IMG/VR virus record: IMGVR_UViG_3300049734_000196
Coordinates: 1 to 41,071 of that record
Reading direction: 5' to 3' (one strand)
Length of the DNA: 41,071 nucleotides
DNA from: a virus
Shown: piece after piece, positions 1-41,071 of the stretch
Layout of the letters: each line of letters opens with the position of its first letter
Position numbering within the stretch: the first letter of the stretch is position 1
The notes under the pieces: model-generated
The model's database searches: none
What the model was told of the DNA's origin: nothing
Seen by the model: only the letters and a program-made list of their open reading frames with translations
Position numbers and translations under genes: made by a program

Positions 1-888
1 CAGGGCACCCCAGGGTCCGAAGGTCGCACCCGCACTCGCACCACCCAGCGCCCCCGTGATCCCCTTGGACACGCCACTGGGCTGGGGTACGAAATCCGTC
101 CCAGTGGTGGTACCGGTGCTGGTGCCGCTGCTGGTGGTGGTGCTGCCAGGCCTGGTCACGCCCAGGACAGAGGCGAACTCCGGGATGCCCCTGGTCTTGG
201 ATCGGATCAGCTCCTCGAAGGCCGCCTGCATCGCGTTGATTCGATCCTGCTCGAACTGCCGATGCTGACCACCCACGTCGTAGAGGATCTGGTCGGGCAC
301 CTGTCCGACCCTGATCGCGTCGTCCAGCTGCTTGGCGGCGTTCAGCTGGTTCGCCCGCTCCGCCAGGTAGTTGGCGTAGGAGATGTTGGACCCCACATCT
401 CCCACCTCCTCCAGGACGCCACGGTTCAGCTCTGCCTGGTAGGTCCCCTCCCGACTCCCACCGTAGGCTCCACTGGCAATCGCCGCGCTCCTGTACCGAT
501 CGCTCATTTCCTCCCCCGCCCTGGTGATCGGGCGGGTAGCGGTGTCGATGTAGCCCGTCAGGTAGGGATTGGACTCCGGTCGGAGGTAGTCACCCCTGGC
601 CGTCGCCAAGGCGTTCGTCACGAGGGGAGCCCCCACGTCCATTCCGATCAGGTCCCTGGCCAGTCCCTCTCGGACGCCGAGGGCTTCCAGCTGGCGAGGG
701 TCGGGCTGGGCGATGAACGGACCCTGGTAGGGGCCGATCTTCTTCAGCGACTCTCTGGCCCCCTTGGCTTCACCCAGGGCGTAGCGGTTCGCCGACTCGA
801 ACCACTCCGGAAACACCACCTGGGTCGTACCGGAATGGGAGCCCTGCTGCTGCTGAACCGTCTTGGTTTCCGACTTCTTGCTGCTCAT
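1..888 (-). CDS. Virion-region protein with Gly/Ala-rich C-terminus (runs off window at base 1)
   Basis: The frame opens with ATG at 888-886, overlapping the upstream stop as ATGA, and stays open for 296 codons to base 1. The protein starts MSSKKSETKTVQQQQ. Its middle is helical and polar, followed by a Ser/Thr/Gly linker (about residues 248-270) and a Gly/Ala segment, GALGGASAGATFGPWGAL. Such glycine-zipper-like ends are common in podovirus ejection and internal virion proteins (family knowledge); assigning that role here is inference. If the molecule is circular, the frame continues QWGDV and stops at 41056-41054, giving 301 aa. No catalytic motif was seen. Confidence 0.75.
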   Translation of the reverse strand, partial: MSSKKSETKTVQQQQGSHSGTTQVVFPEWFESANRYALGEAKGARESLKKIGPYQGPFIAQPDPRQLEALGVREGLARDLIGMDVGAPLVTNALATARGDYLRPESNPYLTGYIDTATRPITRAGEEMSDRYRSAAIASGAYGGSREGTYQAELNRGVLEEVGDVGSNISYANYLAERANQLNAAKQLDDAIRVGQVPDQILYDVGGQHRQFEQDRINAMQAAFEELIRSKTRGIPEFASVLGVTRPGSTTTSSGTSTGTTTGTDFVPQPSGVSKGITGALGGASAGATFGPWGAL

Positions 889-1277
889 TTCACCCTCCGC
901 TCCAGGCCAATGCAATAGGCCCGGAACCCCATCCGTCTCTGCAGCACGCGGGCCACCTTGAGCCTCGCGTTGGTTCTCACGAACTGGCAACCCGACGCAC
1001 GAGCCATGTGGTCGAAGAGCGCCGTCAACTCCCGCACCCTCCACGCCAGTCCCTTGCCAGCCAGCAGCCAGATGAACAACTCCCGCCCTGACGGCTCCTC
1101 ACAGACATGGGCCACGATCAGGGCAGAAGCGTTGGGCCATTCCAGCCGAGCCGCCTGCACCCTTCCCATCTCCACCAGCTTCGCCACAGACTCCGGGGTA
1201 TGGCCGGAGACATCGTACTTCAACGCCTCCCTAACCAACTTCAGATCCCCCTCTTCTAGCCTGTCCAGCACCTTCAC
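885..1277 (-). CDS. GNAT-like small virion-region protein
   Basis: About 130 aa. I chose the GTG at 1277 because GGGAGGAGG lies a few bases upstream and the start overlaps the preceding stop as GTGA; a TTG at 1298 would also be in frame. The C-terminal half (ALFDHMARASGCQFVRTNA, then VLQRRMGFRAY) has the helix plus 'RxGF' pattern of GNAT acetyltransferase folds. Podoviruses often carry a GNAT-like protein near their internal virion proteins (T7 gp13 is an example), and this gene sits next to an ejection-protein-like gene. Whether it is an enzyme cannot be told: no clear acetyl-CoA loop is visible. Confidence 0.6.
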   Translation of the reverse strand: MKVLDRLEEGDLKLVREALKYDVSGHTPESVAKLVEMGRVQAARLEWPNASALIVAHVCEEPSGRELFIWLLAGKGLAWRVRELTALFDHMARASGCQFVRTNARLKVARVLQRRMGFRAYCIGLERRVK

Positions 1278-1729
1278 GACGCCTCCTCCCGGTACCAAAC
1301 CTGGAACACACAGTCAGCAGCTGGGCCACTGGTGGTCAGGACTGTGAACTGGAGGAAGTCTCCCATCACTACCTTCTGGTTGACGGGGATGACCAGCTGG
1401 GTCCAGTTGGCTCCAGCAGGGATGGTAGGCTTCGGGCCGGTGGGGAAGATGGTGGAACCGTTGAGGAGTATGTCGAATGTCGCGGAGCCTCCGGTTGGGG
1501 CCACGCCGACGGAAATACAGATCATGGTGATCCAGCTCTTCCGGCGGAAATAGAACCTGCCAGTAAGAGTGGCTGCCGCCAGTGTCCCAGCGTATTGCCC
1601 AACAGCTAGGAACTCCTTCGACAGGCTGGCCTCCCTCACCCGCCTGACATACTCCAGCATCTTCCGCCCCCACCCCTGCCACTCCGGCTCCAGGTCCGGG
1701 GACGGAGGGATGTTGATTACCTCACTCAC
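1274..1729 (-). CDS. Hypothetical virion protein, beta-rich C-terminus
   Basis: 151 aa, ATG start, 4-base overlap with the upstream gene. The N-terminal 40 residues are polar and helical (PEWQGWGRKMLEYVRRVREA). The remainder alternates short hydrophobic strands with Gly/Pro/Asn turns, for example GSATFDILLNGSTIF and LVIPVNQKVVMGDFLQFTVL, which looks like a beta-sandwich. No signal peptide or TM. The position inside the tail cluster suggests a structural part or receptor-binding accessory. No family recognised. Confidence 0.6.
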   Translation of the reverse strand: MSEVINIPPSPDLEPEWQGWGRKMLEYVRRVREASLSKEFLAVGQYAGTLAAATLTGRFYFRRKSWITMICISVGVAPTGGSATFDILLNGSTIFPTGPKPTIPAGANWTQLVIPVNQKVVMGDFLQFTVLTTSGPAADCVFQVWYREEAS

Positions 1730-2139
1730 TGCCTGCCCCCACCGATCTCACCCCAGATCTCCAGCTCCGTCAGCTTCCACCTCTTCTGCACTCCCTCATC
1801 AGCGATCTTGAAGATGAACCAGTTGGCTCCAGGCAGCCTGACCTTCTGCCAATCAGGCTGCTCCGATACGGAGATGACGGGGAAGTCAGTCCAGTCCTTC
1901 CTGTTCTTTGAGTACCGAACATAGATCTTCAGCTGGGGGATGGACCCAGGGCTGTCGATCTCCACTATGATCCGCTTGATGTGCTTCTTGATATCCTCCA
2001 GCGTCTGTTCCGCAGAGGAGAAGTCCAGGGGCTTCGTCTCCAGCCAGCACATGGTGGTGTCCACAGCGGTGGAGAGGTTGAAGGCCAGTCCATTGGCCCT
2101 GGTCAACCTCATCGTCACATTCCCCTTGGCCTCAGCCAT
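1726..2139 (-). CDS. Hypothetical virion protein, discoidin-like beta-sandwich possible
   Basis: 137 aa. The ATG at 2139-2137 overlaps the upstream stop by 8 bases (ATGGCTGA) and has GGAGTGG upstream. The protein alternates beta-strand-like segments (RIIVEIDSPG, QLKIYVRYSKNRKDW, VRLPGANWFIFKIAD) and ends ELEIWGEI. This 'strand - charged loop - WF/FKI - L.EIWG' layout recalls F5/8-type (discoidin) carbohydrate-binding sandwiches; that is a visual resemblance only. It lies between the propeller-like tail gene and another beta-rich protein, so a tail or host-contact role is plausible. Confidence 0.6.
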   Translation of the reverse strand: MAEAKGNVTMRLTRANGLAFNLSTAVDTTMCWLETKPLDFSSAEQTLEDIKKHIKRIIVEIDSPGSIPQLKIYVRYSKNRKDWTDFPVISVSEQPDWQKVRLPGANWFIFKIADEGVQKRWKLTELEIWGEIGGGRQ

Positions 2140-3385
2140 CACCACTCCAGTTCCCACCGAACATCAGCCCACCAAACGCCCCCTCTCCAAACCCATTCCC
2201 ATCGTACTGAACAGAGGGATCGGAGACGTCGAGAGGGGTTCCGGTATCCGGGGCTACATCCAGATACCCAGCCAGCCAAATGTCCCCTGCGCTGTCCCCC
2301 ACCACAGTGTGGTCGAACACGTTGTTCCTGGCAGCGGCTGATCGGACTAGGCCAGGCAGACCCCAAACCTTCTCCCTGATATGCCAGCAGGCAGATCTGT
2401 TCAGCACGGTGCTGTTCTGACTGCACCAGTGCACAAAGACCCGCTGGGTATTGGGTTCCACCCAGACCACGCACTTGGAGGACTGGACGTAGTTGAAGTC
2501 CTTGAAGATGTAGTCACGGAGGGACGGTATGTCCAGGTATTCAAACCTGCCACCGTCTGTCACCCAAAATCCCTGCGGCCCAAACCCATAGAGCAGGGAT
2601 TCGTACTGAGTAACACAGTGCTTGCTAAAGCACCCCACTCCAGTCAAGACCCGGTTGGAGGCGATCCACAGCGGCGCGCCGATGAAGGAGACAATGAACA
2701 TCCGGTTCTCGGTGAACATGGCAACGTGCTCACCGTATTCAATGGCTGCGATCAGAGCCGAGTCCGTGTCCCTGATGGGGAGTTCCCCGGCTTCAGACGA
2801 CAGGCTTCCCAGCGCCCAGTCCTCCACGTTGTCCAGCCGGCACCACCAGATCGTCTTCCCTCCATGGGCTCCATCATCCCAGTTTATGCCGATCATGAAC
2901 TGCTTCAACCGGATGAAGATCTCCGGCTTCCACCCTACATAGGGCAGGCCAGTCAGGGGCACAAACCCCGCCCCTGCTGCCTTGTCGATCTGTGGGGCGT
3001 CGATGCCATTGGTAGCCAGCGCCCACTTGCCCCAGCTCTCGAGGGACCACCTGGTGGCCGGCTTGACCTGGGTAGCGTTCAGCAGCCCACCATAGCCAGT
3101 CCCCACCTGGGTCACGGTATTGGTGGAGTCGTCGAAGGTGAAGAGCTTGTCGATGGACCCCCAGTACAGAATCCGCTTCCCACTCCGCTCCATGTCCAGC
3201 ATCCCTCGGACTTCTGCCTGCTGCAGCTTGGCGAGGAGCTGGACGTGCCCCGGTTCCGGCTGGGGGTACCCACCGGAGAACATGATGTTGGAGCCGGTCC
3301 TCCAGAGGGGGATCTTCGACTCCGACAGACCAGGGTGAACCCCGGAGCCGATCAGCTGTCCCGATGCGGCAAGGAGCTTGCTCAC
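2132..3385 (-). CDS. Beta-propeller-like tail/hub protein (P22 gp10 or T7 gp12-like role)
   Basis: 417 aa, GTG start overlapping the upstream stop as GTGA. The sequence is built from repeated short strands with W, G and D turns. It includes a block typical of podoviral propeller hub or nozzle proteins: ALIAAIEYGEHVAMFTENRM, IASNRVLTGVGCFSKHCV, LLYGFGPQGFWVTDGG, and FEYLDIPSLRDYIFKDFN. Proteins of this sort close the portal channel and stabilise packaged DNA, or form the tail nozzle. The family link is recognition by pattern; the exact role (stopper or nozzle) is inference. It sits next to the collar-domain fibre gene. Confidence 0.65.
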   Translation of the reverse strand: MSKLLAASGQLIGSGVHPGLSESKIPLWRTGSNIMFSGGYPQPEPGHVQLLAKLQQAEVRGMLDMERSGKRILYWGSIDKLFTFDDSTNTVTQVGTGYGGLLNATQVKPATRWSLESWGKWALATNGIDAPQIDKAAGAGFVPLTGLPYVGWKPEIFIRLKQFMIGINWDDGAHGGKTIWWCRLDNVEDWALGSLSSEAGELPIRDTDSALIAAIEYGEHVAMFTENRMFIVSFIGAPLWIASNRVLTGVGCFSKHCVTQYESLLYGFGPQGFWVTDGGRFEYLDIPSLRDYIFKDFNYVQSSKCVVWVEPNTQRVFVHWCSQNSTVLNRSACWHIREKVWGLPGLVRSAAARNNVFDHTVVGDSAGDIWLAGYLDVAPDTGTPLDVSDPSVQYDGNGFGEGAFGGLMFGGNWSGDG

Positions 3386-4188
3386 AGCGCCCTGATGATG
3401 TAGTTGAGGGTGATGTAGGGGTTCAGGTGGTTCTCGGACGAAGGCTGGGCGAAGGAGCTGCCGGGCTGGATGTCAGTGCCGATGGTGTTGTGGCTGTGAC
3501 TCTTGCTGCCTCCCGTCTCGCCCAGAGTGTTGAACTCGGAGTCGGTGCCCTTGCAGAATACGACCCTGTTGCGAATGTCAGGGATCTTGAAGTTGTTGCC
3601 TCCAGGGTCCGTACCGTAGACGTGAGCCGAGCCGATGGCTGCCCACAGGGCAGCGTAGGTGGTCTTGCTGATCGCCCTACCATCACAGAGGAAGTACTTG
3701 TTCAGCCAGTCACCTGCGGGGTCCGAGGTGCCAGCGTAGGGCATCACGCCACCAATGGGGATGCCCAACTCTGCGGGCGGTGCAGCAGCAGGCTCCGTTC
3801 CTGCAATGGAGTCCCAGATCCAGTTGGCTCCGTCGAAGCGGGAAGAGTGGACGACGCCCGTGTCCACCTGATACACCAGGCACCTTCGGTACCGAGCCGG
3901 GTCCAGCGCGGTCAGGGCAGCAGCGTCCGCCACGTATAGGGACTGGGAGTAGACAGCCCAAACAGCTGCCGCCGCCACACCCGCTGTCACGCAGGTCCAG
4001 ACGAAGCCGTTGGTGGAGTCGTAGAGACGCTGCCCTACATACTCCCCCGCCACCAGCCCGGTCGGGTCCCCCGCCTGCTCCTTCGTCAGCCGGTCCTCGA
4101 TCTTCTGCCAGTTCGCCCTGGTCGGGGCCCCCCAGGCACCAGTACCGTCAGCCGTCAGATCCAGCTGGAGCTTGGCAGTTTCCGGCAT
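3382..4188 (-). CDS. Tail fibre protein with phage tail collar domain
   Basis: 268 aa. ATG at 4188 has GGAGGT five bases upstream and shares one base with the preceding stop (TGATG). The C-terminal half carries the phage collar domain signature: IGGVMPYAGTSDPAGDWL, FLCDGRAISKTTYAALWAAI, YGTDPGGNNFKIPDIRNRVV (about residues 145-210), followed by a His-containing GGSKSHSHNT stretch and the terminal YITLNYIIRAL. The N-terminal half (LQLDLTADGTGAWGAPTRANW) resembles the attachment end of short tail fibres. Likely a trimeric fibre or receptor-binding part of the tail. Confidence 0.85.
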   Translation of the reverse strand: MPETAKLQLDLTADGTGAWGAPTRANWQKIEDRLTKEQAGDPTGLVAGEYVGQRLYDSTNGFVWTCVTAGVAAAAVWAVYSQSLYVADAAALTALDPARYRRCLVYQVDTGVVHSSRFDGANWIWDSIAGTEPAAAPPAELGIPIGGVMPYAGTSDPAGDWLNKYFLCDGRAISKTTYAALWAAIGSAHVYGTDPGGNNFKIPDIRNRVVFCKGTDSEFNTLGETGGSKSHSHNTIGTDIQPGSSFAQPSSENHLNPYITLNYIIRAL

Positions 4189-4640
4189 CACGCACCTCCA
4201 ACAGGGAGCGACCAGGTGACGACCAGGGTGTCTCCGTTGAACATGTCGAACCTCTGACTGAGCCAGCGGGCAGCCATCGTCCCACCTGCCCCGGCATTGA
4301 ACAGCCCCACCTCTTCGACTGAGATCTGCGCCCCGACCCAGGCGAACGTCCCAGCGTAGCTCATGGTGTTCAGCAGCCGCGCCCCCGCGCCCGTAGCCAC
4401 CCGCATGTGCTCCGTACCCTGGAGAGCGGTGTGGGCCTCCGTTGCTGCCGCCCCACTGGAGCCGATGGCCATGTGGCTGATCGCAGCGTAGACCCCATCA
4501 CCTACGATCCGGCTGCAGAACAGCTCCTTCCCCAGGGTGGTGACGAGGTTCTTCCCTGTGACGGTCCACAGGCGCCGCCCCCTCCGATGAAGGACCATGA
4601 CCCACCGGCCCTGCATTTCCAGCCCTGCCTCAATCATCAT
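4188..4640 (-). CDS. Hypothetical tail-region protein
   Basis: 150 aa. Starts at one of two tandem ATGs (4640 or 4637) behind GAGGAGAGAG. The protein begins MMIEAGLEMQGRWVMVLHRR and ends in strand-like segments (FAWVGAQISVEEVGLFNAGA, DTLVVTWSLPVGGA). The 'MAIGSSGAAATEAHTALQGTE' type region (core: MAIGSSGAAATEAHTAL) matches what I know of small phage proteins found just upstream of tail fibre genes, where T.L....R segments precede a fibre. Probably a tail fibre or baseplate accessory; function unproven. Confidence 0.65.
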   Translation of the reverse strand: MMIEAGLEMQGRWVMVLHRRGRRLWTVTGKNLVTTLGKELFCSRIVGDGVYAAISHMAIGSSGAAATEAHTALQGTEHMRVATGAGARLLNTMSYAGTFAWVGAQISVEEVGLFNAGAGGTMAARWLSQRFDMFNGDTLVVTWSLPVGGA

Positions 4641-4648
4641 CTCTCTCC

Positions 4649-4852
4649 TCACTGACGGACTGTGGGCAGGTTCAGGTTGAACCCGAAGAGCTGGAGCAGC
4701 CACAGCAGGACGATCAGGGCGAAGACCACGTTCACCACCACCTTGATGATCCGCTGACTCGGCGCCGGAATCAGGTTGTCGATGATGTAGTTGATCAGGA
4801 AAAAGACCACTGCGATGATCAGCAGAGCGACTACCAGACTTACGAGACTCAT
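4649..4852 (-). CDS. Small two-TM membrane protein (Thivi_2564-like; possible holin)
   Basis: 67 aa, ATG start with AGGAGGAAGAG directly upstream. Two membrane helices are visible: residues about 2-24 (SLVSLVVALLIIAVVFFLI) and about 39-60 (VVVNVVFALIVLLWLLQLFG), joined by IIDNLIPAPSQRIIK. The layout matches the short Thivi_2564 family of membrane proteins. Size, two TMs and a position next to a lipoprotein with a second hydrophobic segment fit a class II holin, but that role is inference and no endolysin gene was found to pair with it. Confidence 0.7.
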   Translation of the reverse strand: MSLVSLVVALLIIAVVFFLINYIIDNLIPAPSQRIIKVVVNVVFALIVLLWLLQLFGFNLNLPTVRQ

Positions 4853-4861
4853 CTCTTCCTC

Positions 4862-5383
4862 CTACGGTGCCGGTTTCGGCACAGGATCGAGGCCGGGCGG
4901 TGTCAGCACCACGCCCTGCTCGCCGGCCTCCCGAATCGCCTCTGTCTTGACTGCATTGTCCGAGGCGTTCTTGTCCACCGAAGCCCTCTTCCCAACCCGC
5001 GACAGCGCATGGACGGCCTTGGCCCAGATCGCGTTCACCCAGACAAAACCACCAGCCACCACTCCCCACTTCAACACATCTTCCGTCACCACGCTCCTGG
5101 CCTCGACTGCCATCCCATCCCCCCCAACGCAGCTTTCCAGCTTTGTCTCGGGCATTTCCCTCTGACCTTCAACCCTCTTCTTCGCCTCAGCCTTGCAGCT
5201 TCCACTGGCCTTCACGGTGGTGAGGTCGTAGTCCATCAGGACAGAAGCATGGCGCTCCGTATCCTTCTGCTCCACCCTTCTCTCCACCAGCCCCGCTCCA
5301 TCGTAGTACTCTGTCTCCGTCGTCGCGGTCCTGTTGTGTGTCGCGCACGACAGACAGAGGAGGATGCAGAGTGCCTTCCTCAT
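4862..5383 (-). CDS. Lipoprotein with second hydrophobic segment (unimolecular spanin candidate)
   Basis: 173 aa. The N-terminus MRKALCILLCLSCATHN is a lipoprotein signal with the lipobox cysteine at residue 13. A long charged periplasm-like stretch follows, then a second hydrophobic segment at about residues 104-124 (VLKWGVVAGGFVWVNAIWA) and a Pro-rich end, PGLDPVPKPAP. Known u-spanins join an outer-membrane lipid anchor to a TM helix in one chain and act in outer-membrane disruption at lysis; here about 50 residues follow the TM, which is longer than usual. It lies next to the holin candidate. An alternative is an envelope-modifying lipoprotein. Confidence 0.65.
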   Translation of the reverse strand: MRKALCILLCLSCATHNRTATTETEYYDGAGLVERRVEQKDTERHASVLMDYDLTTVKASGSCKAEAKKRVEGQREMPETKLESCVGGDGMAVEARSVVTEDVLKWGVVAGGFVWVNAIWAKAVHALSRVGKRASVDKNASDNAVKTEAIREAGEQGVVLTPPGLDPVPKPAP

Positions 5384-6208
5384 CTAGTCCCCTACGCTGG
5401 TGTACCAGTCGTCGATCTGGAAGTAGATGGACTCCGGTGGGGAGGCTCCTCCACCACCATAGGTCGGGTCCACCCACAGATACGACCAGTTCGCGTCAGC
5501 CTGGGTTTCTGCTCCCTCCAACGTTCCAGTCCACATCACGTTGGTAGCGTTCACGATCAGCTCGCCGTTCCTCCACAGCTTCGCTGTACCATTCGCTACG
5601 TTCGGCGTCCCCATCTCGATCAACCACTCCAGCCTGTACCACGCTCCGACTGGAACCGTCACCCCCTCCAAGCTGTTGTGGTTCGTGCTGGAACAGGCCC
5701 CGGTGACGCATTGTGTCTGGAAGCCCCCACGGTAGGGATAGCTGCCATACGTGCTGTGGATGTATCCGTTCTGCCTCGACGGAGTCCCCTGATCCGAGAT
5801 CGTAGAACGGGCGAATACGAACTTCGTGTTGGCGTTGCCGTTGTTGCTCCAGTTGGGGCTCTGGTAGACCCACACAGAACTGTAGAGCCTCCGCTTCCCC
5901 CCAAAGTCATCACCAGCCAGGAAGCGGGAGGGGGAGTCACCACCAGCAGTGGAGGTGGGGAACGTAATCCTGAACACGTTCGGAGTCGTGCCAGGAGAGG
6001 TGGGATCGTTGACCACTGTGAGGGTGGGGCACTGACCACTGAAGCACTTGTACCCGAAGGAGTCCTTCGTCGGATGCGTCGGAGGCAGCGTATCCATGGG
6101 GTTCATCGGCCAGCGCGCAGTCATCCCCTCCGGTTCGTTCGGGTACAGAACCGTAGGCGCGGGCGGGCCTAGAATCACACCAAGTAGGATGAAAGCTACA
6201 GGCGTCAA
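5384..6208 (-). CDS. Secreted or anchored jelly-roll-like (LamG/polysaccharide-lyase-like) protein
   Basis: 274 aa. I chose a TTG start at 6208 because it overlaps the upstream stop as TTGA with GGAG upstream; the protein then begins MTPVAFILLGVILGPPAP, a hydrophobic signal or anchor. The body has motifs seen in heparin-lyase-like and laminin-G-like jelly rolls: LYSSVWVYQSPNWSNN, TVPVGAWYRLEWLIEMGTPN, AKLWRNGELIVNA, IYFQIDDWYTSVGD. This fits a carbohydrate-binding or cleaving domain. The family match is by pattern; no catalytic residues are assigned. It is one of six consecutive genes with envelope-directed N-termini. Confidence 0.65.
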   Translation of the reverse strand: MTPVAFILLGVILGPPAPTVLYPNEPEGMTARWPMNPMDTLPPTHPTKDSFGYKCFSGQCPTLTVVNDPTSPGTTPNVFRITFPTSTAGGDSPSRFLAGDDFGGKRRLYSSVWVYQSPNWSNNGNANTKFVFARSTISDQGTPSRQNGYIHSTYGSYPYRGGFQTQCVTGACSSTNHNSLEGVTVPVGAWYRLEWLIEMGTPNVANGTAKLWRNGELIVNATNVMWTGTLEGAETQADANWSYLWVDPTYGGGGASPPESIYFQIDDWYTSVGD

Positions 6209-8193
6209 AACAAATTCTCCGGACACTCGAAGGGCTCGTCCCAAGGAGTATCTTCGTTCGGGTCAGTGTTGTTGGCCTGTTCAGTGAAGTTGATGAACCC
6301 GTCTCCATCGGTGTCACCGTTCCCAGCTTCGGCAAAGTTACCGAAGTGGTGCATCTCCCAGGCGTCAGACAGACCGTCTCGGTCGGCATCCACCCACTTG
6401 GTCGCGGGTGCAGGCTCAGGCTCTGCAAACCTACCATTGGAGGGCACAGTGACGGTGGGCGTACTGCTGGTAGGAATGTCAGTTCCATTGTCCACCGAGT
6501 TCACTACATCCTGGTCGATGCCGTCTCGTGTGGGGCAGATGGCTCCGATATCACTCTTGATCTCATTCCACACGTAGCCAACCCCACCAACAGGAATGGT
6601 CGGGGGAGGGTACTTCGATTCCCACTGGGGATGGTGCCGCCTGTTGTTGTACCACACACCCCTGCGATCGTGTGAGCTGGGGCTGGTATGTCCATCTCCA
6701 ACAAACTCCCACTGCGGATCTCCCAGCAGAGCTGGTGTCCCAGGGTTCACCATCTGCCAGGTGGTTCCATCATGCCACAGGTGGCTCTGCCCATCAATGA
6801 ACATGCTGCCGGCATGAGAGTCGTTTTCCACCCGAAGGGCGTAGGCAATGGGAATGTCTCTGGTGCAGGAGGCATTTGTATCCGGTCCAGGGCAGTCGTC
6901 TCCGTGCGGACCCCACGGGTCCTGCCCGATGTTGCACGCAAGGCTGGGGTCCGCCACACACCTGCCCATGAACCGATCCAGGTTCTTGTTCACACAGGTC
7001 CCTGCCCCACCTGTGCAGTGTCCATCGTTCATGCACCGCTTGGTCGTGGTGATGGAGCAGTTTCCCGTCTCCCCAGCTCCGAACCGCACCTCTCCATCCC
7101 GAATGTCCACTGAGGTAGCGGGGCCATCTACCAGCTGGCTACCCCGCCCAGTGTTGCTCACTTCATCAGCCCATTCAAACCCATTGGCCCTCTGATTGTA
7201 GTTGACTACATTCCGCACCTCTCCCCTAAGGCGGAAGAACTTTGGTGAGCGGTAGGTGGAGTGGGCGAACAGACCCCTGGCCATCGTGAGAGGGCCACAG
7301 CGGAGTGGATAGCCCCAGGGATTCGCTCCTTCGCTGGTACTCCAGCGGGAACCCTTCGCATCCTCTCCCTGGATGTTCACCTTTGGGAACGTGGGGTGGT
7401 TCTCTGCGTTCCCATCGTAGCCTGAAGAGACGATGAAGTTGGTTAGGGAGAGATCGCTGGCTCCAGGGAATCCGCAGGTGCCATCCACTCCCTCATCTCC
7501 GTAGAACTGGACGGAGACATGATCGTGGATGGAGCGCGTATCACGACGGTCCGATAGGTCGATCCCTCTCATGGTGGCCCCACCCTGGAGCCAACAGTTG
7601 TCGAGGTCTCCAAGGCAACAGGCCACGTCCATCGGCTCACAGATATTCGCCACTCCCGAGCCCTTGAGCCAGTTTCTGTACCCAGTCCCATCCATCACGT
7701 CATGCCTGTGGCGGACCCCCTGGACGATGACAGAGTGGGTGCTCACCCTATTCTCTGGCGTGCCCACGTCGAGGGTGTATTTTGTCATGGTCACGTTCTT
7801 GATAACGAACGTCCCTGGTGCCACAGTACAGGCCAGATACGTTCTCGAAGGGAGGTACAGAAGGCCTGGGAGAAAGTCGCCATTGTTCGGCGGGGCGTAG
7901 AGGCCCGAAGTGTTGCAGGCGATGATCCCATAAGAGTTCGGGTTGGCGAGCCAGTCCTGCAGCCGCTCGTCGATGGCCTCCTGCAACTGGCACACGTCTG
8001 GCGGCCCACCACAGCCATCATCGTCCGCTGTGCCCTTGTCGTCCACGACGTAGATCGTGGTCAGGCTCCCAGCCGGCGGGCGGTCTGCCGTGCAGCCATG
8101 CCCGATGCAGCCCGGGAACGGGGGCTGGGGCTTCCCAGGATTCATCACGAATCCTGCAAAGAGGAAGCTGGCGAGAACGAGTACCAGCCACAT
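6205..8193 (-). CDS. Secreted pectate-lyase-like beta-helix protein with Ca-binding C-terminal repeats
   Basis: 662 aa. The N-terminus MWLVLVLASFLFAGFV is a signal-like hydrophobic segment. The core shows the polysaccharide lyase family 1 pattern: VIVQGVRHRHDVMDGTGYRN, HDHVSVQFYGDEGVDGTCG, GLFAHSTYRSPKFFRLRGEV followed by RNVVNYNQRANGFEW, matching the 'H..LFAH...R.P' and 'VVNN..YN' of pectate lyases. Later residues hold a Cys-rich loop (CMNDGHCTGGAGTC). The C-terminus has two acidic loops, DADRDGLSD (602-610) and DTDGDGFIN (627-635), typical of thrombospondin-3/dockerin-like Ca2+ sites. Probable depolymerase or capsule-binding protein; an exported phage version is unusual. Confidence 0.7.
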   Translation of the reverse strand: MWLVLVLASFLFAGFVMNPGKPQPPFPGCIGHGCTADRPPAGSLTTIYVVDDKGTADDDGCGGPPDVCQLQEAIDERLQDWLANPNSYGIIACNTSGLYAPPNNGDFLPGLLYLPSRTYLACTVAPGTFVIKNVTMTKYTLDVGTPENRVSTHSVIVQGVRHRHDVMDGTGYRNWLKGSGVANICEPMDVACCLGDLDNCWLQGGATMRGIDLSDRRDTRSIHDHVSVQFYGDEGVDGTCGFPGASDLSLTNFIVSSGYDGNAENHPTFPKVNIQGEDAKGSRWSTSEGANPWGYPLRCGPLTMARGLFAHSTYRSPKFFRLRGEVRNVVNYNQRANGFEWADEVSNTGRGSQLVDGPATSVDIRDGEVRFGAGETGNCSITTTKRCMNDGHCTGGAGTCVNKNLDRFMGRCVADPSLACNIGQDPWGPHGDDCPGPDTNASCTRDIPIAYALRVENDSHAGSMFIDGQSHLWHDGTTWQMVNPGTPALLGDPQWEFVGDGHTSPSSHDRRGVWYNNRRHHPQWESKYPPPTIPVGGVGYVWNEIKSDIGAICPTRDGIDQDVVNSVDNGTDIPTSSTPTVTVPSNGRFAEPEPAPATKWVDADRDGLSDAWEMHHFGNFAEAGNGDTDGDGFINFTEQANNTDPNEDTPWDEPFECPENLF

Positions 8194-8194
8194 C

Positions 8195-10267
8195 TCAGTT
8201 CACCGGGATGCCGCCAGAGTACACCTCGAACGTGCAGGTCGAGATGATGCTCGGGCTGTCGTTGTCGCCGTCACCAGTTTCCGTGATCCTGAACTGGGCA
8301 ATCAGTAGGTCGTCGATTGCACCAGCATCCAGGTCCAGCGGAATCTTGATCATGTAGTCCCCGTCCGCATCGACTGCCTGGTCGATCAGCTTTACGCTGC
8401 TGGTCTGTGTCCACGCCGGCGTCTGTCCAGCACCCTGGCCAGGTACGACGCCATCGTAGACGTCTACCACCACGGAGTACGATTCTCCAGCCTCCAGGGC
8501 GGTGTTCGGGCCCACCCCACAGATGGCACCGGAGAAGTGGAGTGGTCCAGCCAACGGGAAGGTGGTGGAATCCAGCTGAACATCCGACGTACAGTTTCCC
8601 AACACACCACCAGCCGACAGAACCTGGAAGCAGGTATTGGTCGTGTTGTGGACACCCTCCGTGGCGACCCTGATCAACTGGGCATTGACGGAGGGCAGGC
8701 GTTCCTGACCCATCGTCTCACGCCAGAACTGCCCACCCTCACCCGGCCCTGTTCCACCGAACTCGAAGAGGCGGCTGCCGGAGGAGGGGGCTGTATTCGC
8801 CACAGCGGTCAGGGTTTCGTTCCTGGGGTACGTGGCACCCACTGTTCCATCGTTCGGGCCAGTGAACACTGGAGCCGCCAGCTCCAATCTCTTGTTGTCC
8901 TGGTTGTCCTTGTAGACCCGGATCGGCGCCCCTGCCGCGGTGGGACCAGTGGTCCCGATCCTGAAGTCGATCCACCCCTCTGCCAGCTGGTTCGAGTTTC
9001 CTCTCGCACCGGTGGCCAGGACCCCCATGCACAGATCCAGCTCCCCGGCAGATGGGATTCCTGTCGTGGTTCCAGTGATGGTCGAATCCGACAGGCACAC
9101 TGACGGATTGGGACTGGGAACCGTAGCGACGGTGTTGGCGAGGAGGGTGTCGAAGGTCTGTAGCCCTGAGAAGGTGTTGTCCACCGTCGGATCGAACAGG
9201 TCTGCGACCCACGACGACTTCAATCTCTCGCCACCAGCGAATCGGAACGCCCCACTACTGTGAACGAAGAAAGCCTGTTCACCGAGGTTGACCAGGGCAT
9301 TATCCCAGTTCACTGAATCTGCGAAGGCGAGGCCTGTGCCGTTGTGGACGAAGTTGAGTGGGCCTGCCAGAATACCGGACCTGATGATGAGGTAGTCACC
9401 TGTGGTCGCACCAGCATCAGTGATGGTTACGTTGCAGCCATCCGGGTCCGAGTTGAGGATCGTGATACTGGTACTACTGGTACTCCACGCGATCGTCCCA
9501 GTATCCGGAGAATCGGCGACGCTGTTGTCCGTGCAAGCTGCAGAATCCGTCGCGGCCCCTCCGAACCTCGGGGGAGCCGTAAAGATCGTTCGAGCGGTGA
9601 ACGTCTTGGCGCCAGTGGCGAAGGTCTGTACGCCTGTCAGCGTGGCAACCACCGCGGTGTCTGCGCTGCACCCGACCGCACCTGTGGTAGGGGAGCAGGT
9701 AACACCCGCGGAGCCGGTGACAGACGACACGCTTCCAGCGGAGCCATCGTCTGTTCCATCGAGGAAGCCCGCGGGCATCCCGATGATCTGCTGCCAATGC
9801 AGCTTCCCATCGCTGGCATTGGGTCCAGCAACGTTGGCATCGTCCATCTCCGACATTGCGGTGTCGAGGTCCGCGGCGGCAAACTTGCTGTCGGCGTCGT
9901 CGAAGGAGCAGAGGTCCCCGTCCTTGACCTCGGCGTCTCGATGGAGTCCAGCCGCGATGGACAGCGCTGCGGTCCAGCCTTCCCCAGGCGTACCGCCCAC
10001 CACGATCTCGGCATCGCCCGTGACGCTGGAGACGTAGTTGCCCACCGTCTCCGTGCCCAGGGTCGGATTGACTTCATCCTTCTCCCCGGCGCCACCAACC
10101 CGAGCATCGGCGAACTCCCCACTGGTCGTGTCGGCCGCGGTGTGGGTGTGGACACCCGGGTCTCCGCCGCCACCCCCACCTCCGGGATCGTCGCTCGGGT
10201 AGGACGCGGCATAGAGGATGCCCGGGAGAACCAGCCAGGGAACCAGGAGTAGGAATCTGCGCTTCAT
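8195..10267 (-). CDS. Tail-fibre-like protein with Sec signal peptide
   Basis: 690 aa, ATG start behind GGGGAAG. The N-terminus is a textbook Sec signal: MKRR, then LLLVPWLVLPGIL, and an AxA-type site at LYA-AS. A Gly7 linker and VHTHTAADTTSGEFADARV follow, the 'HTHTA.D..SG.F' motif of many phage tail fibres. The long middle has fibre-like low-complexity repeats (SSVTGSAGV, GVQTFATGAKTFTA) and scattered Cys. The C-terminal 200 residues look like a globular beta domain (FRITETGDGDNDSP near the end). A signal peptide on a fibre is hard to reconcile with assembly in the cytoplasm. Confidence 0.7.
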   Translation of the reverse strand: MKRRFLLLVPWLVLPGILYAASYPSDDPGGGGGGGDPGVHTHTAADTTSGEFADARVGGAGEKDEVNPTLGTETVGNYVSSVTGDAEIVVGGTPGEGWTAALSIAAGLHRDAEVKDGDLCSFDDADSKFAAADLDTAMSEMDDANVAGPNASDGKLHWQQIIGMPAGFLDGTDDGSAGSVSSVTGSAGVTCSPTTGAVGCSADTAVVATLTGVQTFATGAKTFTARTIFTAPPRFGGAATDSAACTDNSVADSPDTGTIAWSTSSTSITILNSDPDGCNVTITDAGATTGDYLIIRSGILAGPLNFVHNGTGLAFADSVNWDNALVNLGEQAFFVHSSGAFRFAGGERLKSSWVADLFDPTVDNTFSGLQTFDTLLANTVATVPSPNPSVCLSDSTITGTTTGIPSAGELDLCMGVLATGARGNSNQLAEGWIDFRIGTTGPTAAGAPIRVYKDNQDNKRLELAAPVFTGPNDGTVGATYPRNETLTAVANTAPSSGSRLFEFGGTGPGEGGQFWRETMGQERLPSVNAQLIRVATEGVHNTTNTCFQVLSAGGVLGNCTSDVQLDSTTFPLAGPLHFSGAICGVGPNTALEAGESYSVVVDVYDGVVPGQGAGQTPAWTQTSSVKLIDQAVDADGDYMIKIPLDLDAGAIDDLLIAQFRITETGDGDNDSPSIISTCTFEVYSGGIPVN

Positions 10268-10268
10268 G

Positions 10269-10652
10269 CTACTTCCCCGTCAGGTAGACGTCGCCCGTCC
10301 CGCTGACTCCGTTGAACCGAACCTTGACGAACGTGTCCTCCATGGCCGGACCGTAGGCCCAGTCCCCCGCGGCTGCGTCCATGTTCGTCTGCCGTAGGTC
10401 CTTGCAGGTGGTCCCATCCTCCTTGCAAGCCTGTGGCATCCCGATCACTGTCCCCCAAACAGTGAACGTGAACCCCTTCAGGTTCATGTTGTTCACCCGG
10501 ACTGCCGCCGACGCCCCCGCACCCGCCTGGGCGTGGATGCAGTTCTGTGACGGCTGGAGCTTGTCACAGGGGTTGGAGGTCTGGAAGTCCTTGAAGTCCG
10601 CCGCCGCAGGAGCGGCCACCAGCAACGCTGCCAGAACGAGAATCCCCTTCAT
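10269..10652 (-). CDS. Small secreted Cys-containing protein
   Basis: 127 aa, ATG overlapping the upstream stop (ATGA) behind GGGAGGTGG. The N-terminus MKGILVLAALLVAAPAAADF is a Sec signal peptide with a likely cut at AAA-DF. The mature part, about 108 aa, holds four cysteines (NPCDKL, QNCIHA, QACKED, TTCKDL) that could form two disulphides, and beta-like segments (KGFTFTVWGTVIGMP, FVKVRFNGVSGTGDVYL). It resembles the C-terminal style of the neighbouring fibre-like protein, so it may be a small exported partner. No family recognised. Confidence 0.65.
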   Translation of the reverse strand: MKGILVLAALLVAAPAAADFKDFQTSNPCDKLQPSQNCIHAQAGAGASAAVRVNNMNLKGFTFTVWGTVIGMPQACKEDGTTCKDLRQTNMDAAAGDWAYGPAMEDTFVKVRFNGVSGTGDVYLTGK

Positions 10653-11278
10653 ACCACCTCCCTCGGGAGGTACTGGGACCGTGAATCCCTGAGACTCTCC
10701 CGCAGTTCCATGTCTGCCATCAAGAGACTCTTGATGGCCTGGGGCTTCAGCGCCCCATACATCTCCATCAGGCTCTTGTCCCTGGTGACCGGGGCCAGCC
10801 TGATCATCACCTCACACAGCAGCAAATCCTCCCCATGCACTACCAACCACGGGGCACCAGCATCGGGCCACGTCGTGAACCTGGCAACCACCAGGGACGT
10901 GTCGTAGGGGGTGGAGGTCTTGGCATCGAGGGAGGCGTACCGGCTCTCCGTGAGGTAGAAGTAGCGGGCCTTCCCATCGGAAATCGAAGCGAAGTCGAAG
11001 GGATCGACCTGGATCAGATGGACGATCTCTCCTTCATCCGAATCCGTATAGTACCAGTCAACCACCTTCTTGATCAGCGCCGCACCCAGGTCCACAACCG
11101 GCGGATCTACCGCCGGAATGGAGACGGTCTCCTTCTTCTCCATGTAGGAGAGTGTCCAGTTCTGCTCGATGAACCGGGCGGCCCTGGCGGTAACGCCGGG
11201 GAGGTGGGCGGTGAGGGTTTCCGCCTCGTTCAACTCGAAGATCACTCGGTCGTAGAATTCAGCCAGGTCGGTCGCCAT
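10649..11278 (-). CDS. Head-tail adaptor protein (gp6/gp11/SU10-type)
   Basis: 209 aa, ATG behind GAGGGAA. The N-terminal helices (LAEFYDRVIFELNEAETLTA, ARAARFIEQNWTLSYMEK) and the strand-rich middle followed by a long helical end (EDLLLCEVMIRLAPVTRDKS, LMEMYGALKPQAIKSLLMAD) match the layout of podoviral adaptor proteins that dock under the portal ring. It sits just downstream of the capsid gene, the usual place. The role is inference from pattern and position. Confidence 0.6.
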   Translation of the reverse strand: MATDLAEFYDRVIFELNEAETLTAHLPGVTARAARFIEQNWTLSYMEKKETVSIPAVDPPVVDLGAALIKKVVDWYYTDSDEGEIVHLIQVDPFDFASISDGKARYFYLTESRYASLDAKTSTPYDTSLVVARFTTWPDAGAPWLVVHGEDLLLCEVMIRLAPVTRDKSLMEMYGALKPQAIKSLLMADMELRESLRDSRSQYLPREVV

Positions 11279-11298
11279 GGTTCCCTCAAAGGGAAACG

Positions 11299-11343
11299 GG
11301 GGCTGGTACCAACATCCCGATGGGGGATATTAGTACCAGCCCC
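11299..11343. promoter_or_regulatory. Strong hairpin in the capsid-adaptor gap (dispersed hairpin copy A)
   Basis: The gap between capsid stop (11353) and adaptor start (11278) holds an 11-bp perfect outer stem, GGGGCTGGTAC (11299-11309) with GTACCAGCCCC (11333-11343), around an inner stem AACATCCC-GATGG-GGGATATT (11311-11331; one mismatch). The inner part belongs to a hairpin family also found at 23009, 29307 and 40786. No T-run follows on either strand, so a protein site, RNA processing site or attenuator is as likely as a terminator. It could lower transcription downstream of the capsid gene. Confidence 0.75.
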
Positions 11344-11352
11344 ACGCCCCGA

Positions 11353-12579
11353 CTAGCCCTGACCCGTGGTCTGGAAGCCCTGGACCAGGTGGTGCGTCTC
11401 CGGGAAGTGCACCTCCAGCCCGCACTCCGAGAGGTACTCGGACTGCATCCCGTCGAGCCCGTTGCTCTGCCGGTTGGGCAGGTACTTGGTGTCGGAGTCC
11501 TTCAGGTAGCGGTACCTGATGTTCTCCATGTCCAGCACCAGGCCGGCGGAGTTGTAGCCGACGTAGGGCGTGCCACCCGTGGTACCTCCCACCATCTCGT
11601 TGAAGAGCGGGTGGGTCTTCAGCACCAGCGTCCCGAAGGGGGAGATGACGCGCATGACGTTCATGCCGTACTCCTTCTGCCCCTGCTGGAAGTCGTAGGT
11701 GGTGTTCTTCCGGATCAGCTGCTGCATCGAGAGGGCGAAGATGTTCCCGCAGAGGACCAGCTTCTCCTGGGAGCCGTAGCGGAAGATGAACTCCATCCAT
11801 GCCTCGAAGATGGACATGGTGACGGTAGTGGCCGCCCAGTTCGTCTTCTGCGCCGCCGCCAGGAAGCTGACGATCCCACCGCTGGACCGTCGGGGGTGAG
11901 CCCCCGTCAGGTCCTGGGACCGGACACCCCAGATGCTGGCACGCTCGATGCCGACGCCGTGCATCTCCAGCGCCTCGCGCTTGGACTCCTTCACCTGGTC
12001 CCCGGTGCGGAGACGGGTCTTGGAGGCCGTGCGCGTGATGCCGAGAGCCGTGCGATGGATCTGCGTGTAGTTGAAGTCCTCGGTCGGGTTGTAGCCGATC
12101 GAGTTGGGGATGTCTTGCCCCTCCATGAAGGCCGTGCCGATGACGATGAGGTTTGGGTTGATGCCCGCGCCTGCGAAGGCCACGGCAGTCGGCGTGGTAC
12201 CGCCGAAGCCGCGAACCACCGCGAGCGTGGTGTTGGTCGTCGGGTCTGCGCTGACCCGCACCAGCTCACCCGACTGCTCGACCAGCACGATCGTGTCCTT
12301 CAGGGCGTGCTTCGCGCCGTGCCCGTCGTCCACGATGGTCCAGTTCTGAGCACCCGCCGCTGCGTCGATGTTGGCGCCCAGCACCATCCGGCGCTGCTGG
12401 AAGCGCTTCATGAAGTAGTTGTAGCGCGGGTCGTCCGTGCTCTCCTTCTTCATCATCGAGGTCAGCCCGGTCAACGGCATCTTGCCGTTCGGGAAGAGGA
12501 AGAGGATCATCTCCCTCCAGTTCTGCGGACGCTGCCCGGAGGTCCAACCGTCCGTGTTTCTCAGGCCTTGAATCGGCAT
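11353..12579 (-). CDS. Major capsid protein (SU10-type HK97 fold)
   Basis: 408 aa, ATG with GGAGGCGG upstream. Recognised as the SU10 major capsid family by the N-terminal arm (RNTDGWTSGQRPQNWREMIL), the P/A domain core (IERASIWGVRSQDL, KLVLCGNIFALSMQQLIRKN), the segment TLVLKTHPLFNEMVGG and the end LECGLEV-like SECGLEVHFPETHHLVQGF. Length is normal for the family. It lies directly downstream of the scaffold gene, as expected, and is followed by a strong hairpin. It forms the icosahedral shell around the packaged genome. Confidence 0.85.
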   Translation of the reverse strand: MPIQGLRNTDGWTSGQRPQNWREMILFLFPNGKMPLTGLTSMMKKESTDDPRYNYFMKRFQQRRMVLGANIDAAAGAQNWTIVDDGHGAKHALKDTIVLVEQSGELVRVSADPTTNTTLAVVRGFGGTTPTAVAFAGAGINPNLIVIGTAFMEGQDIPNSIGYNPTEDFNYTQIHRTALGITRTASKTRLRTGDQVKESKREALEMHGVGIERASIWGVRSQDLTGAHPRRSSGGIVSFLAAAQKTNWAATTVTMSIFEAWMEFIFRYGSQEKLVLCGNIFALSMQQLIRKNTTYDFQQGQKEYGMNVMRVISPFGTLVLKTHPLFNEMVGGTTGGTPYVGYNSAGLVLDMENIRYRYLKDSDTKYLPNRQSNGLDGMQSEYLSECGLEVHFPETHHLVQGFQTTGQG

Positions 12580-12598
12580 GGCGCCGCCTCCAGCGAAC

Positions 12599-13495
12599 CT
12601 AGTCGATCAGGTCCGCCATGAAAGCCTCCTGGGTGTCCTTCGCCGGACCACCCGGAGGCCTCGCACCACTCGGAACCCGCCTCGGGCCACCAGCCCTGGG
12701 CGGTTCGGCCGGAGGTTCCCCATTCGGGGGCGGGGCCGCTGCCGGCTTCCCGTTGAACCCCAGGATGGACTCCAGCCTCTTCCCAACAGCGTCCCTCAGC
12801 TCGGGCGTCCACATTTGAGCATTCGTTTCAGCAGCAACTCGTTCGGCGACGCTTGCAATGAAGATCTTCAGTTCCGGCTTGTTGTAGCCGGGGTAATGGG
12901 AGTAGAAGTCGTCGTGTACCCTCTGGTCCTGCTCCTTGGCCGTGGCGATGGAGTGGACCGTGGTGGGGATCTCCTTCCCCAGCGCAGCCAGCCGCTCCTC
13001 CACCTTCTTCATGGTGTGCCTGTAGGCCACGTCCAGGGCACCATTGATGACCGTCTCCAGGGCCTGACCCCGGGTCTCCCCGTCCTCCGACTCCAGCAGT
13101 TCCCGCACCTGCTTGGGGATGGAGAGGCCAAAGATCCGCGGCTCCGGTTCCGGAGCCTTCGGCGCCGGCTCTGCCGGCTTGGCCCGAGTCAGCTGTTCCC
13201 GGAGCGCCCTGTTGTCTCGCTCCATCGCCTCCAGCCGTGCCAGCAGGGCAGGGTCCGTAGGAGGAACAGGGGCTGCCGGGGCGGCCGGCTCTGCGGGCGT
13301 CGGAGCCGCAGCGGCCGGGGCGGCGGGCTCGGCCGGAGTGGCGGCCGGTGGAGCGGTCGGCTTCTCCGGCTCCTCCGGGGGCTTCGCCTTCTCCTCCATC
13401 GGGTCGAAGACGAACAGATCCTCCAGCTCCTCCGGGCTGTAGGTCTGCTCCTCCGTCTCCTGCTCTTCCTTCACCGCTTCGGGCTCGTCCGCCAT
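12599..13495 (-). CDS. Probable capsid scaffolding protein
   Basis: 298 aa, ATG at 13495 sharing one base with the upstream stop (TGATG), GGGGAG upstream. The N-terminal half is acidic and then Pro/Ala/Glu repeats (PAEPAAPAAAAPTPAEPAAP), followed by a coiled-coil-like helix (LLARLEAMERDNRALREQLT) and a helical C-terminal half. Low complexity, acidic charge, coiled coil and position between portal and capsid are typical of scaffold proteins that guide procapsid assembly. There is no protease motif, so any removal must use another protease or exit intact. Confidence 0.7.
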   Translation of the reverse strand: MADEPEAVKEEQETEEQTYSPEELEDLFVFDPMEEKAKPPEEPEKPTAPPAATPAEPAAPAAAAPTPAEPAAPAAPVPPTDPALLARLEAMERDNRALREQLTRAKPAEPAPKAPEPEPRIFGLSIPKQVRELLESEDGETRGQALETVINGALDVAYRHTMKKVEERLAALGKEIPTTVHSIATAKEQDQRVHDDFYSHYPGYNKPELKIFIASVAERVAAETNAQMWTPELRDAVGKRLESILGFNGKPAAAPPPNGEPPAEPPRAGGPRRVPSGARPPGGPAKDTQEAFMADLID

Positions 13496-13749
13496 CACTC
13501 ACTCTCCCCTTGGGTTGCGAGGTCCATGAGTTTGTCCAGGGTTGTCAAACTCGCCCTGAACTTCCCCAGAACACTCTTTGACATGGCTAGGACCGACAGG
13601 TCTCTTGCACCCTGTACGACATGCCTCCACGCCATGATGAAGTTCGGATGCTGGATCACCGCTGCCAGCCACTCCTGCTCTTCCTTCACCAGCGCCCTCG
13701 CGGGCAGGTGAACCATCTCCATCACCTTTTCTCTGACTTCAGGCTCCAC
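13495..13749 (-). CDS. Small helical protein between portal and scaffold
   Basis: 84 aa, GTG start overlapping the portal stop by 11 bases and ending at the scaffold start. Mostly helical: KVMEMVHLPARALVKEEQEW, LAAVIQHPNFIMAWRHVVQG. No motif recognised. Small proteins in this slot are frequent in podoviruses; the dense coupling suggests a head-assembly role, without direct evidence. Confidence 0.6.
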   Translation of the reverse strand: MEPEVREKVMEMVHLPARALVKEEQEWLAAVIQHPNFIMAWRHVVQGARDLSVLAMSKSVLGKFRASLTTLDKLMDLATQGESE

Positions 13750-15769
13750 GCATCAGCCCCTGCAGCGCCTGCTGCACCGGAATCAGATTCCCTGCCTGCG
13801 CCCCAGCCTCCACCACTTCATTCGGCTGAACGCTACTACCGGGTACTGCCCCCGGCGGGAGGCCCGCCGGGGCGGGGGCCCGCTTGAACTGCTCGATGTT
13901 CCTGGCACCACCCAGCTCCATGGTGTATTCCACCATCTTCCCAATGTCGTACTGAGCCCGAAGCTCCTGGTCCTGCGCGATGGCTTGAGTCCCTTCCTTC
14001 CAGATCTCGAACAGCGCCAGCCGATCCGGCGGGAGGACCCCATCGTGAACCGGGTAGGTGAAGTCGCCCACCAGGTGCTCCGGGGTCAGCAGGATCTTCT
14101 GCCCGTCGGCTCCCAGGACCGTGGCAGCGAACTCCTCCGAGAGGTACTGCTGGGTGTTCAGAGACATCTGCTCCGTCAGGTCCGTGATGGACTGGGCACT
14201 GATGATCCGTGCCAGGAGCGCGAGCCGGGAGATCGCGGCCTCCCCAGCAATCCGCATCTCGGTCGCTGTCTTTCTTCCACCCTGCTGCGGAACGCCCATC
14301 ACATTCTCGTTGAACCCGAGCATCAGCTGCCCGAGCCGCATCATCAGCTCCACGTCCTTCGGGTGGTTCGCTGTGACGTCGAATACCTGCATCTGCATGA
14401 TGGCCTGCCGAACATCCTGGCCCTGAGCGCTCGGCTTCAGCCGGATGTTCTTGCCCGGGCCAGGCCGCTCCAGATCCTTCCTCTCGATCATGTGAGGGTC
14501 GTAGACGAAGATGTTGTTCAGGTGCAGCCTGACGTTCTCGACGTGGCTGTTGACGAACCAGGAGATCAGATCCTGAATGGGCCCGATGAAATCCATCATG
14601 CTGGGCTGGCCGAAGCCATACCCGAAGGAGGTCGGCTCGCAGACGGAGACCCGGTGCTTCCCGTGGTCATCATCCACAGGCTCCGCCGCCAGGATCTGCC
14701 CCATGTTCCCGATAGCGAAGTACCACAGTTCGGGCTTCTCCGAAGCCGACAGCTCCAGCTTGCTGGGAATGATCTGGGCGGTGCCCTGATCCAGCTGGAC
14801 GAAGTAGTCCGAGTCGAACTCGGTCCCAGGTACCTGTAGCCCAGTCTGCCCAGGGATCGGCTCACCTTCCGACAGCAGCGACCGGTTGCTCCAGGAGGCA
14901 CCGTACTTGTTGATCTCCGTTGTTCCCCGCGGAATCTTCCCAACGTACTTCAGGTCCCCCGCCGTCTCCATCTTCATCAGCGTCATCAGGGAGGTGAACG
15001 TCCGCTGGAACACCGTCTCCCCTCTAGTATTCACCTCCGTCATCGGAACCCTGTGGTCCGGGAAGAAGAGATACGGGTCGATGTTCTCTACCGCGTTCCC
15101 CTCATAGACCACCCGCTCCTTCCTGGTCCTCCCCATCACCGGCACCGTCCCGCCCAGCGGGTTGGTGACGAGCTTCTGCTCCCTGACGGTCCGCATGGCC
15201 TTGACGACTTCCCACTCCGTCCAGAACGCACCCAGGCCATACAGGGTCACGTCGGAGAAATGCTGCCAGAGCTTCTTCACCAGCCGGATATGATCCGACT
15301 GGTACTGAAGCATCTCCTCCATGTGCCGCGCGTTCTGGACCGCCTCGTCCTTGTAGGACCCGATCGGGAACAGCGGCCGCCGGCCGCAGAAGGTGTGGAC
15401 CAGGAAGGTGCAGATGGTGCTGTGAGCTGCGTAGGCAAACGGGACCACGAGAGGAAGCGCCAGCGGCGGCGCCATCTTCTTCTCCTGCATCTCCTTCAGC
15501 GTCTTGTCGTAGTCCGGCAGGGTGATGTACGCTTGCACCCTCTGCTCGTTCGCGCGCCAGCGGGAGTGGAACCGGGTCATCTCCCTCTCGGAAGAGTCGA
15601 TCCGGTGCTTCAGGTAGTTCAGCACCTTCTCGTGGCGCTTCTCTCCCTCCGGCGTGGACTTGTCGAGTTTGTCGATGGGGCGGTCCAGCTCCGCCACCAC
15701 CTCGACGCCAGACTGGAAGTCGTGGTCTTGATCTTCCAGTTCTACCTGTAGATCAGCAGCCACGTTCAC
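13739..15769 (-). CDS. Portal protein
   Basis: 676 aa. GTG at 15769 overlaps the upstream stop as GTGA; a second GTG at 15763 is also possible. Portal-like features are the N-terminal helices (RFHSRWRANEQRVQAYITLP), the clip/stem region around GLGAFWTEWEVVKAMRTVRE, and the SU10/P22-like motif block QDLISWFVNSHVENVRLHLN, NIFVYDP, ELMMRLGQLMLGFNENVMGV, then RKTATEMRIAGEAAISRLAL. Length fits podoviral portals (500-750 aa). It forms the dodecameric DNA gate at one capsid vertex and docks TerL. It lies in the canonical TerL-portal-scaffold-capsid order. Confidence 0.85.
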   Translation of the reverse strand: MNVAADLQVELEDQDHDFQSGVEVVAELDRPIDKLDKSTPEGEKRHEKVLNYLKHRIDSSEREMTRFHSRWRANEQRVQAYITLPDYDKTLKEMQEKKMAPPLALPLVVPFAYAAHSTICTFLVHTFCGRRPLFPIGSYKDEAVQNARHMEEMLQYQSDHIRLVKKLWQHFSDVTLYGLGAFWTEWEVVKAMRTVREQKLVTNPLGGTVPVMGRTRKERVVYEGNAVENIDPYLFFPDHRVPMTEVNTRGETVFQRTFTSLMTLMKMETAGDLKYVGKIPRGTTEINKYGASWSNRSLLSEGEPIPGQTGLQVPGTEFDSDYFVQLDQGTAQIIPSKLELSASEKPELWYFAIGNMGQILAAEPVDDDHGKHRVSVCEPTSFGYGFGQPSMMDFIGPIQDLISWFVNSHVENVRLHLNNIFVYDPHMIERKDLERPGPGKNIRLKPSAQGQDVRQAIMQMQVFDVTANHPKDVELMMRLGQLMLGFNENVMGVPQQGGRKTATEMRIAGEAAISRLALLARIISAQSITDLTEQMSLNTQQYLSEEFAATVLGADGQKILLTPEHLVGDFTYPVHDGVLPPDRLALFEIWKEGTQAIAQDQELRAQYDIGKMVEYTMELGGARNIEQFKRAPAPAGLPPGAVPGSSVQPNEVVEAGAQAGNLIPVQQALQGLMRGA

Positions 15770-16410
15770 CCCTGAGGCGGCAGGTCAGCCGCCGACAGCA
15801 ACTCCATCATCTCTTCCTCCCCCAACTCCTGGGGGTTCCGCACCGCACTCATGATCCCGCGCAGGTTGTTCGCCAGGTCCACCAGGCTGTTCTTCGCGAC
15901 GGACTTCAGGCCAGCACCCTTCGGCAGCCCCGCCTGATCCAGGTTCCCCCGGATTGCCTCCACCACGTTCTTCAGCTCGTGCCCCACCCCACCCGCCAGG
16001 GCCGGCACCACCCCAGCCTTCAGCGTCGCGTTCCGGCTCCCTACCACATGCCGGTAGGCGTCCGCCTCCGGAGTCCTGGCCCCACCGTACCGCTGCCCAC
16101 CCGTTTCCAGCGCCGCCTGGAACTCCTCCGCCACATCCAGCAGCGCCCGCGGCATCGCCGGGGACTTCTCATCCAGCCTCACGATGGAGTCCAGGGCGGA
16201 GCGGAGCACGCCGAAGGGTTGGGCCTCGGGTCCGGGTGCCGGCCCCAGCTCCGGCATGTCCATCGCCTGCGGCTCCCCCTTCTTGGCCGCAGCCTCCTCC
16301 TTGTACAGGGTGTTGAACTTCGACCCCTGCCACTCGAAGGTGTCCACCCCGGAAGCTCTCGCCTTCGCGAAGGCCTTGGGGAAGGGGAGGCTGGAAAGGT
16401 CAGTAGCCAC
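15766..16410 (-). CDS. Hypothetical head-region protein
   Basis: 214 aa, GTG start overlapping the upstream stop by 11 bases. The N-terminus (FPKAFAKARASGVDTFEWQG) and a conserved-looking helical block, DAYRHVVGSRNATLKAGVVP then GGVGHELKN (roughly residues 115-145), stand out. The H-x..-N-x..-GHE spacing recalls 'D.YRH..A....GHE' segments of small phage virion proteins and some hydrolases, but I cannot assign a family. It may be a virion protein carried between terminase and portal genes. Confidence 0.6.
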   Translation of the reverse strand: MATDLSSLPFPKAFAKARASGVDTFEWQGSKFNTLYKEEAAAKKGEPQAMDMPELGPAPGPEAQPFGVLRSALDSIVRLDEKSPAMPRALLDVAEEFQAALETGGQRYGGARTPEADAYRHVVGSRNATLKAGVVPALAGGVGHELKNVVEAIRGNLDQAGLPKGAGLKSVAKNSLVDLANNLRGIMSAVRNPQELGEEEMMELLSAADLPPQG

Positions 16411-16558
16411 CGCGCCCTCGCCTGGGCATCACCGAGGCCGCATCCTCCCGCTCGAACTCCTTGGCGACCTTCGGGTCGATCCCAGCCTTCTTGGCGAACT
16501 TCTTGTTCTTCGCCGCAGCCTTCATGAACTTCTTCTGCTTCTTCGACTTGCTAGGCAT
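16400..16558 (-). CDS. Small basic phage protein
   Basis: 52 aa. ATG at 16558 lies one base after the TerL stop, with GGGAGGTGG upstream. The protein is strongly basic (MPSKSKKQKKFMKAAAKNKK, then FAKKAGIDPKVAKEFEREDA). Small 'MPSKSK..Q...M.A.A....FAKK.GI....AKEF' proteins are common in phage head clusters; their function is not established to my knowledge. Charge and position fit a DNA-contact or packaging role. Confidence 0.7.
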   Translation of the reverse strand: MPSKSKKQKKFMKAAAKNKKFAKKAGIDPKVAKEFEREDAASVMPRRGRGGY

Positions 16559-16559
16559 G

Positions 16560-18260
16560 TTATGATGCCCACCTCCCAAAGTTTTCGTCGTCTTCCTCAT
16601 ACGCGCTCAGGCTCAGGTCTCCACCCGACGCCTGGGCAGCGAAATCATCCAGCAGCTCGATGGCCCCCGCCAGGGCATCCGGCCAGTCCAGCGGCTGCTC
16701 CTTCTTCTTCGGATTGAAGTCCATCAGCTGGGAATGGAGCTTCGGCAGGTACTGGACGTAGAAGATGTATCCATTCTGAGCCCTGGGCAGGATCATGCCC
16801 TGAACCCGGGCGTTCTTGGCCTTGTTGTGAGGGACAGGCCGGACCTCGAAGTACTGCTTCTTCCGGAACATCTCCTCCCGAACCAGGTGGACCAGGGCTG
16901 CCTGGTACTGCTGGCTCTCGATCCCGGAAATCCGGCAGCCCAGCACCTTCACCATCTGGAAGAACACGTCGATCAGCTTCCTGGGCGTGACTCCTCGGTC
17001 CCCCCAGCCAGCCCGAATCCCGATCCGCCCCAGGTTGGTGATCCCAACCCCCAGCGTCACGCACTCCGATGCCCTCTTCTCCACCGAAATCGCTGGATCG
17101 CAGTAGGTCACGGAGTGAACGAAGTGTTCTCCCTCCTTCAAGGAGTCCTGCTTGATCATGTGAGGCTTGAAGGGGTGATCCTCCTCCGCCCTGGGCTCGT
17201 TGAAGTACTCCAGGTAGTAGATGTGCAGCTGGGCGTTCAGGATGTAGGATTCCTTCTTCGCCGCCAGGCTTTCCCGACTCAGGCCGTCGGCCCAGAGGGG
17301 TTCTCCATCCACATCCAGAGCCCCCATGCTGATTCCGGTCCACTGGGGGTCCTTCATCAGCTTGGCCAGGAGGGATTCGGAGTGCAGAAGGGTGCCGACA
17401 GCCGTAATCGTCGCCTCCGGGTCCAGATCCTCCGACGGCAGGGCCGGAATCAGATCGCCGTAGGCCCAATTCCGCGTCTTTTCCCTCTGGTACTCCGTCT
17501 CCACACTCTCCTTGTCCTCCAGGTCGTCGCAAATGATCTCCTTCGGCCGCCGCCCATGGTGCAGCAGCCCCCGGATCTGCGCTCCCCTCCCCCTGGCAGC
17601 CATCGCGACACCCGAAAGCGTCTCGAAGAAGGTCTCCGACCACTTCAAGTCGCTGCTCCGATCGGGCCGCATCTCCCCAAACACGCTCCGGAGCCGGTGG
17701 TTGCCACCCAGTTCGTACCGGATGTTGTTCACCTGCATCTCCGAGTGGCTTGCGGTCTCCGAAACGTAACAGAAGAAGTCACACTCGTGGTAGACCGCTT
17801 TCCGAATCGGCACTACCACACCAGCCAGGGTGGTCTTGGCGAAAGCCCTGGGGAGGAGAACGACGGTGAAGCGGCCCAAGCAGAGCTTGACTTGCCAGGT
17901 GTGGGGTAGAAACCCCTGTGCCTCTTCGTGGGCCTTGATTTCCTGCCAGTCCAACTCCCGCTCACCGTCGGTCACTTGAAAGATCTGCCGCTTGACGACG
18001 AGTTCCTGCCTCTCCCGCCAAGCCTCCTCATCCTTCTCCACGAAGTTCTTCACGATCCACCACAGGTCCGGCGGCTTCCCGTCTCTGCTCTCCAGCAGCC
18101 ACCGGGTCTTCTTGGTCAGGATCGCCAGGAGCCCGCGGTGGACCGGCGGCATCTCCTTCGGGAACAGGTGAGGGAAGAACGTGGTGCAGAAGAACTCGGG
18201 ATTGGTCAGCCCCCTCTCCGCCAGCCTGATCCGTTCGTCCTTCTCCAGTTCAGCGGCCAC
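16560..18260 (-). CDS. terL: Terminase large subunit
   Basis: 566 aa, GTG at 18260 overlapping the upstream stop by 11 bases. ATPase domain: Walker A-like PRAFAKTTLA (137-146, the 'R..AKST' variant usual in TerL), Walker B EIICDDLED (241-249) with the catalytic acidic pair, and the coupling-motif-like ITAVGTLLHSES (285-296). Nuclease domain: D388 in TYCDPA, E448 in GIESQQY, and D525/D528 in DWPDAL, the RNase H-like acidic set. It pumps and cuts genome DNA at the portal. All key residues are present, so it should be active. Confidence 0.93.
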   Translation of the reverse strand: MAAELEKDERIRLAERGLTNPEFFCTTFFPHLFPKEMPPVHRGLLAILTKKTRWLLESRDGKPPDLWWIVKNFVEKDEEAWRERQELVVKRQIFQVTDGERELDWQEIKAHEEAQGFLPHTWQVKLCLGRFTVVLLPRAFAKTTLAGVVVPIRKAVYHECDFFCYVSETASHSEMQVNNIRYELGGNHRLRSVFGEMRPDRSSDLKWSETFFETLSGVAMAARGRGAQIRGLLHHGRRPKEIICDDLEDKESVETEYQREKTRNWAYGDLIPALPSEDLDPEATITAVGTLLHSESLLAKLMKDPQWTGISMGALDVDGEPLWADGLSRESLAAKKESYILNAQLHIYYLEYFNEPRAEEDHPFKPHMIKQDSLKEGEHFVHSVTYCDPAISVEKRASECVTLGVGITNLGRIGIRAGWGDRGVTPRKLIDVFFQMVKVLGCRISGIESQQYQAALVHLVREEMFRKKQYFEVRPVPHNKAKNARVQGMILPRAQNGYIFYVQYLPKLHSQLMDFNPKKKEQPLDWPDALAGAIELLDDFAAQASGGDLSLSAYEEDDENFGRWAS

Positions 18261-20010
18261 GGTTCAGCACCTCATCCAGCATTTCCCGCAGCGCATCCAG
18301 GTCCGCATCCAGACTGATCTCTCCCTCCGGCCCCACCCCAACCTCCCGGGCCGGAGAGGTGGCCTGTCTGGCGGGAGTGGGAGGAGGGCCGGAGTGAATG
18401 TACTGGATGAAAGAAGGGAGATCGAACGTCTCGTGGACCTCATCACCCCTCACAGCCTGAATACCCATCGGCTGCATGGTGGGGCGGAACCGGACGCTGA
18501 GGGCGCCCTCATACGCCAGCACCCGCTCCAACAGATCATTCACCTCCTCCTGCACCCCAGAGATGGTCTGGTTGTCATGCCCGCGCATGTTGTCTGACAT
18601 GCCCAGGAGGAAGTTGGAGAGGCTGTCCTCATCTCCGTAGTCCATCCCCAGCTGGTCGTTGAACACGTCCTCCAGAATCCCCAGCTGCCGCTCCGGCTGC
18701 TCCCTGGCATCCCCTCTAAACCAGCGGTCCGAGATCCGGTTGGCAGTCTCCTCCACGTCCGCCCGGTACTCGTGCTCCATCGGCTGGTCCCAGAACCCAG
18801 CCTCGGACTCCGGCACTTCCTCACTCATCTCCCTTGCCGTCATCCGACCAGTCCTGGTTCCTCCCAGCTGCCCCTGCATCTCCTGGTTCTCTGCCCGAAG
18901 CCTGGACATTTCCGGCGTGTCCAGGGGCCCGAGGACCTCATCCAGATAGGCCTGATCCTGATGCCGCGCGCGGGACTCGGCCAGCTCTCCCGGGCTTCGG
19001 GAGTGCTGGTCCCGGTATCGGAACCCGTAGATATCATCACTGGTTATTTCCTGCCCACCACCTCCAGGAGGCCCGGGCTCGAGCGGAGCCTGCAACTGCC
19101 CCGTCAGTGGCCTGCCCTGATCCCGCCTGAGAGCCAGATCCTCCAGCTCCCTCTGACTCTGCCCCTCCCCCACGAAGTTCCACTGCCCATTCGGGCGGTC
19201 GGAGTACAGCTCGAACCGACCCTCGGTCGGGAGGATGTTGTAGTGGAACCCGAAGGGCACCGGCCTGCCAGTGACACCAGTAATCGGCATCCCCAGGTTC
19301 ATCCGTGCCGCGCGCAGGGCCCTCTCCACCCCCTGCTCCGACAGCCGACCTTCCGCGAACTGGAGGTTCAGATGGTCGCTCAGTTGAGACAGCGCCCCGT
19401 GTCTCAGGTCCTCCGGCAGGCTCCGGAGGAACACCTGGTCCTCCCGGCTGTAGACCATGTTCGGCCGCAGCATCTGACCTGTGTGGAGGACCATGCCCCA
19501 ATCGTCATCCATCCTCTCTATTCCGTGGGGCAGATCCGGAGTCGTGATCTCCGGCGCCTCCGCGTGTCGGGGCATCGGCCTGTTGGCCCAGTAGTCATGC
19601 TCCGAGGCAGCACTCGGATCTGCCCGGCTCATCGGGGCGTCACCAGGAGGTGCCAGGGGCCGCGGCGGTTCCCAGTCACCAGGGAGTTGGCTGGCAGCCT
19701 CCTCCCCCGGCACGGCCGTCTGCTGCTTGTGGAACAGCCTCTTGGCCCGGCCGATCTCCTGCGCTGCCCGCTTCTCTCCCAGGCCCTGGATGCTCCGGAG
19801 CAGCTCATCCGGCATCATCTTCGGCACCAGCCCGACGATGGCCTTCGGGGCAACCCCGAGCGGGCTGGACATGGGGCCGTAGGCTAGGAGTTGCTCCAGC
19901 CAGGGAGCATCGGGCGGCGGCGCGGCTCCAGCCACCAGCCCCTTCACCAGCGCAAGCGGGTCACTCCGCTTGGCAGGGTCCATCCAGCTGGGAAGGTTCT
20001 GGCTAGCCAA
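18250..20010 (-). CDS. Large hypothetical protein between terminase subunits
   Basis: 586 aa. TTG at 20010 is chosen because it overlaps the upstream stop by 8 bases (TTGGCTAG); an ATG at 19983 is the alternative. Residues 1-140 are Pro/Ala-rich. A more structured centre holds DQVFLRSLPEDLRHGALSQL, LNLQFAEGRLSEQGVERALR and GFHYNILPTEGRFELYSD. The C-terminal third is acidic and helical. No enzyme motif, signal or TM. Position suggests a virion or packaging accessory; a tail-completion or minor head role is possible. No family recognised. Confidence 0.6.
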   Translation of the reverse strand: MASQNLPSWMDPAKRSDPLALVKGLVAGAAPPPDAPWLEQLLAYGPMSSPLGVAPKAIVGLVPKMMPDELLRSIQGLGEKRAAQEIGRAKRLFHKQQTAVPGEEAASQLPGDWEPPRPLAPPGDAPMSRADPSAASEHDYWANRPMPRHAEAPEITTPDLPHGIERMDDDWGMVLHTGQMLRPNMVYSREDQVFLRSLPEDLRHGALSQLSDHLNLQFAEGRLSEQGVERALRAARMNLGMPITGVTGRPVPFGFHYNILPTEGRFELYSDRPNGQWNFVGEGQSQRELEDLALRRDQGRPLTGQLQAPLEPGPPGGGGQEITSDDIYGFRYRDQHSRSPGELAESRARHQDQAYLDEVLGPLDTPEMSRLRAENQEMQGQLGGTRTGRMTAREMSEEVPESEAGFWDQPMEHEYRADVEETANRISDRWFRGDAREQPERQLGILEDVFNDQLGMDYGDEDSLSNFLLGMSDNMRGHDNQTISGVQEEVNDLLERVLAYEGALSVRFRPTMQPMGIQAVRGDEVHETFDLPSFIQYIHSGPPPTPARQATSPAREVGVGPEGEISLDADLDALREMLDEVLNRGR

Positions 20011-20473
20011 CGAAGCCCCCGCCTCTCCCAGCTAACGCCATTGGGTTGAGCTTGAGGCGGGGGACAGTGAAGTTGGACTGGGGACCGCCATAGGCTGCGG
20101 GGCCTACAGCAGTCGGCGGCGGGAGTTCGGGGAAGGAGATTGGCGGGAGGGCCCGCGGCTGCCTGGGTGCTGTGGGTTGGGCCTCGCTTCCCAGCCCCCC
20201 AGCGGCACCCGCGAACCCTCCCAAAGCGGAAGCCAGCCTGGGGCCGAAGCTGGAGAACTGCTGAGGCTTGACGTCCACTCCCTCACCCCGGAGGATTCGG
20301 GCGGCCGTAACAGGGTCCACTCCAGACCCCACCACATACCCGGACGCTCCACCCTTGGCTCCCTGGCTCACCTGGTCAAAAGCCCCCACCGGCTGAACCT
20401 GAGCCTGCCCCGGCCCGAAGAACCGCTGGATCGCGCTTACCATGCTGCTCATGTAGCCGGGTAGGTCAGCCAT
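20003..20473 (-). CDS. Pro/Gly-rich hypothetical protein
   Basis: 156 aa, ATG at 20473 (TTG at 20476 is also in frame), starting four bases after the nuclease stop. The N-terminal 60 residues may fold (MADLPGYMSSMVSAIQRFFG). The rest is Gly/Ala/Pro-rich (ASALGGFAGAAGGLGSEAQP, RALPPISFPELPPP). Composition like this is seen in flexible virion proteins. The gap before it has only a weak ribosome site, so translation is probably coupled to the nuclease gene. Function unknown. Confidence 0.55.
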   Translation of the reverse strand: MADLPGYMSSMVSAIQRFFGPGQAQVQPVGAFDQVSQGAKGGASGYVVGSGVDPVTAARILRGEGVDVKPQQFSSFGPRLASALGGFAGAAGGLGSEAQPTAPRQPRALPPISFPELPPPTAVGPAAYGGPQSNFTVPRLKLNPMALAGRGGGFVG

Positions 20474-20476
20474 CAA

Positions 20477-20998
20477 TCACCCGAGGTAGTGCCAGGAGTA
20501 GAAGGGTGCGGTGCCCGGTTCCCGCAGCAGGAAGGAAGCCAGCTGCGCCTCACCCAGCTGGATTCTTTCGCCGAGCACCGCACCAGGTCTGAAGTGTTTG
20601 AACGCCTCCACCATCACAGCATCCCTCCCAGGCCATGCTGTGGTGCAGAGGGGAAGGTAGAGGGACTCCAGCTCCCACCGGGCGTCGGGCACCCAGGAGA
20701 GCTTTGACTCCAGTATGATGAGAAGGCCGGGGGCCAGGAGGACCGCATCTGGTCGGGCCATCCCGAGTCCATTCCCATCACAGAACTGAATCCAGGGCTG
20801 GAGGATGACGGTGAGGTCGGCCCTCCTCCCAAGACGGAGAAGAGCGCGCCCAACAGCTCGCTCATACGCCCTCCCCCGAGCCTTCGCTCCCCGGCTTCGC
20901 GGGCTCCCCACCAGCCGGAAGTCCGGGAGGTGTCTCGCCCACAGGAGGTCCGCCAGGACGCGCTTTGACGACGTTCTCCCCCTCGCGGGCCTGGGCAC
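20477..20998 (-). CDS. PD-(D/E)XK-type endonuclease
   Basis: 173 aa from a GTG at 20998 with GGAGGAG about 10 bases upstream. This overlaps the end of the TerS gene by 137 bases; a GTG at 20911 would shorten the overlap. The nuclease signature is clear: helix AKARGRAYERAVGRALLRL (around E46), then RPDAVLL (D84), LLIILESKLSW (E97, K99), the D...ExK core. Small nucleases of this type or HNH type next to terminase genes often assist packaging cuts. The overlapped TerS tail is low complexity, so this frame is probably the constrained one. Confidence 0.7.
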   Translation of the reverse strand: MPRPARGRTSSKRVLADLLWARHLPDFRLVGSPRSRGAKARGRAYERAVGRALLRLGRRADLTVILQPWIQFCDGNGLGMARPDAVLLAPGLLIILESKLSWVPDARWELESLYLPLCTTAWPGRDAVMVEAFKHFRPGAVLGERIQLGEAQLASFLLREPGTAPFYSWHYLG

Positions 20999-21512
20999 GG
21001 TTCTTCATCTCCTCCAGGTCCTGTGGACCCAGGTTGGTTGACACCACCTGGAGCCTCTTCACCGGGCTGTACCCGGTCCGGTCCAGCAGATCCCGGGTGG
21101 CAGCCACCAGCGTCTCTGCCTTCACCGACCGAGACTCCACCTTCTCCCGGAGGGCATCCATCACCTCATCCCGGAGCCCGAGGAGGTCCTGGGTGAAAAC
21201 CACCTCCTCCTGGAAGATCTCCTTCTGGTAGGACTCCACCAGTTCCGCGAAGGCGGGGCAGCCAATCAGGCGGTTGAGGCCAGCCTCGGAGGACCGGAGC
21301 ACCCTTGCCACCACCGTCTTCGGATGCCCCTGGGCCAGGAGCTGGGCAGCCCGGTGGTGGCGCGCGGTGATCCTCTGGAGATCATCCTGGGATGCCAGGG
21401 TATTGGTGCCAGCCTGGAAATTGGACCGGAGATCCAGCACATCACCGGCGGACAGGCTCCCCACCTCTCCGATGATATCCAGCTCCCCGGTAATGTCCAG
21501 GCTGGCAGCCAT
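20862..21512 (-). CDS. terS: Terminase small subunit (probable)
   Basis: 216 aa, ATG at 21512 sharing one base with the upstream stop (TGATG), with GGAGGAAGAG upstream. A helix-turn-helix-like block lies at about residues 46-98: LQRITARHHRAAQLLAQGHP, KTVVARVLRSSEAGLNRLIG, CPAFAELVESYQKEIF. This 'AQLLAQG....VA..L..S...L......F..L' pattern is that of phage TerS DNA-binding domains. A helical oligomerisation region follows (DEVMDALREKVESRSVKAET), then a disordered Pro/Gly tail from residue 172 that is overprinted by the nuclease gene. It would recognise the packaging site. Confidence 0.65.
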   Translation of the reverse strand: MAASLDITGELDIIGEVGSLSAGDVLDLRSNFQAGTNTLASQDDLQRITARHHRAAQLLAQGHPKTVVARVLRSSEAGLNRLIGCPAFAELVESYQKEIFQEEVVFTQDLLGLRDEVMDALREKVESRSVKAETLVAATRDLLDRTGYSPVKRLQVVSTNLGPQDLEEMKNRAQAREGENVVKARPGGPPVGETPPGLPAGGEPAKPGSEGSGEGV

Positions 21513-21862
21513 CAACTCTTCCTCCGCGGCCGGTGAGTCAGCCGGCGAACCGCTGGTGGCTCCTCCCGGTCGGTGTCCGTGTCGGAGTCCTTCGGCTCCG
21601 CCTCGGGCTCCTCCGGAATCGGCAGATCCGACGGCGCGGACCCGCTGATCCCCTCCGGCACCACTGCCGCTTCCAGCGCCGCCAGGATCGAGGGGTGCGC
21701 GGCTTCCCCCACCTCCGCCCCGCAGCGGTCGTAGATCTGCCGGTAGAACTCCCGGGCCAGCTCCTGCGTGTGGAGATCCGGATGCACCAGCTTCTCCTCC
21801 AGCGTCGGCTCCCGTTCCTCCTCCACCAACGCCTCGGAACCAGGATGAGTGGGCTCTGACAT
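21512..21862 (-). CDS. Acidic hypothetical protein, first gene of the leftward operon
   Basis: 116 aa, ATG at 21862 with AGGAGGTG upstream. Helical N-terminal half (EEEREPTLEEKLVHPDLHTQ, ELAREFYRQIYDRCGAEVGE), then a Pro/Glu/Asp-rich acidic tail (IPEEPEAEPKDSDTDTDREE) and a basic end (RRLTHRPRRKS). It is the promoter-proximal gene of the virion arm, about 50 bases from the promoter at 21913-21942. No family recognised; it could be a packaging or head-assembly accessory. Confidence 0.65.
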   Translation of the reverse strand: MSEPTHPGSEALVEEEREPTLEEKLVHPDLHTQELAREFYRQIYDRCGAEVGEAAHPSILAALEAAVVPEGISGSAPSDLPIPEEPEAEPKDSDTDTDREEPPAVRRLTHRPRRKS

Positions 21863-21912
21863 TGACACCTCCTGTTGTGGGGCCGGCGCGGCCCGGACTC
21901 CCAGGCTACCCC

Positions 21913-21942
21913 ACTCTACCACGAGGGAGCTGGGGTTGTCAA
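21913..21942 (-). promoter_or_regulatory. Sigma70-type promoter for the leftward (virion) arm
   Basis: On the minus strand, TTGACA (21942-21937), an 18-base spacer ending CGTGG, and TAGAGT (21918-21913). A TGG sits directly before the -10, an extended -10. The first leftward gene starts at 21862. The same TGG-TAG pattern recurs at 22818, 29385 and (as TGG-TAT) 26399. Confidence 0.75.
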
Positions 21943-22157
21943 TGGGGGGATTTCGCAACGGTGATACAGGCTGGATTGGGACGTACATACGTGGTTCCAA
22001 CCTGCCAGAAAATTCCGGGGCCTCCCCGTGGCGGTCGGCGCCCCACCACGAGGGGGGTGGGCCGGTGCTGAGTGACACCGCAGCGGTTCGGCCCCGGGCG
22101 CACCTGGTACACAATAAAGAGTCACCTCCCGATCCACAGGTGATGGCGCCAACTGGA

Positions 22158-22290
22158 GACACCCGGCGGTGTAGACACCTGATGATGTAATGAACGCTGT
22201 CATGTGTTGACACCTGGTAGTGTGGACACCTGGTGGTGTGACACAGGCCGGTGTGGCGGACACCTGGCTGTGTCAACACTGTTCGGTGTA
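22158..22290. repeat. Array of seven 16-bp imperfect palindromes (iteron- or operator-like)
   Basis: Units: 22158-22173, 22174-22189, then a 19-bp gap, 22209-22224, 22225-22240, 22241-22256 (degenerate), 22259-22274, 22275-22290 (degenerate). The best unit is GACACCTGGTGGTGTG, a dyad of form ACACC-N4-GGTGT. Units abut at 16-bp spacing within groups 2+3+2. A weaker unit may lie at 22073 (GACACCGCAGCGGTT). No convincing gene crosses the array. It lies between the two divergent arms, upstream of the virion promoter, so a replication-initiator site or a repressor/activator operator is the natural reading; which one cannot be told from sequence. Confidence 0.85.
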
Positions 22291-22300
22291 GCAAGGTACA

Positions 22301-22338
22301 AAAAGAAACGGCGGGCCGCAGGCGCCCGCCGCTCTTTT
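22301..22338 (-). terminator. Intrinsic terminator, probably bidirectional
   Basis: Stem CGGCGGGC (22309-22316) with GCCCGCCG (22324-22331), 7-base loop. On the minus strand it is followed by TTTCTTTTT, on the plus strand by CTCTTTTG. It lies just after the stop of the leftward gene 22350-22778 and isolates that gene from the palindrome array. Confidence 0.85.
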
Positions 22339-22349
22339 GTGTCGCCGAC

Positions 22350-22778
22350 CTACTTCGGTTCGGCGATCCCGAACGGCGCCAGGTCCTTCAGGATGATGGC
22401 CCATGCGCCCTTCTCGCGCTTCTCGACGATGGCGCGGAGGCCCTTCCAATCCGCGCCGTTGATCGCGGTCCGGTCCTTCCCGCGTGCCGCGTGCCGGCGC
22501 GTGACCACGGCGCGAACCATGTTCAGGTCATGGTCCGCCGGCTTGCCGCCACCACCCGTGACGTGCTTCCCGGACTCCCACGCGGCGACCTTCGCCCGCG
22601 GGCCCTTCAGGTCCGCGTCGCCGGCCGCCCGGTCACCCAGGATGCGCTCCAGCCCGGTCACGAAGACCGCGCCGAAATCGAGGCCCGACGCCGCGGCTTT
22701 CGCGGCGTCGAACGTCACTTCCCCCTTGTTCCCGACCGTCAGCTTGATCTTGTCACCGAGCTCGATTTCGATTTTCAC
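22350..22778 (-). CDS. Self-contained small phage gene (moron-like unit)
   Basis: 142 aa, GTG start with GGAGTACC 3 bases upstream. N-terminus MKIEIELGDKIKLTVGNKGE (strands), then a helix DFGAVFVTGLERILGDRAAG, KVAAWESG, a GGGG loop and a helical end. The 'helix LERIL.D...AA.. W..G.. GGG ... helix' layout resembles a common phage protein family of unknown function that precedes morphogenesis or replication genes; low certainty. It has its own promoter (22818-22846) and terminator (22301-22338), and third codon positions strongly favour G/C even by local standards, suggesting high expression. The protein at 29466 shares promoter type and perhaps general layout. Confidence 0.7.
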   Translation of the reverse strand: MKIEIELGDKIKLTVGNKGEVTFDAAKAAASGLDFGAVFVTGLERILGDRAAGDADLKGPRAKVAAWESGKHVTGGGGKPADHDLNMVRAVVTRRHAARGKDRTAINGADWKGLRAIVEKREKGAWAIILKDLAPFGIAEPK

Positions 22779-22817
22779 CTTGGTACTCCAGCGGTCTGTT
22801 TGTGTGACCGCACCCGG

Positions 22818-22846
22818 AATCTACCACGGGCCGGAACGGGATGCAA
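22818..22846 (-). promoter_or_regulatory. Promoter for gene 22350-22778
   Basis: On the minus strand, TTGCAT (22846-22841), 17-base spacer ending CGTGG, TAGATT (22823-22818). The extended -10 TGG-TAGATT matches the promoters at 21913 and 29362. It lies about 40 bases ahead of the GTG start at 22778. Confidence 0.65.
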
Positions 22847-22876
22847 GCCCCGAATGAATGGGCCCCGACACCCCGG

Positions 22877-22980
22877 GCCGGGCGCGGCCGGGCGCAGGTG
22901 CGGGGTGCCGGGCGCGCAGGCGCCCAGGAGCTGCAGGTGAAGGCACCACCACCTCTACCTGAACACCAGGTGAAGGCGCC
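22877..22980. repeat. GC-rich direct repeats in the divergent spacer
   Basis: GCCGGGCGC occurs three times (22877, 22887, 22907), spaced 10 and 20 bp, close to one and two helix turns. CAGGTGAAGGC(A/G)CC occurs twice (22934 and 22967), 33 bp apart. No gene is convincing here. Together with the palindrome array, hairpin B and the AT-rich stretch they form a repeat-dense, origin-like region. The rest of 22779-23331 holds promoters and hairpins listed separately. Confidence 0.6.
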
Positions 22981-23008
22981 AAGGGCACCGCCCCGGGCGC
23001 CTGGTAAC

Positions 23009-23029
23009 TACATCCCCGCCCGGGATGTA
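23009..23029. promoter_or_regulatory. Dispersed hairpin copy B
   Basis: TACATCCC (23009-23016), loop CGCCC, GGGATGTA (23022-23029): an 8-bp perfect stem with 5-base loop, same core as the hairpins at 11311, 29307 and 40786. It sits in the divergent spacer between the leftward gene promoter (22846) and the rightward promoter (23233). Confidence 0.75.
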
Positions 23030-23109
23030 AATACACGCCCTGTAGTCCCTATTGAGCCCTGAAAACCCCTGCGGCACCCGATGGGTGTAGGTACCAGGCC
23101 GCCGCTCCT

Positions 23110-23139
23110 AGTACCTAATATATATATACTGATACATAC
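23110..23139. other. AT-rich stretch, possible DNA unwinding element
   Basis: The stretch around 23111-23139 (GTACCTAATATATATATACT and following bases) is the longest AT-rich run I found in an otherwise GC-rich sequence. It lies in the non-coding divergent spacer near direct repeats and a hairpin. An origin melting site is a reasonable inference; a promoter -10 region without a clear -35 is the alternative. Confidence 0.5.
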
Positions 23140-23232
23140 GTCAGAGGACCCCCCCACTCAAATACCCCCCACCGAGCAGGGCTCACTAGGGAACTTAGGG
23201 CCAACGTACATACCAGCCCCATCCGATTTCCA

Positions 23233-23261
23233 TTGTAACCTCCCTCCCCCTATGATACAAT
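23233..23261 (+). promoter_or_regulatory. Promoter for the rightward (early) arm
   Basis: TTGTAA (23233-23238), 17-base spacer, TACAAT (23256-23261) with TGA before it (extended -10). The promoter at 33575 shares the pattern TTGnAACCTCC...TGATACAATCC. First gene at 23332. Confidence 0.7.
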
Positions 23262-23265
23262 CCCA

Positions 23266-23326
23266 TCCCGACCCAAGGAGGGTCGGGACCACCAAACCCA
23301 CCCCGCTTCGGGGTGGAAGGAGTACC
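23266..23326 (+). promoter_or_regulatory. Two leader hairpins and GGAGTACC start-associated element
   Basis: Hairpin one: TCCCGACCC / GGGTCGGGA (23266-23288). Hairpin two: CCACCCC-GCTTC-GGGGTGG (23298-23316). GGAGTACC follows at 23319-23326, six bases before the ATG at 23332. The same arrangement of inverted repeat then GGAGTACC recurs ahead of several other genes. Confidence 0.7.
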
Positions 23327-23331
23327 ATCAA

Positions 23332-23487
23332 ATGGTCACCCGGCAGCAGGCCAGCCAGGCCTTGACCGAGCTGTTCAAGTACGCCCTGCAGAAGGCACTA
23401 CAGGCAGAGAAGGCCGAGGCGGTAGGCCCGGCCACCCTCACGCTCCTGACCGAGCAGGTCAGGACCTTCATAAACCAGGAGGACTAA
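23332..23487 (+). CDS. Small helical protein, first gene of the rightward arm
   Basis: 51 aa, MVTRQQASQALTELFKYALQ onward, ending VRTFINQED. ATG six bases after GGAGTACC. Almost entirely helical. The segment ATLTLLTEQVRTFINQ loosely recalls the C-terminal helix of some terminase small subunits (..LxxxRxFLKxN), but a TerS-like gene exists elsewhere, so I leave it unassigned. Two bases separate its stop from the next ATG. Confidence 0.65.
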   Translation: MVTRQQASQALTELFKYALQKALQAEKAEAVGPATLTLLTEQVRTFINQED

Positions 23488-23488
23488 G

Positions 23489-23872
23489 ATGATCCGCCCT
23501 GAATTCCTTTCCTTCATCACCTCCCTCCCTTCCTCCCCGGAGGTCCATCCCCACCCACTCCATCACCTCCTCCACCTCCGCTACCCCAACGGCGCCTGCC
23601 CCATCGTGGAGCGCGCGCGGCTCCGGGTGGGCCTTCACACCCTCGCCAGCAGGGTCGGGCTCGATCCGGCTCCCGATGGTGGTGGGTGGCTCGCAGGGGA
23701 TGAGGACCCGGACGATTCCGGGTACAGCGATGCTGCCCTGATGGAGCGGCTCAATGAGGAGGCTGCTGGCTACGCCAGGTTCCTCATCGGGGAGCTGACC
23801 ATGGAGGAGGTGAACGCCATCATCGACGCTGCGGACAACTTCCAGATCCTCCCGACCATCAGGCTGTTCTGA
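23489..23872 (+). CDS. Hypothetical early protein
   Basis: 127 aa, ATG behind AGGAGGA. N-terminal His/Pro-rich stretch (EVHPHPLHHLLHLRYPNG), then helical (SDAALMERLNEEAAGYARFL, IGELTMEEVNAIIDAADNF). No motif recognised. Short gene in the early cluster next to the promoter; such genes often encode host take-over factors, which is only a positional guess. Confidence 0.6.
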   Translation: MIRPEFLSFITSLPSSPEVHPHPLHHLLHLRYPNGACPIVERARLRVGLHTLASRVGLDPAPDGGGWLAGDEDPDDSGYSDAALMERLNEEAAGYARFLIGELTMEEVNAIIDAADNFQILPTIRLF

Positions 23873-24042
23873 TGACGGAGGTCAACATCAAGATCGTCCT
23901 GGATGGGGAAGAAGCGAAGCTGTTTCTGGATGGAGAGTGGGCAGCCACTCTCCATCTCCACTCCTCCTTCCCCGACACCATCAACAGTGAGGTCGGTTGG
24001 CTCGCCGAGTTGGCAGTCCGCCGGCAGCTCACCCTTCACTAG
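23872..24042 (+). CDS. Small hypothetical protein
   Basis: 56 aa: MTEVNIKIVLDGEEAKLFLD, then GEWAATLHLHSS and a helical end WLAELAVRRQLTLH. ATG shares a base with the previous stop (TGATG). A beta-hairpin plus helix fold seems likely. Function unknown. Its TAG stop overlaps the first base of a GGAGTACC element. Confidence 0.6.
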   Translation: MTEVNIKIVLDGEEAKLFLDGEWAATLHLHSSFPDTINSEVGWLAELAVRRQLTLH

Positions 24043-24049
24043 GAGTACC

Positions 24050-24151
24050 GTCTCCTGCATCTGCTTCCGAGAGTCAGGCCACTTCTTCGGCTGGGACCTC
24101 AAGCTGCTGGATGAGTACATGGCAGCGTCCCGCAGGGTGGCAGCACGATGA
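24050..24151 (+). pseudogene. 33-codon frame behind GGAGTACC with GTC in place of a start codon
   Basis: GGAGTACC (24042-24049) is followed at once by GTC, then an open frame reading SCICFRESGHFFGWDLKLLD and EYMAASRRVAAR before TGA at 24149. In the gene at 33280 the same element is followed directly by ATG. The frame reads like a real small protein, so either the start codon decayed, GTC is used, or translation begins elsewhere. No standard start codon lies near the front of the frame. Confidence 0.35.
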
Positions 24152-24178
24152 TGTAGCCTCCTGCCTTCACCAGCCACC

Positions 24179-24282
24179 ACCCGGCCGGACACCTGCCCGG
24201 CCGGGTTGTGGTACTGAAGGGTGGCAAGGAGCCACCCCATAACCAGCAAGGAACACGGCCCCTCTTCGGGGCCGGGAGTACC
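24179..24282 (+). promoter_or_regulatory. Three consecutive hairpins and a GGAGTACC element before 24289
   Basis: Hairpin one, 10-bp stem ACCCGGCCGG / CCGGCCGGGT (24179-24206), loop ACACCTGC; hairpin two, GGGTGGC-AAGGA-GCCACCC (24219-24237); hairpin three, CGGCCCC-TCTTC-GGGGCCG (24256-24274); then GGAGTACC (24275-24282) and ATG at 24289. The first could terminate transcription, though no T-run follows. The 14-mer AACCAGCAAGGAAC (24241-24254) recurs before the gene at 34541. Confidence 0.65.
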
Positions 24283-24288
24283 TAGAAC

Positions 24289-24669
24289 ATGCGTTGTCCT
24301 GACTGCAACAAGTTCGCTTCCTACGACGAGCCCGAGGTGGAGGAGAACAGCATCGACGATGCCACCTCCATCGAGGTCACCGTCGGCCTCAACTGCGCCG
24401 ACTGCGGCGGCCGACTCAAGGAGGCCCAGATCACGTTGGCCCTCGGCGAAGAGCCTTCCCACCAGGACCCGGCCTGCGACGGGACCTGGATGGTGAAGAA
24501 CGACGCTGTGGACTACGAGCCCAGCACCCGCACCGAGGGGACTGGGCGTGGCACCAAGACCTTCTACGGTGCCAAGGCCAGCTGGACGGTGGAGTGTGAC
24601 ACCTGCCACGCCTCCCACGAGGTCACGGCTGCGAACGACGAGCAGGCTTCCAACTTCGAGGAGGCATAG
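24289..24669 (+). CDS. Zinc-ribbon protein
   Basis: 126 aa, ATG seven bases after GGAGTACC. Three Cys pairs: CPDC (3-6), CADC near 36-39 and CDTC near 103-106, plus a lone Cys (PACDGTW); HEVTAAND follows the last pair. The N-terminal pair of knuckles could form one zinc ribbon. Acidic overall (EPEVEENSIDDATSIEV). Probably a small regulatory or structural Zn protein; no family assigned. High G/C third positions suggest good expression. Confidence 0.7.
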   Translation: MRCPDCNKFASYDEPEVEENSIDDATSIEVTVGLNCADCGGRLKEAQITLALGEEPSHQDPACDGTWMVKNDAVDYEPSTRTEGTGRGTKTFYGAKASWTVECDTCHASHEVTAANDEQASNFEEA

Positions 24670-24672
24670 ATC

Positions 24673-24930
24673 ATGGCCGACCTCATCAAGCGGCGCGGAT
24701 TGGAGGTACACCTCATCGCCGAGGCCTACCTCGCTCTGCTCCAACTCCCGTTCAACAAGACCCGAATGGACCTGCAGCCCACCCTCTGCACCCTTCGGGA
24801 CACCATCGCCGACCTCACCCAGATGCCAGCGCAGGAGGTACAGGAGTTCTTCGAGAAGTTCTGTGCTACCCGCTCCATGCTGGAGCGGCTGGCCGTAGTC
24901 AACGAGGAGCTGTCCCTTGTCCAACCCTGA
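24673..24930 (+). CDS. Hypothetical helical early protein
   Basis: 85 aa, ATG behind GGAGG. Helical throughout: LIAEAYLALLQLPFNKTRMD, TLRDTIADLTQMPAQEVQEF, LERLAVVNEELSLVQP. No motif recognised. It overlaps the next gene by 14 bases. Confidence 0.65.
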   Translation: MADLIKRRGLEVHLIAEAYLALLQLPFNKTRMDLQPTLCTLRDTIADLTQMPAQEVQEFFEKFCATRSMLERLAVVNEELSLVQP

Positions 24931-25117
24931 CCGGTACCTGATCTCCCAGGCAAAGCAGATCGCTCTCATCCACGAGTCGATGGTGAACAACTCCGAGCGG
25001 GGCGAACACCACCGGGCCTGTCGATGCGATGCGATCTGCGACGCGCTCACCACCATCGCTGACGCCACGCAGCAGCTGGCCGAGGCAGGAGGATTCTACG
25101 ATGGCACCCAGCACTAG
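24917..25117 (+). CDS. Hypothetical small protein
   Basis: 66 aa from TTG at 24917 with GAGGAG upstream. Helical (YLISQAKQIALIHESMVNNS) with a Cys pair, RACRCDAICDAL. No family recognised. Ends inside the start of the following gene. Confidence 0.6.
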   Translation: MSNPDRYLISQAKQIALIHESMVNNSERGEHHRACRCDAICDALTTIADATQQLAEAGGFYDGTQH

Positions 25118-25319
25118 CCCCAGCCAGGGCCCGGACCGCACCCGGACCCTCGTTGCCAACGCCAAGCGGGTGGGGGAGCAGGAGGCATACGTCAAGATCC
25201 TCGCTCGCCTGCTCTACATGCAGGCCAACCAGGACCTGACTCCCGAGGCACGCAACGCCCTCGTGGATTTCGGTGGCTGGGTAGCGGAGCAGGCCCAGTC
25301 CGTGGGGAGGAAGGGATGA
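25101..25319 (+). CDS. Hypothetical small helical protein
   Basis: 72 aa, ATG at 25101 with GGAGG upstream, overlapping the previous gene by 17 bases. Basic N-terminus (PDRTRTLVANAKRVGEQEAY), then helices (VKILARLLYMQANQDLTPEA). No motif. ATGA link to the next gene. Confidence 0.6.
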   Translation: MAPSTSPSQGPDRTRTLVANAKRVGEQEAYVKILARLLYMQANQDLTPEARNALVDFGGWVAEQAQSVGRKG

Positions 25320-25531
25320 GGGAGTTCCGCCGTCTGATCTGGCTGTGGCGCAACCGTACAGCCATCACCCGAATCCTGCTCCTGGCGGATGGGATACTGG
25401 ATTGGCACATCAATCCAGGTCGCCATCATCCGAGGGCCACGAACCACGCGCGCTACCTCAGCCAGCTGGCGGAGGAGTTCAACAAGCTGTCCCCGGGTCA
25501 GTCGATCCGGGTCACGCTGGAGGGGATCTGA
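25316..25531 (+). CDS. Hypothetical basic protein
   Basis: 71 aa, ATG overlapping the previous stop (ATGA). MREFRRLIWLWRNRTAITRI then LLLADGILDWH and a Arg/His loop; ends SPGQSIRVTLEGI. Basic, with an amphipathic N-terminal helix that could touch membrane or nucleic acid. No family recognised. Confidence 0.55.
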   Translation: MREFRRLIWLWRNRTAITRILLLADGILDWHINPGRHHPRATNHARYLSQLAEEFNKLSPGQSIRVTLEGI

Positions 25532-25532
25532 C

Positions 25533-25850
25533 ATGGAGGTAACGTTCTCTCTTCGCCTCGAAGGGGACGACGCCCTGGTCCCGTGCAAGCTGGACCTCCG
25601 AGTCACCATCACCTCCGACCCCAACTACGGGGCCGACCGGGACGGGAGGCGGGGTGAACACCGCTGGTTCATCGACGAGATCCTCTGCGACCGGGCGGAG
25701 ACGTGGGCGGGTGCAACCCTCACCCAGTCCGCCATCGAGGCCCTGATCGAGCGACACAAGGACACCATCGAGGACCGGGCTCTCACCATCGCACGGAGCG
25801 ATGACGGGCCCGACCCTGACGATGCCTGGGATTCCAGGCACGACGACTAG
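25533..25850 (+). CDS. Hypothetical acidic protein
   Basis: 105 aa, ATG at 25533 one base after the previous stop. N-terminal strands (MEVTFSLRLEGDDALVPCKL, DLRVTITSDPNYG) and a helix (LTQSAIEALIERHKDTIEDR), acidic end (DDGPDPDDAWDSRHDD). No known motif. Strand-helix layout and acidity could suit a DNA-mimic or host-interaction protein; speculative. Confidence 0.6.
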   Translation: MEVTFSLRLEGDDALVPCKLDLRVTITSDPNYGADRDGRRGEHRWFIDEILCDRAETWAGATLTQSAIEALIERHKDTIEDRALTIARSDDGPDPDDAWDSRHDD

Positions 25851-25860
25851 GAGGCTGACG

Positions 25861-26097
25861 GTGATCAAGTTCAGGTTCAAGAACGAGGAGGGTACGGTGG
25901 AGGAGGTGGTCGGTACCTCGGCAGAGGTCGTGACCAACTTCGCCTACCTCGAGAACCCCGAGCGGCTGAAGATCAAGCTCGGAGAGGCGGTGCTCAAGGA
26001 GGTCAGCATCCGCGACGTGATCTCCATGGTGGACGACAGCTTCACCGGCGAGTACACTCCGGACCTGCACACTCCGGAGGGGGAGGAGAAGTCGTGA
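25861..26097 (+). CDS. Hypothetical small protein
   Basis: 78 aa, GTG at 25861 with AGGAGG upstream (I prefer it to a longer in-frame start inside the previous gene). MIKFRFKNEEGTVEEVVGTS, VSIRDVISMVDD, ending PEGEEKS. Beta strands followed by helices. No family recognised; GTGA link to the next gene. Confidence 0.6.
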   Translation: MIKFRFKNEEGTVEEVVGTSAEVVTNFAYLENPERLKIKLGEAVLKEVSIRDVISMVDDSFTGEYTPDLHTPEGEEKS

Positions 26098-26318
26098 TCA
26101 TCGGAGCCTTCGAGTGCAACGGAGACAGGTACCGTCTCCACGAGACGGAGGCCACGCCGGAGCAGTCGGATGACGAGGCTGTGCCGGACTCCATCACCCT
26201 CTACCTTCTGGAGGTGGACGGTGCCGTGGTCTTCTCCTCCTCCAAGCTCAGCTCCGTGATGGTGGAGCTGAACCGCTACCTGATTCAGGCGGAGGGGAGA
26301 ACCCTCCGGGTGGGTTGA
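26094..26318 (+). CDS. Hypothetical small protein
   Basis: 74 aa, GTG overlapping the previous stop (GTGA). MIIGAFECNGDRYRLHETEA ... ITLYLLEVDGAVVFSSSKLS, VMVELNRYLIQAEGRTL. Beta-sheet with a final helix. Last gene of its transcription unit: a hairpin follows at 26337. Confidence 0.6.
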   Translation: MIIGAFECNGDRYRLHETEATPEQSDDEAVPDSITLYLLEVDGAVVFSSSKLSSVMVELNRYLIQAEGRTLRVG

Positions 26319-26320
26319 TT

Positions 26321-26360
26321 GGTACTCCGCCCACCGCCCAGGGGGCTCACGCCCCCTGGG
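26321..26360. terminator. GC hairpin between early units, with GGAGTACC on the opposite strand
   Basis: Perfect 10-bp stem CCCAGGGGGC (26337-26346), loop TCAC, GCCCCCTGGG (26351-26360). No T-run follows, so termination may be factor-assisted. GGTACTCC at 26321-26328 is GGAGTACC read leftward; on that strand it lies behind the hairpin just as at real gene starts, but no leftward gene begins there. Confidence 0.6.
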
Positions 26361-26374
26361 TCCTGGGTGGGGTA

Positions 26375-26404
26375 TTGACACCTGCCATCTGGCTGTGGTA
26401 TACT
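26375..26404 (+). promoter_or_regulatory. Strong sigma70-type promoter for the SLOG-helicase unit
   Basis: TTGACA (26375-26380), 18-base spacer ending CTGTGG, TATACT (26399-26404). TGG before the -10 makes it extended. Gene start at 26431 with GGGAGGTG. The -35 overlaps GACACCTG, the half-site of the palindrome array, so it might share its regulator. Confidence 0.85.
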
Positions 26405-26430
26405 GGTTCTGTTCCGTTGCGGGAGGTGTT

Positions 26431-26817
26431 ATGATCGTAGGTTTCACTGGTACGAGGAGCGGTATGTCCGACAACCAGCGCGCGCTGCTCCGAGAAACCC
26501 TCCGATCCCTTGGCGCTACCTGTCTCCACCATGGGGACTGCATCGGTGCCGATGCCGAGGCCCACGCCATCGCGAAGGAGATGGGCCTGAAGGTTGTGAT
26601 CCATCCCCCCACTCTCGAACGGCGGAGAGCCTTCTGTGTCGGAGACGAGGCCATGCCTCCCCGACCCTACCTCCTCCGTAACCTTCACATTGTAGATGCT
26701 GTCCAGGTCCTGATCGCAGGCCCATCCACCAACAACGAGGGCACACGGTCTGGTACCTGGTACACTGTTCGCGCGGCGCGGCGCGCAGGTAAACCCATCA
26801 CAATCCTACCGCGCTAG
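26431..26817 (+). CDS. SLOG-fold (YspA/DUF2493-like) nucleotide-binding protein
   Basis: 128 aa. ATG at 26431 behind GGGAGGTG. SLOG/Rossmann signature: VGFTGTRSGM (3-12), HHGDCIGADAEAHAIAKEMG (33-52), IHPP (57-60), then VDAVQVLIAGP and a C-terminal GKPITILPR. The 'GTR' and 'HGDC.GAD..A' motifs are those of YspA-like SLOG proteins that bind nucleotides or nucleotide-derived ligands; their role in phages is not settled. It heads a unit with its own strong promoter and precedes the helicase gene. Confidence 0.8.
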   Translation: MIVGFTGTRSGMSDNQRALLRETLRSLGATCLHHGDCIGADAEAHAIAKEMGLKVVIHPPTLERRRAFCVGDEAMPPRPYLLRNLHIVDAVQVLIAGPSTNNEGTRSGTWYTVRAARRAGKPITILPR

Positions 26818-26830
26818 GATTAGGAGTACC
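26802..26830 (+). promoter_or_regulatory. Inverted repeat and GGAGTACC before the helicase gene
   Basis: AATCCTA (26802-26808) pairs with TAGGATT (26815-26821), spanning the SLOG stop codon; GGAGTACC follows at 26823-26830, six bases before ATG at 26837. Confidence 0.6.
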
Positions 26831-26836
26831 AATTCC

Positions 26837-28264
26837 ATGCAGCTGACAGCACAGCAAGAGGCTGTGCTCGCCAACCTCGGCAGGTCCCTCGGGGTCAACG
26901 CCGTGGCTGGGAGTGGCAAGACCTCCACGATCGAGGCAGCAATCCGCAAGTATGGAGCAGAGGGGACCATCTACGTGGTCTTCAACAAGCGGAACCAGCT
27001 CGAGGCGGAACGCCGGCTCCCGGCTGGCGGCCTGGTCCGCACCTTCAACTCCATCGGTCATGGTGCTGTGATCAAGCACCTCGGGAAGGTGAGGCTCGAA
27101 GAACGGAAGGGCTGGAAGGTGATGAACGAGCTGGGCATCGAGTGGCCCGACCTTCCCTCTCTCCTCCGTGTCGCCCGGGTCCTGGGCATGGTGCCCACCG
27201 GGAGCATGGGCAACGCCCCCGGCCTGATCGAGGACAGCCAGGACAACTGGGAGTACCTCTTCGATCGGTTCAGCATCGAACCGCCGGAAGATGGCGGCGA
27301 TCCGGTGGAGCTGGGACGTGAAGCCCTTCGCCTCTCGATCAGGTGGGCCTGGCAGGGAACCATCGACTTCACTGACCAGATCTACTTCCCTGCCATCTTC
27401 GGTTCTCCACTCCCCACCGGGACCATGGTCTGTGTCGATGAGGCACAGGACCTGGACCCCTGCCAGCAGGTCATGCTGGACAGGATGGTGACGGACACCG
27501 CCCTCATCGTCGGCGACAAGTACCAGGCGATCTACGGGTTCAGGGGTGCCGACGCCAACAGCTGGGACCGGCTGATGGAGCGACACTCCTGCATCCAGCT
27601 CCCCCTCACGTGGTCCTTCCGGTGTCCACGGGCTGTAGTTCGGGAGGCCCAGCAGTGGGTGCCGGAGATCCTGCCCACCGATTCCGCTCCGGAAGGGGAG
27701 GTGAAGGACCTGGGACGTGGAGCCTGGCGAGAGATGATCAAGTACGGTGACGTGATCCTCTGCCGCAACAACAAGCCCCTCATCCCCGTGTTCTACCAGC
27801 TCCTGCGGAGGGGGATCGGAGCCAAGATCGCCGGGGCTGACATCGGCAAGGGGCTGATCGCCCTGGTCAAGAAGATCCCGGGTGGGAGCTTGAAGGAGTT
27901 CCTGTCCAACCTGGAGATCTGGGCCGAGGCCGAGCGCGCCAAGGCTCGGGCGAAGGGGAAGGAGTCCAAGGTCGGGCTGATCGACGACAAGGTGGGGTGC
28001 CTCATCCTGATCGCCGAAGCAACCGGATCGAGGGATGGGCTGATCAAGCAGATCGAGTCCATGTTCTCCAACGAGCGCGCTCCCGTCACCCTGTCCACCG
28101 TCCACAAGGCGAAGGGGCTGGAGTGGGACCGCGTGTTCTTCCTCGACCGTGACCTGATTCCTTCCCCCTACTGCAAGCTGCCCTGGGAGCAGCAGCAGGA
28201 GCGCAACATCCTCTACGTGGCTGTGACCCGGGCGAAGCACAGCCTCTTCTACGTGAGGAGCTAG
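26837..28264 (+). CDS. UvrD/PcrA-type SF1 helicase
   Basis: 475 aa, compact for the family. Motif I VAGSGKTS (23-30), motif II VDEAQDLDP (200-208), motif III IVGDKYQAIYGFRGADA (224-240), motif IV LTWSFRCP (257-264), motif V STVHKAKGLEW (420-430) and motif VI VAVTRAKHSL (461-470). All ATPase and coupling motifs are present, so it should be an active 3'-5' DNA translocase. Likely role: fork progress, recombination or pairing with the Cas4-like nuclease downstream (inference). ATG follows the GGAGTACC element. Confidence 0.92.
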   Translation: MQLTAQQEAVLANLGRSLGVNAVAGSGKTSTIEAAIRKYGAEGTIYVVFNKRNQLEAERRLPAGGLVRTFNSIGHGAVIKHLGKVRLEERKGWKVMNELGIEWPDLPSLLRVARVLGMVPTGSMGNAPGLIEDSQDNWEYLFDRFSIEPPEDGGDPVELGREALRLSIRWAWQGTIDFTDQIYFPAIFGSPLPTGTMVCVDEAQDLDPCQQVMLDRMVTDTALIVGDKYQAIYGFRGADANSWDRLMERHSCIQLPLTWSFRCPRAVVREAQQWVPEILPTDSAPEGEVKDLGRGAWREMIKYGDVILCRNNKPLIPVFYQLLRRGIGAKIAGADIGKGLIALVKKIPGGSLKEFLSNLEIWAEAERAKARAKGKESKVGLIDDKVGCLILIAEATGSRDGLIKQIESMFSNERAPVTLSTVHKAKGLEWDRVFFLDRDLIPSPYCKLPWEQQQERNILYVAVTRAKHSLFYVRS

Positions 28265-28266
28265 TC

Positions 28267-28353
28267 ATGTGGGAATGGCTGGATCGCAACCTGTTCTGGG
28301 TGGTCCTGATCCTGGGTGTGGGACTGATCCTCCACCTGGCATGGAGGTGGTAG
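28267..28353 (+). CDS. 28-aa single-TM protein
   Basis: MWEWLDRNLFWVVLILGVGL then ILHLAWRW. ATG at 28267, three bases after the helicase stop, with GAGGAG upstream; the stop TAG abuts the next ATG. One membrane helix. Tiny membrane proteins like this in early operons may act on host envelope functions; unproven. Confidence 0.6.
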   Translation: MWEWLDRNLFWVVLILGVGLILHLAWRW

Positions 28354-28818
28354 ATGATCGAGACAATCACCGAAGCCATGTCTGCAGCGAGCGAGATCAC
28401 CTGCCCGCGCATGGTGTTCAAGGTCTTGCCAGATCCGCTGCGGCTGGCGGTGTACCCTGACGCCACGGTCATGTGCAACCTGATCCCCACACGAGTGGTA
28501 CCCTTCACCTTCAGGTGGGCCAACCTCTCATTCCACCTCCCGATCGAGGAGCTTCGGTTCCTGGCCATCGCCTACAAGCTGGCCGCCATCGCTGAGGATC
28601 ATGAGAGGTCGGAGCGGTTCAGGTTCCGAGGCACCCCGATCTTCAACCACCACTTCTGCTGGGGTCTCAAGGAGGTGGATGTCAACGCCGCTGCCTACTA
28701 CATGGACCTGTTCGATGAGCCCAGCCTCCATGGTACCAGCTTGGGCGACCCACTGGAGCTGAGAGAGAGGCTATACAGGCGGGAGGTGAAGATGCAAGGG
28801 GGTGGTGATGGAAGCTAA
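28354..28818 (+). CDS. Hypothetical early protein
   Basis: 154 aa, ATG directly after the preceding TAG, GGAGGTGG upstream. The start MIETITEAMSAASEITCPRM leads into a beta-rich middle (PFTFRWANLSFHLP) and helical segments (IEELRFLAIAYKLAAIAEDH, RERLYRREVKM). No family recognised. It overlaps the following Zn-binding gene by 11 bases. Confidence 0.65.
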   Translation: MIETITEAMSAASEITCPRMVFKVLPDPLRLAVYPDATVMCNLIPTRVVPFTFRWANLSFHLPIEELRFLAIAYKLAAIAEDHERSERFRFRGTPIFNHHFCWGLKEVDVNAAAYYMDLFDEPSLHGTSLGDPLELRERLYRREVKMQGGGDGS

Positions 28819-28960
28819 ACCCGGACCCCAGCCCTGTGAGAAGATCGTCAACCCTGGCCCTACCTGGGCGTACTGCGGGTGGTACACGGAGCTTCGCGAT
28901 CCACAGGGTAGACCCCTCTGCTCCAAGCATGGTGGCAACCTGCCGCCGAGGCAGGACTGA
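28808..28960 (+). CDS. 50-aa probable zinc-finger protein
   Basis: Starts MEAKPGPQPCEKIVNPGPTW and ends NLPPRQD. Cys10, Cys23, Cys38 and His41 (LCSKHGG) form a plausible Zn site. ATG at 28808 overlaps the upstream gene; its stop overlaps the next ATG (TGATG). Coupled small gene; function unknown. Confidence 0.6.
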   Translation: MEAKPGPQPCEKIVNPGPTWAYCGWYTELRDPQGRPLCSKHGGNLPPRQD

Positions 28961-29295
28961 TGCCCTACACGCGCGCGTCGCTGGCAGAGATCCGTGCCTT
29001 CATGGATGCTGCCATGACGAGGGAGGAGGGTGTGCTGCTGGAGTTTGATACAGCTGCGGCAGCCACCACCTTCATCCACAAGGCAAACATGGCGAAGAGG
29101 ATTGAGAGGGAGGAGGCTCACAAGCTCCTACCAGTGGACCCCGGCTATGGCATCTCCCCGTATGATCAGGTCAGGATCAAACGCCACACTCCGCAGCAGG
29201 TTTTGCTGCGGGTGGAGCGATCCTTCGCTGCCCTCGGGTTGAAGAAGGTGGTGGACATGGAGACAGGGGAGGTTGTGGAGGAGGATGAACTGTGA
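28960..29295 (+). CDS. Small phage protein with SPYD motif
   Basis: 111 aa. Start MPYTRASLAEIRAFMDAAMT; EGVLLEFDTAAAATTFIHKA; then GISPYDQVRI and a strand-rich end. The 'EG..L.F....A......A....R....GISPYD.V.I' plan resembles the protein encoded from 30092 (GIFV ... ALRRNI ... GSSLYDGLRI). Both fit a frequent phage family of unknown function. Last gene before hairpin C. Confidence 0.65.
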   Translation: MPYTRASLAEIRAFMDAAMTREEGVLLEFDTAAAATTFIHKANMAKRIEREEAHKLLPVDPGYGISPYDQVRIKRHTPQQVLLRVERSFAALGLKKVVDMETGEVVEEDEL

Positions 29296-29300
29296 ACCCT

Positions 29301-29333
29301 GGTAGTTACATCCCGATTGGGGATGTACCTACC
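29301..29333. promoter_or_regulatory. Dispersed hairpin copy C
   Basis: Core TACATCCC (29307-29314), loop GATTG, GGGATGTA (29320-29327), extended by GGTAG (29301-29305) and CTACC (29329-29333) across one mismatch: a 13-pair near-perfect dyad. It lies right after a stop codon and about 30 bases before the promoter at 29362, so it could end one unit or control the next. Confidence 0.8.
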
Positions 29334-29361
29334 GGGCCTCACACTTTTCCCTCCCGAGGTG

Positions 29362-29390
29362 TTGACATGCCGTTGCACCCGTGGTAGGAT
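29362..29390 (+). promoter_or_regulatory. Promoter for gene 29466-29987
   Basis: TTGACA (29362-29367), 17-base spacer ending CGTGG, TAGGAT (29385-29390), extended by TGG. The leader to 29466 contains two small hairpins, GGCCGG-ACAAT-CCGGCC and GCCGG-ACCAAG-GCCGGC type stems. Confidence 0.8.
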
Positions 29391-29465
29391 CGAACAATCA
29401 ACCGGCCGGACAATCCGGCCCTCACCAGCCGGACCAAGGCCGGCAACCAAAGAAGGAGACTGGAC

Positions 29466-29987
29466 ATGCAGATCGCAGCCAACACTCCCACCAGGGAGAT
29501 CACGATCCAGGAGGTCGTGGTGTCGGTGCCCATGCCGTTCAAGGCAGGTCACACCGTCAACGAGAACGAGGCCCACGCGCTGAACCAGGTGCTCGCGGAG
29601 AACGTCCGCAACAACCTGGCCGGCGACTTCAAGGAGGCCAAGGAGGAGGCCGCCAAGAACGGGACCGAGCTGGACGTCAAGGCCCTCCAGCGGATGACCG
29701 ACCTCTACATCAAGGGGGACGGCAAGGAGGACAAGGGCTACGAGTTCGGCGTCCGCACCGGAGGCGTCCGGGTCGCCGACCCTGTGGAGGCGGCGGCGCT
29801 GGAGTTCGCGCGGGGCCTGGTCCGCAAGAACATCACCCAGACCGGCGGCAAGCTCAAGGACTTCTCGCGCGCCCAGATCACCGAGCGGGCGGAGAAGCTC
29901 CTGGAGAAGAACCCGAAGATCCGGGAGCTGGCCAAGTCGCAGGTCGAGGCGGCGAAGGCTCTCGAGGCGTCGGTCAAGGTGGCCTAG
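29466..29987 (+). CDS. Conserved-looking phage protein of unknown function
   Basis: 173 aa, ATG behind AAGGAGA. After strands (REITIQEVVVSVPMPFKAGH) come NENEAHALNQVLAENVRNNL, a charged helix, YEFGVRTGGVRVADPVEAAA, LEFARGLVRKNI and a helical end. The blocks 'NENEA..LNQ.L.EN.RNN', 'Y.FG.R.GG....DPVE..A' and the helical tail look like a widespread phage protein family without known function. Strong promoter, structured leader, downstream pseudoknot and a marked G/C third-position bias suggest an abundant product. Confidence 0.75.
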   Translation: MQIAANTPTREITIQEVVVSVPMPFKAGHTVNENEAHALNQVLAENVRNNLAGDFKEAKEEAAKNGTELDVKALQRMTDLYIKGDGKEDKGYEFGVRTGGVRVADPVEAAALEFARGLVRKNITQTGGKLKDFSRAQITERAEKLLEKNPKIRELAKSQVEAAKALEASVKVA

Positions 29988-29993
29988 CACCTA

Positions 29994-30080
29994 GGAGCCG
30001 GGGGTTTCAGGGGGGTGCTTTCGCCTCCCTGCTTCCACCCCCCAACTGAGGGAGGATACCTGCCCTGGACCCCCGGCTCC
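29994..30080 (+). ncRNA. Structured RNA element with H-type pseudoknot
   Basis: Outer helix GGAGCCGGGGG (29994-30004) with CCCCCGGCTCC (30070-30080), 11 perfect pairs. Inside, stem 1 GGGGGGTG (30010-30017) with CACCCCCC (30036-30043), 8 pairs; its loop base CCTCCCT (30024-30030) pairs perfectly with AGGGAGG (30049-30055), 7 pairs, giving a classic H-type pseudoknot. AGGGAGG is also the best ribosome site for the next frame. It starts six bases after the stop of 29466-29987. Could be a terminator, RNA stabiliser or translation switch. Confidence 0.7.
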
Positions 30081-30091
30081 GCTCACGCCTC

Positions 30092-30469
30092 GTGTCTCTG
30101 CTGGATCAAGCCAACGATTCCGAGGAGGGTATCTTCGTCCGCTCCAAGGCGGTAGGTGCCCTCCGTCGGAACATCAGCAAGGTGATTCAAGATGAGCGAC
30201 AAGCCGGCAGCTCCCTCTACGACGGGCTCCGAATCGCCTTCAGTCCTCGCCGCCCGCACGACGAAATCTGGATCGTCCACCGTGACGGAGGCGGCGCTGG
30301 TCGCAGACGCCGACATGCCCAAGAGGATGGTGACTCTTCGGCTCTACGAGGAGGACCTGGACCTCTTGAGGTCGGTCTATTCGACGAACTACAACCTCCC
30401 GATCAGGCTGATGGTGCATCGTCACTGTCAGAACATCCGAGCGAGGATGGAAGGAAAGACGAGCAGTGA
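30092..30469 (+). CDS. Small phage protein with GSSLYDG motif, overlapping the next gene
   Basis: GTG at 30092 (an in-frame CTG at 30065 lies nearer the AGGGAGG site). Reads ANDSEEGIFVRSKAVGALRR, NISKVIQDERQAGSSLYDGL and RIAFSPRRPHDEIWIV, matching the family seen at 28960. After about residue 66 the frame turns Arg/Gly-rich and looks like a shadow of the ribbon-helix-helix frame. The true protein may end earlier through a frameshift or assembly error, or the two frames may both be used. Confidence 0.5.
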   Translation: MSLLDQANDSEEGIFVRSKAVGALRRNISKVIQDERQAGSSLYDGLRIAFSPRRPHDEIWIVHRDGGGAGRRRRHAQEDGDSSALRGGPGPLEVGLFDELQPPDQADGASSLSEHPSEDGRKDEQ

Positions 30470-30473
30470 GTGA
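30192..30473 (+). CDS. Ribbon-helix-helix-like protein
   Basis: 93 aa from ATG 30192; the folded part may begin at an internal ATG near 30315. N-terminal Ser/Thr/Ala-rich 40 residues, then PKRMVTLRLYEEDLDLLRSV and YNLPIRLMVHRHCQNIRARM. The strand MVTLRL followed by two helices is the Arc/MetJ-type DNA-binding layout, so a small transcription regulator is likely. It overlaps the preceding frame by 278 bases and the next gene by 8. Confidence 0.65.
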   Translation: MSDKPAAPSTTGSESPSVLAARTTKSGSSTVTEAALVADADMPKRMVTLRLYEEDLDLLRSVYSTNYNLPIRLMVHRHCQNIRARMEGKTSSE

Positions 30474-30732
30474 AGAGAATCCCGTAGCCCTGGTCAACCT
30501 CGATCCCACCATCGACGAGCTGTACTCCCGCCATCCTCTGGACCTGGGACCGGAGGACAGGAAGAAGATCATCGCCTCCCTCCGGATCGCGAGGGAGCGG
30601 TGGATGGCGGAGGAGTCGGCCGCCCGTACCTCGGGCCGGAGGGTGAAGCCCTCCGCCGGGATCAAAAACCCGACTGCACTCCAGGCCGCGATCGACGCGG
30701 TGAACCTGGAGGAGATCGACTTCTCTGAATAG
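30466..30732 (+). CDS. Hypothetical small protein
   Basis: 88 aa, GTG at 30466 overlapping the previous stop. LDPTIDELYSRHPLDLGPED, RKKIIASLRIARERWMAEES, IKNPTALQAAIDAVNLEEID. Helical; the block LGPEDRKKIIASLRIARERW resembles short phage proteins of unknown role. A GCCCGG-CTT-CCGGGC hairpin follows its stop. Confidence 0.65.
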   Translation: MSEENPVALVNLDPTIDELYSRHPLDLGPEDRKKIIASLRIARERWMAEESAARTSGRRVKPSAGIKNPTALQAAIDAVNLEEIDFSE

Positions 30733-30756
30733 CCCGGCTTCCGGGCAAGGAGCACC
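30732..30756 (+). promoter_or_regulatory. Hairpin plus GGAGCACC before 30757
   Basis: GCCCGG (30732-30737), loop CTT, CCGGGC (30741-30746), then GGAGCACC (30749-30756) directly followed by ATG. One base differs from GGAGTACC. Confidence 0.55.
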
Positions 30757-31134
30757 ATGCGCCTCACCGCACTGGTCACAGACATAGAGGGAGAGTCCCC
30801 TCCGTTCTCCGTCGGGGATCGTTTCTCGATCCTACTGGAGGATGATTCAATCACCATCCCTGGTACCTTCACCGCCTTCGACTCCACCCCCTTCTCCGGG
30901 CGGTGCGAACCAAGCTGCATTGGATCACCAGACCACGCCTGGTACTGGAGCATCCTGCCCACTGGCAGCTTCACCATCGCCCGGAGGGAGTGGTACACTC
31001 AGGAGTCCGGCAACTCCTTCGGTACCTGGACGGAGGTGGTACCGCTGCCGGTGCCGGAACCCCTGACCTCCTTCGACCTCCTCCTCTTCGGGATGCTGGT
31101 CGCAGCCCTGGTCCTACGAGGAGCACGTCGATGA
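30757..31134 (+). CDS. PEP-CTERM-like protein
   Basis: 125 aa, ATG immediately after GGAGCACC. The C-terminus reads PLPVPEPLTSFDLLLFGMLV then AALVLRGARR: a VPEP motif, one membrane helix and a basic tail, as in PEP-CTERM sorting signals that exosortase processes in Gram-negative bacteria. The body (ALVTDIEGESPPFSVGDRFS, GTFTAFDSTPFSG) also resembles short PEP-CTERM proteins. No N-terminal signal peptide is visible, which is odd for an exported protein. Possibly acquired from a host; how it would reach the membrane is unclear. Confidence 0.65.
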   Translation: MRLTALVTDIEGESPPFSVGDRFSILLEDDSITIPGTFTAFDSTPFSGRCEPSCIGSPDHAWYWSILPTGSFTIARREWYTQESGNSFGTWTEVVPLPVPEPLTSFDLLLFGMLVAALVLRGARR

Positions 31135-31274
31135 GCTGCCCTCATGACGGTGGGGAGTCGGGGACCTGCGACTACTGTGGGGAGTATGGTCAGCTGAACC
31201 ACAACTTCGACGGCAGCGAGGATTGCATCTGCAACAGCTGCGCCGACGAGATCACAGGTACGGTGGAGCCATAG
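31131..31274 (+). CDS. 47-aa zinc-ribbon protein
   Basis: Starts MSCPHDGGESGTCDYCGEYG and ends DEITGTVEP, with CDYC and CICNSC knuckles. ATG overlaps the previous stop (ATGA). A CxxC...CxxC ribbon is clear; partner unknown. Confidence 0.65.
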   Translation: MSCPHDGGESGTCDYCGEYGQLNHNFDGSEDCICNSCADEITGTVEP

Positions 31275-31276
31275 AC

Positions 31277-31435
31277 ATGCCCTGGAGATCTGTCCCGATC
31301 TGCGACGAGTGCTGGGATGAGGAGCATCCCGATGGCCCGGTCCCTGTCCGCATCCGAGGGGACGCGGGCATCTGCTACATCTGTGGAGAATTGACCACTG
31401 GCATTTATGTCAGGCGGGAAGTAAAGGAGGATTGA
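31277..31435 (+). CDS. 52-aa zinc-ribbon protein
   Basis: MPWRSVPICDECWDEEHPDG, then GICYICGELTTGIYV. CDEC and CYIC knuckles 25 residues apart form a rubredoxin-like or zinc-ribbon site. ATG two bases after the previous stop. Confidence 0.65.
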   Translation: MPWRSVPICDECWDEEHPDGPVPVRIRGDAGICYICGELTTGIYVRREVKED

Positions 31436-31436
31436 C

Positions 31437-31550
31437 ATGCCCGAGTATCTTCGAGATAGGATAGTAAAGCTGACGATCAGGTGGGTGTTCATCGGCTTCC
31501 TCCTGGGCTACGCAGCAGGGTACTTCGCCCACTGGCTGGTGGTGCGATGA
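31437..31550 (+). CDS. 37-aa single-TM protein
   Basis: MPEYLRDRIVKLTIRWVFIG, then FLLGYAAGYFAHWLVVR. One membrane helix after a basic N-terminus. ATG one base after the previous stop with AAGGAGG upstream; its stop overlaps the nuclease ATG (ATGA). Confidence 0.65.
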   Translation: MPEYLRDRIVKLTIRWVFIGFLLGYAAGYFAHWLVVR

Positions 31551-32452
31551 CTGATTCTCCCTTCTCCAAGCACATCCCGAAGCTGCAGGTAGCCTGGGAC
31601 CAGACCTCCCTGCAAGAGGCCCTGTTCTGCCCGCGCCGTTACCAGTACCGAATCATCGAGGGGTGGACCAGCAAGATCGAGGCTGTGGACCTGACCTTCG
31701 GGATCATGTACCACGCAGCCCTGGAGGTGTACGACAAGGCCCTTGCCGGTGGCAAGTCCTGGGAGGAAGCCCAGGACCTCGCCCTCCAGAAGGTCCTCTC
31801 CGACTCCCACGGCTGGGACTCCGACATGCCGGAGAAGAACCGCTTCACCTTGATCCGGTCAGTGGTCTGGTACACGGAGCACTGGCAGAACGACGCCTTC
31901 CCCACCATCATCCTGCCCTCCGGTGTCCCAGCGGTGGAGCTATCCTTCCGCATCGAACTCCCGTTGGTGGCACCAGGGGGTGACAAGTACCTGCTGTGTG
32001 GCCACCTCGATGGGCTGGTGAAGAACCCCGGCACTCAACAGGACATGGTGAGGGAGCGGAAAACCACCAAGCGGCAGCTGAACCAGAAGTATTTCGATGG
32101 CTTCTCTCCCGACACCCAGGTCAACGTCTACACCATGGCAGGCAACATCGCACTCAGGGCTCCGACCGAGGGGGTGCTGATCGACGCCTGCCAGACGGGG
32201 GTCAACTTCTCCCGCTTCTCCCGTGGCATTTCCCTCCGCACCCCTGCCCAGGTGACGGAGTTCCTGTCCGACCTGACCATCCACCTTCGCCAGTTTGAGG
32301 AGTACGCCAGTGAGGAATACTGGCCGATGAACTGGAGGAACTGCTGGAGCTGCCACTTTCGTGGGATCTGTTCCAAGGACCCGGAAGCACGGAAGTCCTG
32401 GCTGGAGGCGGATTACCAGAAGCGGCCCTGGAATCCGCTGGAGTCCCGCTGA
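31547..32452 (+). CDS. Cas4/RecB-like PD-(D/E)XK nuclease with probable 4Fe-4S cluster
   Basis: 301 aa, ATG at 31547. Motifs in RecB/Cas4 order: Cys28 (ALFCPRRYQY), His56 (FGIMYHAALEVY), Asp155 (LCGHLDGLVK), E170-x-K172 (VRERKTTKR), Q191-x3-Y195, then Cys266, Cys269 and Cys275 (NCWSCHFRGICSK). One early plus three late Cys is the Fe-S pattern of Cas4 and AddB. No CRISPR array is present, so a recombination or DNA-end-processing role with the helicase and Sak4-like protein is the better reading. Confidence 0.85.
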   Translation: MTDSPFSKHIPKLQVAWDQTSLQEALFCPRRYQYRIIEGWTSKIEAVDLTFGIMYHAALEVYDKALAGGKSWEEAQDLALQKVLSDSHGWDSDMPEKNRFTLIRSVVWYTEHWQNDAFPTIILPSGVPAVELSFRIELPLVAPGGDKYLLCGHLDGLVKNPGTQQDMVRERKTTKRQLNQKYFDGFSPDTQVNVYTMAGNIALRAPTEGVLIDACQTGVNFSRFSRGISLRTPAQVTEFLSDLTIHLRQFEEYASEEYWPMNWRNCWSCHFRGICSKDPEARKSWLEADYQKRPWNPLESR

Positions 32453-32700
32453 TGGCGCTTGACGCCCACGCCATCCGGGCTGGGCTGAGCCGCGGGGACG
32501 TGCTCTGTCCCGAGTGTGGGCGCGACGCGTGCGTACACCGCGAGCAGGTTAGGGTCTGCGGCAACCCAACGGCCTACAGCGCCGCCCTCGCCGCCGCCCG
32601 CGTGCTCGCCGAGGAGTGCGAGCGGCTGGAGCGGGAGAACGAAGCCTGGTACGCGCGGCGTTCTCGCGACCTCAAGGCCCGCGAGGGTCGCGATGGCTGA
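32452..32700 (+). CDS. Zinc-binding small protein with coiled-coil end
   Basis: 82 aa, ATG sharing a base with the nuclease stop (TGATG). CPECGRDACVHREQVRVC gives four Cys and a His for Zn; then a helical, charged coiled-coil-like end (ARVLAEECERLERENEAWYA). Base use (GCG, CGC-rich) differs somewhat from its neighbours. Unknown function. Confidence 0.6.
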   Translation: MALDAHAIRAGLSRGDVLCPECGRDACVHREQVRVCGNPTAYSAALAAARVLAEECERLERENEAWYARRSRDLKAREGRDG

Positions 32701-32779
32701 CCACGCCCAGCGTGCGGAAGCGGAGGAGGGGGAGGTGCTGCCGTGCCGGTGGGCGATCCGAGCAAGGAGTGGGAAATGA
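32693..32779 (+). CDS. 28-aa ORF (uncertain)
   Basis: Starts MADHAQRAEAEEGEVLPCRW and ends RSGK. It overlaps its neighbours by 8 and 4 bases (ATGGCTGA and ATGA), which suits a coupled gene, but the sequence has no recognisable feature. It could simply bridge the two flanking genes. Confidence 0.35.
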   Translation: MADHAQRAEAEEGEVLPCRWAIRARSGK

Positions 32780-33138
32780 CAAGTGGATACTGGTACATCG
32801 CATCCCCCTACTCCAAGTACCACGCTGGCATCGACGCAGCCCACGATGCCATCGCCTTCGAGGTGGCACTACTGATGAAGGAGGGGATCGCAGCCTACTG
32901 CCCCATCCTCCACTGTCACAACCTCGCGAAGCTCCATTCCCTCCCCACAGACGCCGGCTTCTGGCAGGCCTTCAACCACACCATGATCGAGCATTCTTGC
33001 GGGATCATAGTGGTCATGCTGGCCGGCTGGAGGGAATCGTCGGGGGTGGAGGATGAAATCACCCTGGCCTTCAACCTGTCCAAGCCCATCGTGCCGATGG
33101 TACCTGGTGTGGTGCCATCGCTCGTAGGAAGGAGGTAA
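32776..33138 (+). CDS. DUF1937 / deoxyribosyltransferase-like protein
   Basis: 120 aa, ATG at 32776 with AGGAGTG upstream. Signature: YWYIASPYSKY (5-15), IAAYCPILHCHNLAKLHSLP, TDAGFWQAFNHTMIEHSCGI, VVMLAGWRESSGVEDEI. This is the DUF1937 pattern, related to nucleoside 2-deoxyribosyltransferases, which cleave or exchange nucleoside bases. Phage members may act in nucleotide salvage or modification; substrate unknown. The 'IASPYS' loop and the GWxxSxGVxxEI segment are intact. Confidence 0.8.
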   Translation: MTSGYWYIASPYSKYHAGIDAAHDAIAFEVALLMKEGIAAYCPILHCHNLAKLHSLPTDAGFWQAFNHTMIEHSCGIIVVMLAGWRESSGVEDEITLAFNLSKPIVPMVPGVVPSLVGRR

Positions 33139-33139
33139 C

Positions 33140-33238
33140 ATGCTCAGAGCCATCCTTCTGATCCTGGCCTTCGGCGTCGTGATTCCCCTCGCCGACTGTC
33201 CCAGCCAGGATCGCAACCCGGCCGTAGTGGCCGACTGA
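33140..33238 (+). CDS. 32-aa secreted or membrane peptide
   Basis: MLRAILLILAFGVVIPLADC, then PSQDRNPAVVAD. ATG behind GGAGG. An N-terminal hydrophobic segment ends at a cysteine (LADC), close to a lipobox but with Asp before Cys. Could be a tiny lipoprotein or TM peptide. Confidence 0.5.
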   Translation: MLRAILLILAFGVVIPLADCPSQDRNPAVVAD

Positions 33239-33242
33239 CCAC

Positions 33243-33279
33243 GGAGCCCCGACCCAACATCGGGGCTCCCAGGAGTACC
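33243..33279 (+). promoter_or_regulatory. 10-bp hairpin plus GGAGTACC abutting an ATG
   Basis: GGAGCCCCGA (33243-33252), 7-base loop, TCGGGGCTCC (33260-33269): a perfect stem. GGAGTACC follows at 33272-33279 and ATG begins at 33280 with no spacer. The clearest example of the start-associated arrangement. Confidence 0.75.
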
Positions 33280-33546
33280 ATGCTGAAACCGATCTGTGTC
33301 AAGTGCAAGCTGTTCTTCAAGCCCAAGAAGTCCGGCATCACTGTCGAAGAGGGGAAGCCTGTCGGTCGGGACCCCGAGGTGTGGATGCCGTACAAGCTTT
33401 GGGTCGCGGACCTCTGGGAGTGCCGAGGCTGTGGGGACCAGATCGTCTACGGTTCCGGCCAGCGGCCCCTCGCGGAGGACTACCAGAAGGATTACCCGGA
33501 GGTGGTGGAACGCCACCCTCCTCTTCTCCGGGTCAACGACTGTTGA
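33280..33546 (+). CDS. Zinc-ribbon protein
   Basis: 88 aa. CVKC (6-9) near the N-terminus and CRGC (about 48-51) after LWVADLWE form a four-Cys zinc ribbon; between them KPKKSGITVEEGKPVG. C-terminal half is charged. Many phages carry such single-ribbon proteins; role unknown. Confidence 0.7.
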   Translation: MLKPICVKCKLFFKPKKSGITVEEGKPVGRDPEVWMPYKLWVADLWECRGCGDQIVYGSGQRPLAEDYQKDYPEVVERHPPLLRVNDC

Positions 33547-33574
33547 CAAAGTATGGAGGCCCGGTGGATTTTGA

Positions 33575-33603
33575 TTGCAACCTCCAACCCGTTGTGATAC
33601 AAT
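33575..33603 (+). promoter_or_regulatory. Promoter for the recombination/replication unit
   Basis: TTGCAA (33575-33580), 17-base spacer, TACAAT (33598-33603) preceded by TGA. Near-copy of the promoter at 23233. TTGACA at 33543 has no good -10 at proper distance. Confidence 0.7.
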
Positions 33604-33628
33604 CCGTGTCACATTCGAGGAGTACCAA

Positions 33629-34501
33629 TTGCCCAGTCTTGAAGTAGTTGCCCCTCACCAGCTCGTCAAGATGCTCTACATGGGAGAGTCAGGTTCCGGC
33701 AAGACCGGCTCCACCGCAGCCCTGGCCAAGGCCGGGTACAAGCTCCGCTTCGTTGACTACGACGCTGGTATCCAGATCCTCCTCGACGACAAGATCCTCC
33801 CTCCTGAGTTTCGGAAGAACGTCATCGTCGAAACCCTCCAGGATAACCTGGAGGTTCCGATCGGCATGATGAAGAACGTCCAGGGTCCGAGCGGGAAGTA
33901 CCAGCAGGTACAGGTGGTGAACCCCGCTGTCATCGGTACACCCCAGGCGTTCGGTCGGGGAATGCTGCTGATGGATCGGTGGAAGACGGAGACGGAGGAC
34001 CTCGGTCCCGTCAAGACCTGGGGTTCCGACTCCATCCTGATCATTGACTCCCTGACCATGCTGGCCCTGTCAGCCCTCCGATACCAATGCTTCGTGGCTG
34101 GTCGAAAGGAGGACAACCCGTGGCCGGCGGACTGGGGCGAGGCGCAGAGGATGCTCGAATCATTCCTCGGGATGGTCACGAACCAGAAGGCAGTCCCGTG
34201 TCACCTCATCGTCATCTGCCACGTCTCCTACCAGTCGGCAGAGGACCTGGGGATGCCGCAGGGTACACCGGCTCGTGGCCTCCCGATCACCGTTGGTCGG
34301 CAGCTCTCCCCGAAGGTGGCGAGGTACTTCAACACCTTCATCCAGGCCAAGACGCAGGGGAGCAGCAAGATCATCGAAACCGTCTCCAATCCCAATACGG
34401 AGTTGAAGGTCCCCGTCCCCTCGAAGATCCCCAACCAGCTCCCGCTCGACACGGGGCTGGCCACGATCTTCGAGGCGATCACGGGGAAGGCCACTCCGTA
34501 G
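33629..34501 (+). CDS. Sak4-like RecA-fold ATPase (single-strand annealing/recombinase)
   Basis: 290 aa. TTG at 33629 two bases after GGAGTACC is the only start with a proper ribosome site. Walker A MGESGSGKTGST (18-29), FVDYDAG after strand 2 (41-47), Walker B SILIIDSLTML (135-145), and HLIVICHVSYQ (192-202). This is the layout of phage AAA_24/Sak4 RecA-like core proteins, which act with a phage ssDNA-binding protein in annealing recombination. The next gene encodes such a candidate partner. Confidence 0.8.
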   Translation: MPSLEVVAPHQLVKMLYMGESGSGKTGSTAALAKAGYKLRFVDYDAGIQILLDDKILPPEFRKNVIVETLQDNLEVPIGMMKNVQGPSGKYQQVQVVNPAVIGTPQAFGRGMLLMDRWKTETEDLGPVKTWGSDSILIIDSLTMLALSALRYQCFVAGRKEDNPWPADWGEAQRMLESFLGMVTNQKAVPCHLIVICHVSYQSAEDLGMPQGTPARGLPITVGRQLSPKVARYFNTFIQAKTQGSSKIIETVSNPNTELKVPVPSKIPNQLPLDTGLATIFEAITGKATP

Positions 34502-34540
34502 GGATAGAGCAACCAACCACAACCAGCAAGGAACCAAAAA

Positions 34541-34972
34541 ATGGCAGACTTCGCAGACCTTCTCTCCTCCAAGGTGGAGGACGCCAAGCGACCCCCGTCG
34601 CTCCCGGTCGGCAACTACATCCTGGCGATCAAGGGGTACGAGGCCGTCGAGTCCGACAAGAAGAAGACCCCGGGCATCGAGGTCACCTACGGCGTCGTCG
34701 CTCCGGCCGAGGGCGTGGACCCCCGCCTCCTGGAGGGGATCGACCTCTCCCAGCGGGAGCTGTACGACAGCTTCTGGCTGACCGACGCCGCCAAGTACCG
34801 GCTCCGCGAGTTCCTGGAGAAGATCGGCTGCAACATCCACGGCCGGTCCTTCCGGGAGGTGCTGCCGGAGATCAACGGGATGAAGGTGAAGGCCTACGTC
34901 ACCCAGGTCCCGTCCGACAAGCCCGGCGACGATCGGATCTTCAACAACATCACGGGCTACGCGAAGCCGTAG
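34541..34972 (+). CDS. Probable ssDNA-binding protein
   Basis: 143 aa, ATG behind AAGGAACC. MADFADLLSSKVEDAKRPPS, LPVGNYILAIKGYEAVESDK, then YDSFWLTDAAKYRLREFLEK, IGCNIHGRSFREVLPEINGM, VKAYVTQVPSDKPGDD. The order (GxY strand, ES.KK.TP, FxLTDDAKyrLREFLE, V.A.VTQ.PS) matches the small phage proteins often found beside Sak4 or replication genes and treated as SSB-like. The OB-fold role is inference. Strong G/C third-position bias suggests high expression. Confidence 0.65.
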   Translation: MADFADLLSSKVEDAKRPPSLPVGNYILAIKGYEAVESDKKKTPGIEVTYGVVAPAEGVDPRLLEGIDLSQRELYDSFWLTDAAKYRLREFLEKIGCNIHGRSFREVLPEINGMKVKAYVTQVPSDKPGDDRIFNNITGYAKP

Positions 34973-34979
34973 GGAGGGG

Positions 34980-35065
34980 AGGGTGGCCCAGTTCCCCTGG
35001 CCACCCTCTCTGGCAGTGCCGGGGCCACCAGCGGCGTTCCCTAAACTGGTGGCATCTTCTTCTCT
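34980..35065 (+). terminator. Two hairpins after the SSB-like gene
   Basis: First: AGGGTGGCC (34980-34988) with GGCCACCCT (34999-35007), 9 pairs. Second: GCCACCAG (35024-35031) with CTGGTGGC (35046-35053), 8 pairs, followed by the pyrimidine-rich ATCTTCTTCTCT. The second resembles an intrinsic terminator with an interrupted T-run. The methyltransferase gene starts at 35084. Confidence 0.6.
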
Positions 35066-35083
35066 GTAGCTGGGGGGTTTCAG

Positions 35084-36481
35084 GTGAAGCGCAAGAACAT
35101 CCCTGTTGATGCAGTCAATGTACCTGCCGATCGGATTAGGGAGCTGGACCAGGAACGGGCAGCAGCCCTCGCCATCAGGATCGCCCGCTATGGGCTCCTC
35201 CATCCAATCACAGTCATTGAGGATGGAGAGGGAAAATTCATCCTGATTGCTGGTCGGCACCGCCTCGAAGCATTCGTCATCAACCAGCAGAAGAACATCC
35301 CCGCCTCCATCCTCGACCTCTCTGACCCCACCGACCGGCTGATTGTCGAGTATGAAGAGAACGTCAGAAGGAAGGACCTGTCCTGGCAGGACAACTGCCT
35401 CTACGTTCTCTCCATCCACGAAGCCCGGTGCAACCTGGACGAAGAGTGGAACAGCGAGAAGACGGCGGAAGACCTGGCGATCTCCGACTCCGCGATCTCC
35501 CGATACCTGAACGTGGGCCGGGCGATTAGGGAGAACGACGTGGAGATCTGCGAGGCGCAGAACCTGTCCGCTGCCAACGCCATCCTCGAACGGCGGTATC
35601 GGAGGTCAGTGGATCGGGAGATCTCCGACTTCGTGGAAGCGGGTGGAACCCTGGATGTGCTGGAGGAGATGCTGGCAGGTGTCCCCTCCATCACCAGCCC
35701 TTCTCGCGGTGTACCGAAGCTCCCCTCTGCCGAGAAGGCAATCCGCCCGGCGAAGATGGACATTCACGTCGGAGACTTCTTCACCTGGGCTCCGGAGTAT
35801 TCCGGTCCCAAGTCCGACTTCATCCACCTCGATCCCCCCTACGGGATCAGCCACGACGAATCAGACCAGGGTGGGGCCCGGCACTGGAACGCCTATGAAG
35901 ATACCCCGGAGATATTCTGGAAGTTCCTGAACACCCTGGTGGACAACCAGGACAACCTGATGCAGCCCAAGTGCCACATCATGCTGTGGTTCACGATGAA
36001 CTTCTACCGGGATATCCTGGCCTTCTTCGAGAAGCAGAAGGGCTTCAAGGTCCTGCCCCACCCGCTGATCTGGTACAAGTCAGACAACACGGGCATCGTC
36101 CCTGATCCGTTGCGGGAGGGGAGGCGGGTGTACGAAACAGCCCTGGTGATCAGCCGGGGTGACAGGCTGATTCGGAAGTCAGCCTCCAACCTGGCAGCGT
36201 TTCCCGCCAACAAGCACGCCACCGATCACATCTCCGAGAAGCCCAGGGGGATGCTCTCCCAGTTCTTCCGCATGTTCGTCGAGCCGGGTGACACCACGTT
36301 CCTCGACGTATGCTGTGGCTCTGGAAGCAGCGTGGTAGCAGCGGCTTTCCACCGGGCGAAGCACCTCTACGCTCTGGACCTGGACGATAGGAATGTGGAG
36401 ACCGCTCGTGGTAGGTTGGACTCCTTCCGACTCCAGGCTTCCCTCGGGCAAATCGACTACAGCACCACACCGCCGGAGTGA
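35084..36481 (+). CDS. ParB/Srx domain fused to a beta-class DNA methyltransferase
   Basis: 465 aa, GTG behind GGGGGG. N-terminal ParB-like domain: VPADRIRE (13-20), ARYGLLHPITVI (34-45), IAGRHRLEAF (55-64), ENVRRKDLSW (92-101), with a HTH-like KTAEDLAISDSAISRYLNVG (126-145). C-terminal N6/N4 methyltransferase: motif IV DPPYG (250-254) comes before motif I FLDVCCGSGSSVVAA (406-420), the beta-class order. It probably methylates adenine or cytosine N4 in phage DNA, perhaps against restriction. ParB-methylase fusions are known in phages; target site unknown. Confidence 0.88.
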   Translation: MKRKNIPVDAVNVPADRIRELDQERAAALAIRIARYGLLHPITVIEDGEGKFILIAGRHRLEAFVINQQKNIPASILDLSDPTDRLIVEYEENVRRKDLSWQDNCLYVLSIHEARCNLDEEWNSEKTAEDLAISDSAISRYLNVGRAIRENDVEICEAQNLSAANAILERRYRRSVDREISDFVEAGGTLDVLEEMLAGVPSITSPSRGVPKLPSAEKAIRPAKMDIHVGDFFTWAPEYSGPKSDFIHLDPPYGISHDESDQGGARHWNAYEDTPEIFWKFLNTLVDNQDNLMQPKCHIMLWFTMNFYRDILAFFEKQKGFKVLPHPLIWYKSDNTGIVPDPLREGRRVYETALVISRGDRLIRKSASNLAAFPANKHATDHISEKPRGMLSQFFRMFVEPGDTTFLDVCCGSGSSVVAAAFHRAKHLYALDLDDRNVETARGRLDSFRLQASLGQIDYSTTPPE

Positions 36482-36490
36482 CCAACACCA

Positions 36491-37546
36491 ATGGCAAGGT
36501 GTATCTCGGTCATTCCGCCCTCGGCGAAGATCCTCTTCCTCGGAGAAGCTCCGGGTGAACAGGAGGAGATCTTCGGCGTACCCTTCGTAGGCTACTCCGG
36601 TCAGGAATTGACCCGCATCATGTCTGATGCTGGTATCCCCAGGGCCAACGTGGGGTTGCTGAACGTCTTCTCCTCCCGCCCTCCCGGCAACGAGATCAGG
36701 AACTTCTGTGCCAGCAAGGCGGAAGTGGTGGCCCTGGCTGGTGGGGCATACAGCCATCCACCCCTGGAACCTGGCAAGTATATCAAGCCCGAATTCCTCC
36801 ACGAACTGGAACGGGTGAAGCAGGAAATCATTTCCGCCAAGCCCAACCTGGTGGTAGCCCTGGGCAACACGGCCCTCTGGGCCTTGTGTGGCTGCACCGG
36901 CATCACCAAGTTCCGGGGTGCCATCACAGAATCCTCCATGATCCCCGGCCTGAAAGTCCTGCCCACCTTCCACCCCGCATCAGTCCTTCGCAACTGGTCA
37001 CAGCGGGTGATGGTGGTACAGGACCTCCTGAAAGCCAGGCTGGAGGGGGAGTTCCCCGAGATCCGCTACCCCAAGAGAGAGATCTGGATCGAACCCACTC
37101 TCCAGGATCTGGACCTCTTCTACAAAACAGAGATCCTTCCCGCCACCATACTCGGGCTAGACCTGGAGACCATCGCTAGGAAGCACATATCCTGTGTTGG
37201 CTTCGCACCCACACCCAACCTGGCTCTGGTAGTCCCCTTCCTTGGGGAGAGGAACCAGCACTACTGGAACCTGGAAGAAGAGTTTGAGGCCTGGGAGTTT
37301 GTGAGGATGTGCTGTGAATACAGCATAGCGAAGGCGACACAGAACGGTCTCTACGAGGCACAGTATCTGGCGACGGTTAGCATCCGGGTTCTCAATCTCC
37401 GGCATGACACCATGATCTGCCACCACGCCCTCCACCCTGAACTACCCAAGAGCCTGGGATTCCAGGGGAGCGTCTACTGCAACGACCGGGCATGGAAGGA
37501 GCTGAGGCCGGATCACAGGGATGAATTGAAGAGGGAAGATATATGA
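36491..37546 (+). CDS. Uracil-DNA-glycosylase-like domain fused to the first part of a 3'-5' exonuclease domain
   Basis: 351 aa, ATG behind GGAG. Residues 12-185 are UDG family 4/5-like: LGEAPGEQEEIFGVPFVG (17-34), LGNTALWALCG (124-134), FHPASVLRN (160-168). Residues 218-335 are DnaQ-like: Exo I LGLDLET (221-227; D224, E226), Exo II TQNGLYEAQYL (283-293; Glu289 where Asp is usual), HDTMICHHALHPELPK (305-320). The protein stops before Exo III, which lies in the polymerase gene. Such UDG-exonuclease-polymerase chains occur in some phages as one protein; here it is split. Confidence 0.8.
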   Translation: MARCISVIPPSAKILFLGEAPGEQEEIFGVPFVGYSGQELTRIMSDAGIPRANVGLLNVFSSRPPGNEIRNFCASKAEVVALAGGAYSHPPLEPGKYIKPEFLHELERVKQEIISAKPNLVVALGNTALWALCGCTGITKFRGAITESSMIPGLKVLPTFHPASVLRNWSQRVMVVQDLLKARLEGEFPEIRYPKREIWIEPTLQDLDLFYKTEILPATILGLDLETIARKHISCVGFAPTPNLALVVPFLGERNQHYWNLEEEFEAWEFVRMCCEYSIAKATQNGLYEAQYLATVSIRVLNLRHDTMICHHALHPELPKSLGFQGSVYCNDRAWKELRPDHRDELKREDI

Positions 37547-37734
37547 CCGACAAGGCACTATTGGATTGGATGGAGTCACTGGCCAGCCCTGGTCAGCGCT
37601 GGTACGTCAGCGACCACGGCATCGTCCAGAGATGCACGGCGGAAGCGCTGACCGCTGGGTCTGTGGACCCCGAACTCTACAAGCACTCCACCCTCCGAGA
37701 GGCCATCAAGGACGCGAAGGGGAGGACTGTTTGA
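37543..37734 (+). CDS. 63-aa ORF inserted between exonuclease and polymerase genes
   Basis: MTDKALLDWMESLASPGQRW, YVSDHGIVQRCTAEALTAGS, then a short helical end DAKGRTV. ATG overlaps the upstream stop (ATGA) and its stop overlaps the polymerase TTG (TTGA). No motif recognised. It occupies the gap that cuts the exonuclease domain in two and keeps translation coupled through it. Confidence 0.6.
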   Translation: MTDKALLDWMESLASPGQRWYVSDHGIVQRCTAEALTAGSVDPELYKHSTLREAIKDAKGRTV

Positions 37735-39212
37735 AGATTGTAGACACATCCACTATGGACCTGGGCTCCCTGTCCAAGCGGGAGCAGGAGTGGATCTACA
37801 ACGGGTTGGATTGCTGTATCACTCGAGAGCTGGTCCCGATAACGGAAGGGATGTTGAAGCCTGACCAGGCTCAAGTCTACGCCTTCGAGATGGCCCAGCA
37901 GCGCCCTGCCCTTGCCATGATGCTCCGTGGAGTTGGAGTGGATCATGTTGAGATGGGCAGGATGGCGACGGAATTGGAGTGGCAGAGGGATCAGCTGGAG
38001 GGGTGGATCGAAGAGCTGACCGTCGCCATGGCAGGGGAGAGGATTTCCCCCCGATCCCCGATCCAGCTGATGTGGCTGTTCTACGATATGATGAAGCTGC
38101 CTGTGGTCTACAAGTATCAGAAGGGGGAGAGGAAGCGGACGGTGGACCGGGACGCCCTGGAGAAGCTCCGGGCTTACTACCACCCCACACCCCTGATCAA
38201 CGCCATCCTCGAACTCCGGGATGTGGAGAAGAAGCTCGGGGTTCTAGGCTACGGGCGGAAGCGGAAGGTCAGTAGGATTGACGAGCGAGGGCGGTTCCGG
38301 TCTTCATTCAACATCGGAGGAACCACCACTGGCAGGTGGTCATCTTCAACAGGGGTGTTCGGTGGAGGGTCCAACCTCCAGAACATCACCGAGGAACTCC
38401 GGCGGATCTTCATTGCTGACCCCGGCATGAAGCTCGCCTACCTAGACCTGGAAGGCGCCGAGTCCTACGGGGTGGCGTACCTGTCAGGGGATGAGAATTA
38501 TATCCAGGCCGCCCACAGCGGAGACGTCCACACGTTCGTAGCCAGAATGATGTGGCCTGAGCTGGCATGGAATGGAGATTTGAAGAAGGACAGGGTGTTG
38601 GCTGATACCCCCTTCTACCGGCACTACACGAGGCGGTTCGTCTGCAAGACTGGGGGTCACGCATCCAACTATCTCGGCCGGCCCAGGACCGTTGCCGAGC
38701 ACACTCACATTCAAGTCAGGATAATCGAGGAGTTTCAAGAGAAATACTTTGACAGGTTCCCTGGCATCCCGCGCTGGCACAGGGAGGTAGCGGAATTGCT
38801 GCAGACCCGTGGGTTCCTCATCACTCCGTTGGGTCGAGTCCGCTACTTCTTTGATCGCCTCCGCGACGATGCCACCCTCCGGAAGGCCGTCGCCTTTCTC
38901 CCGCAGTCCACGATCGCAGACATTCTGAACATTGGCCTCTGTCGCCTCTACGATGAGCTGGATCGGAACGGGGAGTTTGAGCTTCTGCTTCAGCTCCACG
39001 ACGCCGCGGGGTTCCAGTACCGGGAAGAAGCCCGGGACTTCATCCCACGCGCGGTGGAGTTGATGCGGATTCCAGTTCCGATCAAGGGTCGAATCCTTAC
39101 CATACCAGTGGAGGCGAAAGTGGGGTACAACTGGAAGGAAATGAAGCTCTTCGGTAGGGATCAGGAACAGGTCCGACCGAAGATCAATCTGCTCGACGCA
39201 CGTATCGACTGA
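37731..39212 (+). CDS. polA: Family A DNA polymerase (with Exo III of the split exonuclease)
   Basis: 493 aa from TTG 37731, behind GGGGAGGAC. N-terminus carries Exo III WIYNGLDCCITREL (21-34). Polymerase: TTTGRWSSS and GGSNLQNI (198-219), motif A YLDLEGAESYGVAYLSGD (237-254; D239 and E244 kept), motif B RRFVCKTGGHASNYLG (301-316; R302, K306, Y314, with His310 at the position of E. coli Phe762), motif C LQLHDAAGFQ (420-429; H423, D424, Ala in place of E883). Catalytic Asp pair intact. It is the replicative polymerase and needs the upstream protein for proofreading. Confidence 0.92.
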   Translation: MKIVDTSTMDLGSLSKREQEWIYNGLDCCITRELVPITEGMLKPDQAQVYAFEMAQQRPALAMMLRGVGVDHVEMGRMATELEWQRDQLEGWIEELTVAMAGERISPRSPIQLMWLFYDMMKLPVVYKYQKGERKRTVDRDALEKLRAYYHPTPLINAILELRDVEKKLGVLGYGRKRKVSRIDERGRFRSSFNIGGTTTGRWSSSTGVFGGGSNLQNITEELRRIFIADPGMKLAYLDLEGAESYGVAYLSGDENYIQAAHSGDVHTFVARMMWPELAWNGDLKKDRVLADTPFYRHYTRRFVCKTGGHASNYLGRPRTVAEHTHIQVRIIEEFQEKYFDRFPGIPRWHREVAELLQTRGFLITPLGRVRYFFDRLRDDATLRKAVAFLPQSTIADILNIGLCRLYDELDRNGEFELLLQLHDAAGFQYREEARDFIPRAVELMRIPVPIKGRILTIPVEAKVGYNWKEMKLFGRDQEQVRPKINLLDARID

Positions 39213-39216
39213 TACA

Positions 39217-40524
39217 GTGTCAGAGCGGAAGCTCGAGAGCTGGATCGGGGGATTCCTCGAATACTCCGATGGCCTGCCGACCACCCATTCCTTCAGGATA
39301 TGGGCAGCTGTATCCGCGATCTCCTCCGCCCTGGGAAGGCGGTGCCATACCAGGATCACGAAGCGGGATCAGTTTGCCAATCTCTACGTTCTGCTGGTGG
39401 GACCGCCTGGGTCCGGGAAAACCACCTCCATCTTCACAGCCAGGAACCTTCTTCGCAAGGTCCCTACCATCGCCCTGACCCCTACCCGCCTCGGTTCGCC
39501 GCAGGCCCTGTACGACTGCCTGGAGGACTCCTCCGCGGATTCCTACATCTGTGGGGATACTGGCATCCCCGTCCAAGACCACACCCTCACAGCCTTCATT
39601 GACGAGTTCTCTGTGTTCGTCCGCCGTGGGGACCTGGACTTCATGGCAGACCTCGCGGACCTCTACGACTGTCCAGACCCGTTCGAGTATAAAGTGAGAC
39701 ACTCCAGGTCCAACTTCGCAGAGAGATCCTGCTTCATCATGCTGGGTGGCTGCACCACTCGCCACATCAGGGAGACGTTCACGGAGGATGCCCTAGAGGG
39801 TGGGTTCCCTGCTCGTGTCATCATGGTCTACTGCGATGAGAAGTTTCAGGAAGAGCTGTTCAACGAAGAGGAGCATGACTGGAACGAGGAGTTGCGGAAG
39901 GCACTGGTAGACGATTTGGCTACCATCCGGGGGATGCGGGGGCTGTTTGTTTGGGAGGAGGAGGCCAAGAAGTTCTTCCAGGGGTGGGTGTCAGAGGGGA
40001 TGCGCCCTTATCCCAGAGACCCGAAGCTGATCCACTACCTGAATCGGAGAGTGGCTCACATCACCAAGCTCTCCATGATCATCAGCGCCTCCAGACGGGA
40101 TGACATGCTGGTGAAGCTGGAGGATGTAATTGGCGCTCAGAAGATCCTGTTGGACGCCGAAGCCCAGATGCACAACGCGATCCAGTTCGTTGGTCAGAAC
40201 AAGTACTTCCCTGCTCAAGAGGCTGCGTTGGCCTTCATTCTCCGTGAATACGAGAGAACCAAGAGGCCGGTACTTGAACACCGAATCCGGCAGCTATTGG
40301 ACCGTGAGGTCCCTGCCTATCTGGTAGGTCAGATCATTGATGGCTTCATCGCAGCCCAGAGGGTGATTGCCGATGGCACAGCACCCGGGAGGAAGTTGTA
40401 CCCTAATGACAAGGGAAGAGCGTATGAAGATGGGGAGGAGACTGAGGTCAGTGAGGAAGGCCCGGAGGAGGAGCAACCGGGACCTAGCGGAGGCGGTGGG
40501 AAGGTCAGTGGTGGCGATGCGTAG
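39217..40524 (+). CDS. DUF3987-type ATPase (primase-helicase-like)
   Basis: 435 aa, GTG start five bases after the polymerase stop. WIGGFLEYSDGLPTTHSFRI and AVSAISSALGRR precede Walker A LVGPPGSGKTTS (60-71), Walker B TAFIDEFSVF (125-134), sensor-like FIMLGGCTTRH (173-183) and Arg finger GGFPARVIMVYCDE (195-208). DUF3987 proteins are helicase-like ATPases often linked to primase domains; no primase zinc or TOPRIM motif is seen here, so this may be helicase only. Tail from residue about 397 is Glu/Gly/Pro-rich and overlaps the XRE gene. Probable replicative helicase. Confidence 0.8.
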   Translation: MSERKLESWIGGFLEYSDGLPTTHSFRIWAAVSAISSALGRRCHTRITKRDQFANLYVLLVGPPGSGKTTSIFTARNLLRKVPTIALTPTRLGSPQALYDCLEDSSADSYICGDTGIPVQDHTLTAFIDEFSVFVRRGDLDFMADLADLYDCPDPFEYKVRHSRSNFAERSCFIMLGGCTTRHIRETFTEDALEGGFPARVIMVYCDEKFQEELFNEEEHDWNEELRKALVDDLATIRGMRGLFVWEEEAKKFFQGWVSEGMRPYPRDPKLIHYLNRRVAHITKLSMIISASRRDDMLVKLEDVIGAQKILLDAEAQMHNAIQFVGQNKYFPAQEAALAFILREYERTKRPVLEHRIRQLLDREVPAYLVGQIIDGFIAAQRVIADGTAPGRKLYPNDKGRAYEDGEETEVSEEGPEEEQPGPSGGGGKVSGGDA

Positions 40525-40630
40525 CTACCAGAATGGCACCCGCTCCCCATCAACCCAGATTGTCAGGCAGTTGGCCTCCGAACTCCGAGTGAGCGCGGAC
40601 TACCTGCTATGCCTTACAGACAAGCCGTAA
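40406..40630 (+). CDS. XRE-type helix-turn-helix regulator
   Basis: 74 aa from ATG 40406 behind GGGAGGAAG (ATG 40424 also possible). GRRLRSVRKARRRSNRDLAE, AVGRSVVAMRSYQNGTRSPS, TQIVRQLASELRVSADYLL: the five-helix Cro/CI fold with 'NRDLAEAVGRS...RSYQNGTRSPS'. The first 40 residues are encoded in an alternate frame over the low-complexity end of the DUF3987 gene. It is the best regulator candidate for the palindrome array or dispersed hairpins; the link is inference. Confidence 0.75.
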   Translation: MTREERMKMGRRLRSVRKARRRSNRDLAEAVGRSVVAMRSYQNGTRSPSTQIVRQLASELRVSADYLLCLTDKP

Positions 40631-40650
40631 CCTGGTTGAAGAGGAGGTTT

Positions 40651-40785
40651 GTGAAGAGGGTGAAGAGGGACCGAACCTGCGCCCGCTGTGGTGTGGTGAT
40701 CTGGGTTGACTGCTTCTACAGGGTATACGTTACGGCGGACAGGGAGTTTGTTGCGGAGTACGTCTGTTTCTGGTGTCACTCGTAA
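40651..40785 (+). CDS. 44-aa zinc-ribbon protein, last rightward gene
   Basis: MKRVKRDRTCARCGVVIWVD, then AEYVCFWCHS. GTG at 40651 with GAGGAGG upstream; an ATG at 40609 is in frame and would add 14 residues. CARC and CFWC knuckles. Its stop abuts hairpin D. Confidence 0.6.
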   Translation: MKRVKRDRTCARCGVVIWVDCFYRVYVTADREFVAEYVCFWCHS

Positions 40786-40808
40786 TAACATCCCGCCCGG
40801 GGATGTTA
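40786..40808. promoter_or_regulatory. Dispersed hairpin copy D at the convergence of both arms
   Basis: TAACATCCC (40786-40794), loop GCCCG, GGGATGTTA (40800-40808), a 9-bp perfect stem. It fills the 30-bp gap between the last rightward stop (40785) and the last leftward stop (40816). Position suggests a bidirectional terminator or a roadblock site, though neither strand has a T-run. Confidence 0.8.
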
Positions 40809-40815
40809 CTACCAG

Positions 40816-41061
40816 TTACCTCAGCCCGAGTAGCTGTTCCATCTTCAAAGACTTCGCCCTATCAAACGCCCTTTGCATCGTCTCCGTCTGCTCCGCGCTA
40901 TGGCGAGTCATGGCGCTCTGAGCCACGGAGTCCGGCGACACCCCTGCGATGTACGCCCGGATCAGCACATCCCTCAGCGCCCTGGGGTCATTGACGTTCT
41001 GAGCTGCCAAGGCACCATATGCCTGGATGGTGCTCCGCATCTTCTCCTGATCCTTATACAT
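40816..41061 (-). CDS. Small helical virion-region protein, last gene of leftward arm
   Basis: 81 aa from ATG 41061 (or 74 aa from ATG 41040, which has AGGAG at better spacing). Mostly helical: MRSTIQAYGALAAQNVNDPR, ALRDVLIRAYIAGVSPDSVA, RAFDRAKSLKMEQLLGLR. On a circular map it follows the gene at 1-888, whose stop would be at 41054. No family recognised; small podoviral tail-end proteins occupy similar slots. Confidence 0.65.
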   Translation of the reverse strand: MYKDQEKMRSTIQAYGALAAQNVNDPRALRDVLIRAYIAGVSPDSVAQSAMTRHSAEQTETMQRAFDRAKSLKMEQLLGLR

Positions 41062-41071
41062 CTCCCCACTG

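Follow-up and report, generated by a model that had tools for sequence, protein, structure and literature searches.

A podovirus represented in the window studied here, a stretch of 41,071 nucleotides from a 41 kb IMG/VR viral record, carries an array of genes with secretion signals in the position where its relatives encode tail fibres. Since the fibre-like and glycan-enzyme-like products of these genes bear such signals, the infected cell probably exports them. The best explanation overall, which we give an even chance, is that of a Sec-exported array in the fibre slot whose members would act on glycans at the cell envelope or matrix around lysis. The fibres of tailed phages are held by textbooks to fold and to join the virion in the cytoplasm. 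No precedent for exported phage fibres or phage secretomes was found in the open-access literature searched, most subscription papers and preprints lying outside its scope.

By its capsid protein (MCP), the phage is kin to Kuura, a phage of Caulobacter (MCP 44%); PaP2 of the Fredfastierviridae is a more distant relative. Comparisons were made with roughly 120 related loci gathered by scanning for MCP and portal; the cultured phages aside, the material consists of metagenomic contigs, and both the signal rule and the gene caller are our own simple scripts. The window's MCP matches that of locus L001 at 48%, a homologous portal is present in 83 loci and TerL in 56, and the gene order is conserved, all of which places the phage within the PaP2/Kuura-related podovirus lineage. 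Read leftward on the minus strand, its late genes run from TerL, portal and MCP to a neck-type protein (10649–11278; phmmer matches in 23 loci, extended with a profile), which directly follows the MCP and forms the left border of the slot. Six genes come next, and after them a PHROG_5417 protein of about 150 aa (4188–4640; phrog_5417, E 8e-15), a 269 aa tail-collar-domain fibre without a signal peptide (3382–4191; PF07484, E 1.4e-12) that is presumed to be the virion fibre, and a nozzle/stabilisation-type virion protein (2132–3385; phrog_3287, E 6e-37), whose profile matches 64 genes in relatives and which forms the right border. The contig stops just past this last gene and the large internal virion genes are absent from it, so the record is probably incomplete. 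No endolysin was found among the window ORFs scanned, and one may sit in the missing end.

Among the 53 loci with both borders, the interval between neck and nozzle most often contains between zero and four proteins, as a rule of fibre size (200–900 aa) and sometimes accompanied by lysis genes. On these grounds the interval is taken as the fibre slot of the family and, in some members, as a lysis slot too. Within the same 53 loci, signals occur only in the window, in L127 and in one small lipoprotein of L022. The PaP2-like podoviruses (Fredfastierviridae) and Kuura share a related capsid protein and the head-gene order with the window, and in PaP2 the MCP is followed by lysis genes and by a large virion protein; unlike the window, neither PaP2 nor Kuura has a run of Sec-signal genes in the slot. 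A GTDB contig scan with the MCP profile returned 12 loci, none of them with an exported array.

The initial annotation had described six consecutive exported or membrane genes between 4649 and 10652. The six ORFs lie where it put them, head to tail on the minus strand, but the count of exported products was overstated: two signals are clear, two depend on the choice of start codon, and the final pair takes the position of a relative's lysis block. Strictly counted, two of the six pass our home-made signal rule, and these are adjacent. The first is a small protein of 127 aa (10269–10652), which begins with MKGILVLAALLVAAPAAA followed by DFK, has a canonical Sec/SPI signal with predicted cleavage between AAA and DF, is preceded by a strong SD (GGGAGG) and retains four Cys in its mature form. 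The second is the fibre-like protein of 690 aa (8195–10267), in which a canonical signal, MKRRFLLLVPWLVLPGILYA, precedes ASYPS and is followed by a Gly-rich linker and HTHTAADTTSGEFADARV; the signal peptide and HTHTA motif reported earlier are both borne out. Each of the two proteins has a basic n-region, a hydrophobic core and small residues at positions -3 and -1. As a measure of background, 647 distinct late genes (100 aa or longer) were taken from relatives outside the window and L014/L015; 6 of them pass the rule, as do shuffled N-termini of control proteins in 9 of 1200 trials.

In the next two proteins the start codon is uncertain. The 662 aa protein (6205–8193, minus strand) is rich in Cys (22 residues) and opens with MWLVLVLASFLFAGFV, which is hydrophobic but lacks a basic n-region; translation could begin at 8193 or, alternatively, at an internal ATG (8145) that is preceded by an SD and would leave the hydrophobic segment out. 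Its best Pfam match, to a C-terminal TSP3-like calcium repeat, falls below the cut-off at E 2e-4. Its earlier description as pectate-lyase-like was not confirmed, there being no Pfam match to a beta-helix or pectate lyase and the single-sequence AlphaFold2 model being uninformative (pLDDT 33; 34 for the 690 aa protein). For the neighbouring gene, a TTG at 6208 with a GGAG SD is preferred, giving 274 aa (5384–6208, minus strand), over a start at 6244 that gives a 286 aa ORF (5384–6244). The N-terminus of the 274 aa form, MTPVAFILLGVILG, is hydrophobic as previously stated and contains no basic residue; the jelly-roll assigned to it comes down to weak polysaccharide-lyase matches (PF14099 and PF21294, E about 0.002) below the cut-off.

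The remaining two genes lie in the place of the relative's lysis block. A 173 aa protein (4862–5383, minus strand) has a Sec-like signal, MRKALCILLCLSCA, and a central hydrophobic segment. It had been called a lipoprotein, but its CLSC, with C at -3 and L at -2, departs from the lipobox [LVI][ASTVI][GAS]C. The 67 aa protein (4649–4852, minus strand) does have the two TM segments ascribed to it and is a possible holin; its match to Thivi_2564 (NF041949; E 4e-5) scores 23.6 bits against a cut-off of 33. A homologue of it in L028 (2753–2971) lies upstream of TerL and not in the fibre slot, suggesting that this small membrane gene moves.

Sequence searches with the array proteins were otherwise silent. 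Neither PHROGs nor Pfam gave a tail-family homologue of the 690 and 662 aa proteins, whose likeness to fibres is one of motif. There was no match in the PDB for the 286, 662 and 690 aa proteins, none by tblastn against INPHARED for the 127, 286, 662 and 690 aa proteins, and none when IMG/VR was scanned with those of 662 and 690 aa. Nor did any of the window's array proteins give an identifiable catalytic domain.

The most direct parallel to the array is found in L015, whose MCP is 46% identical to that of the window and whose sequence was recovered identically from two metagenomes (L014 and L015). Directly after its neck gene stand seven consecutive genes with canonical Sec signals, encoding proteins of 167, 459, 63, 373, 243, 97 and 656 aa. 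Past these lie a membrane gene, an M15-type endolysin, a second membrane gene, a PHROG_5417 homologue (34% identical to the window's protein in the same place, E 4e-21), a signal-less fibre and, last, the nozzle gene. The two phages thus have in common the order of neck, exported array, lysis-type block (in the window the 173 and 67 aa proteins), PHROG_5417, fibre and nozzle. The 373 aa exported protein of L015 contains fibre repeats common to unexported podovirus fibres. Among the loci compared, this is the one other phage with such an array; its exported proteins have no convincing sequence homology to those of the window.

The Cys content of the exported proteins is also distinctive. Once the signals are removed, Cys makes up 2.26% of residues in the exported proteins of L015 and the window, compared with 0.77% in the remaining late proteins (p about 1e-10); the window's proteins of 662, 274 and 173 aa, for which export is less certain, are counted among them as exported. 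The number of Cys is even in 11 of 12 exported proteins and in 9 of 17 Cys-containing controls. Both the enrichment and the even number fit the formation of disulfide bonds outside the cytoplasm.

Elsewhere in the group, signals are attached to recognizable fibre domains. A 468 aa protein of L064 matches, over residues 26–136 directly after its signal, the extreme N-terminus of the unexported fibres of L035 and L036 (36–40% identity). This N-terminal domain, with the pattern WNETTPAGTE.P.LGDDRIRE.K.AIRERLA.DH.F, also occurs in many unexported fibres of the same slot, and a scan for it found 42 viral loci. In 38 of these it opens the protein, or nearly so, and no signal precedes it. By alignment, a canonical signal is joined directly before it in L123 (identical to L124), L127 and L128 (identical to L064); the window's 690 aa protein lacks the domain. 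The signal-bearing fibre gene lies between neck and nozzle in L123 and L127, where no other fibre stands in the slot and the presumed virion-binding domain is retained, and directly before the nozzle gene in L064. Over its C-terminal half, the L127 protein shares 40% identity with a tail fibre from the cultured Sulfitobacter phage pCB2047-C, a fibre that itself has no signal. Beta-helix proteins with Sec signals (PF13229) occur in further relatives (L049/50/51, L058, L062 and L065). In L064, a run of apparent glycosyltransferase-like and related genes, judged so by sequence, extends from 11725 to 16372 between the MCP and the exported fibre.

The notion from which the work started, export of fibre-like and glycan-enzyme-like proteins by a phage, is supported in its main line by replication in other phages, by signals fused to a fibre domain and by the Cys statistics. 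The functions first put forward for them (coating of the cell, blocking of rival phages, loosening of the matrix, late addition to virions) are hypothetical. Most likely the exported proteins constitute a recurrent "exported fibre" variant, secreted late and putatively acting on surface glycans around lysis. In the proposed course of events, at least the 127 and 690 aa proteins, and probably also those of 662 and 274 aa, would be made late and cross the inner membrane by way of host Sec; their signals would be cleaved off, and folding with disulfide bonds would take place beyond the cytoplasm. Around lysis they would then bind glycans, or cut them, in the envelope of the infected cell or in the surrounding matrix, with the effect that receptors are masked or destroyed and progeny freed. 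The collar-domain fibre without a signal would serve as the ordinary virion fibre. Of these steps, the slot and its shared gene order are demonstrated and export is well supported by the sequences; the action on glycans and its timing are proposed. For the group at large, it is a slightly less than even prospect that true tail-fibre and tailspike proteins are sent through Sec, either to coat the infected cell or to join virions outside the cytoplasm.

The main rival to a secreted, glycan-active role is that the exported proteins are themselves virion fibres, which would cross by way of Sec, undergo maturation in the periplasm and be added to virions only at or after lysis. The Cys pattern of the window and L015 proteins, resembling that of disulfide-bonded proteins, speaks for this as well, and so do L064, L123 and L127, where the fibre N-terminal domain is kept after the signal in or beside the slot. 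In L123 and L127, the retention of the presumed virion-binding domain on the sole fibre of the slot favours a virion role. In the window and L015, however, a separate, signal-less fibre occupies the virion position, which is why the secreted, glycan-active role is favoured there, and there is no known route by which periplasmic fibres could reach cytoplasmic virions before lysis. Exported virion fibres are accordingly considered unlikely as an explanation of the array, at about one chance in five in our judgement. Fusion of signals exactly to the fibre domain in three phages, together with arrays of up to seven genes in two others, would mean either that phages secrete fibre-type proteins that act on the host surface or on neighbours, or that fibres have another route to virions. 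Either reading, if true, would give the lytic cycle an additional stage and alter how fibre and depolymerase genes of metagenomic viruses are read.

A somewhat less probable alternative is that the array consists of accessory or host-derived genes (auxiliary or moron genes), whose secreted carbohydrate-active or adhesive products alter the surface or nutrition of the host and are unrelated to fibre function. The Cys-rich content and the TSP3-like repeat do recall secreted bacterial proteins, and bacteria are known to export comparable products. Pantoea WceF is an exported, tailspike-like glycan enzyme that modifies the matrix (PMC7949094), and the Bdellovibrio MAT fibres have a conserved 130 aa domain after the signal peptide and an S74 or lectin tip (PMC10769870). 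Both resemble the window proteins by description; WceF is bacterial and has a Tat signal where the window has Sec signals, and the MAT fibres, a bacterial analogue, are encoded by the bacterium and serve predation. Against an accessory origin, the array lies inside the late virion operon at the fibre slot and has a phage-like composition, exported proteins of relatives contain phage fibre domains, and a GTDB contig pattern scan with the 690 aa protein found no bacterial homologue. Use of host Sec by late phage proteins is established for exported endolysins, Lys44 of fOg44 among them (review: PMC6116005); these are peptidoglycan enzymes for lysis, whereas the window's exported proteins have no endolysin domain.

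It is improbable, to a further degree, that these are ordinary virion proteins whose hydrophobic N-termini are retained as assembly or membrane-attachment segments in the absence of export. The N-termini of the 662 and 274 aa proteins, being devoid of basic residues, and the location of the genes among virion genes would suit such a role. Against it stand the basic n-region, hydrophobic core and small-residue cleavage site seen in the 127 and 690 aa proteins and in almost every exported protein of L015, the fibre domains that begin directly past the predicted cleavage site, and the enrichment and parity of Cys. Least credible, and very improbable, is an assembly chimera of bacterial secreted-protein genes and a phage contig: both array-bearing genomes are metagenomic with no cultured example, but L014 and L015 are identical from two metagenomes, collinear arrays occur in two different phages, the genes overlap and their GC matches. 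The composition of the array matches that of the phage, and host contamination as a source of the window genes was rejected on composition and synteny.

Several other features of these genomes deserve mention. In the window, a single ORF (35084–36481) joins a ParB-like N-terminal part to a DNA methyltransferase part. Two adjacent ORFs beyond it (36491–37546 and 37566–39212) correspond to consecutive portions of a single DNA polymerase family (phrog_17), the first resembling a uracil-DNA glycosylase part; the polymerase seems to be split, or a frameshift lies between the two ORFs. In L111 (1401–2222), a phage protein of 273 aa has a Sec signal and a sequence likeness to trypsin-like serine proteases. 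The PEP-CTERM motif is a sorting tag of exosortase systems, and proteins combining a Sec signal with this motif (PF07589) at the C-terminus are encoded upstream of TerL in L013 (362–1042; also in L098) and L061 (2102–2755).
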